NCBI GenBank assembly: GCA_003611875.1
Contig: RAYY01000038.1
Coordinates: 1-43,519 of the forward strand
DNA from: a bacterium D16-56
GTDB taxonomy: Bacteria > Bacillota > Clostridia > Lachnospirales > Lachnospiraceae
Length of the DNA: 43,519 nt
Reading direction: 5' to 3'
Positions 1 to 43,519 of this stretch are shown here, in pieces (position 1 is the first letter of the stretch; each line of letters opens with the position of its first letter). A program made the translations under genes and the position numbers. The notes beneath the pieces are model-generated. The model had not been told where the DNA came from, did not search any database, and was given only the letters and a program-made list of their open reading frames with translations.

Positions 1-185
1 GTATCAAAAGTTGAGACTTAACTTTTAATACCCATGATAGAAATATAGTCTATTGTCACACATTTTGCCGCAATAGTCGAGGTACGCACTATCTACCGTT
101 TACATTTGATATCTCGAATATTATCTCTACTGTTATCCATTTTTTATCTTTCCAGAACCATCATATGATATCTTCAGCCCACCTC
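1..185. other. AT-rich non-coding left edge
   Basis: I see no convincing coding sequence here. The first 31 bases form an imperfect hairpin (AAAGTT paired with AACTTT inside GTAT/ATAC ends). The stretch lies beyond the terminator of the neighbouring cassette and may belong to the next transcription unit to the left. No spoVAD-like coding sequence is visible, although spoVAD normally follows spoVAC. Confidence 0.4.
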
Positions 186-227
186 AAAAAAGCAGGCTAA
201 TGAATTATTTCATCCATCATCCTGCTT
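186..227 (-). terminator. Probable terminator of the DUF3791/DUF3990 cassette
   Basis: Read on the minus strand, AAGCAGG pairs with CCTGCTT and is followed by a run of T. The loop holds a second small stem (ATGAA with TTCAT). It lies downstream of the last cassette gene and of the spoVAC tail copy, so it would close that transcript. Confidence 0.55.
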
Positions 228-271
228 ATAAAATCAACTACCATATTAATTTCTATTTTTCTATCAGCTTA

Positions 272-379
272 TCAAATAACTCCAAGCACCCCTCCAACCC
301 AATAAACCACTCCAAGCACCCAGCTTGCCAAAATCCCATAAAGTATCACCGGCCCCGCAATGGTAAAGATCTTACACCC
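272..379 (-). pseudogene. Duplicated 3' end of spoVAC (35 codons plus stop)
   Basis: This stretch matches the end of the intact spoVAC gene (1993-2100): 99 of 106 aligned bases are identical from 274-379. Read on the minus strand it keeps the spoVAC frame, ends in its own stop (TGA instead of TAG), and differs from the SpoVAC C terminus by one visible residue (Met to Leu). There is no start codon or upstream spoVAC sequence. It is therefore a severed tail, and it abuts the stop of the last cassette gene on its other side. It was probably left when the cassette entered or recombined at the spoVA locus. Confidence 0.85.
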
Positions 380-388
380 CTTCTACAT

Positions 389-637
389 TTATTCCGCATT
401 TATAAATCTATACAATGTCTCTTTCCCCTTATCGCATTCTATCTCACAGCACTGAATCAGGAACTCATTTGGTTCCAAAAAAAGCCGGGTATCTGTATCA
501 AGCAACAGTTCATATAATTCCATCTCCATAAGTCGCTGGTACGCTTCTTCTTCTAACACACTATATTTCTTCATCAAAAATTTACTTAGAGCAACTACAC
601 ACAGACCGATTGTCGTTTCAATTTTACTCTCCTTCAC
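389..637 (-). CDS. Small DUF3791-like protein, probable antitoxin-side partner
   Basis: An 82-residue acidic, helical protein starting with GTG, with a GGAG ribosome binding site about eight bases upstream. The start lies four bases after the stop of the DUF3990 gene, so the two are co-transcribed and probably coupled. Its pattern (helix, a conserved Leu/Tyr core, acidic tail) resembles DUF3791 proteins, which commonly flank DUF3990 genes. The match is weaker than for the first DUF3791 gene at 1177. By position and size it could be an antitoxin or accessory factor of the DUF3990 protein. That role is inferred from gene order only. Confidence 0.6.
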   Translation of the reverse strand: MKESKIETTIGLCVVALSKFLMKKYSVLEEEAYQRLMEMELYELLLDTDTRLFLEPNEFLIQCCEIECDKGKETLYRFINAE

Positions 638-641
638 AATA

Positions 642-1193
642 TTATCTCCAATCTACTTCTTTCATACTCTTTATTACATGATCCACAACTTCCTGTTTCC
701 CAATAAAATACTGGATTCCTAAATTCTCTGTCTCCAAATTGTTCAGGAGAATCCTTTTTGCTTCAATAGAATCAACTGCTCCATACAGGCCATCCCAATA
801 TGTTTTCAGACACAACATGGTATCATCATCCGCTGTGGGGCCAATTACCATATCATAATCATGCGGTGTTCCTCCCTTTTCTCTGCACATGAGAACAAAA
901 TCTAGCCAATTCTCATCTGCCTGTTCGAAACATCTTATCTTTAAAGTTTTAACTGCCAAAGCATCCAATTCAATTTGATAAAGATGTTCTGTAAAATCAG
1001 AGGCCCTTTTATTCCTGCTTCGCCTGACTGCCTCTTTATACTTTTTATGCATCATACCTATTGCCTGACTGCGGGAAACAGCCATATAAAACCCTTTTCC
1101 AAAATCTTTCCTTCCTTCTCCCTGATTTATATCAATTTCCTCAATGGTGGCGATTGTCCCATGATATAAGACATATTTAAGATTCCGATACAT
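642..1193 (-). CDS. DUF3990 family protein, probable ADP-ribosyltransferase-fold toxin
   Basis: A 183-residue protein with the DUF3990 signature near its N terminus: Tyr-His-Gly-Thr at about residues 9-12, then Asp-Phe-Gly-Lys-Gly-Phe-Tyr at about 31-37, followed by a helix. To my knowledge this family is grouped with ADP-ribosyltransferase-like folds. It is usually encoded between small DUF3791 genes, an arrangement typical of toxin-antitoxin loci. A GGAGGAGGTGG ribosome binding site precedes the ATG, and the start overlaps the stop of the upstream DUF3791 gene by 17 bases. The substrate is unknown. The toxin role is an inference from family and context. Confidence 0.8.
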   Translation of the reverse strand: MYRNLKYVLYHGTIATIEEIDINQGEGRKDFGKGFYMAVSRSQAIGMMHKKYKEAVRRSRNKRASDFTEHLYQIELDALAVKTLKIRCFEQADENWLDFVLMCREKGGTPHDYDMVIGPTADDDTMLCLKTYWDGLYGAVDSIEAKRILLNNLETENLGIQYFIGKQEVVDHVIKSMKEVDWR

Positions 1194-1389
1194 ATTGATC
1201 CACCTCCTCCACCATTTCTGTCTCTGTCATACTATCAAAAACATCCGGGCATTCTGAAATATAGTTTAAAATTTTATATTTCTTATCTAACTGTAAATAC
1301 TCCTGCCTGGACAGACCATATTTTTTACGATAGTTTTCTGTCACTAGATACATTAAAAATATTGTATTATTTAGCCTTTTTTCCGACAT
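1177..1389 (-). CDS. DUF3791 family small protein
   Basis: A small protein of about 70 residues, first gene of the DUF3791-DUF3990-DUF3791 set. The pattern of an N-terminal helix containing a Tyr-Leu-Val-Thr core, a central Gly-Leu-Ser and a C-terminal acidic helix fits DUF3791. I prefer the ATG at 1389 because GAGGAG lies nine bases upstream of it. The ATG at 1398 directly abuts that site. The gene overlaps the DUF3990 gene, which suggests stoichiometric co-expression as in toxin-antitoxin pairs. Confidence 0.7.
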   Translation of the reverse strand: MSEKRLNNTIFLMYLVTENYRKKYGLSRQEYLQLDKKYKILNYISECPDVFDSMTETEMVEEVDQYVSES

Positions 1390-1522
1390 AAAATCCATCT
1401 CCTCTCTTTAAATCTGATGCTTTTCAGAAAGGCCGCCTTATACTTTATTTACCTCTTTGTGGTTATCCTCTCTAATTCCAAATACTCATTTCCGGTATGT
1501 TTAATATTATTTAACTCAAACT

Positions 1523-1744
1523 TCACACTTGGATAAGTGCCTGCTCACCAGGTGCATAGAAAAAATCTATGTGCGAAGTTTGAGTTATAAATTGAAGTTT
1601 ATCCATACGTTCCATGATATCCTGTTCTTCCGGAAGCAATACCTGAAACGTCTGATCTTTTCTTCGTTCATCCATAATGTAAGTATGACCTTGATAAGAC
1701 GAGCAATACTTTAATAAATCATCAATCTTTTCCTTTATATTCAT
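1523..1744 (-). CDS. Hypothetical 73-residue protein, first gene of the cassette
   Basis: I do not recognise this protein. It is 73 residues, charged at the N terminus and hydrophobic/aromatic near the C terminus, with no membrane segment or Cys motif. An AGGGG site lies close to the ATG. It is the first gene after the cassette promoter at 1873-1901, with about 125 non-coding bases between it and the DUF3791 gene. It sits within the block bounded by spoVAC and its copied tail, so it probably arrived with the DUF3791/DUF3990 genes. Confidence 0.5.
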   Translation of the reverse strand: MNIKEKIDDLLKYCSSYQGHTYIMDERRKDQTFQVLLPEEQDIMERMDKLQFITQTSHIDFFYAPGEQALIQV

Positions 1745-1872
1745 AAACCCCTCACTATTACAAAAAATCTTGCACTGTTTTGACAGATTTTTTCTAATTA
1801 TGCCACATTTGAAAAGTTATTACGGTTCTCCAACAGATTTTCTCTTCTTGGTCAAGCTCTCATTCTTTCTTA

Positions 1873-1901
1873 ATTATAGTCTATAAAAAGTAAAAATACA
1901 A
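1873..1901 (-). promoter_or_regulatory. Sigma-A type promoter of the cassette
   Basis: On the minus strand, TTGTAT and a perfect TATAAT are separated by 17 bases. The -35 box overlaps the T-run of the spoVAC terminator. The four-gene cassette can therefore be expressed in vegetative cells independently of the sporulation operon. Confidence 0.65.
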
Positions 1902-1944
1902 TAAAAACAGAGTAATGAACCACTTTACTCATTCACCACTCTGT
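1901..1944 (-). terminator. Rho-independent terminator of the spoVA operon
   Basis: On the minus-strand RNA a 13-bp stem (ACAGAGUGGUGAA with UUCAUUACUCUGU, two G-U pairs) is followed by UUUUUAUUG. It lies about 50 bases after the spoVAC stop. The operon thus ends at spoVAC rather than continuing into spoVAD. Confidence 0.8.
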
Positions 1945-1992
1945 CTATAGAACTTACTACTGAATTATCCTCTCACTTCTCTTCTGTTTCTG

Positions 1993-2448
1993 CTAAATAA
2001 CCCCCATCACTCCCCCAACCCAATAAACCACACCAAGCACCCAGCTTGCCAAAATCCCATAAAGTATCACCGGCCCCGCAATAGTAAAGATCTTACACCC
2101 GATCCCAAACACCTGTCCCTCCGCCTTATACTCAATCGCCGGCGCCACCACCGAATTTGCAAACCCGGTAATCGGTACCAAAGCCCCGGCGCCGCCCCAC
2201 TTCACAATCTTAGGATACACATTCATTCCCGTCAGCACCACACTCAAAAGAATCAGTTCCAGCTGTGTCCAGGTCATTGCCGTTTCCTTTTCCATCCCCC
2301 AAAGATTCATCATACTCATTGTTGAAATCTGTCCCAACAGGCAGATCGTTCCGCCCGTCACAAACGCCCGAAGCATATCAGCTCCCATAGGATGAGTCGG
2401 TGTAATTTTCTTCACATATTTATCATATTCCTGTTTATTCAATTCCAT
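1993..2448 (-). CDS. spoVAC: Stage V sporulation protein AC
   Basis: A 151-residue integral membrane protein matching SpoVAC in length and in its core segment (Ile-Leu-Leu-Ser...Leu-Thr-Gly, Pro-Ile-Thr-Gly-Phe-Ala-Asn-Ser). In Bacillus, SpoVAC acts as a mechanosensitive channel component of the SpoVA complex that moves dipicolinic acid into the forespore and releases it on germination. Several hydrophobic segments are visible, and the short N terminus is charged. It is separated from spoVAB by an unusual gap of over 400 bp with G-rich repeats. A terminator follows it, and spoVAD and spoVAE, the usual next genes, are missing. Its last 35 codons occur again at 272-379. Confidence 0.95.
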   Translation of the reverse strand: MELNKQEYDKYVKKITPTHPMGADMLRAFVTGGTICLLGQISTMSMMNLWGMEKETAMTWTQLELILLSVVLTGMNVYPKIVKWGGAGALVPITGFANSVVAPAIEYKAEGQVFGIGCKIFTIAGPVILYGILASWVLGVVYWVGGVMGVI

Positions 2449-2580
2449 AATGTACGCTCCTTGTATATTTCAAAACCAATTTATGGCCTCTGTGTCATGT
2501 CTTTTCCCATTTTCCACAAGATGCTGACCTGTCTTTTCCATTTCTCACTTAGCCATTTCTCGCTCTGTCATTTCTATTTT

Positions 2581-2715
2581 TCTAAACTTCATTTTTCTAA
2601 ATTCTCTTTCCCTAAATTCTCTTTCCCTAAACCCTCTTTCCCTAAACCCCCTGTCCCTAAATTCCCTTTCCCTAAACCCCCTGTCCCTAAACCCTCTTTC
2701 CCTAAACTCCCTTTC
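2581..2715. repeat. Nine tandem 15-bp repeats between spoVAB and spoVAC
   Basis: Consecutive 15-base units of the form CCTAAAYYCYCTTTC run from 2581 to 2715, with variants at the YY and CTGTC positions. On the minus strand, which is the sense strand of the spoVA operon, they become repeated GGGTTTAGGG and GGGAAAG blocks. GGG tracts with loops of 3-7 bases fit a G-quadruplex pattern. No minus-strand frame through them is open for long. The rest of 2449-2884 is pyrimidine-rich on the plus strand and holds no gene. Confidence 0.85.
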
Positions 2716-2884
2716 CCAAATCTCATCTCCTCTATTCTAATCCTTTATCTTCTTCCCCACTCTCCTTTTCATCATCCTCCCGCCCCACTCTCATTTTCCT
2801 CCTTCCCCATCCCTTCCCTATTTACGCTGCCTTTCCCACCTTTACTCATAATACTGCACCTCTCTAACAGAAAATCCCAAATTC

Positions 2885-3388
2885 TCAAATACACATCCCT
2901 TTATAAAAATAAACCAAAGCCCCTGCCAGCTTTCCCAATGCTACGGAAAGGATTACATACTGCAGTCCCACTGCCAATCCAATCCGTCTGTTTAAAACCG
3001 GCACTGCTTTCAATGTCTCTGCAAGAGACATTACAAGGCATCCTACAAAAATCCCTGCTGAAAGTCCAAAAATTCCCAATATAAACGTTCCCCCAAACCA
3101 AATAGGAATCGGAAGCTCATAAAGGTCAGACACATTTCCCAAAATTCCGCCCAAAATAATAAAAGTTTCATAAAGCAAAATGCGTTTGGTGCCGGTTCTG
3201 CCCATGATCCGGGGGAAGACACCAATGATAGCCAAAAACGCAAATACCCCTGCCGCTATCGTTCCTCCTGCGCTTAATCCGATAAATCCCAACACGGATG
3301 CCTGCCACCAGGGCAATCCCATAATGTTTGACGCTGCCTGAATGCAGGGTGTTCCCATTGCTCCTGCTATCATTTCACTGAATATCAA
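2885..3388 (-). CDS. spoVAB: Stage V sporulation protein AB
   Basis: A membrane protein of about 167 residues with the SpoVAB pattern: a Gly-rich first membrane segment, then Gly-Val-Phe-Pro-Arg before a basic stretch, then Tyr-Glu...Ile-Leu-Gly-Gly. In Bacillus it is an inner forespore membrane part of the dipicolinate transport complex. I chose a TTG start at 3388 because AAAGGAG lies seven bases upstream, inside the end of spoVAA. An ATG at 3409 has no such site. The usual Bacillus length is about 140, so the N terminus is slightly long. The gene overlaps spoVAA by 14 bases. Confidence 0.9.
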   Translation of the reverse strand: MIFSEMIAGAMGTPCIQAASNIMGLPWWQASVLGFIGLSAGGTIAAGVFAFLAIIGVFPRIMGRTGTKRILLYETFIILGGILGNVSDLYELPIPIWFGGTFILGIFGLSAGIFVGCLVMSLAETLKAVPVLNRRIGLAVGLQYVILSVALGKLAGALVYFYKGMCI

Positions 3389-4010
3389 TTCCCTGCTCCT
3401 TTCTCCCATCGTTTTGGATCAGGGTTTTACTTATATTGTCTTCATACAGTCTCATTTCCACCTCTAAGGGAGTTGGGTCTGTGCTAAGCTTCCATTTGGC
3501 AAAATGATTGAAAAACACAGTAATTCCAAGAGCCAGACCGATAGAATAGGTTAGATCCAGGATTGTGGTTCCCTGGGCTTCAGACCCTGTTACCAGTCGG
3601 TAAAGCTCTTTAAATACATCCCGCACATTGGCATCATTATTAAAAGTCATAATGGCAAATGCCGCTCCACAAAAGCAGACTACACAGACAAAAAGCGTTT
3701 TCGTCCACTGCCAAAAATATCTTGGCTTCCTGGGCCGCTGATAATCAATGATATATTCCACCTTACCTACATTATTTACGGAAACAGAGGGATCCACTGC
3801 TTCCAGCTTTTCGATCACGTCCAGGGCATTTTCCACATATCGTCTGCATCTGTCTTCTGTAATATGTTTTAATTTTACACATTCACATTTATTCTGGATG
3901 TTGGTATCACTGCAGTACAGTTTAGCCACATCCCTCACAAACACATCCTTTGTGTGAACCTCCGTGATTTCCGACAAATTTAAATAGACTGTATTCGTTT
4001 TGCTGCTCAA
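3375..4010 (-). CDS. spoVAA: Stage V sporulation protein AA
   Basis: A 211-residue protein matching SpoVAA in its conserved C-terminal half: Ala-Ile-Met-Thr-Phe with Asn-Asp-Ala, Val-Arg-Asp-Val, Leu...Val-Thr-Gly, Tyr-Ser-Ile-Gly-Leu, and Phe-Phe-Asn-His-Phe followed by Pro-Thr-Pro-Leu-Glu-Val-Glu-Met. Two membrane segments lie in that half and a soluble domain lies before them. The start is a TTG at 4010 with GGGAGGTGG just upstream. This TTG overlaps the stop of the preceding 49-codon gene (TTGA), which implies translational coupling. Length agrees with the Bacillus protein (about 206). The longer in-frame extension to 4112 lacks a ribosome binding site and is unlike the family. Confidence 0.93.
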   Translation of the reverse strand: MSSKTNTVYLNLSEITEVHTKDVFVRDVAKLYCSDTNIQNKCECVKLKHITEDRCRRYVENALDVIEKLEAVDPSVSVNNVGKVEYIIDYQRPRKPRYFWQWTKTLFVCVVCFCGAAFAIMTFNNDANVRDVFKELYRLVTGSEAQGTTILDLTYSIGLALGITVFFNHFAKWKLSTDPTPLEVEMRLYEDNISKTLIQNDGRKEQGIDIQ

Positions 4011-4156
4011 AGCGCCACCTCCCACGCCTGATTTACCAAGGTTCCCCTTGGCTCCTGCCTGACATTGCCGAACAGACAGTACCATGCGATCAGGGCTGCT
4101 ATTGACAGGCACAAAAATATGGCCACTATCCCGATTAATTGTTTCAAAAAGTCCAT
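4007..4156 (-). CDS. 49-residue single-pass membrane protein between sigF and spoVAA
   Basis: A short gene with AAGGATG about eight bases before its ATG. The product starts with a few charged residues, then a hydrophobic segment of about 20 residues (roughly 8-28), then a short polar tail ending Trp-Glu-Val-Ala-Leu. Its stop overlaps the TTG start of spoVAA, and the end of the gene encodes the spoVAA ribosome binding site. I do not recognise it by name. Its position suggests a small sporulation membrane protein expressed with spoVAA, but it may serve only to couple translation. Confidence 0.6.
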   Translation of the reverse strand: MDFLKQLIGIVAIFLCLSIAALIAWYCLFGNVRQEPRGTLVNQAWEVAL

Positions 4157-4278
4157 ATGCTCACATCCTTTCAAACATGTCTCCAGAGCATGCCTGAAAA
4201 ACCAGGTGCTTCCCTTTGGCGCAAATCTGCTGTACTTTGAACACAAGCCATTTTTCAGACACGCTTTAGTATGTGTCA

Positions 4279-4998
4279 TCATGAACCTAGATATTCTCTC
4301 ATCTTCCTAAGAATCCTTTTTTCCAGCCGAGAGACCTGAACTTGGGAAATATTTAAATCTGCGGCAATCTGACTTTGTGTCTCATTTTCAAAATAGCGGC
4401 GCATAATAATTTCCCGATCCTTCTGGGAAAGCTGCTCTAAAAGCTGTTTTAACACGATCTTATTTAAAAGCTCCTCCTGCTGTTCGTGCTCATCTGGCAG
4501 CTTGTCCAGCAGCCGCAGATTTTGATCCTCGCCAGAACCTACGGTTCTGTAGATAGACTCCACCTCAACAGACGCCTCCATGGATGCCGCTACCTCCTCA
4601 CGACTGACCCCGGCCCGCATGGCAAGCTCCTCAAGCCCCGGCTCCCTGCCCAGCTCCCATATCATCTTCTCCCGAATACTGCTGACCTTCATCCCCAGCT
4701 CCTTTAAGGAACGACTTACCTTGATCATGCCGTCATCCCGCAGGAAGCGTTTGATCTCGCCGGTTATCATTGGAACTGCATAAGTAGAAAATTTCACGTC
4801 AAATTCCAAATTAAATTTGTCAATCGCTTTAATCAGCCCAATACATCCGATCTGATACAAATCCTCCAGCTCATGACCCCTTCCGGCAAACCGGCGCACA
4901 ATGCTCCATACTAATCCTACATTGTCCAACACCAGCTGTTCTCTGGCGTTCTGGTCTCCTTCATGGGCAAGCTGAATCAATTTTGTGGTTTCCTCCAT
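4279..4998 (-). CDS. sigF: RNA polymerase sporulation sigma factor SigF
   Basis: A 239-residue sigma-70 family protein. Region 2 contains Asp-Leu-Tyr-Gln-Ile-Gly-Cys-Ile-Gly-Leu and Phe-Ser-Thr-Tyr-Ala-Val-Pro-Met-Ile. Region 4 near the C terminus contains the Gln-Ser-Gln-Ile-Ala helix-turn-helix. Gene order (after spoIIAB, before spoVA) identifies it as sigma F, the first forespore-specific sigma factor. It is held inactive by SpoIIAB and freed by SpoIIAA. It starts six bases after spoIIAB, with AGGTG upstream. It should drive expression of the spoVA genes indirectly through sigma G. Confidence 0.96.
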   Translation of the reverse strand: MEETTKLIQLAHEGDQNAREQLVLDNVGLVWSIVRRFAGRGHELEDLYQIGCIGLIKAIDKFNLEFDVKFSTYAVPMITGEIKRFLRDDGMIKVSRSLKELGMKVSSIREKMIWELGREPGLEELAMRAGVSREEVAASMEASVEVESIYRTVGSGEDQNLRLLDKLPDEHEQQEELLNKIVLKQLLEQLSQKDREIIMRRYFENETQSQIAADLNISQVQVSRLEKRILRKMREYLGS

Positions 4999-5004
4999 GC
5001 TCTG

Positions 5005-5421
5005 TCACCTGCCGATTTTCTTTTTCATGGTCACCAATGTTCCCCGCCCAGGTTCTGATTCCACCAGCACCTGATCCATAAAGGCTTCCATAAAGGAAAA
5101 TCCCATACCAGAGCGCTCGCCGGATTTATCGGTGGTATACATAGGCTCCATTGCCTTTTTCACATCGCGGATTCCCACTCCTGTATCCCGAACCAGCACG
5201 GTCAGCTCTTGTTCCTCTGCCTGCAGCTCCATATAAATGATTCCTTCCCCTTCCTGATATCCGTGAATTACCGCATTTGTCACTGCCTCTGAAACAGCCG
5301 TCTTCACATCATCCAACTCCTCCAGAGTCGGATCCAGACGACTCATAAAAACAGCCGTCACCACTCGTGCCAGCTCCTCATTTTTTGATAAACTTTCAAT
5401 CTCCATCCGAAAACGTTCCAT
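5005..5421 (-). CDS. spoIIAB: Anti-sigma F factor, serine kinase
   Basis: A 138-residue GHKL-fold kinase. The N box is seen as Glu-Ala-Val-Thr-Asn-Ala (residues 45-50), the G1 box as Asp-Thr-Gly-Val-Gly-Ile, and the G2 box as Gly-Met-Gly-Phe. It binds and inhibits SigF in the predivisional cell and phosphorylates SpoIIAA. It is followed six bases later by sigF, but is separated from spoIIAA by 256 bases, which is unlike the tight spoIIAA-spoIIAB junction of Bacillus. Confidence 0.96.
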   Translation of the reverse strand: MERFRMEIESLSKNEELARVVTAVFMSRLDPTLEELDDVKTAVSEAVTNAVIHGYQEGEGIIYMELQAEEQELTVLVRDTGVGIRDVKKAMEPMYTTDKSGERSGMGFSFMEAFMDQVLVESEPGRGTLVTMKKKIGR

Positions 5422-5677
5422 CTTCTCTTATCCTCCAACAGCGCACAAGCTGCGCCATAAATTAATCTGTTCCAACATCACCGGAAAACCATCTGATTTT
5501 TCCCTGTCTGTCATATAAGGTCAGCAGCAGCAATCCTAATCTGAACAAGCCAGAACCAAAATTTTGCCATTTTGCGCAGGAAATCGTCCATCAGCGCCTA
5601 ACCAGCTGCTGCTCCCAATCCTTTGGAAAATACGCATGCTCTTGGATATCACATGCGGGTATCACATGCTGTGCCAC
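5422..5677 (-). other. Unusual 256-bp gap between spoIIAA and spoIIAB
   Basis: No convincing gene. A direct repeat GCATGTGATA occurs twice just after the spoIIAA stop. A 26-codon open frame exists on the minus strand (from about 5586 down to 5507) but has no clear ribosome binding site. I see no strong terminator or sigma-A promoter. Confidence 0.4.
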
Positions 5678-6016
5678 CTATCCAATCAGTGCTTCTTCCC
5701 TGGTATTGTAATGCTTCATCAGCCTGGTAATTCCTCCTATAGTAAGAATCCTTTGTACCCGGTCATTAACCCCATACAGCGCCACCTTTCCCCCGTTGGC
5801 TGCCATCTGCTTATACCGGTTTATTAGAATCCCGATTCCGGAAGAATCCATAAACTCTGTTTTGGAAAAATCAAAAACCACACGACTAATATAGTTTTCT
5901 GCCATAAGCAGATCTGTTTCATATTTTAAATTTCTACAGTTATGATGATCCAGCTCCTTAGGCATGTGAATAAGCAATACCTGTCCCCGCGCCTCATAAA
6001 TAAATGATTGTTCCAT
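5678..6016 (-). CDS. spoIIAA: Anti-sigma F factor antagonist
   Basis: A 112-residue STAS-domain protein. The phosphorylation site Met-Asp-Ser-Ser-Gly is present, with Ser58 aligned to the residue phosphorylated by SpoIIAB and dephosphorylated by SpoIIE. Unphosphorylated SpoIIAA releases sigma F in the forespore. AAGGAG precedes the ATG. It opens the spoIIA operon. A terminator of the upstream unit lies 160 bases before it, so the promoter should lie in 6017-6170, but I could not identify a sigma H site with confidence. Confidence 0.95.
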   Translation of the reverse strand: MEQSFIYEARGQVLLIHMPKELDHHNCRNLKYETDLLMAENYISRVVFDFSKTEFMDSSGIGILINRYKQMAANGGKVALYGVNDRVQRILTIGGITRLMKHYNTREEALIG

Positions 6017-6176
6017 TGCCTTTTTGCTCCTTCCCTGACTTTGTTCCTGTTCTGTTTACATTTATCGGATCGTGGACCAATCGCTGTGCCTTTTATCCTG
6101 AATAATTAATATACAGCTGTCATTTGCTTAAGAACTGTCACGAAATGACTTATGATACCTCTTGTTTGCAAACAGC

Positions 6177-6215
6177 AAAAAAAGATACAGCAAGCATCCT
6201 CTCTTGTTGTATCTT
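6177..6215 (-). terminator. Terminator after the TPR membrane protein gene
   Basis: On the minus strand a 13-bp stem (AAGATACAACAAG with CTTGCTGTATCTT, one G-U pair) is followed by seven T. It separates the folC-TPR operon from the spoIIA operon. Confidence 0.85.
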
Positions 6216-6265
6216 CTTTCCTTTATCTGATGGTAAATTTTGACGGATTCCAAATCCGGTCTGCC

Positions 6266-7570
6266 CTAAAATCCCCGCTGCTCCTTGGCCTGAGCCGCAT
6301 ATTCGGAATCCGGATGGTTCATAATAATCTCCCCGAAAAATTCATTGGCCTGATCTACATTTCCTGCATTCTTGTAAGCCATTCCAATCTTGAAGATTGC
6401 CCCTATATTCCCTCCGTTGATCTGCAGACTCTTTTGGTAATAATCCACTGCCTGGTCTGTATTTCCCCTGGCTGCGGCCTCATCCCCCATCTGCTCCAAT
6501 ACCGGGTAGCCATTAGCTGCCATATCCTGCTGCACCCAGGACCCAATCTCGTCCAAAACTCCGTCTGTAAGCACGGAAAAATCGGTCTCCACATAAAGCT
6601 GTGCAGCTGTGCGCATGTCCTCTGACCGGTACGCCTGCAGAATCTGGGCCAGACGCTGATATTGACTGATCACACTGCCGCTGTCATTGACCATGGTCTC
6701 TAAGCTGGATTCTGCCTCCTGCTGTGCTTCACTGGCATCTTCCAGCTTCCGGTTCAGCTCATCGATCTGAAGGCTTTTCTGATTTACCAGCTCAAGTCCC
6801 TGCCGGATCTCCTCCTCATATCTGCTGACAATGGAATCCCGTATGGTGGGCGTTACCAGAAAAAATACCACCACCACCCCCATAACCAACCCTGCCAGTA
6901 TATTCAGCACAGACTGCAGTCCTGTATTCTCCTTATAGCTGGGCGGCAGAATAATGTCATCGTCCTGCATCTGGCGGTGGGAAAATGCATTTTTCAGTTT
7001 ACGCTTTTCCACCTCTGCCTTCCCTGTATTGGCTTTGGCAATCGTCATGTACCGCTGGGTAAGAGGATTATACCGATCCACCTTCATAGCCTGAAACAGA
7101 CAGCGGCCCGCCTTTGTATAATCCTCATGGTGCATATAAAGAAGGGCAAGAAGCTGCTGAGCTTTTACGTAATTAGGCATCTCCTCCACCATCCGCATCA
7201 GCAGCAATACCGCCAGATCCTCATTTTCATTGCGGGCATAATTCAGAGACTGGTTATATTTTTTTGCAGCCTGATCTGCCATGTCCAGATATCCCGGCGA
7301 ATTTTGCAGCGCCTTTAAATATCCCTCTGCCAGATTATTTTCTTCCTGAAGATTCAGGCTGATAATCCACTGAGCAAGAGCAGCTCCCACCTCTCCCAGC
7401 TCATGATAAACCAGGCCTAAAAGGTTTCTGGCATCTGTCTGATATTTATGGAACCGAAGGCTTTTCTTCAAGACCTGTACAGCGCCCGTAAGATCGCGCT
7501 CCTTCGCCTTTTCCAGTCCAACATTATAGTAAGCATTGGAAATTTGACGATTCCTCATTCCTGTATCCAT
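6266..7570 (-). CDS. TPR-repeat membrane protein
   Basis: A 434-residue protein with a clear layout: TPR-like helical repeats at about 10-180, one transmembrane segment at about 220-240, a coiled coil at about 255-300, and two more TPR units near the C terminus (about 355-425). The N-terminal half should be cytoplasmic and the rest outside. No enzymatic motif is visible, so a scaffold or protein-interaction role in the envelope is likely. CGGAGAC lies upstream of the ATG. It is the last gene of the operon with folC and a 43-codon gene, and a strong terminator follows. Confidence 0.8.
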   Translation of the reverse strand: MDTGMRNRQISNAYYNVGLEKAKERDLTGAVQVLKKSLRFHKYQTDARNLLGLVYHELGEVGAALAQWIISLNLQEENNLAEGYLKALQNSPGYLDMADQAAKKYNQSLNYARNENEDLAVLLLMRMVEEMPNYVKAQQLLALLYMHHEDYTKAGRCLFQAMKVDRYNPLTQRYMTIAKANTGKAEVEKRKLKNAFSHRQMQDDDIILPPSYKENTGLQSVLNILAGLVMGVVVVFFLVTPTIRDSIVSRYEEEIRQGLELVNQKSLQIDELNRKLEDASEAQQEAESSLETMVNDSGSVISQYQRLAQILQAYRSEDMRTAAQLYVETDFSVLTDGVLDEIGSWVQQDMAANGYPVLEQMGDEAAARGNTDQAVDYYQKSLQINGGNIGAIFKIGMAYKNAGNVDQANEFFGEIIMNHPDSEYAAQAKEQRGF

Positions 7571-7603
7571 GCTCTGTCTCCGTTACTTTCTCTTATGGTT
7601 GCC

Positions 7604-7735
7604 CTACTTATTGTTCAACAATTCCACCATCAAGTCTGTCATATCCGTCAAATCCTCTCTTCCGATGGCGTCCTCTACATTTCCAATCTCCATACTGGGC
7701 TGGAAATTCTTCAGCTCCTCCTCAAAATCCAGCAA
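7604..7735 (-). CDS. 43-residue acidic protein between folC and the TPR gene
   Basis: A short frame beginning with TTG and preceded by AAGGAGG at eight-base spacing, inside the end of folC. The product is acidic and helical (Leu-Leu-Asp-Phe-Glu-Glu-Glu at the start, a repeated Leu-Thr-Asp-Met / Thr-Asp-Leu-Met motif near the end). It starts four bases after the folC stop and ends 33 bases before the TPR gene start. The good ribosome binding site and tight fit into the operon argue that it is real. I do not know its function. Confidence 0.55.
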   Translation of the reverse strand: MLDFEEELKNFQPSMEIGNVEDAIGREDLTDMTDLMVELLNNK

Positions 7736-7738
7736 TCC

Positions 7739-9004
7739 TCATTCCTCCTTTCCCATTCCGATCTCTGCCGGCCCTCCCCACATAAGCTCCCGAATCTCCC
7801 CAATCAGATACAAGGATCCGACCACATACAGCCTGTCCCCCTCTTTTCGATGAGAAAGCGCTGCCTCCAGGGCCTTGGCAGCAGTCTTATATGCCTTCAC
7901 CTGCATACAGCCGGCTTGTCTGAACTGATCCGCCAGCAGCTCCTGGGCGGCCCCCCTCTCATCCTTTAAGTGTACCACAGTTACCCGGGTTATGGGAAGC
8001 TGATTACAAAGCATTTGAATCATCTCCCTGTAATCTTTATCTTCCACGGCAGCAAACAAAAGATGAATCTGTCTGAATTCCTTTTTCGTCTGCTCCTTTA
8101 CTGCCTGTATAAACGCACGGATTCCTCCTGGATTATGGGCGCCGTCCAGCCAGACATCCGGCGCGGCCTTCTCCATCCTGCCCGGCCATGAAACCTTCCT
8201 AATGCCTGCACGGCACACATTTTCATCAATTCCGGGAATCTCCAGCACCTTGAAAACCTTCCTTGCCAAAGCGGCATTTCTCGCCTGATAGGGAGCAGCA
8301 AAGAGCTTCTGGTCTTCCTCTGCCTCATCCTCTTGTCCAACCGGCCAGGCCGGCGCTCCCGCTATCCTGGCCTGGCGGCAGATCACCTTTGAGGCAGCAG
8401 GATCGCCGTCATCATAAATCACGGGCACTCCTGGCTTGATAATCCCTGCCTTTTCTGCCGCGATCTCCGGAATTGTCTCCCCAAGATATTGAGTATGATC
8501 CAGGCTGATGGACGTGATCACACATGCCTTGGGACGCCGAATCACATTAGTCGTGTCCAGCCGTCCCCCCAGCCCTGTCTCCAGGATTACATAATCCACC
8601 TTTTCCCGCGCAAACATTACCATTGCTATAAGAAACACAAATTCAAAAAATGTAGGATGAAAATATCCTCTCTCCTTCATTCTTTCTGCTGCTGCCAGCA
8701 CCTGCCGAAAGCAGTCCTCAAAAAGCATCCTATCTGCCAGCTCTCCGTTGATCAGAAATCGTTCCCGAATATCTGACAAATGAGGCGATATAAACGTCCC
8801 CACCTTGTATCCCGCTTCTTTCAAAATGGCGGTCAGATCTGCGCAGACAGAACCTTTTCCATTGGTTCCTGCTACATGGATAATGGAGAACCCCTTTTCC
8901 GGGTCTCCCAGCTCCACGAGAAAATCCCTCACTTGCTCTAAGGAGTTTTTCTTTTTCGTCCAAAATGGTATTTTTAATAGATACTCTTTCGCCTGTTCAT
9001 CCAT
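7739..9004 (-). CDS. folC: Bifunctional folylpolyglutamate / dihydrofolate synthase
   Basis: A 421-residue Mur-ligase-family enzyme that adds glutamate to folates (and to dihydropteroate). The ATP loop Ala-Gly-Thr-Asn-Gly-Lys-Gly-Ser is at about residues 45-52, Ser-Pro-His-Leu at about 73-76, and the C-terminal domain has Trp-Leu-Asp-Gly-Ala-His-Asn. I chose the ATG at 9004 because the protein then begins as other FolC proteins do. The frame is open further upstream to 9163 but that part is low quality. No strong ribosome binding site is visible at 9004. It follows valS by about 190 bases. Confidence 0.95.
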   Translation of the reverse strand: MDEQAKEYLLKIPFWTKKKNSLEQVRDFLVELGDPEKGFSIIHVAGTNGKGSVCADLTAILKEAGYKVGTFISPHLSDIRERFLINGELADRMLFEDCFRQVLAAAERMKERGYFHPTFFEFVFLIAMVMFAREKVDYVILETGLGGRLDTTNVIRRPKACVITSISLDHTQYLGETIPEIAAEKAGIIKPGVPVIYDDGDPAASKVICRQARIAGAPAWPVGQEDEAEEDQKLFAAPYQARNAALARKVFKVLEIPGIDENVCRAGIRKVSWPGRMEKAAPDVWLDGAHNPGGIRAFIQAVKEQTKKEFRQIHLLFAAVEDKDYREMIQMLCNQLPITRVTVVHLKDERGAAQELLADQFRQAGCMQVKAYKTAAKALEAALSHRKEGDRLYVVGSLYLIGEIRELMWGGPAEIGMGKEE

Positions 9005-9195
9005 AACTATAATATATGTGAATTTTTTCTGTTTATGACATCTACTTTTTATAGCATCTGCTTTTATACTCACAAGCATACTTATCCGCCAAATAATTGG
9101 GAGCCATGTTGAACTCAATGAAGATAGGGGGTGCAGAAAGCCCCATATCTGTCTTACAAGCATCGCCTGGATCCTCGGCTCCCACGTTCCTCACA

Positions 9196-11907
9196 TTATC
9201 CCTGAAGCTGCACAAGCCGCGCCTCCACCTGGGTCATCATCTGTGTGTATTTCTCCAGCTTTTCCCGTTCCTCCTGAATCTTTGCCTCTGGCGCCTTGCT
9301 GACAAATCTTTCGTTGGACAGCATTCCATTTACCCGAGCCAGCTCCTTTTTCAGCCGTTCCTGCTCCTTTTTCAGCCGTTCTATTTCCTTTTCCACATCT
9401 ACCAATTCTGCAAAAGGCATATAGATCGTGGCCTGGGAAATCACCGCAGACACTGCATCCTTGGCGATCCCGGACTTATCCTTCTGAAGGTTCACCTCAC
9501 TGGCAAAACCCAACATGGCAAAAAACACCCTGCTGCGGTCAAAAATCTCCAGAACCTTCTCATCCTCTGACACCACATACACCTTTGCTTTTCTACTTGG
9601 CGGCACATTCATGGAAGTGCGCACATTACGGATAGCCCGGACTGCCTCCTTAATGATTTCCACCTCACGCTCCTCAGCTCCAAAGTTAAAGTCCTCCCGG
9701 TATGTGGGCCAGGCTGAGATCATGATAGATTCCTCCTCATCCTGAAGATTGCAGAATATCTCCTCTGTTAAAAACGGCATATAAGGATGCAAAAGCTTCA
9801 AGGACTGAATCAGCACGGTTCTAAGGGTCCAGAGCGCCCCGGTTCTGGCCTGGTTTTTCTCGTCCCACAGTCTGGGCTTTACCATCTCAATATACCAGTC
9901 ACAGAACTCCTCCCAGATAAAATCATATACCTTCTGCAGAGCAATTCCCAGCTCATACTTATCTAAATTCTCCGTCATATCCCGAGCCAGCTTGTTTACC
10001 TTGGATAGAATCCATTTATCCGGCATGGTAAGAGGAAGCTCCTCCCTTGATTCATCCAAAGCTTTTCCATTCCCCGCTCCATAGAAAAGCTCATACCCTT
10101 TCAGCTGCTCCGCCGATACCTGTTCCATATTCATCATAATGAACCGGGAAGCATTCCACACCTTATTGGCAAAATTCCTGCTGTTCTCCACCCGCTCCCA
10201 GTAGAAACGCATATCATTTCCCGGCGCATTTCCCGTAATCAAGGTCATACGTAAAGCATCTGCCCCATACTGGTCAATCACCTCCAGCGGGTCAATGCCA
10301 TTCCCCAAAGATTTACTCATCTTGCGTCCCTGGCTGTCCCGCACTAATCCATGGATCAGCACTGTGTGGAACGGACATTTTCCCGTCTGCTCCAACCCCG
10401 AGAACACCATGCGGATAACCCAGAAAAAGATAATGTCATACCCTGTCACCAACACATCTGTAGGATAGAAATACTCCAGATCCTCTGTCTTCTCGGGCCA
10501 GCCCAGGGTTGAGAATGGCCACAGTGCAGAAGAAAACCAGGTATCCAGCGTATCCTCCTCCTGAACAAAATGAACGCTGCCGCATTTCGGACATTTTTCC
10601 GGCATGGTCTTAGCCACCAAAAGCTCTCCGCAGCCCTGACAGGTATAGGCAGGAATCCTGTGTCCCCACCAGAGCTGTCGGGAAATGCACCAGTCCCGGA
10701 TTCCCTCTAACCAGTGAAGATAGGTCTTTCCAAAGCCTTCCGGCACAATCTTAAGATCCCCGTTTTTCAGCGCTTCTATGGCAGGCTTTGCCATCTCCTC
10801 CATCTTAACAAACCACTGAGGCTTAATCATCGGCTCCACTGTAGTTGTACACTTATCGTGAGTGCCTACATTATGAGAATGAGGAACCACCTTTACCAAT
10901 AGCCCCTGCTCCTTTAAATCCTCCACAATGGCTTTTCTTGCCTCATACCGATCCATCCCGTCATACCGGCTGCCTGCAAAATCAATCGTGGCATCGTCAT
11001 GCATAATGCAGATTTCCTCCAAGCCATGACGGCGCCCCACCTCAAAATCATTCGGGTCATGAGCCGGAGTGATTTTCACACAGCCGGTTCCGAAATCTTT
11101 ATCCACATACTCGTCTGCCACCACCGGAATCTTCCTTCCCGTCAAAGGAAGCTCCAGCATTTTTCCAATGAGATGCCGGTACCTTTCATCCTCCGGATTT
11201 ACGGCCACTGCCGTATCGCCCAAAAGAGTTTCCGGACGGGTAGTGGCAATCTCCACAAACTGCCCTTCTTCTCCTGCTATCGGATAATTGATATGCCAGA
11301 AAAAGCCGTCCTGCTCCTTATGCTCCACCTCTGCGTCCGAAATTGAAGTCCGGCACACCGGACACCAGTTGATGATCCGGGAGCCTTTGTAAATATACCC
11401 TTTTTCATAGAGCTTGACAAACACTTCCAGCACTGCGTCCGAGCAGCCCTTGTCCATGGTAAAGCGCTCCCGGTCCCAATCTGCGGAGGAGCCCATTTTG
11501 TAAAGCTGGTTAATAATCCGGGTTCCATATTCCTCTTTCCATTCCCAGCATTTCTCCAAAAATCCATCCCTGCCTAGATCCTGCTTTCTGATGCCTTCGG
11601 ACTTAAGCTTTTCAATTACCTTTACCTCTGTGGCGATTGCCGCATGGTCTGTCCCCGGCTGCCACAGAGCCTCATACCCCTGCATCCTTTTATACCGGAT
11701 CAAAATGTCCTGCATGGTATTGTCTAAAGCATGTCCCATATGAAGCTGTCCCGTAACATTAGGCGGCGGCATCACGATCGTAAACGGCCTCTTTCCTTCC
11801 TTCCTTCCCCGTTTCGCATCTGCATGGAAATACCGGTTATCCAGCCACTTTTTATACAGCTTTTCCTCAATCTGAGATGGATTGTAATTCTTTTCCAGTT
11901 CTTTCAT
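9196..11907 (-). CDS. valS: Valyl-tRNA synthetase
   Basis: A 903-residue class I synthetase that charges tRNA-Val. The HIGH motif is His-Met-Gly-His at residues 56-59 and the Lys-Met-Ser-Lys-Ser motif sits near the middle. A Zn-binding Cys-x2-Cys pair, the editing domain and the usual C-terminal coiled coil are also visible. The ATG at 11907 has GGAGGG just upstream. The frame is open to 11997 but that part lies in the leader. Expression should be controlled by the T-box leader at 11945-12262. Confidence 0.98.
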
Positions 11908-11944
11908 GATCATCCCTCCTGATATTTCACTCTTTGTCTTTCGG

Positions 11945-12262
11945 AAAAAAAACGCCCTCTGTTCAGGTATAAACCTGTACAAAGGGCGAAAATCCATTCC
12001 GCGGTACCACCTTATTTATACCGCCCTTCCAGCCACGACAGCCCGGGACGATATCTCTCTGAGTCCTTAACGCGGACAAAACGTGAAGTCCTACCCCTGC
12101 CATATGTTGGCAGAAAACCGGAATCTCTCCCGCTTTATTTTCAGACCTCCGGCTCCAAAGCTACCTTCCATACGTCTTCCCCCAGACCGCCTTTCAGCCG
12201 ATGAACAGTCCTCTCTGCCGGGTATCCCGATGTACTCCTCTTTCTCATTGCCTTTTCGGTAT
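11945..12262 (-). promoter_or_regulatory. T-box riboswitch leader of valS with terminator
   Basis: On the minus strand the conserved T-box sequence AGGTGGTACCGCGG is seen around 11998-12012. It is followed by a strong terminator: a 16-base arm (11953-11968) with an opposing arm (11973-11988) and eight T at 11945-11952. The T-box can pair with the terminator side to form the antiterminator when uncharged tRNA-Val binds. The upstream part folds into the stem I region, but I did not fix the specifier codon. The leader lies directly between the promoter and valS. Confidence 0.92.
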
Positions 12263-12269
12263 AGTCCTT

Positions 12270-12298
12270 ATCATAAAAGCTTTTTATAAGTTTGTCAA
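12270..12298 (-). promoter_or_regulatory. Sigma-A promoter of valS
   Basis: On the minus strand a perfect TTGACA and TATGAT are separated by 17 bases. Transcription would begin just upstream of the T-box leader. Confidence 0.85.
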
Positions 12299-12386
12299 GT
12301 AAAAATCCCCGACACAGCAATTCTGTACTTAGAAACTGTCCTGAAACAACTGGTGCGATTCACTTGTCTTCCACACGGTCTATCCC

Positions 12387-13199
12387 TTACGCCATATTCC
12401 GATACTCCTGCTTCCACCGATACACCAGCTCAGCCTCTCCTTCCAGCCTCTTCACCGGATCCTGATGAAACAACGCCTCCAGCTCCTTCATCTGCTCAGC
12501 CCCTCTGGCCTTTTCTCTTGCCTTCTCCATCCTCTGATTCCATGTTTTCTTTTTCTGCTCCGTAATCTCCCCTGCCAGCTCGTCGCTTAAAACCAGCCTC
12601 TCGTCTATTCTGCTTAAATGATACAGCCTCTCCAGCACCTCATCCTGTTCCATCTTCCTGTATGAATTTTCAAATGCCTCAAATGCTTTCTCCGTCTGAA
12701 ACATTCTTCCATAACAGGATCCCAGATTGTTCCAGATTTTTGCAAAAAACAGATCATCCACATACTCTCCCGGCGGATACGCCAAAAGCTCCTGATACAA
12801 TTCCACCGCTCTGCCATACTGACGCAGGGAAAACAGTTCGTCTGCCTTCATTCTTTTAAAATCTGCCGGATGCTTTTTCCTTAAGGATGCCGTCATCTGC
12901 CGAAAGCGCCCTACCTCTGACATACTGTAATAATCACATTCCTGCAGAATAATCAGCAAAGCCTCATCCGGATTGTCCCCATTCTTCATCCACCGCTCCA
13001 GCTTGAGAGCCAGAAATCCCTGATTCAGCTCCTCCCTTAAAAAGGTCAAAAGCCGTTCATCCACAAACCCCTCCAGCACCAGAAGGGGATGGTTGTAAAT
13101 CACATAGGATAATTCCTGAGACGAGTACAAATGTACCCCCATAGCCTCCATAAAATAAGGCCGCTTCACATGCTCCTGTCTGCACAACAATAAACTCAT
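12387..13199 (-). CDS. TPR-like protein of the DUF5716/DUF5717 operon
   Basis: A 270-residue soluble, helical protein with TPR-like repeats at about 125-205 (Tyr-Gly-Arg-Ala-Val-Glu-Leu-Tyr and Ala-Phe-Glu-Ala-Phe-Glu patterns) and a charged C-terminal coiled coil. No signal peptide or membrane segment. Its ATG overlaps the stop of the DUF5716 gene (ATGA), so it is translated with it. I do not know a function. The shared operon suggests it works with the actin-like DUF5716 and the large DUF5717 protein. Confidence 0.8.
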   Translation of the reverse strand: MSLLLCRQEHVKRPYFMEAMGVHLYSSQELSYVIYNHPLLVLEGFVDERLLTFLREELNQGFLALKLERWMKNGDNPDEALLIILQECDYYSMSEVGRFRQMTASLRKKHPADFKRMKADELFSLRQYGRAVELYQELLAYPPGEYVDDLFFAKIWNNLGSCYGRMFQTEKAFEAFENSYRKMEQDEVLERLYHLSRIDERLVLSDELAGEITEQKKKTWNQRMEKAREKARGAEQMKELEALFHQDPVKRLEGEAELVYRWKQEYRNMA

Positions 13200-14419
13200 A
13201 GCATAACCTCTTGCCTGATCTGTACCCCGGAAGCAGGAAACAGTTCCCCAAACCCCCGATCCTGCAATGTCACTTCCATGGTACGCTCATCTAAAAAGAG
13301 AATCCGAATCTGCACCCGGGTAGTCCGGTCCGGACGCTTGGGAAATCCTTCCAGGGGAATGGAGATCATCCTTTTTTTCTTGGAGTCTGCAGATGTGACG
13401 ATAAAATCTACTGTCTTTTGGCGATCCGGAATCACATCAATCACCGAAACCCGGTCATACCAACAGTCCCCTGCCGCGGCTACCGTAACATTTGTCTCCT
13501 GGCCTCGGTGCAGCACATTCATGGAAACCGTGGTTTTTAATCGGCCGTCACAGATACAGGTAAACGGCGAGGAAGACTTCCCCTCTGGATCCTCTGCCGC
13601 CCGGCATGCCGCTCCCCGCGCAAACAGCCCCTGCTCCATAAATACCTTTCGCTTCGTACACAGAAACTTCATCAGTCCCTTTGCCCAATCCTGATTAGAG
13701 AAACCCTTTCCTGTCAAAAACACGGACGAGTAGGCTTTTCTGGCCATCATCCGCTCTGCACAGGCAGTGAGAATCTTGTCCGCTAACCGGCCTCCGGAAG
13801 GACTCTTTAAAATATCCAGATTAAACCATTCCTCCAAATCTTCATACTCTGCCACCACCGTAATCTTTTTCATTCCCCGCTGAACCTTCATCTCATAATA
13901 CCGAAGCCCCACCTCTGCCAGATCAAACATCCCTACCGTATTATTCCAGATTTCCTTTTTCTGGCTTAAAATATAATAGATAAATCCCTCCGAATGGCTG
14001 ATAACCTGTACCCGCTCCTCGGGAATCCCCATACGAACCATACACTCCCGCAGCATATGATTCAGCTTAGGTTCCAGCTTTTTTACGGCAAAGACCACCT
14101 GCCCGATTTCTTCCTTCTTGTATTCCTCCTTCGGCAGCTTTATAACACGCTCCAGATACAGATATAAAAGCTCCTTCCCTCCATAACGCACTTCCCCCAG
14201 AGTAGCGGTCCCGTCCCGCATGGCAAGATTCACCAGCTTATCGACAATAATCCCATCCCCCTTCAGCGTATGGGCATAAGCCTCCTCCCCCACATACCAC
14301 TCATCCACATTTTTGTTGCGGCAGATCACTGTGGGAATCGTCCACGTCTTCTCCTCATCCGGGCAACTCATCTGTGTATACTCGTCGCACAGATCAATCC
14401 CCACCAAAAGTCCGTCCAT
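13196..14419 (-). CDS. DUF5716 family protein with an Hsp70/actin-like fold
   Basis: A protein of about 407 residues. The N terminus, Leu-Leu-Val-Gly-Ile-Asp-Leu, resembles the first phosphate loop of actin/Hsp70 ATPases. A Gly-Met-Phe-Asp-Leu segment near the middle may be the second phosphate loop. I chose the ATG at 14419 because AAAGAGG lies upstream. The ATG at 14440 has no such site. The gene sits between the DUF5717 gene and the TPR-like gene. The family is known mainly from Lachnospiraceae. ATPase activity is an inference from the fold. Confidence 0.7.
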   Translation of the reverse strand: MDGLLVGIDLCDEYTQMSCPDEEKTWTIPTVICRNKNVDEWYVGEEAYAHTLKGDGIIVDKLVNLAMRDGTATLGEVRYGGKELLYLYLERVIKLPKEEYKKEEIGQVVFAVKKLEPKLNHMLRECMVRMGIPEERVQVISHSEGFIYYILSQKKEIWNNTVGMFDLAEVGLRYYEMKVQRGMKKITVVAEYEDLEEWFNLDILKSPSGGRLADKILTACAERMMARKAYSSVFLTGKGFSNQDWAKGLMKFLCTKRKVFMEQGLFARGAACRAAEDPEGKSSSPFTCICDGRLKTTVSMNVLHRGQETNVTVAAAGDCWYDRVSVIDVIPDRQKTVDFIVTSADSKKKRMISIPLEGFPKRPDRTTRVQIRILFLDERTMEVTLQDRGFGELFPASGVQIRQEVML

Positions 14420-14493
14420 AGATCCATTCCTCTTTCCCATCTAAATCATTTGCTCAAACCAAATCCCGACAAAAATAAGCTGTTCTATTTCTG

Positions 14494-17400
14494 CTACATA
14501 ACCTGGAACAGTTCCTCCATCACCACACTGTCCTCTACATAGCATCTCATCTTTTCCTTCAAAGCCCCTTCTTCCTTTAAGGCCAGACAAAGCCCGATCT
14601 CATTCAAGGACACAAACCGGCTTCCTTCCTTTTTCTGTCCGTCCGGCTCCCAGGAAAGGCTTCCTTCTTTGACTAATGTAAGCGTTTCCTCTTTTTTCTC
14701 ATAGACCCGGTACTCCAGAATCTCCCCCTCAAACAGCACCTTCTGACGCACAAAGATACCAGGATATACCCGACGCATTTCTTCCCAATGATATTCTTCC
14801 TCCTCTGGCAGGATCCTTACCTGCAGAGCCGGTGTAGAATTGCGGTCTCCCTGATACTCTACCATCACCTGCTCCATAATGGAATCCGGCATGGGAATCC
14901 ATTTCCCCAGATCCCGGAACCAGGAAAACACCATGCCCTCTGACATCAAATATCCCACTGCCGCCTGACACATCTTAAGCCGATGCCCTTCCAGCACCGG
15001 CAGTGTTGCATAATAACGAGACAGCGCTAAAAGATATACCACCGGCACCTTGTCAAAATCCGTAATTCCCTCAATGGCCCCCTCCAGATATTCAAATACC
15101 CGGTCCTTGGTCGGACACCCTTTCAAAAAATACTCTGACGACTTCATAGTGAAATATGCCTTCACCAGAGTCTCTCCCGTCTTCTTCCCAGCTGCATACC
15201 AGTCAAACACCTGATCCATCCGGTCGGTCTCCCCAGTAAAAAGCTGCTGTGCCAAAAGCCGTTCCGGCAGGTCATACACTTCCACCCGCTCCCGCACAGC
15301 CTGGTTTAAAATCTTATACATTTGCTTTCCGGACCCATTAAAATACTCACAAAGGTAATCCAGCATTACCCCGTCATGCTTTCCCTTTGAAAACAGATCA
15401 CAGGCCAAGGTAAGAAGCGGCTCATCCTCATCAAATATCTGCTGAAGAATCATCTGACTGCACATTTTTAAAAGTCTTGTCTTTTTTATATCCTCACTTC
15501 CATACCTGAGGATCCGCGCCCATGCCTCTTTTACATAATCCTGCTGAATCAGCGTCTCACAGATTCCCACCCGTTCCTTTCTGGTAAGCCTGTCCATGTT
15601 GATTCCAAGCAAATACTCTCCGCCGCCTGCAGCCGCATTCCCCTCTGTCTCTGCCCGGCTCTGATAATACTGGATAATACGGCTGAGGATTCTCCGCCGA
15701 TACAGAGACTTAAACTTCAGATCCGACGAAATCCTCTCCAAAGTCATCACATCCTCCTCGCCGGATACCCCTTTGTCCACAATATCTCCGCACTCCTGCA
15801 GCCGCAGCATCTCATGGCCCGGATAAACCTCATAGCACCGATCCAGAAGCTCCCGTACATCCTTCTTTTCCATAGCCAGCAGCTTTTCGCAGGAAATATT
15901 AGCATAACGGTTGCCAAAGCCATCCTGAAACAGAATCACGGAATGCTCCCGGAACAAAGGCACATATGCCATCCCGTCCTTAACCAGAAATGCATCCTCC
16001 TCCTCCAGCTCCTCGTAGCACACCACCACATACTTAATATTGGGATTGTCGATCTTGATTCTGCAGGATCGAAGCACCGCCGGCAGAACCCGTGCTACCC
16101 GCTGGTCTATCATCTCTTTGTAGAGCATATGCTGGTAAAGCACCACCAGACGCCTGTTAACCCGGGCGCTTAAAAGCTGCTCCATGGTAAATTTCTCAAT
16201 ATCCCTCTCATATTGCTTATAGAGCTCCGAATCCTGGTTCATATATTTTAATATATTCATGTATAGAAGGGAACGGCTGTAATCATCCATAGATTTTTCG
16301 TAGGAAAAATACAGCAGCACTTCCTTTGGCAGCAAATAGGGATAATCCTTCGGAATGGAATACAGATAATACTCATAAAGTCCGGTCAGGCTCACTCCGG
16401 CCTTTAAAGCTTTCTCATACCAGGGAAAATACTTTTCATCCCGGCAATCTCCCCGAATCAGCATTCCGCAGACAGCGCTTAAAAACTCCTTTTCCGGATA
16501 TTTCTCATAAAGCGCTGCCAGAAGCCGATAACCAGACCGACTGTAGGTTTTGACCGCGCCTGCCAGCTCCGAAATCCGCACTGCCACATCTCGTTCCAAA
16601 AGCTCCCGCCGAATGGCAAAATTCAGAACCTGAATCTCAAACTTCCCCAGACGGTGAATCAGATGAGGTTCTTTTCGATATAAGAAAAATGCCTGGGCAT
16701 ACAGAAACGGGCTGGAGCAGCCCTGCTCAAAAAATCTTCTCATCCGCTCTAAAAGCTCTGCCGGATTTTCCCGAAGCCCCGGCTCCAGCTTCAGCCACAG
16801 CAAAAAAAGATAGGGATGTCCGTTCTCGTCCAAAAGACATCGTTTTACCAGCCGAACCAGGCTCTCCTTCTGACCCTCTTTTTTGTTCTGAATATGCAGA
16901 AGGTATTGGTAAAAGCAATATAATTCCGGCTTATCCCGCCGCAGATCCAAAAGCTCTCCTCTGCGGTTCTCCAAAAGCCCGTCTGCCCGGCTGTCCTGCC
17001 CTTCCAGAATGGCAAGCTCTGCCTGCAAAAGAACAATAAGAGGGGTCTCCCCGTTTGCCCGCCGCAGATTCTCGGTCTCCTGTCTCATCTGTCCCATCAA
17101 GAGCTTCCCTGCAGAGGATCCTTCCTGCCTGCTGCCTTCGGGCAGCTCCTGCCTCTGCCATCCGTTCTCCTTCTCTCTCTGCTTTAAAAGCTCCAGCTCA
17201 TACTGCAGCCGCAGAGCCAGATAATGTCCCAAATTCTCCCGGTCTGTACTTCGGGGAAGCCTAAGCTCCTCGTCACCTCCCTGTGCCTCCACATGCACCA
17301 GTTGAAAATCCCGGATGGTTGCAATCAAAAACGCTCCCAGATTCCTTCCTCCATGAAGCCTGGCCGGATTCACAATATATCCTACCTGGCACACACCGTC

Positions 17401-18141
17401 CTTAAAATCCTGAAGAGTAAAAAACTTCTTAGGCAATTCCAAAAAATCACCGTCTGCCGATACCTGGAACTGTACATACCCCCAGGTGCTGGCATGCACC
17501 TCCAGCCACTGCTTTGTGGGCTTTTCTTGTCTCTCAAAAGAAAGATGGTGGCTTTCCACCTCCAGTCTTACCGGCTCCTTCGCCTTTAGGGCCACCAGAA
17601 ATTCCTCTAAAAGATTCTGCCTGTTTCCTCTGCTCTTCAGCCCATCATACAGGGCTCGTGTATGAATATCCTGCATAAAAGGCGCTTCCACAAAATCCTG
17701 ATATTCAAACAACCGAAGGGCGGTCTCCTGATCCTTCCTTGCAAGCTCTGCAAAATCCTCCACCGTATTCAGGCTTTCCAGTGTCCTGCCGGACGCCTCC
17801 ACCGCTATGGAAAAAGAATACGGCACCTTCCGCTCCCCGGCATTGGTCACAAGATAAAAGGCCCCCGTAATCACATCCTTCTGGGTCAGGTACATGCTGT
17901 CGATCTCGAATGTAATGCGATTGCGGACGCCGCCGAATGCGTTATTGGCAACGCGGACACGGATGTTGGAAGAATAGACCAGCCCTTTGACAAAGCGGCT
18001 TTCCTCATCTGCCACGGTTATTGTCTTTCTTGTCACTTCTCCGGCGTAGACTGTGTCCGTCAGCTCCTCCGGACTTATAACCAGCCTTAAAGCTTCCGGG
18101 TCAAGAAGACCCTTTGCCAGCCGGTTTATTCTTTCTCTCAT
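14494..18141 (-). CDS. Large DUF5717 family protein
   Basis: A 1,215-residue cytosolic protein without signal peptide or membrane segments. The N-terminal ~120 residues look beta-rich (an Ig-like or bacterial adaptor domain with repeated Val/Ile/Phe strands). Most of the rest is helical-repeat sequence with many Leu/Tyr pairs, like TPR or HEAT arrays. The C terminus is again beta-like. It is the first gene of the operon, with an AGGTGG site before the ATG, and it is divergent from the DUF4364 gene. Gene order DUF5717-DUF5716 is one I associate with this family. No function is established to my knowledge. Confidence 0.75.
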   Translation of the reverse strand: MRERINRLAKGLLDPEALRLVISPEELTDTVYAGEVTRKTITVADEESRFVKGLVYSSNIRVRVANNAFGGVRNRITFEIDSMYLTQKDVITGAFYLVTNAGERKVPYSFSIAVEASGRTLESLNTVEDFAELARKDQETALRLFEYQDFVEAPFMQDIHTRALYDGLKSRGNRQNLLEEFLVALKAKEPVRLEVESHHLSFERQEKPTKQWLEVHASTWGYVQFQVSADGDFLELPKKFFTLQDFKDGVCQVGYIVNPARLHGGRNLGAFLIATIRDFQLVHVEAQGGDEELRLPRSTDRENLGHYLALRLQYELELLKQREKENGWQRQELPEGSRQEGSSAGKLLMGQMRQETENLRRANGETPLIVLLQAELAILEGQDSRADGLLENRRGELLDLRRDKPELYCFYQYLLHIQNKKEGQKESLVRLVKRCLLDENGHPYLFLLWLKLEPGLRENPAELLERMRRFFEQGCSSPFLYAQAFFLYRKEPHLIHRLGKFEIQVLNFAIRRELLERDVAVRISELAGAVKTYSRSGYRLLAALYEKYPEKEFLSAVCGMLIRGDCRDEKYFPWYEKALKAGVSLTGLYEYYLYSIPKDYPYLLPKEVLLYFSYEKSMDDYSRSLLYMNILKYMNQDSELYKQYERDIEKFTMEQLLSARVNRRLVVLYQHMLYKEMIDQRVARVLPAVLRSCRIKIDNPNIKYVVVCYEELEEEDAFLVKDGMAYVPLFREHSVILFQDGFGNRYANISCEKLLAMEKKDVRELLDRCYEVYPGHEMLRLQECGDIVDKGVSGEEDVMTLERISSDLKFKSLYRRRILSRIIQYYQSRAETEGNAAAGGGEYLLGINMDRLTRKERVGICETLIQQDYVKEAWARILRYGSEDIKKTRLLKMCSQMILQQIFDEDEPLLTLACDLFSKGKHDGVMLDYLCEYFNGSGKQMYKILNQAVRERVEVYDLPERLLAQQLFTGETDRMDQVFDWYAAGKKTGETLVKAYFTMKSSEYFLKGCPTKDRVFEYLEGAIEGITDFDKVPVVYLLALSRYYATLPVLEGHRLKMCQAAVGYLMSEGMVFSWFRDLGKWIPMPDSIMEQVMVEYQGDRNSTPALQVRILPEEEEYHWEEMRRVYPGIFVRQKVLFEGEILEYRVYEKKEETLTLVKEGSLSWEPDGQKKEGSRFVSLNEIGLCLALKEEGALKEKMRCYVEDSVVMEELFQVM

Positions 18142-18194
18142 AGTACCACCTGTTCAAAAATTCGTCATTTCATCTTATCTTAGCATATTTTCAC

Positions 18195-18223
18195 TTGATT
18201 TAAAAGGTTTAAATTGGTATGAT
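18195..18223 (+). promoter_or_regulatory. Sigma-A promoter of the DUF4364 gene
   Basis: TTGATT and TATGAT separated by exactly 17 bases, about 60 bases upstream of the gene start. Confidence 0.75.
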
Positions 18224-18283
18224 AAAGAAAAAGTTTAAATGACAGTTACATTTAAGCTCCTATGACATGAAAAGAGGCACGCT

Positions 18284-18814
18284 ATGTTATCGGACCCCAT
18301 GACCTTATACAAACTGATGAATCTATATATGCTCAAGCAGGTGAATTTCCCGCTGACCAATGCACAGCTGACGGAATTTTTCCTTCAGCATGAATATACC
18401 AACTATTTCACCCTGCAGCAGGCTCTGAACGAGCTGCAGGAATCCGGATTGGTCCGCGCTGAATCCTCCCACAACAGCACCCGATATGAGATCACGCGGG
18501 AGGGAGAGGACACCTTATCCTTTTTCGGCAGCAATATCTCTCCTGCCATTGTGGAGGATATGGACAACTATTTAAAGGAAAACCGTTTCCGAATGCGGAA
18601 CGAGGTCAGCACGATATCTGATTACTATAAATCCACCAACCAGGACTATATTGTTCACTGTGAGGTGCGGGAGGGCCGCAGTCCCCTGATCAATCTGGAG
18701 CTTTCCGTCCCTGATAAAGATCAGGCGGAGCTTATGTGTTCCCACTGGGAGGCACACAGCCAGGAAATCTATGCGTTCGTGATGAAGGCTCTCATGAGCG
18801 ATGAAATGCGCTAA
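18284..18814 (+). CDS. DUF4364 family winged-helix protein
   Basis: A 176-residue protein matching DUF4364, with an N-terminal winged-helix domain (about residues 1-75) like those of PadR/MarR-type regulators, and a C-terminal mixed alpha/beta domain. It is probably a DNA-binding regulator. AAAAGAGG lies six bases before the ATG. It is the only plus-strand core gene in this part and is transcribed divergently from the DUF5717 operon, so it may control that operon or itself. The target is not shown by the sequence. Confidence 0.85.
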   Translation: MLSDPMTLYKLMNLYMLKQVNFPLTNAQLTEFFLQHEYTNYFTLQQALNELQESGLVRAESSHNSTRYEITREGEDTLSFFGSNISPAIVEDMDNYLKENRFRMRNEVSTISDYYKSTNQDYIVHCEVREGRSPLINLELSVPDKDQAELMCSHWEAHSQEIYAFVMKALMSDEMR

Positions 18815-18838
18815 CGTCTTTATTTATATCATTTATCC

Positions 18839-19024
18839 CAGAGCGTGTTTGAAAATTGCTTTCTGTCAGATGTACCTTCCGCTTTGCGGGATACCTCAGG
18901 CGCTCCTTATGGGGATTTAAGCCAAATGAAGGAGACATCGCAGGCTATGTTAACTGAATTTGACCTGAACATATCACGAAGCGGAAGGTGCAGATATGGA
19001 GAATGAATCTTCAAACACGCTCTG
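18839..19024. repeat. 186-bp palindromic repeat with terminal inverted repeats
   Basis: The left end begins CAGAGCGTGTTTGAA and the right end is its exact reverse complement. Beyond these 15 bases the match continues imperfectly to about 50 bases per side, including a shared ACCTTCCGCTT block. The centre is about 75 bases without a gene. This fits a non-autonomous miniature element or a dispersed palindromic repeat. It lies directly after the DUF4364 gene and could also fold in RNA and act in 3'-end formation. Confidence 0.75.
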
Positions 19025-19196
19025 TCTTGTGAGATATATAATACCACAAACACAAAATATGCGCAATGATGTTAAAAATATCTGTGTTGCATTTTTCCTA
19101 TAAATTGTGCATGCTTTACAGCACAACATGGTATGGAGCTTTTTAGGCCGCACCTAAAAATCATTTCATTCCTGCTGCCAGCTGCAGGGGATTTTC

Positions 19197-19226
19197 CAAA
19201 AAAGAGCGGTGGCAAGCCCGCTCTTT
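19197..19226 (-). terminator. Terminator-like hairpin, minus strand
   Basis: A perfect 9-bp stem, AAAGAGCGG with CCGCTCTTT, with an eight-base loop. On the minus strand it is followed by a T-run. It may end transcription that continues past tRNA-Ser, or protect the palindromic repeat region. The rest of 19025-19359 holds a further small inverted repeat (TTGTGC/GCACAA, about 19106-19127) but no gene. Confidence 0.6.
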
Positions 19227-19359
19227 CTCTGTCATATCCATAACCTCTATTCTTAATTCCCTTTCAGTTCATCGGATTTACTTTCCTCGACGAATAATAC
19301 GATGGGATTGAAATAGCCTGCCTCATTTTCCCAATGTACTAATATTAAGGAGGTATTTC

Positions 19360-19623
19360 ATGAAGCAATATTTTTACCCTGCAAGCTTTTATACCGCTGA
19401 AGAAGGCGGCTCTTGTGTTTCTTTTCCAGATCTCCCTGAATGTTTGACTAAAGGTGATTCTATGAATGAAGCATATAAAATGGCAGCTGAAGCCCTGGGT
19501 CTTGCACTCACTGACCGCAATCTCAACCAGGAACCTCTCCCAGGTTCTTCAAGAAGCATTGATCACCAAAATATACTCCCGTTAAATAGCTGCTTAAACG
19601 GACAAAGCAAGAAATTAAAATAA
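19360..19623 (+). CDS. Orphan HicB-like antitoxin, possibly decayed
   Basis: An 87-residue protein. The N-terminal ~55 residues fit HicB: Tyr-Pro-Ala, Glu-Glu-Gly-Gly, Phe-Pro-Asp-Leu-Pro-Glu-Cys-Leu-Thr, then Ala-Ala-Glu-Ala-Leu-Gly-Leu-Ala-Leu. The C terminus is not like the usual HicB DNA-binding domain. AAGGAGG lies eight bases before the ATG. No hicA toxin gene is found on either side. It is probably a remnant or a solitary regulator. Confidence 0.65.
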   Translation: MKQYFYPASFYTAEEGGSCVSFPDLPECLTKGDSMNEAYKMAAEALGLALTDRNLNQEPLPGSSRSIDHQNILPLNSCLNGQSKKLK

Positions 19624-19627
19624 AAAA

Positions 19628-19718
19628 CGGAGACGGTGGGATTCGAACCCACGTACCGGTTATGAGCCGGTAAACGCATTTCGAGTGCGCCGCGTTACGA
19701 CCACTTCGCTACATCTCC
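19628..19718 (-). tRNA. tRNA-Ser (anticodon CGA)
   Basis: Read on the minus strand, the acceptor stem GGAGATG pairs with CGTCTCC, the anticodon arm GCGCA/TGCGT has loop CTCGAAA, and the long variable arm ACCGG/CCGGT is typical of serine tRNA. The T arm contains GTTCGAATC. The discriminator base is G, the CCA end is not encoded, and a T-run follows. Confidence 0.97.
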
Positions 19719-19767
19719 AAAAATACTGACCAAATTATTATACATGATATTAGGCAAATTGTAAATG

Positions 19768-19800
19768 GGCGGCATCGAATTTTTTTAATTCAATACCGCC
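19768..19800 (-). terminator. Terminator-like hairpin after the amidase gene
   Basis: On the minus-strand RNA a 14-bp stem with two G-U pairs closes around an A-rich loop. The same sequence has C-A mismatches on the other strand, so the hairpin favours the minus strand. The following T-run is weak. Confidence 0.5.
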
Positions 19801-19812
19801 TATCTGCCTGAC

Positions 19813-21099
19813 TTAATTTTTAAAGAACAGCTCCACTCCGTCTGCCAATCCGTTCCCCAGCTTATCCAGGGAAGCTGCCGAGTGATCAGAACCCTTATCC
19901 CCCAGCTCAATATCCACAGACGGGACCGTTGAATAAGAAGTCTGGGTCAGATCCATATCGATCTTCCCGCCGGAGTAAATCTTGGCGCCCACACCCTTCA
20001 GACCTGCAATCAGGCTGTCTCCCAAAGCATGATGCTGCTGCCAATGAGAAGCCACTGGCTCCATGGCCCGGTAAGAGGCAATATTAGGAACACTCATGTA
20101 AAAGGCTCCCTTGTCATTGGTGGTAGAATCATAATGGAGAGCAATATGACAATCTGCCATATTATTGGCAATCACGGTCCGGGCAATGTTGTCAAGCTGC
20201 ACATCATCGGATTCCCGGATCATCAGCACATCAAAGCCTCTTGCCAAAAGCTTTTCCTTCAGCACCATGGCCAGTGCCAGCGTAACCTTAGCCTCTGGTG
20301 TACCGTCAGAAAAGGTCATTCCAGAACTAACTGCAATGGCAGTGGTAGCCCCTGCCGCCGTGCTTCCGCCGGTTACTTTAGGTGTGCCGTCCGGATGGCA
20401 TAGTGTCTTTACACTAGAACCTCCCGATGTACCGTGCCCTGCATTCACACAGACTACTTTTCCTTTGCGGTTTGCTCCCTCTGCCTTGTAAAGAATCGCT
20501 TTTCCGGAATTAATCTTCGAAAAGTCTGCATATTTCCAACCGGAATTTAGTCCCACCTCTCCGGCCTGGGCAGATGTTCCCTGGGATGCTGCGGCTGTGG
20601 TTTCCAAAGGCGCGGGCTGGGTTGTAGTGAGGAACTGGGAAGACATATAACATTCCCTGCCCTGGTATATAACCCGGCTCCAGGATTGGCTGTATCCCGT
20701 GCGCTTAATCGATTCCCCCTGATTCATAGCGCCCACAACAGATGCTTTTGTCCCTGGAAAATCACGTACATTCACATTGCTTCCACTTACATACACCGTC
20801 TCGTCCCGTGCCTCCATCTCCGGTGCCGTTTCCTTGGTAATCTCCGCCCCTACCGGACTGCTCTCTGCTTTGCGCGGCGGATTCTGGACCGTATCAGAGG
20901 CTTCTGACGGAGCCAAAGCTTCCCGTTCCTCTTTTTCTTCTTCTGTCTCGGAAATGCCGGTCAGCTCAATCTTTTCATATTTCTTCATCTGACACCCGGT
21001 CGAGACGGCTGCCGCTGCAGCTAAAAGCCCTGCGGCTGCCAGAATGGCTCTCCAGCTCCCTGTTCGTTCTTCTTTTCTGCCGAATTTTATTTTTCTCAC
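19813..21099 (-). CDS. Secreted N-acetylmuramoyl-L-alanine amidase with SH3 domain
   Basis: A 428-residue exported enzyme that cleaves the amide bond between muramic acid and the peptide stem. An N-terminal membrane segment at about 17-35 ends in Ser-Thr-Gly-Cys, a possible lipobox, though Ser at -3 is unusual. Then comes an acidic linker, an SH3b domain at about 100-160 (Val-Asn-Val-Arg), a Ser/Thr-rich linker, and an Amidase_3 catalytic domain from about 210 with Asn-Ala-Gly-His-Gly and later His-Tyr-Asp and Asp-Ile-Glu residues. The start is GTG, overlapping the mnmA stop. Confidence 0.88.
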   Translation of the reverse strand: MRKIKFGRKEERTGSWRAILAAAGLLAAAAAVSTGCQMKKYEKIELTGISETEEEKEEREALAPSEASDTVQNPPRKAESSPVGAEITKETAPEMEARDETVYVSGSNVNVRDFPGTKASVVGAMNQGESIKRTGYSQSWSRVIYQGRECYMSSQFLTTTQPAPLETTAAASQGTSAQAGEVGLNSGWKYADFSKINSGKAILYKAEGANRKGKVVCVNAGHGTSGGSSVKTLCHPDGTPKVTGGSTAAGATTAIAVSSGMTFSDGTPEAKVTLALAMVLKEKLLARGFDVLMIRESDDVQLDNIARTVIANNMADCHIALHYDSTTNDKGAFYMSVPNIASYRAMEPVASHWQQHHALGDSLIAGLKGVGAKIYSGGKIDMDLTQTSYSTVPSVDIELGDKGSDHSAASLDKLGNGLADGVELFFKN

Positions 21100-22169
21100 T
21101 GAATCGTTCCTCCTCCCATCACATAGCCGTTATCATAAAATACTGCTGCCTGTCCAGGTGTTACTGCCCGAACCGGTTCCAGGAACCGGCATTCTACCTG
21201 ATTTCTTCCGATCTCGCGTATCACAGCAGGCGCTCCTTTATGGCTGTACCGAATTTTGACCCTCATCTGGCGTTCCTCTCCATGAAGGCCGTCGATAGCC
21301 ATCCAGTTCAGTTTATCACAAATCAGAATATCCGTAAATACATCATTTCCATTTCCAATCACGACCTCATTGGTCTCCGGGCGGATTTCCACCACAAAAA
21401 CCGGCCTTCCCATGGAAAGATTCAATCCCTTTCGCTGACCCACCGTGTAATGGATAATTCCCTTATGACGCCCGATTACATTTCCATCTAAATCCACAAA
21501 ATTACCAGGCTCCGGCACATACCTGGCCTCCCGCCGGATAAATCCGGCATAATCCCGATCCGGAATAAAGCAGATTTCCTGACTGTCAGCCTTGCGGGCC
21601 ACAGAAAGTCCCAGTTCCTCGGCCATCTGGCGAATTTCCTCCTTTGTATAGGCCCCTACTGGCATCAAGGTACGGGCAAGCTGCTGCTGGGTCAGGTTAT
21701 AAAGGGCATAAGTTTGATCCTTTGCCTCAGTTACGGAGCTTTTCAGGGCAAATCTTCCGTTTTCCAGCCGTTCTATCTGTGCATAATGCCCGGTTGCTAT
21801 ATACTCTGCTCCCACCCCAAGGCTTCGCTCTAAAAGAGCCTCCCATTTCACATACCGGTTGCAGGCAATACAAGGATTGGGAGTCCTGCCCTTTATGTAT
21901 TCCTCTGCAAAATAGTCCATAACATTGGCCTTAAATTCTTTTTTAAAGTTCATCACATAATGGGGGATCCCTATCTGCCAGGCCACCTGTCTGGCATCCT
22001 CCACAGCCTGCAGGCCGCAGCACCCGCCGTTCTCTGCCGTCTGTTCCGGTTCCTCATCCTGCCAGATCTGCATGGTAATGCCTATAACCTCATGACCCTG
22101 CTTCTGCAAAAGCCAGGCGGCTACCGATGAATCGACGCCGCCTGACATGCCTACCACTACCTTACTCAT
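21096..22169 (-). CDS. mnmA: tRNA 2-thiouridylase MnmA
   Basis: A 357-residue enzyme that puts sulfur on U34 of tRNA-Lys, -Glu and -Gln. The PP-loop Gly-Met-Ser-Gly-Gly-Val-Asp-Ser-Ser is at about 7-15. The catalytic pair is Cys103 (in Ala-Cys-Asn) and Cys200 (in Gln-Glu-Ile-Cys-Phe). The C-terminal beta domain is present. The ATG overlaps the iscU stop. An upstream TTG at 22172 is less likely. Clustering with iscS and iscU is logical because IscS supplies the sulfur. Confidence 0.97.
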   Translation of the reverse strand: MSKVVVGMSGGVDSSVAAWLLQKQGHEVIGITMQIWQDEEPEQTAENGGCCGLQAVEDARQVAWQIGIPHYVMNFKKEFKANVMDYFAEEYIKGRTPNPCIACNRYVKWEALLERSLGVGAEYIATGHYAQIERLENGRFALKSSVTEAKDQTYALYNLTQQQLARTLMPVGAYTKEEIRQMAEELGLSVARKADSQEICFIPDRDYAGFIRREARYVPEPGNFVDLDGNVIGRHKGIIHYTVGQRKGLNLSMGRPVFVVEIRPETNEVVIGNGNDVFTDILICDKLNWMAIDGLHGEERQMRVKIRYSHKGAPAVIREIGRNQVECRFLEPVRAVTPGQAAVFYDNGYVMGGGTIQ

Positions 22170-22606
22170 CAATATTCCTCGTCTTCGTCATGCTCACTGA
22201 TATCACTCTTTGGCTGAACCAGCCCTTCAATCTCAATCTCGTTTTTCTGAGCATAATCCCACAGAGCCGCGTGAATGGCCTCCTCTGCCAGCAGGGAACA
22301 ATGGACCTTTACCGGAGGCAGCCCGTCAAGAGCCTCCATAACGGCTTTGTTCGTAACCGCCATGGCCTCCTGCACGGTCTTTCCCTTTACCATCTCCGTA
22401 GCCATACTGCTGGTAGCCACGGCAGCGCCGCAGCCAAAGGTCTTAAATTTCACATCCCGGATGACCTGGTTCTCATCAATGTCCAGATAAATCCGCATAA
22501 TATCGCCGCATTTTGCATTTCCTACGGTTCCCATGCCGCTGGGATTCTCAATCTCTCCCACATTTCTTGGGTGTTCAAAATGATCCATGACTTTTTCTGT
22601 ATACAT
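22169..22606 (-). CDS. iscU: IscU/NifU-like Fe-S scaffold protein
   Basis: A 145-residue scaffold that receives sulfur from IscS and builds Fe-S clusters. The three ligand cysteines are at Cys33 (Lys-Cys-Gly-Asp), Cys59 (Gly-Cys-Gly) and Cys103 (Val-His-Cys-Ser), and Asp35 is present. The acidic C-terminal tail (about 125-145) is longer than in the core domain. I chose the ATG at 22606, which has AGGAGA upstream. An earlier in-frame start at 22630 is possible. Symbol nifU is also used for this class. Confidence 0.95.
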   Translation of the reverse strand: MYTEKVMDHFEHPRNVGEIENPSGMGTVGNAKCGDIMRIYLDIDENQVIRDVKFKTFGCGAAVATSSMATEMVKGKTVQEAMAVTNKAVMEALDGLPPVKVHCSLLAEEAIHAALWDYAQKNEIEIEGLVQPKSDISEHDEDEEY

Positions 22607-22755
22607 ATCTCTTTCTCCTGTCTGCTGCATTTTACTAAGGCTGTTTCCAGCCCTTTACCGATGCTTTTTGTCAAAAATATCTCCTGTTTTCTTTTCCATG
22701 CCTCTTTTCATTGGGAATCTTGCTGCAATCCATCCCGTTCTTCTTCCTTGGTTTG

Positions 22756-23937
22756 TTATTTTCTCGCCTTCATAAAATCTTCATACAATGGCGACATGTT
22801 TCGGAGTCTCTGTACAATCTCTTTGATGGATTCTACCACAAAATCCATCTCCTCCTTTGTATTTTCCTCGCTCATAGTCAGACGCAGAGACCCATGGGCA
22901 ATCTCATGAGGCAGACCAATCGCCAAAAGCACATGAGACGGATCTAAAGAGCCGGAGGTACAGGCCGAACCACTGGAACCGCAGATCCCTTTCCCGTCCA
23001 GCATGATCAGCAAGGACTCACCCTCAATAAACTGAAATGCAAAGTTGGCATTATTGGGCAATCGATTAACCCGATCACCGTTAATGCGGGTATAGGGGAT
23101 TTCTTCCATCACCCGCTCCATCAGATAATCCCTTAACTCCCGCTCATGACAGGCACGCTCCTCCATGTTGGAGAACGCAATCTGAGCCGCCTTGCCAAAG
23201 CCCACAATTCCAGGAACATTTTCAGTTCCGGCCCGCCGTTTGCGTTCCTGAGCGCCGCCATGTATAAAGGATCGAATCTTCACCCCGGTACGAATATATA
23301 AAAATCCAATTCCCTTTGGGCCATTAATCTTGTGTCCGCTGGCGCTCATCATATCAATATGAAGATCATCCACTTGAATGGGAAGATGTCCGTAAGCCTG
23401 CACGGCGTCTGTATGAAACAGGATCCCATGCTCCTTTGCGATTTCTCCTATCTTACGAATTGGCTGTATGGTTCCGATCTCATTATTGGCAAACATGATC
23501 GAAATCAAAATTGTGGAAGGCCGGATCGCCTTTTTCAGCTCCTCCAGCTTTACCACACCGTTCTCGTCCACATCCAGATAGGTTATTTCAAATCCCTGCT
23601 TTTCCAGATATTCGCAAGTATGCAAAACCGCGTGATGCTCAATCCTGCTGGTGATAATATGATTCCCCTTTTCCCGGTATGCATCCGCTGCCGCCTTGAT
23701 AGCCCAATTGTCAGCCTCTGTGCCGCAGCCGGTAAAATAAATCTCTCGTGCCTGAGCGCCGATAGAACCGGCAATGATCTCCCGTGCCTCCAATACTGCC
23801 TGCTTTGCCGACGCAGCAAAATCATACACAGAAGACGGATTCCCATAATACTCCGTAAAATAGGGAAGCATCGCTTCCGCCACCTCTGGTTTTGTCCTTG
23901 TGGTCGCGGCATTATCCAGATATATTATCTTCTTCAT
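22756..23937 (-). CDS. iscS: Cysteine desulfurase
   Basis: A 393-residue PLP enzyme that converts cysteine to alanine and passes on the sulfur. The PLP lysine is Lys203 (Ser-Gly-His-Lys), and the active-site cysteine is Cys326 in Ser-Gly-Ser-Ala-Cys-Thr-Ser-Gly. AAGGTGG precedes the ATG. It is the first gene of an operon with iscU, mnmA and an amidase, read from the promoter at 24018-24046. No iscR-like gene is visible nearby. Confidence 0.97.
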   Translation of the reverse strand: MKKIIYLDNAATTRTKPEVAEAMLPYFTEYYGNPSSVYDFAASAKQAVLEAREIIAGSIGAQAREIYFTGCGTEADNWAIKAAADAYREKGNHIITSRIEHHAVLHTCEYLEKQGFEITYLDVDENGVVKLEELKKAIRPSTILISIMFANNEIGTIQPIRKIGEIAKEHGILFHTDAVQAYGHLPIQVDDLHIDMMSASGHKINGPKGIGFLYIRTGVKIRSFIHGGAQERKRRAGTENVPGIVGFGKAAQIAFSNMEERACHERELRDYLMERVMEEIPYTRINGDRVNRLPNNANFAFQFIEGESLLIMLDGKGICGSSGSACTSGSLDPSHVLLAIGLPHEIAHGSLRLTMSEENTKEEMDFVVESIKEIVQRLRNMSPLYEDFMKARK

Positions 23938-24017
23938 CTATAAAAATCCACCTTTCCGGAAATTTTATTTCCTGATCGCGCAGCTTTTGCAGGTAAGCCT
24001 GCCTTACTGCTGTATTC

Positions 24018-24046
24018 ATTATAACACCAAATCCATACTGTTTCAA
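24018..24046 (-). promoter_or_regulatory. Sigma-A promoter of the iscS operon
   Basis: On the minus strand TTGAAA and a perfect TATAAT are separated by exactly 17 bases. It lies about 80 bases upstream of the iscS start. Confidence 0.85.
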
Positions 24047-24332
24047 TATGAAATAAAAATATCATTGTCAGCAGCCTGTCCGCTGCTCCTCTATAGATTC
24101 TGAAAAACAAATCTTCCCTATCGAATTCCTCCTGCTATTAACAATATATTCAAAAATTTCTGAATTGCCATTGCTTTTCGCGTCAATCACCAGCTTCCCT
24201 ATAAGCAGCTTTTTTTTATATGACAGGTTTTATTATAATCGATTTCCCACCCCTTTACAACCAAAATCTTTCCCCTGTTCTACTCCTTTGATTCCACCAT
24301 ATATTATAATAATTTCCCCTTTTGGAGAACCC

Positions 24333-25199
24333 ATGATATCAATATCTGAGCTTTCCCCCAAAAAACGCGCCTTTCTCACCGGCACCATCCTTCTCACCAG
24401 CACAGGCTTTGCCTGCCGGGTGCTTGGCTTTTTCTACCGCATTTTCCTTTCCCGAACAATCGGCGCAGAGGGCCTTGGCGTCTACAACATGGTACACCCG
24501 ATATTCGGCATTTGTTTTGCCTTGTGCGCAGGCTCCATTCAGACCGCCCTTTCACAGCATATTGCCTCCCACATAGCCAGAGGACGTTCCATTTTCAGAA
24601 CTGGCATTGTGATTTCTATGACCATGTCTTTTGTACTTGCCTTTCTGATCTGCCGCCATGCTCAGTTTTTAGCAAGTGCGGTGTTAATGGAGCCGCGCTG
24701 CGCACCCTTTCTTCCCATAATGGGCATCTCTGTACCCTTTGCGGCTTTCCATGCCTGCATCAATGGCTACTACTATGGCGTGCAAAAATCCCATGTTCCC
24801 GCCTTTTCCCAGGTAGCGGAACAAATCATCCGCATGGCTGCCGTATTTCTTATTGCAAGCTATTGGATGGCCTCCGGACACACCATTACCGTTATGCTGG
24901 CTGCCTACGGACATCTGGTAGGGGAAGCTGCCTCTGCTGTGTTCACCCTGCTCTGTCTGTATCTGTTTCCCCCGCAGACCGAGGTTATTTCTGCCGGCCT
25001 TCTCTCCCCTGACACTGCTGCCCCTCTGATGGCCCTGGCCCTTCCCCTGATGGGCAACCGGCTGGTGCTGAACCTCCTTTGCAGTGCCGAAGCTATCTGG
25101 ATTCCCAGCCGTCTGCAGATGTCCGGCCTGAAAAGCGACCAGGCTTTTGCTGTTTACGGCGTACTGACGGGAATGGCCCTGCCGGCTGGTGTCAAGTAA
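24333..25199 (+). CDS. SpoVB/MATE-like polysaccharide flippase, truncated by the integrative element
   Basis: A 288-residue protein with an N-terminal flippase pattern (Leu-Thr-Gly-Thr, Arg-Val-Leu-Gly-Phe-Phe-Tyr-Arg, Gly-Ala-Glu-Gly-Leu-Gly-Val-Tyr) and several membrane segments. The family exports cell-wall precursors or is needed for spore cortex (SpoVB). Full-length members have about 450-540 residues with 14 membrane segments. Here the frame leaves the family pattern after Gly-Met-Ala-Leu-Pro and stops five codons later, exactly where the element begins. GGAG lies six bases before the ATG at 24333. The 3' half should lie beyond the right end of the element, outside this window. Confidence 0.85.
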   Translation: MISISELSPKKRAFLTGTILLTSTGFACRVLGFFYRIFLSRTIGAEGLGVYNMVHPIFGICFALCAGSIQTALSQHIASHIARGRSIFRTGIVISMTMSFVLAFLICRHAQFLASAVLMEPRCAPFLPIMGISVPFAAFHACINGYYYGVQKSHVPAFSQVAEQIIRMAAVFLIASYWMASGHTITVMLAAYGHLVGEAASAVFTLLCLYLFPPQTEVISAGLLSPDTAAPLMALALPLMGNRLVLNLLCSAEAIWIPSRLQMSGLKSDQAFAVYGVLTGMALPAGVK

Positions 25200-25200
25200 G
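25180..25200. other. Presumed attachment-site junction (attL or attR) of the element
   Basis: The flippase reading frame loses its family pattern immediately after a Leu-Pro pair (CTGCCG). The stop follows within about 15 bases, and the first element gene ends 53 bases later. The dinucleotide GG at about 25187-25190 is a possible crossover core. The opposite junction is needed to prove it. Confidence 0.4.
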
Positions 25201-25252
25201 GGAATAAAGAATATCTACCCAAACGGAGCGAAGCGGAGTCTGGGTTTCCCCT

Positions 25253-26806
25253 TTACTTCAATTCAATCTTCACTCTCCCCACATCATACACCCATATCAC
25301 CTCCACAAACCTCTCTACCATATCCCGGTCCAGTTTAATATCATCCTGGTAGCCACCATATCTCTCCACAAGTTCCTTTTTATCCTCCATATCCTCCATA
25401 GATTCCCGGATTATCTGGGTTTCCTGCTGACATACCTGAATTTCATCCTGTATACTTCCCTTTTTCCTCAGAAACTCCTCCTTCGTAAGTTCCCCATGTT
25501 TATATTCGCTGTAGCACTGCGCCTTTAAGTCTTTCTTTCGCTCAATCTCTCTTTCCAGACGTTCCAGACGCTTCCTTGCCTGCCGCCTTTCTTCTCCTTT
25601 CCCTTTTCTTTTTGACTCTGCCTTTATGGTTTCAGCCAGCCGCATCTGGACCCGGATCATACTTAAAAGAGCCTCCAGAATCTCCCGTTCCTTTATATGT
25701 CCCCGAAAACATTTACTGTCTGGGCTCAAATGAGGCTGTTTACAAAAAAATGAATGATACTGTGCTCCATATTCTGAAGGCTTATAATATAAAAAGTGTC
25801 CGCAGTTTGCACACCGAACCTTTCGATACAGAATATGGTGTTCCTTTTTATACATACCACGTTTTTTCACAGGTCTCAAACTCTGTACCCGTTCAAAATC
25901 TTCCCTGAGAATAATGGCCGGCATCCCCATTTCTTTGCGAAACCACGTATGCTCCGGCGCCTCCTCTACATTTTTGCTTCCCACTCCCTTTCCCCGGTAA
26001 TGGCCGATGATCAGCGTCCCTGCATATCGTTCATCCCGTAAAATGTTCAGCACCTTTGTAGAATCCCAGACCGATCTCTCCCCCTCTTTTAAGCCATATC
26101 CAAAACTTCCGTTTTTTCGTTTCGCCATACCTGGTGTAAGACATCCTTGTTCATTCAGCACTCTTGCAATCTCAATATTTTTCTTCCCCTGAAGAGCCAG
26201 ATGAAAAATCAGCCGCACCACTTTAGCTGCCTCCTCATCAATCCCATAAGGTATCCCATCCCGTTCAATCTCTCCCCGATCCCTCTTTCTATATCCAAAG
26301 GGATAAGAGCCGCTGCACAGCTTTCCGTTCTTAATCATCTGCCGTTTCGCCGCCTTTACTTTCGTGGAGATATCCTTACTATACAAATCATTTAAAATCC
26401 CCTTAAACGGAATCTCCAGGTTGTCATGACTGCTCTGAAAACTGCTGTCATATCTGTCATTTACAGAAATAAAACGAACATCCATAAACGGAAATATCTG
26501 CTCCGCATAATTCCCCAGTTCAATATAATCCCTGGTAAATCGGGAAAAATCCTTCACCACCAGACATGCCACCTGGTTCTTTTTAAGAAGGTCCAGGAAT
26601 CTTTTGATTCCCGGACGATTAAAGTTGGTTCCTGTATATCCGTCATCAGACAGTTCCAGACTGGTAAGTTCTCTTAAATCCTCCCTTTCCTCCACATAAT
26701 CTTCAATAAGCTTTCTCTGGTTCCTGATACTGTTGCTTTCCCCGTCTGCCTCATCTTCCAGGGAAAGGCGGTAATACTTAACCAGCAGTCTCTCCTCTCT
26801 CTTCAT
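25253..26806 (-). CDS. Large serine recombinase 1 of the element
   Basis: A 517-residue recombinase. The catalytic Ser lies in Tyr-Tyr-Arg-Leu-Ser near residue 14. The resolvase domain is followed by Lys-Asp-Phe-Ser-Arg-Phe-Thr-Arg, the recombinase domain, a zinc ribbon (Cys-Ala-Asn-Cys... Cys...Cys) near 330-370, and a coiled coil from about 390. I chose the ATG at 26806, with GGGGAGGGG upstream. It overlaps the second recombinase gene by 29 bases. It is the gene nearest the boundary, so the stop is 53 bases from the host gene remnant. Confidence 0.93.
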   Translation of the reverse strand: MKREERLLVKYYRLSLEDEADGESNSIRNQRKLIEDYVEEREDLRELTSLELSDDGYTGTNFNRPGIKRFLDLLKKNQVACLVVKDFSRFTRDYIELGNYAEQIFPFMDVRFISVNDRYDSSFQSSHDNLEIPFKGILNDLYSKDISTKVKAAKRQMIKNGKLCSGSYPFGYRKRDRGEIERDGIPYGIDEEAAKVVRLIFHLALQGKKNIEIARVLNEQGCLTPGMAKRKNGSFGYGLKEGERSVWDSTKVLNILRDERYAGTLIIGHYRGKGVGSKNVEEAPEHTWFRKEMGMPAIILREDFERVQSLRPVKKRGMYKKEHHILYRKVRCANCGHFLYYKPSEYGAQYHSFFCKQPHLSPDSKCFRGHIKEREILEALLSMIRVQMRLAETIKAESKRKGKGEERRQARKRLERLEREIERKKDLKAQCYSEYKHGELTKEEFLRKKGSIQDEIQVCQQETQIIRESMEDMEDKKELVERYGGYQDDIKLDRDMVERFVEVIWVYDVGRVKIELK

Positions 26807-28481
26807 TGATAACCCCTCCCCCTTTTGCTCTAAGCAGTCTCTGCATTTCATCCTGAAATTTAAAAGAAACTCTTACTCTGTTTCCCTCATAAATTTCAAT
26901 CCTCTCTATCAACCTGTCAACCAATTCCCTTGACAACAGGAAATCATCCGGGAGTTCTGATACTGCTTTCAATGCAGGATTCTCCGATGTATAGGCCAAA
27001 ATATATTCCTGTTTTCTGCCCATCAGCTCCTCTCTTTCCCCTTCACACCCGGTCAGTTCCTCCTCATATCGCTTCTTCATATAGAGATATTCGTCCTGGT
27101 CAAGAATCCCTTCCTTCCAATCCTGATAGAGCGCTGCCATTTTCTGCACAAGACGGTTCCGTTTATCCTCTGTTTCTCTAAGGGTCTGTTCAAATCGGAA
27201 CAACTCCCTTGCTTCCTCCTGCTCCCTGCTATGGAGCCATTCTTTGACCTGGCAGGCCGCCTCAATCTGTCTCCGGATCAGACAGCCAAGCATCTCAAAC
27301 AGTTCCTGCTCCGGTAAAAACTTGCGGCTGCACTGTCCCGTTTTTTCATGCATATCACAGACATACCGATACTTATCTTTACATGACTTGATATGCTTCC
27401 TTACCATAGCCCTTTTACAATCACCACAAAACACTTTTCCCTTCAAAATACCGCTGTTTTCTGATTTCCCAGCCAGTCTCCGATTCTCTTGTATCATTTT
27501 CTCATACTGCCTATGCCTGTCCATACGGATTTCCTGCACTCTGTCAAACTGCTCTTTCGATATGATTGCTTCATGAGTTCCTGAAACAATATCCCACTCA
27601 CTCTTAGGAACCACTTCTTTCTTCCCTTTTATTTCCTTACTTCTTCTTGCTCCCTGAACCATATCCCCTATGTAAACACGACTGGTCAAAATACCCGCTA
27701 TGGTCTGCGGATACCAGCCAGATGTGTTGGCATACTTGGCATTTTTTACAATTCCCTTCTCATATTTATACCTGGCCGGACAGAGAACCTTACGTTCATT
27801 GAGATACTTTGCTATGGCAGAATCACTGTATCCCTTCTCACACAAATCAAAAATGGTTTTCACATGAACCGCTGCCTCCGGGTCCACTCCAATCACATGT
27901 TTATCCGATGTTTTTTCATATCCGTACATGGCATAGGCGCCCAAAAAACATCCCTTTTTCCTCAATACCTTTTTTGCGGAACGCTCCTTTTTAGAAATAT
28001 CCCTGGCATAGTTCTCATTCATGATATTCTTAAGAGGAATCAGGTAGGACAACTGGGCCGGAGTAGCTGTCAGTGTATCAAAGCCATCTGTAACCGCAAT
28101 AAACCGAACATTCAGAAAAGGAAACACATGCTCAATATAATGCCCTGCTTCCAGATAATTTCTTCCGAAGCGTGACAGATCTTTTACTATAATACAGTTG
28201 ATCCGCCCACTTCTTACCTCATCCATCATCTGCTCAAATCCGCTTCTCTTAAAATTCGTCCCCGTCTTTCCATCATCCGTAAATGTGGAAATCAGACGGA
28301 AATCCGGCTTGTTTTTAATAAAATCCTTCAACAAAGCAAACTGATTCTCAATGGATTCACTGTCCCTGTCCTTCGCCTCTTTATCCGATAATCTCAAATA
28401 GAATCCCACCTGATAACCAATGGTTTTGCTAAAACTTTCCCTGGTTTGAACGCCGCTTTCCTTTCTACTTTTTCTGGCCAT
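26778..28481 (-). CDS. Large serine recombinase 2 of the element
   Basis: A 567-residue recombinase. The catalytic Ser lies in Tyr-Leu-Arg-Leu-Ser near residue 30, with Lys-Asp-Leu-Ser-Arg-Phe-Gly-Arg in the resolvase domain. The zinc ribbon is Cys-Gly-Asp-Cys... Cys-Asp-Met-His...Cys, followed by a Glu/Arg-rich coiled coil. I prefer the ATG at 28481, with AAGGGGAGA upstream. It overlaps both neighbours (29 and 17 bases), so all three are translated as one unit. Its sequence differs clearly from its neighbours. Confidence 0.93.
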   Translation of the reverse strand: MARKSRKESGVQTRESFSKTIGYQVGFYLRLSDKEAKDRDSESIENQFALLKDFIKNKPDFRLISTFTDDGKTGTNFKRSGFEQMMDEVRSGRINCIIVKDLSRFGRNYLEAGHYIEHVFPFLNVRFIAVTDGFDTLTATPAQLSYLIPLKNIMNENYARDISKKERSAKKVLRKKGCFLGAYAMYGYEKTSDKHVIGVDPEAAVHVKTIFDLCEKGYSDSAIAKYLNERKVLCPARYKYEKGIVKNAKYANTSGWYPQTIAGILTSRVYIGDMVQGARRSKEIKGKKEVVPKSEWDIVSGTHEAIISKEQFDRVQEIRMDRHRQYEKMIQENRRLAGKSENSGILKGKVFCGDCKRAMVRKHIKSCKDKYRYVCDMHEKTGQCSRKFLPEQELFEMLGCLIRRQIEAACQVKEWLHSREQEEARELFRFEQTLRETEDKRNRLVQKMAALYQDWKEGILDQDEYLYMKKRYEEELTGCEGEREELMGRKQEYILAYTSENPALKAVSELPDDFLLSRELVDRLIERIEIYEGNRVRVSFKFQDEMQRLLRAKGGGVINEERGETAG

Positions 28482-30168
28482 CCTGGTTCTCCCCTTTACG
28501 CTCATGATTTTGATACTCCTGATATATTGCTGCGGTCTGCAAAGCCATTTCGTAATCGTATTGGAATCGAAACACGATCTTTATGCGGCCTTTTTCAAAA
28601 ACCTTTATCTTCTCCACCAGCTTCAAAATAATGTCTCTGGACAGAGAATGGAGATTCTGGTACTGTAAAAAGGATTCCATCCATTCACTCTTTCGGATAT
28701 TTTCTATTTTGCACAATTCCTGCTCTTCCTTCAGGCGGGCCTTCTTTTTCTCCAGTTCACCCATCTGCTTTGTATAGATTTGTTTCAGTTCAAAATACTC
28801 ATCCTTATCAATGACGCCATCGGTCAAATCCTCATATAAAGAAACCTTTAAGTTTTGTATCCGGACAATCTCCTCATTTATTTTTAACATCTGGATGTCA
28901 AGTTTCTTCGTCTCCTGTCTGAAATGAGGCGTGTTTTCCAGGATTGTCAGCACCTGCTTTAAATTGATTAATGCGGAAATATGGTTATTTAAAGCAATCA
29001 GAACCACCTTTTCCAGCTCCCCTTCACGAATCATATGACTGGTACAGCATTTGTCCTTCTTATAACCAGAGCACACATAATAAGGATATTTTCTTGGTTT
29101 TCCCTCCGAATCCTTTCCGGCACTTACCAGCTTCCGAACCATGGCGGCCTTGCAATCTCCACATTCCAACATCCCCGAAAATAAATACACCCTTGCTTTT
29201 CCCGGAGATATCCTGGTATCCATTTTCATCAGGTTCTGTACGGTCTGAAAGTCTTCCTCTGTGATAATGGCTTCATGCATATCCCTCACAATCACCCACT
29301 CATCCGGATTCTTTTCAATCACCTTTTTTACTTTGTGGTTGGGGGTGGTCCTTTTCCCCTGGACCACCCACCCCAGATAAGTCTGATTCGATAAAATCCG
29401 TCCAATGGCAACCGGACTCCACATAGCCTGCTTCTCCACATGAAATCCACTTTGATACCGAAGGCCAAGAGACCGTTTATACTCTGCCGGCGATAAGACT
29501 CCCTGTTCATTTAGTCTCTCTGCTATTTTTTCATTACTCATACCAGAGAGCCGCCATTTAAAAATATCTCTCACCACAACAGCCGCATATTCATCCACAA
29601 CCAACTGATTTTTATTTTCAGGATTCTTTTTGTATCCGTATACAGCAAAAGAGCCAATAAACTCTCCTCTCTTCCGTTTTATCTCAAACTGGCTCCTTAC
29701 CTTTACAGAAAGGTCTCTGCTGTAAGAATCATTCATCAGGTTCTTAAAGGGCAGCATAATACTGTCCTCCACATCATTTCCTTTCGCGCTGTCATAATTG
29801 TCATTTACCGCAATAAAGCGCACACCCAAATAAGGGAAGATTTTTTGAATAAACCTTCCCACCTCAATGTAATTCCTTCCGAAGCGTGATAAATCCTTGA
29901 CAATAATACAGTTTGTCTTCCCCGCCTTTACATCTTCCATCATCTGTTTAAAGGCAGGACGTTCAAAATCCACGCCGCTAAAACCGTCATCCACTCTCTC
30001 CTCACAAAGAATGATCTCCGGTTTGTCCTTTACATAATCCTCTATTAAGCTTCTCTGGTTGCTGATACTGTTGCTTTCCCCTTTGCCTGAAACGGCAAGA
30101 TCTCCATCGTCATTTGAAATGCGATAATATGGAGTGGCGTAAAAAACACCTTCTGAATAACCGCGCAA
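28465..30168 (-). CDS. Large serine recombinase 3 of the element
   Basis: A 567-residue recombinase with catalytic Ser in Tyr-Tyr-Arg-Ile-Ser near residue 19, Lys-Asp-Leu-Ser-Arg-Phe-Gly-Arg, the zinc ribbon Cys-Gly-Asp-Cys...Cys-Ser-Gly, and a long coiled coil. I suggest a TTG start at 30168, with AGGAGAG eight bases upstream. A GTG at 30177 sits directly on that site. It is the first of the three recombinase genes to be transcribed. Confidence 0.93.
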   Translation of the reverse strand: MRGYSEGVFYATPYYRISNDDGDLAVSGKGESNSISNQRSLIEDYVKDKPEIILCEERVDDGFSGVDFERPAFKQMMEDVKAGKTNCIIVKDLSRFGRNYIEVGRFIQKIFPYLGVRFIAVNDNYDSAKGNDVEDSIMLPFKNLMNDSYSRDLSVKVRSQFEIKRKRGEFIGSFAVYGYKKNPENKNQLVVDEYAAVVVRDIFKWRLSGMSNEKIAERLNEQGVLSPAEYKRSLGLRYQSGFHVEKQAMWSPVAIGRILSNQTYLGWVVQGKRTTPNHKVKKVIEKNPDEWVIVRDMHEAIITEEDFQTVQNLMKMDTRISPGKARVYLFSGMLECGDCKAAMVRKLVSAGKDSEGKPRKYPYYVCSGYKKDKCCTSHMIREGELEKVVLIALNNHISALINLKQVLTILENTPHFRQETKKLDIQMLKINEEIVRIQNLKVSLYEDLTDGVIDKDEYFELKQIYTKQMGELEKKKARLKEEQELCKIENIRKSEWMESFLQYQNLHSLSRDIILKLVEKIKVFEKGRIKIVFRFQYDYEMALQTAAIYQEYQNHERKGENQDGQKK

Positions 30169-30288
30169 AAAACTCACTCTCCTGACATAATCAATTAAGT
30201 CAGAAAACTGATTGCCTGGTTGATAAGCTTTTCTGATTTTATTCCTGAAACTATTGTAACAATTTTTGAAGGATTTGTCCAGATACTT

Positions 30289-30546
30289 TTAGCTTATCTG
30301 GCTTTCAATAAATTCCTTCAGGCAATCGTTAATGGTTTTATCAGTATCGCTGTATTCGACCTGGACAATCAGCTTCCCACAACGGAAAAAATAGGGATTC
30401 TTAATCTGCCTTACAAATTCCATCATTCGTTCTTCCACTGGTAAATCCGTATTTATTTTCACGTTCTCTATATGTTCTAATGTATCCGGCCTAATCGTCC
30501 TGATATCTAAATTTTTTAAATCTGCTGTATGAGCTGCTGCTACCAT
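30289..30546 (-). CDS. DUF6870 family small protein
   Basis: An 85-residue protein matching the DUF6870 pattern: Val-Asp/Asn-Ile... Leu-Pro-x-Glu-Glu-Arg, Phe-Val-Arg-Gln-Ile-Lys-Asn-Pro-Tyr, Cys-Gly, then Tyr-Ser-Asp-Thr. GGGAGG lies six bases before the ATG. It lies next to the recombinase genes, which is typical of such elements. Function unknown; a regulatory or accessory role in transfer is a guess. Confidence 0.7.
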   Translation of the reverse strand: MVAAAHTADLKNLDIRTIRPDTLEHIENVKINTDLPVEERMMEFVRQIKNPYFFRCGKLIVQVEYSDTDKTINDCLKEFIESQIS

Positions 30547-31174
30547 AGCATTCCTCCCTTAGACTATCTAAGCATACGTTTGTGTCATATATCTGAATAT
30601 AGGAAGCCTGTTTTCTTTAAATATATACAAACAGCGCTTTGTCCTATTCTCTCCAAAGCAAATCTCTGTGCCGTATTTCCCCGTCCCCCGGCACCGGAGT
30701 TGTCCTGCCCGTTTGCAAAACGGCTTAAACCAGGCCGGATCTTGCCATCACGGCTTCGCCTCCCCTCCTTCGGTGAGGGACAGTCCCCACAAGTCTCCGG
30801 CAGATTCTTTTCTTCGCACAGCTTTGAAGGCAAATCCGGTTAAGAATGTTATTGACATATTGACACATTCTGCCAGATACCTGCCAAAGCCATCAGGCCC
30901 TTGCCAGGGCCTATTTTTGAGTGGATATTCATCGCGGCAGCGAAATCTCTGCCATAGCGTATCCCCCACATGCTCAGAATCTGCCTGCGTTACAGAACAA
31001 CTGAACCTATTCTGCTGTCAAGGTACATTGGCTTTTGGGCCTTTCATAAAATAAATAGGATTCTTATAAGACTTTTTTGGAATTTTTCTCAGATAATTTC
31101 AGATTCATTTACAATCAGAAGGCAGCTTTCGTATTTAAAAGCTGCCCCCCCCCCTGATAATACGCCTTGCCGTT
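30547..31174 (-). other. 628-bp gap without a gene
   Basis: The stretch holds overlapping, mutually inconsistent open frames with low-quality translations on both strands. A GC-rich segment is at 30660-30800. A run of ten C (31145-31154) lies 21 bases from the stop of the next gene. It probably includes the promoter and 5' leader for the DUF6870-recombinase unit. I could not identify boxes with confidence. Confidence 0.4.
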
Positions 31175-32356
31175 CTACATAAACTCAAACAGACTCATCT
31201 GCTGGGGCTTGTTCCTCTCCTCCTCCTGATACTTCTGATGTCGTCTCTCCAAAACCTCTATCTTCTCCTGCCCAAACCACTTCAAAGCATGGTGATAATC
31301 CAGGGAAAATGGCTCCAGGCTGTCCCAGCCATTTTGCACAATCTTCTGCTCCAGCCTTTTCTCCCGCTTTTCTTTCTGCTTCGCACGGTTCTGCTTTTTC
31401 AGCTCTTTATTCCTTTTTTCCTGATCCGAAGCATGGACAATGGTGATTCCCTCCCGGATATCCTGCAGGTCCTGAAGCAGATCCCGGCTCTCCCTGCGTT
31501 CGGCCCGGATATTTAAGACCTCCACTTTCCAGCCATAGACAAACATCTCACTATGGTACTTCATCTGCTCATGGCTGATAATCAGTTTTCTCCCATACCG
31601 CACAATGTTCTCACAGATTGTCATGGATTTACTGGTTTCCAGTAACCGGCACCCTTTCTGGATACTGATCTCCTTCTGGCCGTCAAACAGCGTACCGTCA
31701 CGGCGGATTCGTGTAATCTTCACATCATAGAATACATTCCCCCGTTTTTTGGAAATCAGCGTGTGCTTCAGGTCGCAGGTTCCGCCTGTATTCATACACA
31801 TCCTGGCACATTCCATCGGGTCATACCTCTGCTCCCACTGCTCCGTCCATTCGTTATAGCTGGTCTGCCAGTAGCAGACATGGCCTTTCTTCTGCCTCTT
31901 TAGCTCCTCATATTTTTCCCTGATTCTCTTGTGACGTTCATCCCAAACCCGATCCTTGCTGTGTTCATACTCATAGGGCACATCCACCTCATGACAGTCG
32001 CACTGACTGATTTTGCAGATACCACCGCCTTCAACATGGTCCAGCAAGGGGCTGCGAAGCGTACACTGTTCCTTTTTGTAAGGGCAGAGAATCACCGGAT
32101 TATTATTTTCCGGCTTCCAGTCAATACCCATATAAGACATATATCCGTTTGAGAAATCCGACCCCCGGCACAAAAGCCCACAGCCGGTGGAATAAACCTT
32201 CTGGTTCTGATACCAGTTTTCATATTGGAAGCCTCCCATAATGTCAAATAATTTCCGGTCGCAAACCGGATTGGGCATTTTGGCATAGCCAGGATAATGT
32301 TCAAAAGTATACCCCTGCTCAAAGAGTTTTTGCGTAAAAAGGTTGTACTCTTTCAT
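31175..32356 (-). CDS. Cys-rich element protein with a C-terminal clamp-like motif
   Basis: A 393-residue protein I do not recognise. The N-terminal half has many Cys residues (for example Cys-Gly-Leu-Leu-Cys, Cys-Pro...Cys, Cys-x-Cys-His) that look like zinc sites. The middle is basic and beta-like. A Lys/Glu-rich coiled coil lies at about 310-345. The protein ends Gln-Met-Ser-Leu-Phe-Glu-Phe-Met, which fits the Gln-x-x-Leu-Phe beta-clamp binding motif. AGGGG precedes the ATG. It may act in element replication or repair; this is inferred only from the motif. Confidence 0.75.
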   Translation of the reverse strand: MKEYNLFTQKLFEQGYTFEHYPGYAKMPNPVCDRKLFDIMGGFQYENWYQNQKVYSTGCGLLCRGSDFSNGYMSYMGIDWKPENNNPVILCPYKKEQCTLRSPLLDHVEGGGICKISQCDCHEVDVPYEYEHSKDRVWDERHKRIREKYEELKRQKKGHVCYWQTSYNEWTEQWEQRYDPMECARMCMNTGGTCDLKHTLISKKRGNVFYDVKITRIRRDGTLFDGQKEISIQKGCRLLETSKSMTICENIVRYGRKLIISHEQMKYHSEMFVYGWKVEVLNIRAERRESRDLLQDLQDIREGITIVHASDQEKRNKELKKQNRAKQKEKREKRLEQKIVQNGWDSLEPFSLDYHHALKWFGQEKIEVLERRHQKYQEEERNKPQQMSLFEFM

Positions 32357-32365
32357 GGCAGGCCC

Positions 32366-32572
32366 CTACAATCCCAGACAGGGCCGCATTCCAAATACAT
32401 TTTCCATGCGCCTGCGAAGATCTTCCGGCTCCATGTCATATTCTTTTGCAATACAGTCCTCACAGCAGGGATATTTGTAGGCCAGTACCTTTGATATCCG
32501 CTTATCCCAGGTACTGATCTGCCGGCCACAGCTATTGCAGTATTCGTCAAGCCATTTTCCCTTTAACTCCAT
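32366..32572 (-). CDS. Small zinc-finger protein
   Basis: A 68-residue protein with Cys-Asn-Ser-Cys and Cys-Cys-Glu-Asp-Cys pairs, which should bind one zinc ion, followed by a charged helix. AAGGAGGAGCC directly precedes the ATG at 32572. The frame is open to 32611 but the upstream ATG has no site. It ends ten bases before the Cys-rich 393-residue gene, so the two are co-expressed. Function unknown. Confidence 0.65.
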   Translation of the reverse strand: MELKGKWLDEYCNSCGRQISTWDKRISKVLAYKYPCCEDCIAKEYDMEPEDLRRRMENVFGMRPCLGL

Positions 32573-32625
32573 AGGCTCCTCCTTCTTTTTCCGAATGGTT
32601 TTCATTTTCATATTGTGGTATCACA

Positions 32626-32651
32626 AAAGGCCGCAGTTTCCCACGGCCTTT
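32626..32651 (-). terminator. Terminator of the AAA/DUF4143 gene
   Basis: AAAGGCCG pairs with CGGCCTTT around a ten-base loop, and on the minus strand TTTTG follows. It lies 30 bases after the ATPase stop and separates that gene from the next unit. Confidence 0.6.
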
Positions 32652-32680
32652 CTTAATAGAATCTCTATTCTTTCTTATTT

Positions 32681-34045
32681 TTAAAACTCAAATCGCTCCA
32701 GCATATAAAGAGGCAGCGTGAAAATTTTCCCTTCCCTGCCGCCCTTTGTGTTGCCTTTCAGATACAGCAGGTAATCCGCCTTTCCAGCCTCCAATGCTTT
32801 AAGGGCAGTAGCCGCCCTTCCCTTTCCTGATTTCACCTCCACCAGATATCTTCTGTGTCCCCAGATTGTCTGCACCACATAGTCAATCTCTCCGCCCTTA
32901 TATGTGGCAAATGCCGGCATTTCAAAGGTAATCTCCTCCGGGAAATCCTGGCGCTTCAAAAGATTGATGAACACATAATTCTCATTCAGCGTTCCGTTAA
33001 CAGCCGCCTCCGTAGTTCCTACCCTGTTTAAATAGTAGGCCGCAACCCCTGGGTCCATAAAGAAACATCGTCTTCCCGGCTTAAAATCCAGAAAGTCCAT
33101 TTCAATAATCTTTCCGCAGAATCCGATAATCCCCGAATGGTACAGCCAGCTAATCGCCCGGTTGCAGGTTTCCTTTGACAAATTGCTGGAATAATTCTTC
33201 GTCACCAGCTTTTGCAGTTCTTCACTGACACTGTCCTCCTCCAGACCTTTCTTTTCCCGCAAAAGGATACGGCAGATACTTAAGAAAATATTAGTAAACA
33301 CACTGATATCCGTAATATCCTTAAAATACCGCATGGATTCTTCCAAAAAAATCTGGATAATCCGCACCAGCTCCTTTCGGGCTGCCAGAACGTCCCGCCT
33401 TTCCAGATATGCTTCCACTACCTTCGGATAGCCGCCAATCTGGCAGTACTGGTCATAGGCCAGTCTCAGCCGGTCATACACCTCCGGGCAGTTGTCATCT
33501 GCCTCAGGCGAAGGAAGGCTTCTCCATGCCTGGTAAAGTTCCCCGTCCAGTGCCTCCAGAAATTCCTCAAAGGAAAGGGTATAAATCCGCAGCTTTGTAA
33601 TATCCCCACTGGCATAGTGAAACTCCGGTTCCAGCACACGTCCAAGGTAGCTTCCCGTGACGATAAACCGCGCCTGAAACTGTCTGGTAAACTCTCTGAT
33701 CCGGTTATAAATTTCCGAAGATTCCTGAATCTCATCAATGATAATCACCGTATCCCCACAGTCCTGAAAGGAAGGTTCATATAGGCGGACCGCCTCATGA
33801 AGCGGAAACTCCGGCCGTCTGCTTCCCGGAACCCATTCCGTTGCTTTCTGATAGCACTCCATAAACTGCTTTCCGGAAAGGTCAAACAAATTAATGTAAA
33901 TTTTATGCTTGAAATTTTCATCCGCAAATTTATTGATGATGTAAGTCTTTCCGGTCTGCCTGGCACCGTTTACCTCCAAGGTGCTGTGGCTTTTGTCGTT
34001 CTTCCATTCCATCAGCCGGTCATATATTTTTCGTTTCAGATACAT
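32681..34045 (-). CDS. AAA ATPase with DUF4143 nuclease-like C-terminal domain
   Basis: A 454-residue protein. The Walker A motif Gly-Ala-Arg-Gln-Thr-Gly-Lys-Thr lies at about 27-34, Walker B Ile-Ile-Ile-Asp-Glu at about 100, with a Thr-Gly-Ser sensor after. The C-terminal DUF4143 part has Gly-Glu-Ile-Asp-Tyr-Val-Val and Val-Glu-Val-Lys-Ser-Gly, a pattern like PD-(D/E)xK nucleases. GGAGGTG lies eight bases before the ATG at 34045. It has its own terminator, so it is a separate unit. The family is widespread on mobile elements. The role is unknown, possibly defence or addiction. Confidence 0.88.
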   Translation of the reverse strand: MYLKRKIYDRLMEWKNDKSHSTLEVNGARQTGKTYIINKFADENFKHKIYINLFDLSGKQFMECYQKATEWVPGSRRPEFPLHEAVRLYEPSFQDCGDTVIIIDEIQESSEIYNRIREFTRQFQARFIVTGSYLGRVLEPEFHYASGDITKLRIYTLSFEEFLEALDGELYQAWRSLPSPEADDNCPEVYDRLRLAYDQYCQIGGYPKVVEAYLERRDVLAARKELVRIIQIFLEESMRYFKDITDISVFTNIFLSICRILLREKKGLEEDSVSEELQKLVTKNYSSNLSKETCNRAISWLYHSGIIGFCGKIIEMDFLDFKPGRRCFFMDPGVAAYYLNRVGTTEAAVNGTLNENYVFINLLKRQDFPEEITFEMPAFATYKGGEIDYVVQTIWGHRRYLVEVKSGKGRAATALKALEAGKADYLLYLKGNTKGGREGKIFTLPLYMLERFEF

Positions 34046-34232
34046 GGGAACCACACCTCCTACTGCTGTTTTTCTCTGCCTTAATCTTACACAATTCCGC
34101 TTTCGCCTGCCTGCCGCCAGTTCGACCGCTGCTGTCCAATCGCTGTACTACTTTCATTATACCAAAAAACACCGGGATTCCTACCGATATTTTAGGGAAA
34201 AGCGGAAAAATCTTTTTCCTGAATCTTTCTAT

Positions 34233-34262
34233 GGGGAAGCAGCCTAACTTTCCTGCCTCCCC
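34233..34262 (-). terminator. Terminator-like hairpin after the DUF6809-like gene
   Basis: On the minus-strand RNA, GGGGAGGCAG pairs with CTGCTTCCCC (one G-U pair) over a ten-base loop. The T-run is missing, so termination is uncertain. The rest of 34046-34373 holds no gene that I can support. Confidence 0.45.
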
Positions 34263-34373
34263 TTAGTTTCACATCCTTATATGCAAAATCACTCCCTGCT
34301 TATATTCCCTTAGCATGTCGGTACAACCGCTGACTATTGCCCATATATTTGTTGCTCATGTATCTGTTATCCA

Positions 34374-34778
34374 TCAACTTTCTCCCGGCACACCAAGTCC
34401 AGCCATAATCAGATTTACCGCCAGCCGGAACCCATGCTGAAACATCCGGCAGCTCTCCGATGAAGTATATCCACTCATCTTACAACTGCATGTTTCAAAC
34501 AGCTTCCATTGTTCCTCATTCAGTTCCTTTTGTAATTCCTCCTGAAGAAGCGTGATCTCTTTCAGCTTCTCATTGCTGTAACCTTCCGTAGAACTTACTC
34601 CGATGTCCACATTCCCAAAGTAAAGCTCTCTCAGGAAATCGTCTCCCACCTCTGCTGGCAGCACCACTGGAGCCTGCTTCCGGTTCAAAGCCTCTGTCAC
34701 ATCCTCCAATGCCCGAATCAATTTCGGAATCTGCACTTCAAAAAACCGCTTTTCTCCATTTGTCCGACAAAATTTCAT
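34374..34778 (-). CDS. DUF6809-like protein
   Basis: A 134-residue helical protein. The pattern Glu-Leu-Tyr-Phe-Gly-Asn-Val near residue 50, the coiled segment Leu-Gln-Glu-Glu-Leu, Glu-Glu-Gln-Trp-Lys-Leu-Phe and the C-terminal Phe-x-His-Gly-Phe-Arg-Leu-Ala-Val fits proteins I know as DUF6809. AAGGAGG precedes the ATG. It is co-directional with the 34797 gene, 18 bases away. Function unknown. Confidence 0.6.
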   Translation of the reverse strand: MKFCRTNGEKRFFEVQIPKLIRALEDVTEALNRKQAPVVLPAEVGDDFLRELYFGNVDIGVSSTEGYSNEKLKEITLLQEELQKELNEEQWKLFETCSCKMSGYTSSESCRMFQHGFRLAVNLIMAGLGVPGES

Positions 34779-34796
34779 AACATCTTTCCTCCTTGC

Positions 34797-34982
34797 TTAC
34801 TCCTTGTCACCCATCTGCTTCGCAATCCACACTGCCATCTGGTAAGCTTCCTTTGCTTTACCCTCCAACTTTACGGCAACCTCTATACAGCCAATTAGTT
34901 CCTTATTGATTGCAGTAAGACGGCCGCCATAAAAAACGCAGGCGTCATACAGTAACTCCAGATCCGCTTCACTGAACTCCAC
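34797..34982 (-). CDS. Hypothetical 61-residue helical protein
   Basis: A short acidic, Ala/Leu-rich helical protein. I chose a GTG start at 34982 because AAAGGGG lies eight bases upstream. The ATG at 35024 directly abuts its only possible site (AAGGAAGG). With that start it would be 75 residues. It lies between PcfJ and the DUF6809-like gene. I do not recognise it. Confidence 0.5.
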   Translation of the reverse strand: MEFSEADLELLYDACVFYGGRLTAINKELIGCIEVAVKLEGKAKEAYQMAVWIAKQMGDKE

Positions 34983-35078
34983 TGTCTTTACCCCTTTACA
35001 TTCCTCTCCCACAAGTAACCACATCCTTCCTTATACAGAAACAACTATCTCCCAGCCTCTCCAATAGCCACCAAAAAA

Positions 35079-37373
35079 TCATGCTGCCACAGCCAGAACC
35101 AGTTTCTCCTTCTGCTCTGTTTCCTGCTCTTCCTGCTTGATACACTCCTCACTTCTGTCTGATAAATTGCCGCTTACTAAACCGTCTCCCGGCAACCCCA
35201 AATTCCTGTCTCCCACTTCCGCGCTTCTCACTGCCTCCATCAAATCTCTCTCCAGCACGTCCGCCAGCAGCTGTCCCTGCAAATGCCCATGCCAAATCTT
35301 GGCCTTTTCCTCCCGCAGCTTCTTAAATTCCTCCACCCGGAGCCTGGAGCTTTCCTTTGCAAGCCGGTAATCCTCCAGAGTAAGCCTTTTCTGGATCTCC
35401 TCCTGCCATTTCCTTAAAAACACCACAGCGTCCTCTAAGTCCTTATTCTGCCTGTCGCCTACGGTCCGTTTCTGCCGGATTGTCCCGTCCGGCTCCACCT
35501 CCAGGGTATAATAAGGCTTGTCCGGCTCCTCCGCCTTCCGAAGAAACATGATATAGGACTCCCTGTTTTGAATCCGTTCATAATAGATATCACTGGAATC
35601 GGCGCAGTGCCTTAAGGCCTGCCCTTCATACATGATATCCTCCACCTTCTCCGGCGCCACAATCCGGTACTTCCTATCCGCAAATTCAAACTTTTCTTTT
35701 ACGGACTGGCAGATTTTATCAACATCCGGATATTTCTTAGTAACTTCCACCGCACGCATGGCAATCTCTTTATTCCCGCACAGCTCCACAGCCTCATCAT
35801 GGCTCTCCAGCAGATTCCTGGGTTTGAAAAAAATCTCCCTGGTAATATCCCTTCTCAGCCTGAACGACATGGAAAGATAATCTGCCCAAGTGGAAAGAAG
35901 CTCTTTTGGCGGCCTTCCGGACAATTTGTGCTGTTTTTCCACATAATTTTTAATCCGCACCACGCTCATTTGCTCCGATATAAAACCCAGGTCTTTCGGC
36001 TCAATCTGATATCCGGAAAAATAGTCAATCACCGAATCCGGTATTTCTTTTCCCTGATGTTTCTCTAAGATCAGCCATTTCAGATACACGCTCCCTCCGT
36101 CATGCTCCCTGAGCCGTTTCATCCGGTATCGGTCTATGCCAATGGATTTGGCAAAATCCGAAGACTCTCTGATCTTAAGGTCCGCCTTCCCATTGTAGAC
36201 CTCCTCAGACAACCGGAACAGGCCGCATTTTACCAGTCTCTCCAGATAAGGTTTCTTCCTTAAATGATACAAATACTGCTCCGGATCGGTCTGCTCTCTC
36301 TGTCTGGCAAACTGGGCCAGCCCCGTCCGCATAAGTCCCCGGCACTCCGGGTCCGGCAAGGAAATACCATACAACTGTCCCTCATACTTTTCTTTAAAAT
36401 ACTGCCAGTATACGCTGGGACGGTCATAGCTCAGACTGCTGGTTTCAATCCACCGGAAATCCCTCTTTTTGTATAACCCATAGTAGAAGGTTCTGGCTGC
36501 CAGGCCGTCTCCATAAATAACCCGCCTCTCTTCCTGGCAGATATAGTCCGGGTTTTCGTATTCTCCCTTCTTATAACAGCGCCATGCCCGAAACTCCCGC
36601 AGCACCATTCCGTCCCGGCACTCCTGGAGCAGATAGACATACCGCTTATCGGTCCAGAAGCTGCCTGCCCGTCCCCTGGCCTTAAACTGGATTTTATGGC
36701 CGCAGGCAGGACACACGCCTTCTTTCTTGTGTTTGGGCTTTTCAATGGGAACCTCCTTCTCACACCAGCTGCAATACCCTTTCTGGTTCTTTTTCCTGGA
36801 GTAATCGTAGAACATGTAATTCTGTCCGATTCCCTCCTTGTCAACCCAGTGGTCCCAGTCCTTTGGCAATTCCGGAACCTGCTCCAGATACCGATCCCAG
36901 GGGTCTGTCTGCTTTTTGTGCCTTTTCTTAAGCTGTTCCTCCCGTATTTTTCTCTGATATTCCAAAAGCCCCTTGTATCCGCCTTCCGAAACGCCCAGAT
37001 ACGTTTGCAGGATCTTGTTATCTTTGGGACCCATATATCTATCCGTTCCCCAGAATGCGTGAGGCCAGTCCAGATAATCCACCTTCGCCCCTCTCCATTT
37101 CTCCAGAACCGAATCCCAGGTCACAAAGTCTCTGGCCTCCCTGTCTACAAATACCTGATACACAGGTCTATGGCTCCCTATGCGCAGGTCCCTTGTGAGA
37201 AACAGCGACACCTTCAGGATTCCCTTCTCCACCTGGCACCTCATAAAAAGCCCCCGGCTGAAAGATTCCTGATTATCATACTCATTTCTTTTTGGCACTT
37301 CCTTTTTTGCCATCTCCATGATCTGCCTTGTTGCATTTAAACATTTCAGTTTCTTTAACTGTGATTTCTTCAT
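35079..37373 (-). CDS. PcfJ-like protein
   Basis: A 764-residue soluble protein. A zinc ribbon (Cys-Ser-Trp-Cys ... Cys-Pro-Ala-Cys-Gly) lies at about 200-225. The PcfJ domain is seen at about 590-650, with Tyr-Glu-Gly-Gln-Ala-Leu-Arg-His-Cys followed by a Tyr-Ile-Met-Phe-Leu-Arg strand. PcfJ is known from the pCF10 conjugation region but has no established function. The start overlaps the stop of the DUF7666-like gene (ATGA). The C-terminal 60 residues are Glu/Gln-rich and probably disordered. Confidence 0.85.
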   Translation of the reverse strand: MKKSQLKKLKCLNATRQIMEMAKKEVPKRNEYDNQESFSRGLFMRCQVEKGILKVSLFLTRDLRIGSHRPVYQVFVDREARDFVTWDSVLEKWRGAKVDYLDWPHAFWGTDRYMGPKDNKILQTYLGVSEGGYKGLLEYQRKIREEQLKKRHKKQTDPWDRYLEQVPELPKDWDHWVDKEGIGQNYMFYDYSRKKNQKGYCSWCEKEVPIEKPKHKKEGVCPACGHKIQFKARGRAGSFWTDKRYVYLLQECRDGMVLREFRAWRCYKKGEYENPDYICQEERRVIYGDGLAARTFYYGLYKKRDFRWIETSSLSYDRPSVYWQYFKEKYEGQLYGISLPDPECRGLMRTGLAQFARQREQTDPEQYLYHLRKKPYLERLVKCGLFRLSEEVYNGKADLKIRESSDFAKSIGIDRYRMKRLREHDGGSVYLKWLILEKHQGKEIPDSVIDYFSGYQIEPKDLGFISEQMSVVRIKNYVEKQHKLSGRPPKELLSTWADYLSMSFRLRRDITREIFFKPRNLLESHDEAVELCGNKEIAMRAVEVTKKYPDVDKICQSVKEKFEFADRKYRIVAPEKVEDIMYEGQALRHCADSSDIYYERIQNRESYIMFLRKAEEPDKPYYTLEVEPDGTIRQKRTVGDRQNKDLEDAVVFLRKWQEEIQKRLTLEDYRLAKESSRLRVEEFKKLREEKAKIWHGHLQGQLLADVLERDLMEAVRSAEVGDRNLGLPGDGLVSGNLSDRSEECIKQEEQETEQKEKLVLAVAA

Positions 37374-37954
37374 GCTGGAATTGCTGCTCCTTTCCTCATG
37401 CTTTTCACTGGATTTCCGTGGACGTTATACCATGTATCCGGCAAAATCTCCTTGCCGTCAACGATATAAAGCCCCATTTCCATTCCCTCTCTGCTTCCGC
37501 TTTTTTCTTTTACCATTCCAAGAACATCCCCCAGCTTCCCACAGGCTCTTGGAGATTTTCCTCTCACAATCACAAAGCCTTCCTTTCCGGTTCCGCTTTC
37601 CTTACACACCCGCCGGTTATTCTCCCTGAGGGGATGATTCCAGATATAATTCAGGCTGTGGGCCACAAACTCCTCCAGGTTCAACCGCTTTACCAGCCGA
37701 AGCCTGGTACATGAGATTCTGCTGCCATTTTCATCATCATTGATATCCCCGGCTGCTACCACCAGATAGTAGACGGATTTCTCCATGGAGGGATAATAGG
37801 TCAGACAGTCCAGGGGATTTTCCGCACAGTGGAACCCGTTCTCTCCGCACTTGGCCCTGGGCTCCTCATTCCAGCGGTCAGGGGCATACTGGAAACGGTT
37901 TCCTCTTGATGTGCAGGACAAATCCAGGTCAAATCCTTTATAGGCAAGTATCAT
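37370..37954 (-). CDS. DUF7666-like protein
   Basis: A 194-residue protein. The segment Gly-Phe-His-Cys-Ala-Glu-Asn-Pro-Leu-Asp-Cys-Leu-Thr-Tyr-Tyr at about 40-54 fits a domain I know as DUF7666, often found in mobile elements and phages. AAAGGAG lies upstream of the ATG. It overlaps the PcfJ gene by four bases, so both are translated together. Function unknown. Confidence 0.55.
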   Translation of the reverse strand: MILAYKGFDLDLSCTSRGNRFQYAPDRWNEEPRAKCGENGFHCAENPLDCLTYYPSMEKSVYYLVVAAGDINDDENGSRISCTRLRLVKRLNLEEFVAHSLNYIWNHPLRENNRRVCKESGTGKEGFVIVRGKSPRACGKLGDVLGMVKEKSGSREGMEMGLYIVDGKEILPDTWYNVHGNPVKSMRKGAAIPA

Positions 37955-38070
37955 CTCTTTACGCTCCTTTATCTTCTCCTTTTCATGCTTCCATACAAGG
38001 GTCCGCCTTGTATCCGTTTCTCTTTGAACATGATTGTTCTCTCATCATTCACCTATATCGCTGCCTTCCT

Positions 38071-38910
38071 TTAGGCCGCTGGTCCCATACTAAACATAGA
38101 CACCTGCCCTTCAATCTGTCCTTTCTCTGAAGCGTTCGGCTCTGTCTCCGGTAAATCCTCTGTCTGGATATTCTCCGATAACGTATCCCCGGTTTCCCTT
38201 TTCTCTGCCAGACTCTTTTCCGAATCTGCCACATTGCCACTGGCACCGGCCTTTCCAGAAATCCCTGCCTCCGAACTCTTTTTTGATGTTTTAGAGGCTT
38301 TAGAAGTTTTTGAGGTTTTGGAAGCCCTCTTTTTAGAAGTTCCCCTACCCGCAGCCTTGTTTTCCTTTGGCTTATTCCGCTCCGCAAACTCCTTCTCTGC
38401 TTTTTTCCGCTTTTCTTCCAGGGCTGCTTTGTCGTCCAGAGTATAGTAGCTTTTCACCCACTCAAATACCTGGTCTGATACTACAGCCACCGCCGTGTTC
38501 TTTCTGGCTTTTTTCTGGTTTTCATCCAATAATCCGTAAGCCTGCTCCATTACATATTCAATACATCTCTGTAATGTCTTATGCTCCTGAAGCACAGATT
38601 CCTGAAAGCCTGGTTCGCTGCAGCACTGGAGCAGATAACCGCCAATCACGTTGCCAAAAAGTGGATCATTCAGGATAAGCATTTCATCCATCAGTTTCGC
38701 TCTAGCCGTGTCATAGGTCTTCTGTGTCTCTCCTGCGTCAACAAGAAAATACCGCTTCCCCAGAAAAAATGCTTCAAAATCCTCATCCATTACCCGGTTC
38801 TTGTCTGCCAGTTCCTTTAGCTTTTCCCTCATTCCCAGCCGCCGCAGCTCCGCTGCCATGCGGTTGACTTCATGGATATTTTCCATCTTATCAAAAATGC
38901 TTTTTGCCAT
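38071..38910 (-). CDS. PcfK-like protein with an AcrIIA9-type domain
   Basis: A 279-residue protein. The segment from about residue 95 to 165 (Gly-Gly-Tyr-Leu-Leu, Cys-Ile-Glu-Tyr-Val-Met, Gln-Val-Phe-Glu-Trp-Val, Tyr-Tyr-Thr-Leu-Asp-Asp) fits the PcfK family, which includes the Cas9 inhibitor AcrIIA9. After it come a charged linker with Ser-Lys-Thr repeats (about 190-215), an acidic region, and the end Gln-Val-Ser-Met-Phe, a weak clamp-motif match. The ATG at 38910 has AGGGAGA at six bases. An ATG at 38916 abuts that site. Cas9 inhibition is possible but not shown by sequence alone. Confidence 0.72.
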   Translation of the reverse strand: MAKSIFDKMENIHEVNRMAAELRRLGMREKLKELADKNRVMDEDFEAFFLGKRYFLVDAGETQKTYDTARAKLMDEMLILNDPLFGNVIGGYLLQCCSEPGFQESVLQEHKTLQRCIEYVMEQAYGLLDENQKKARKNTAVAVVSDQVFEWVKSYYTLDDKAALEEKRKKAEKEFAERNKPKENKAAGRGTSKKRASKTSKTSKASKTSKKSSEAGISGKAGASGNVADSEKSLAEKRETGDTLSENIQTEDLPETEPNASEKGQIEGQVSMFSMGPAA

Positions 38911-39040
38911 GTTCATTCTCCCTGTTAATACAATTCCACCAGTGATTATTGTCCGCCATTACAATTTGGAAATCGGAAATGGCTGCCGCTAAAATGAAAA
39001 CACCTCTGGTACAGCAGCCATTTTACAAAAAGCAAGGCTT

Positions 39041-39076
39041 AAAAAGGCCGGGAATTTGATTACTTCCCAGCCTTTT
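39041..39076 (-). terminator. Terminator after the 187-residue gene
   Basis: A 13-bp stem, AAAAGGCTGGGAA with TTCCCGGCCTTTT on the minus strand (one G-U pair), followed by T. It starts seven bases after the stop. A second small hairpin (ATGGCTGC/GCAGCCAT) lies at about 38980-39021. Confidence 0.75.
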
Positions 39077-39082
39077 AGCAGA

Positions 39083-39646
39083 TCAGGCCGCAAGATCATT
39101 TTCCTGCTGCCCGTCCTCTCCATATCCCATTTCCATTTCCGGCAAGGCAGTCTCTCCGCCTGTCTCCTGATCAAGCCCCATTCCTTCCTGCCCAGGCTCT
39201 ATTTCATACTGTTTGTCTGCTTCATATTGCCCCTCCGTTTCCTGCAATCCTGGCTCCTGCGCTTCGTTTTCCGCCGAACCACCCTGGTTTTGAAGTTCCT
39301 GTCTCTCCTTGTCCTCCCGTTCCAGCAGCTCCAACAGCGCCAGCATAATCCCCCGGCACCAGGGATTCATCCACTTCTGGTTAAAGTCCTGGATATCCTT
39401 CACAATCCTCTCCCAGACCTCATCCGTGTATTCTCCCCCTGCATACTGCTTAAAAAAGCCATAACATTCCTTCATCACATCATTGTAGGGAACCTTCACC
39501 GCCTCATCCAGCCTGCCGATAAATGCCATGAGCAGCGGCTCATCCTGATACACGTCCATCAACGGCTCCAGTCCCAGAGGCTGGGTCCCGTTAAAAAACA
39601 CGAACATGTCATTGAACAGGTTCCTTACCAACATCTGATAATCCAT
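39083..39646 (-). CDS. Hypothetical element protein with an acidic tail
   Basis: A 187-residue protein I do not recognise. The first ~115 residues are compact and helical with aromatic residues (Trp-Met-Asn-Pro-Trp near 92). From about 120 onward the sequence is Glu/Gln/Gly-rich and probably disordered. AAGGAGA lies before the ATG. A terminator follows directly. Confidence 0.65.
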   Translation of the reverse strand: MDYQMLVRNLFNDMFVFFNGTQPLGLEPLMDVYQDEPLLMAFIGRLDEAVKVPYNDVMKECYGFFKQYAGGEYTDEVWERIVKDIQDFNQKWMNPWCRGIMLALLELLEREDKERQELQNQGGSAENEAQEPGLQETEGQYEADKQYEIEPGQEGMGLDQETGGETALPEMEMGYGEDGQQENDLAA

Positions 39647-39734
39647 TCCTGTCTCCTTCCTATACGTTTTCTGATTCTTGTTCTCAGTTATTTCTCTACG
39701 TCTTATCTAGTTTCCTTTTATGATATCAGACTCC

Positions 39735-39773
39735 ATTCCCACCCGCCGCAACTCCGCTGCCATGCGGTTGACT
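39735..39773 (-). pseudogene. Fragment of a pcfK-like 5' end
   Basis: Thirty-seven of 39 bases match 38831-38869, inside the pcfK-like gene. Read on the minus strand it encodes Val-Asn-Arg-Met-Ala-Ala-Glu-Leu-Arg-Arg, as in that gene (about residues 15-27). No start or continuation is visible. It is probably a remnant of a second pcfK copy or of a small duplication. Confidence 0.7.
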
Positions 39774-39822
39774 CCTTACACTTCTTTAGCTTCCTGCCTT
39801 CTAGTCAGAGGCTTTCGCTCTG

Positions 39823-40668
39823 TCAGGACGCCTTCTCCTCAAACAACGTAAACTGGCCGGACATATCTTTTTTGCCTTTCTGTCCGCTTTTGTTTCTCCT
39901 GGCTGCCTTCTGCTCCTTCTGCAAAACAGTCCTCCGATACTTTGCCAGCTCTGCCAAAATCCCTTCCTGCCGTATCTCCTGCTTCATAAGAAGATACTGG
40001 TTCCGGCTGATCGCCTCCTCCAAGACCTTCCCATGTTCAAAAAACACCGCAGCCTTCTCCATCTCCTTACTCTTACCTTTCTGCCCATTCATATAAGATT
40101 CCAGCCAGAGATAATCCGGTGAATTCCGGTACTGGTACAAAGCCCTCTCAGCACTCCGCACCAAGTTGTCCCTATCCGCCATATAATCTTTAGCAATCTC
40201 CGGCGGCAGCGGGGAATAATAGCTTTCTGGGAACCGGGACTCTTCAAGAGCCTCCTCAATCCGTTCCACCAGCCCCTTTATGGCAAGGCGAAGACGGTTT
40301 AAATACACCCCGTCTGTCTCCTTCCCCTCCGGGCAGCCCCTAACGTACCACTCATTCCAGCGGTCAAACAGCCCCTGAAGGCTCTCTCCCAGCTCCTTCT
40401 CCAGCTTCTGCGCTTCCTTCTCCGTCTTTCTCTCAGACTGCCCATGCCACAATCCGCAGGACAAGGTCTCCAAATCCTCATCGCCAGCCAGAAAACCGCA
40501 GACATATCCGCTGCCCTGGCCGCTGCAACCATAGCGGTACCGCCCTTTCAGACGGCCTTCCATCACCTCTTTCCTTTCTTTTTCCAGATTCCTGCAAGTC
40601 CTGCATGAATGTTTCTCCACAAAGATCGGTGCCTCCTTCCTATACCGCTGTCCCGGCCTTATCTCCAA
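39823..40668 (-). CDS. Cys-rich protein coupled to the PAPS-reductase-like gene
   Basis: A 281-residue protein I do not recognise. The N-terminal ~75 residues contain Cys-Arg-Thr-Cys, Tyr-Gly-Cys, Val-Cys-Gly-Phe and Ser-Cys-Gly, a possible metal or Fe-S site. The rest is helical, and the end is Gln-Phe-Thr-Leu-Phe-Glu-Glu, a match to the Gln-x-x-Leu-Phe clamp motif. The start is probably TTG at 40668, inside the end of the preceding gene (29-base overlap). That overlap indicates translational coupling, so the two products may work together. Confidence 0.68.
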   Translation of the reverse strand: MEIRPGQRYRKEAPIFVEKHSCRTCRNLEKERKEVMEGRLKGRYRYGCSGQGSGYVCGFLAGDEDLETLSCGLWHGQSERKTEKEAQKLEKELGESLQGLFDRWNEWYVRGCPEGKETDGVYLNRLRLAIKGLVERIEEALEESRFPESYYSPLPPEIAKDYMADRDNLVRSAERALYQYRNSPDYLWLESYMNGQKGKSKEMEKAAVFFEHGKVLEEAISRNQYLLMKQEIRQEGILAELAKYRRTVLQKEQKAARRNKSGQKGKKDMSGQFTLFEEKAS

Positions 40669-41527
40669 ACTCTAACTCTATTTGTCCGTCAATCTGTCTC
40701 TCCCTTTTCCCATTTCCATACATCCACCACCAAAACACGCTCTCCCCATCCTTCCAGCTTCCCCTGGGCTTGCCCGAAGGCATGCGTGCCTCCACCATCC
40801 GGTCAAAGGCACGGATATAGGCTCTGGCATACTGGGGATAACGGGCAAATTCCCGTTCCCTGTTTTTCGTGCTTGCAAGGGGACATCCCAGACAGCCAAG
40901 CCTGTGAAACCCCAGGTCATACAGGACACAGTAAGGGAGATGATAGGTACGGATAAACCGCCACACCTCCTCTTCCGTCCAGTCGATAATGGGATTCAGC
41001 ACACGTTTTCCCTTTAAGGCGCAGGTTTCCACCTGGCGGCGGGATTCTTCATTATCACAATTCAGGTAAATGGGATCTTTAGAAGTCAGAATTTCCAGAC
41101 TGGTTCGTTGTTTTCGTTTCCTGCTCTCCTGCCAGCGGACTCCGGTTACGGTAAACGCTCCCTCACCCCCATGCTCCTTTAGGGCCTCACAACAATAGCG
41201 TGCCCTTCTCAGAGGCGGGATCTGTTTCTTTACAATCAGCTCCCACATGGTAAGCTCCGGCTTTTCCACCTGCACCTTAGGGTACTCCCTTCGGATAAAC
41301 CGGACTAATTCCGGCGGGTCCACGGTTGTCAAATGATAGTGGGCTGTAAACCTTACTCCGGCCATCTTTGCCAGCCAATAGATTACCACACTGTCCTTTC
41401 CTCCGCTGAATGCCAGGTAATATCCCTCCGGCCGGTATCCCAGCGCTGTCTTCTCAAACATCTGGAATAGACTTATGGCCCTGGCAGTCTTTTTTGGCAG
41501 TTCATCCATGAATGTATATTGTTCCAT
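40640..41527 (-). CDS. Phosphoadenosine phosphosulfate reductase family protein
   Basis: A 295-residue ATP-pyrophosphatase-fold protein. The PP-loop Ser-Gly-Gly-Lys-Asp-Ser-Val lies at about 41-47. Cys-Leu-Gly-Cys-Pro at about 217-221 and a Cys-Cys pair near 118 could bind a cluster or zinc. Related phage and plasmid proteins include the DNA phosphorothioation enzyme DndC and the regulator IbrA. No other dnd genes or IbrB are visible, so sulfur or nucleotide chemistry is uncertain. AAAGGA lies nine bases before the ATG. Confidence 0.82.
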   Translation of the reverse strand: MEQYTFMDELPKKTARAISLFQMFEKTALGYRPEGYYLAFSGGKDSVVIYWLAKMAGVRFTAHYHLTTVDPPELVRFIRREYPKVQVEKPELTMWELIVKKQIPPLRRARYCCEALKEHGGEGAFTVTGVRWQESRKRKQRTSLEILTSKDPIYLNCDNEESRRQVETCALKGKRVLNPIIDWTEEEVWRFIRTYHLPYCVLYDLGFHRLGCLGCPLASTKNREREFARYPQYARAYIRAFDRMVEARMPSGKPRGSWKDGESVFWWWMYGNGKRERQIDGQIELEFGDKAGTAV

Positions 41528-41698
41528 TCTCTCCCGTCCTTTGCAAAATAGATTCTGCTCTTGACGGAAAAGCCATACTTCCTTCGGTGTGTCTTTTTAC
41601 GCCCCTTACCGTTCTTTTTCAAGGCCAGGGCTTACAGTAGCCCGTCCTCTAAGGGACAACCCGGAGTTTTCCCCGGGAAATGAGGGAATGAAACCTTT

Positions 41699-42067
41699 CT
41701 AAATCTCAAACTGGATATTCGCAAAGGCCAATGGCTTGATCTCCAGAATGGTCACGTTGGAAATCATCCGGTACGGCCGTTTTGCGTTGTGATTTTCCAC
41801 CCAGTTACTCATCTGCATTTCAATCTCTATGTATGCCTCCTCATGGTCCGGGTTCAGCAGCGCGTATTTCTTCGCTGTCCTCCCATTTCCCCTTATGGTC
41901 ATGTAGGAATAGGAAACCTCATAAAGCGTGGCCCGGATTCCCCCGGAGAGGAACTGGGACGGGTGGAGCTTTTTTATAAACTCCCGGTACTCCTCTGTGG
42001 CCGGCAGCGTTCCTCCAATCCCGATCTCCTGAAAACAGGCTAAATCCGCGTATTTATGGATATGCAC
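41699..42067 (-). CDS. Hypothetical 122-residue protein
   Basis: A protein with alternating beta-like segments and no Cys motif or membrane segment. A GTG start with AAAGGAG five bases upstream is good. It lies 21 bases after the DUF5688 gene, in the same unit. I do not recognise it. The 41528-41698 gap that follows has a CCCGG/CCGGG hairpin (about 41658-41675). Confidence 0.65.
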   Translation of the reverse strand: MHIHKYADLACFQEIGIGGTLPATEEYREFIKKLHPSQFLSGGIRATLYEVSYSYMTIRGNGRTAKKYALLNPDHEEAYIEIEMQMSNWVENHNAKRPYRMISNVTILEIKPLAFANIQFEI

Positions 42068-42088
42068 GGCTACTCCTTTCCTGATAAA

Positions 42089-43024
42089 CTACGCCATTAC
42101 AATCTGGTCGTTTTCATAGCGGTAAACGTGGTCGGAAAGCACCTTCCCCGGTTCCAAGACCGACTGGTTGATACCCCTGACCATTTCCGTCAGTTCATTC
42201 AGCTTATTCCCATCGCTGAGAGGCATTAAAAGGACCTCATCCACACTGCTTGGAAGAATCACTAAGTCTTTTCCGCACTTTGCGGCACATTCCTTTAACA
42301 CCCCAGGATACAGCAAGACAGAAGCCCCATTTCTGGCCTGATGATTGGTCAGACAATACAAGGTTCCATCTCTCATTTTCTCCACAGGCGGCAGTATATC
42401 CTGAATCTCCGGTGTCATTTCTTCAGCCATTACCAACAGGAATGCCGCCATCTGATCCATTTCGGAAAATCTGTCCGGCATTGTTTCAGGAGCGTTCCTT
42501 AATGCCTGCTGGTATAACTCCTGCGCTGTCACCTTCCATGTCTCCCTTAGAAACTCATTGACCGGAACCCTTGTCTCCATTCCGTCCCTTTCTTTCAGCC
42601 TCACATAAAAGGTAATGGAAAGGTCAAGAAAGGGGATATTGGGTCTGTCAAGAAGGAGCTCCTGGTTCAAACCGGTGTTGACCAGCTTAAACAGGAGTTT
42701 GTCTTTGCAGAACTCATAATCCATGACCTGCGCTGCCCGTGTTTCCCCATAGTTCTCCACAAAATCGGAAAAGCAGAACAGCCTTACAATTTCCTCAGCC
42801 ATTTCTTCCAGAAAATCTTCCGATTCCTTTTCCGATATCTGGTTATAGAATCCATTCAGCAGCGCTGCCGGGGCAGTACCACTGTCGCTCTCCTTCTTTA
42901 CAGCCAGCCTGATTACCTCTGTCCCGTTGTTTCCCAGGCCTCGCTCCAGGTCCACCTCATAATGGTTCCCTGCCTTTTCCTGAACTCTGATCTTCATCTC
43001 CTCCGCAAATGTCTCCAGTGTCAT
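42089..43024 (-). CDS. DUF5688 family protein
   Basis: A 311-residue protein matching DUF5688: N-terminal Tyr-x-Val-Asp region, Leu-Leu-Asn-Gly-Phe-Tyr, Asn-Tyr-Gly near 90, Asp-Leu-Ser-Ile-Thr-Phe-Tyr-Val near 130, and the C-terminal Leu-Pro-Ser-Ser-Val-Asp-Glu-Val-Leu-Leu segment. GGAGG precedes the ATG. The family is common on gut Clostridial mobile elements, and its function is unknown. Its start overlaps the end of the HTH gene. Confidence 0.87.
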   Translation of the reverse strand: MTLETFAEEMKIRVQEKAGNHYEVDLERGLGNNGTEVIRLAVKKESDSGTAPAALLNGFYNQISEKESEDFLEEMAEEIVRLFCFSDFVENYGETRAAQVMDYEFCKDKLLFKLVNTGLNQELLLDRPNIPFLDLSITFYVRLKERDGMETRVPVNEFLRETWKVTAQELYQQALRNAPETMPDRFSEMDQMAAFLLVMAEEMTPEIQDILPPVEKMRDGTLYCLTNHQARNGASVLLYPGVLKECAAKCGKDLVILPSSVDEVLLMPLSDGNKLNELTEMVRGINQSVLEPGKVLSDHVYRYENDQIVMA

Positions 43025-43427
43025 GATTCACGCTTCCTCCTTCACTTTTTAGGTTTCTCTTTACGGTCGAACTGTCACAGCCAAGAATGTCGGAAATCTC
43101 CTCTAAGCTGTATCCTTTTTTCTTTAACACATAAATTCTTTGGTTTCTTTCTGTCCTTCCTGGTGCTGCCGTCTGGTCTGGCGGCCTGCCTCTTGGTAAA
43201 GGACGGCCCCGGCTCTGTTGCCCTGGGCCATTGTCGTAGAGCCTTCGGGCTGTACTGGCGCCGACACCGTTTAAAATGGCGATAATCAGGCAGAAACAGC
43301 CGTCCATGTCGTATACTCTGGTCGCTGAATTCTTTTCATTGGTCTTTTTTGTCTCCTCCTTTCCGGCGGGTTTTGCACGCAAAAAAGAGACATCGTTCCA
43401 TTTTTTGTATGGTAAGTAGGTAATCAT
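42957..43427 (-). CDS. Helix-turn-helix protein with AT-hook-like cores
   Basis: A protein of up to 156 residues. Residues ~95-125 form a helix-turn-helix (Lys-Gly-Tyr-Ser-Leu-Glu-Glu-Ile-Ser-Asp-Ile-Leu, Ser-Ser-Thr-Val-Lys-Arg) like the DNA-binding parts of transposases and regulators. Two Arg-Gly-Arg-Pro cores (~72-81), AT-hook-like, lie just before it. The start is unsure because no ribosome binding site precedes the ATG at 43427. An ATG near 43304 is an alternative. The last part overlaps the DUF5688 start by 68 bases. Confidence 0.55.
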   Translation of the reverse strand: MITYLPYKKWNDVSFLRAKPAGKEETKKTNEKNSATRVYDMDGCFCLIIAILNGVGASTARRLYDNGPGQQSRGRPLPRGRPPDQTAAPGRTERNQRIYVLKKKGYSLEEISDILGCDSSTVKRNLKSEGGSVNHDTGDICGGDEDQSSGKGREPL

Positions 43428-43438
43428 CAGTATCTACA

Positions 43439-43468
43439 AATTCATCCCCATATTTGGTAAGATGAATT
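43439..43468. promoter_or_regulatory. Inverted repeat between divergent genes
   Basis: A perfect 8-bp inverted repeat (AATTCATC, 14-base spacer, GATGAATT) lies just upstream of the HTH gene and of a possible plus-strand gene. It could be an operator for the HTH protein. Confidence 0.4.
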
Positions 43469-43471
43469 CAA

Positions 43472-43519
43472 ATGATGGAGGTGATACCAATAAATACGAA
43501 TGATCCTATAATTTCAAGA
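43472..43519 (+). CDS. Possible start of a plus-strand gene, cut by the window edge
   Basis: An ATG at 43472 opens a frame that runs to the window edge (16 codons, starting Met-Met-Glu-Val-Ile-Pro). A GGAGGTG follows inside it, so the true start may instead be a later non-ATG codon. Too little is visible to name the product. Confidence 0.3.
   Translation, partial: MMEVIPINTNDPIISR

Follow-up and report, generated by a model that had tools for sequence, protein, structure and literature searches.

An integrative element interrupts a spoVB-like gene

The window, that is the whole stretch of DNA analysed here (43519 bases), is an entire contig, C133, of the assembly of the gut bacterium G000. 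On its forward strand lies a spoVB-like frame of 288 aa (24333-25199), preceded by a CATATATT box (24298-24305). This frame matches positions 1-279 of the 488 of the NCBIfam profile TIGR02900 (spore_V_B) and nothing beyond; the match of an intact relative, P0002, extends over positions 1-459. In close relatives the gene is a single open frame of 521-529 aa, reading on as ...GMALPFILFPSAITNS, and the window frame ends in ...GMALPAGVK with a stop at 25199, inside foreign DNA. The 5′ half proper (24333-25183) thus comprises 283 codons plus two bases of a Pro codon. It is followed by the left part of an integrative element (25184-43519), which reaches the end of the contig and of the window.

The break was placed by blast of three intact loci (L012, L013 and L014) against the assembly: similarity ends at C133:25183 and resumes on another contig, C121, with an overlap of two bases (CC, 25182-25183). 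On C121, which terminates at 70990, the 3′ half of the gene was detected with P0002 as query at 66912-67631, open, in frame and without stop. It is 88-89% identical to intact relatives (C121:66918-67625, 88% to the 3′ half of L014), and the right end of the element, outside the window, is placed near 67631. Once joined, the flanks align with the intact orthologue P0002 over 521 residues without any gap, at 88% identity. The flanks of C133 and C121 are syntenic with L012, L013 and L014. Because of this synteny, the core overlap and the matching ends in other species, we infer that the two contigs, not joined in the assembly, bound one and the same element.

These observations bear out the original prediction that a spoVB-like gene is split here by an integrative element with serine recombinases. 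The loss of the family pattern, set at about 283 codons, proved exact to the codon, the first element gene is indeed a large serine recombinase (the first of three in tandem), and the expected 3′ half exists in frame at the other end, its linkage being deduced from synteny and core overlap. We regard it as almost certain that this is a site-specific mobile element.

The interrupted gene is probably spoVB

SpoVB is the flippase that serves the spore cortex pathway in the mother cell. In Bacillus subtilis, deletion of spoVB is described as leaving under 10^-5 spores (PMC12096821), and the gene is listed among the sigma E-controlled cortex genes (PMC517825). A decayed copy beside a full-length spoVB elsewhere had been considered in the prediction. 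The TIGR02900 search of the genome (97.5% complete) recovered no other full-length copy of the split gene; it returned the two halves, one complete but lower-scoring paralogue on contig C168 (203 bits, with a weak MurJ match too) and eight minor hits, none above 35 bits.

The intact orthologue P0002 scores 286.7 bits, and neither it nor the paralogue reaches the equivalog cut-off of 372.3, so that orthology with SpoVB is only deduced. It is nevertheless supported by a score above that of the paralogue, by the presence of the gene in all 35 species searched (24/24 of genus g1 and 11/11 of genus g112) and by the CATATAnT box upstream. On these sequence criteria the split gene is probably the SpoVB orthologue.

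The upstream box resembles the -10 element of mother-cell sigma E/K promoters and may act as such. The form CATATA-T is invariant in 8/8 aligned upstream regions, and CATAnAnT occurs in 20 of the 22 loci examined from a set of 80, a raw count without shuffle control. According to PMC3789822, the -10 boxes of sigma E and sigma K are very similar and the -35 of sigma E is ATA; no match to this ATA was found upstream of the box.

Ends, recombinases and cargo

Judging from the sequences on both sides, the element occupies a fixed attB, ATGGCCCTG-CC-CTTTATCC, within the coding sequence of the spoVB-like gene, and the CC dinucleotide of attL (25182-25183, + strand) would be the crossover point. Next to attL, three large serine recombinases lie in tandem on the minus strand, opposite to spoVB: recombinase 1 (25253-26851), recombinase 2 (26778-28505) and recombinase 3 (28465-30177). 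All three carry Resolvase and Recombinase domains above Pfam cut-offs, and two of them a Zn-ribbon over its cut-off. Their best NCBIfam matches are the fdxN element recombinase XisF and the SCC recombinases Ccr, with scores (67, 96 and 115) far below the curated XisF cut-off of 375.

Recombinase 3 is preceded by an inverted repeat, GAATAAAATCAGAAAA...TTTTCTGACTTAATT (30193-30246, minus strand), which may be a binding site. It is related to the right end of the element: about 100 bases beside attR are conserved in 5/5 genomes and include a motif resembling the repeat at 30229-30244, which is the sole match in the window when up to two mismatches are allowed (0.05 expected). The arms of the reconstructed attP of the window element match as an inverted repeat at 16 of 25 positions, a value that 12 of 20000 simple base shuffles attained; the corresponding values are 14/25 for G399 and only 7/25 for G111, two other genomes with a split gene. 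Just upstream of recombinase 3, a small ORF of 85 aa (30289-30546, minus strand) belongs to DUF6870 (PF21757) and is a candidate accessory or directionality factor. Beyond it extends a variable cargo (31175-43427, minus strand) including an AAA_14 ATPase, DUF6809, PcfJ-like, DUF7666, PcfK-like, PAPS-reductase-like and DUF5688 proteins. A cargo order similar by eye was seen beside a different recombinase set in locus L230.

This cargo is absent from the element of G111, which is contained whole in one contig and measures about 7.6 kb. There, the order runs from the 5′ half through an ATPase/PD-(D/E)XK protein, recombinases 1-3, DUF6870 and a 112-aa frame to the 3′ half. Its six proteins are the three recombinases, DUF6870, the AAA-ATPase/PD-(D/E)XK protein and one without family match. 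The order DUF6870-recombinase 3-recombinase 2-recombinase 1, on the strand opposite to spoVB, is common to G000, G399 and G111. In G397, recombinase 2 is interrupted and has lost its N-terminal part to an insertion beginning with a ParA-type ATPase gene. At the right end of G000, a Tn916-type integrase (PF02920, PF00589) terminates some 400 bases within the element, and resemblance to the other right ends is lost some 215 bases within it; the assembly gap is probably due to a nested element.

Against PHROGs, only the three recombinases of the six G111 proteins gave matches, as integrases. Ten proteins of the window element, whose middle is unassembled, were scanned: six had no match, and the others were assigned to families of unknown function (PcfJ-like, DUF7666 and PcfK-like) or to a moron family (PAPS-reductase-like). 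No phage structural family appeared among these ten and six proteins.

The recombinase lineage accompanies split spoVB

Relatives of recombinase 1 (57-93% amino acid identity) adjoin attL in G397, G399 and G111, i.e. in 3/3 of the split genomes whose contig is long enough. With at most seven candidates scored per genome, recombinase 1 was found at E <= 1e-100 in only two of 200 genomes of the family, G000 and G111, both times at spoVB. At E <= 1e-80, with at most three candidates scored per genome, at least 14 of 392 genomes of the order have a match; apart from G000, none of them exceeds 38% identity, and the matches listed for this latter search do not include G111.

The distribution of recombinase 3 is equally restricted. 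Among 14 other genomes searched, only the four with a split gene encode a copy of at least 71% identity (71, 92, 98 and 99%; the 92% copy of G397 on a separate contig), and the ten intact genomes reach at most 49%. More distant recombinases are plentiful in most of these 14 genomes, often as tandem sets. Plasmids gave four records for recombinase 3 (at most 45% identity) and phages two for recombinase 1 (at most 33%). Among viral contigs, the two element end patterns had no match, and the recombinase 3 search retrieved two loci, one being the record of the window itself (identical over 13400 bases) and the other 26% identical. Within the genomes searched, this recombinase lineage, as traced by similarity, accompanies only split spoVB.

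The same codon is occupied in five species

Most relatives have the joined gene: a tblastn search left 80 of them for comparison, of which 75 are intact across the site, four are broken at exactly the same codon and one stops at a contig end. The broken ones are L010 (in G397, a match shared with G434), L011 (in G398, shared with G435), L038 (in G399) and L069 (in G400, shared with G111). Including G000, the same kind of element sits at the same codon in five species, a recurrence not due to chance. The 3′ half is present elsewhere in the genome and open to its own end in 4/4 split relatives, so that both halves are open in 5/5 split genomes; the TGA counted within the 3′ matches of G397 and G399 is the natural end of the gene. 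In G399, a third partial spoVB match (contig C34) was considered as a second whole gene and rejected, as it is a fragment with 81% DNA identity over 344 bases, covering residues 27-113 only. Taken together, the sequence data describe a real site-specific insertion of a mobile element, precisely bounded and recurrent, in what is probably a spore gene.

Split genes are scattered. They were found in 3/24 species of genus g1, the 21 others having one open frame, and in 1/11 species of genus g112. In the gene tree they do not group: G398 stands beside the intact G418 (support 100), and G397 and G000 are on separate branches (support 93-96). The recombinases of G000 and G399 are 93, 96 and 97% identical at the DNA level, although the spoVB protein of G399 shares only about 60-65% identity with P0002. 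Such near-identical recombinases combined with distant spoVB proteins and scattered splits indicate that the element moves between species. It has probably entered spoVB more than once, and horizontal transfer accounts for part of the sporadic insertions. One old insertion inherited vertically is disfavoured, since the split genes are ungrouped on the tree and the G000 and G399 elements are too alike; an ancestral insertion followed by many losses would be improbable. In a survey of 397 genomes of the family with the left-junction pattern, exact matches were limited to G000 and G111, and two further places, L105 (viewed in its first 400 bases) and L108, matched with two mismatches.

Other triple-recombinase sets

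We examined the DNA adjoining 14 further tandem recombinase sets, one stretch being too short to use. Beyond one set of G111 lies a SpoVT frame without start (TIGR02851, 236.5 bits for a cut-off of 235.9, profile 8-180 of 180). Beyond one set of G399, which includes DUF6870, lies a Csp-type protease frame lacking its N-terminal part (CspC profile from 105), whose best match is CspBA with 332 bits, below the cut-off of 1250. The 5′ ends that spoVT and csp lack did not turn up in the stretches examined, and we treat both putative insertions as leads. Other sets abut a DUF1848 frame (profile 178-262 of 262) or a serine recombinase in G418, a YhcG nuclease tail (profile 61-157 of 157) in G111, a TnsA-like frame in G431 and, in further cases, genes whose starts are complete. 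The motif CTTGACA is common to several set ends and the spoVB element, a count made without chance control.

Could the element excise and restore the gene?

Our working model is as follows. A site-specific element with three serine recombinases, free of phage structural genes among those scanned, integrates at attB in spoVB. Recombination between attL and attR, carried out by one of the three recombinases, would restore the gene. As with gin and skin, this would take place in the sporulating mother cell, and the element would stay in the chromosome of the spore. We give regulated excision restoring a working spoVB, the mechanism we favour, an even chance.

Several observations count for this reading: the open 3′ half and syntenic flanks, the open halves of all five split genomes and their low dN/dS, the gene being kept in 35/35 species, the palindromic attP arms, the compact G111 element and the restricted distribution of recombinase 3. 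For both halves of the split genes of G000, G397, G398 and G111, compared with relatives of their own genus (ten pairs, one of them split-split), dN/dS amounts to 0.022-0.152; eight intact-intact pairs within genera give 0.043-0.104. Comparisons with G399 yield 0.14-0.20 where dS is computable (one comparison had no dS), similar to the 0.16 and 0.23 of an intact pair between the genera. There is thus no sign of decay in the split halves as judged from substitution patterns. The presence of spoIVA above cut-off in 4/5 split genomes points the same way; none was found in G398 (G435), which is about 82% complete.

In the G111 element, one ATA-N16-18-CATA[TC]AnT site lies directly before DUF6870 and the recombinases (0.08 expected) and also counts for excision, as weak evidence since the pattern was chosen after seeing G111. 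It is absent from the element stretches of G000, G399 and G397. SpoIIID-like boxes are not above chance, with one exact TGTAACAAT at 30255 (0.31 expected) and four looser KRTAACARK for 3.5 expected, and were rejected as evidence for control. The lack of a sigma E-like promoter before the recombinases does not exclude control, because in Clostridioides difficile, as described in PMC5025042, the recombinase is expressed constitutively and sigma E controls the directionality factor alone. Still, this lack, the SpoIIID counts at chance and the poor attP arms of G111 weigh against the excision reading, as do the broken recombinase 2 of G397, the triple-recombinase cassettes in non-sporulation genes and the sub-cut-off score of the orthologue.

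Moreover, any precise insertion by a serine recombinase leaves halves that can be rejoined in frame, and intact halves alone do not prove programmed excision, the insertions being sporadic and at least partly recent. The element could accordingly be a plain parasite that targets a conserved attB, its carriers being unable to finish spores until chance loss and the intact halves marking young insertions. The scattered splits and the 93-97% DNA identity between G000 and G399 suggest that insertions may indeed be recent, without time to decay, and other sets ending inside DUF1848, YhcG nuclease and serine recombinase genes fit such a behavior. Yet neither half contains a stop in any of the five split genomes, and the gene was found in every species searched of both genera. 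Furthermore, the G111 element is divergent (57-69% amino acid identity for its recombinases) and its spoVB is nonetheless constrained like that of intact sisters. We consider plain parasitism possible but somewhat doubtful.

Alternatively, the element might be a stochastic or growth-phase dependent switch, not specific to the mother cell, a subpopulation with intact spoVB being the one that sporulates. There is a precedent in yin, inserted in yabG, which PMC10747680 describes as existing in both forms in pure culture, depending on growth phase, and the G000 element stretch has no sporulation-type promoter of the tested form. That the assembly lists just one close 3′ half, located at the end of the element, speaks weakly against such a switch, which we hold to be unlikely. 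Finally, a dispensable SpoVB-family paralogue, whose loss would leave sporulation untouched, would explain the score of 287 bits below the cut-off of 372, but it is very improbable given the one complete paralogue that scores just 203 and also matches MurJ, the gene in 35/35 species and the conserved CATATAnT box.

Relation to known intervening elements

Interrupted sporulation genes named in PMC10747680 and PMC5595907 are sigK, spsM, spoVFB, gerE and yabG. A literature search, most subscription journals being outside its scope, found no report of an intervening element in spoVB. Here, a sporulation gene, probably spoVB, is interrupted, its 3′ part remains in frame and a site-specific recombinase is encoded; with three serine recombinases and no phage structural genes among the proteins scanned, the element also has the anatomy of gin. 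It is a new case of a known kind, the sporulation gene-intervening elements.

The element gin of gerE in Bacillus cereus ATCC10987 is described as devoid of phage genes, with three serine recombinases, variable cargo and recent transfer, its excision being due to GirC, one of the three recombinases, and the small GirX (PMC5595907). As far as this account goes, both elements are non-phage, lie at an exact site inside a mother-cell sporulation gene and share three serine recombinases, a small accessory gene, a variable cargo and recent spread between strains. They differ in host gene (spoVB versus gerE), in host (Lachnospiraceae-type versus Bacillus) and in layout, the three recombinases forming one run here and girC standing apart from girAB in gin. 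The small gene is DUF6870 here and GirX in gin; the likeness is one of anatomy.

In Clostridioides difficile, skin is reported to interrupt sigK and to be excised in the mother cell, restoring the gene (PMC5025042). Both are elements of the large serine recombinase type that lie in a sporulation gene of a member of the Clostridia. However, skin is described there as prophage-like, with recombinase CD1231 and directionality factor CD1234. The spoVB element is not a skin: a spoVB-like gene is interrupted and no phage structural family occurs among the proteins scanned. The proteins scanned match phage families only as recombinases and a few cargo proteins, none of them structural; the element is closer to gin. 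With vfbin (spoVFB), SP-beta (spsM) and yin (yabG) it shares the interruption of a sporulation gene, although those are presented as prophages or prophage-like and reside in other genes (PMC4191935, PMC10747680).

Significance

The spoVB element and the spoVT and csp leads could belong together. Triple-serine-recombinase elements, frequently accompanied by DUF6870, would then form a modular family in gut Lachnospiraceae and use spoVB, spoVT and a csp-type germination protease as sites. Exchange of the recombinase set would change the target, and sigma E-dependent excision in the mother cell would rebuild spoVB, so that the element times the cortex flippase. We offer this as a tentative and rather doubtful idea. 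If the spoVB case is true, cortex synthesis, an essential and earlier step, would be controlled by a mobile element. Gin-like elements would then also exist in Lachnospiraceae of the gut and may pass from host to host with the spores. One codon hit in five species and a minimal version of 7.6 kb make this idea testable.

Insertions and cargo of the spoVB elements

On contig C121, a Tn916-type tyrosine integrase (L095 3025-4218), which probably belongs to a nested conjugative element, lies in the bacterium D16-56 element some 400 bases in from its right end. In G397, another genome with spoVB split at the same codon, the spoVB element has in turn been invaded: its recombinase 2 is interrupted (L133 3184-6359) by an insertion whose first gene encodes a ParA-type ATPase. 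The G399 element carries among its cargo a BrnT-type toxin gene (PF04365; L137 1807-2109), and a piece of the 5' half of spoVB occurs at a second place in this genome (C34, L128; 81% DNA identity, 344 bases).

Related recombinase sets at other genes

G111 harbors, together with its 7.6-kb spoVB element, another tandem triple-serine-recombinase element (C43, L215/L228), which abuts a spoVT frame devoid of its first codons (L228 12617-13279). In G399 (C22, L227/L229), a triple-recombinase set with DUF6870, the small-ORF family found just upstream of recombinase 3 in the spoVB element, adjoins the frame of a Csp-type germination protease whose N-terminal part is missing (L229 2940-4334, minus strand). 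The motif CTTGACA of the spoVB element (window 25190-25196, minus strand) recurs at the recombinase-side ends of several elements of this kind, as a raw match uncorrected for chance.

Ends of related elements also lie at other genes. A further tandem recombinase set ends at the C-terminal portion of a YhcG-type nuclease gene (G111, C3, L214 1524-1868), and a DUF1848 gene holds the end of a triple-recombinase element in the spoVB-intact genome G418 (C65, L219/L230; L230 18427-18873). The cargo order of this last element resembles that of the window element; cargo and recombinase sets look exchangeable.
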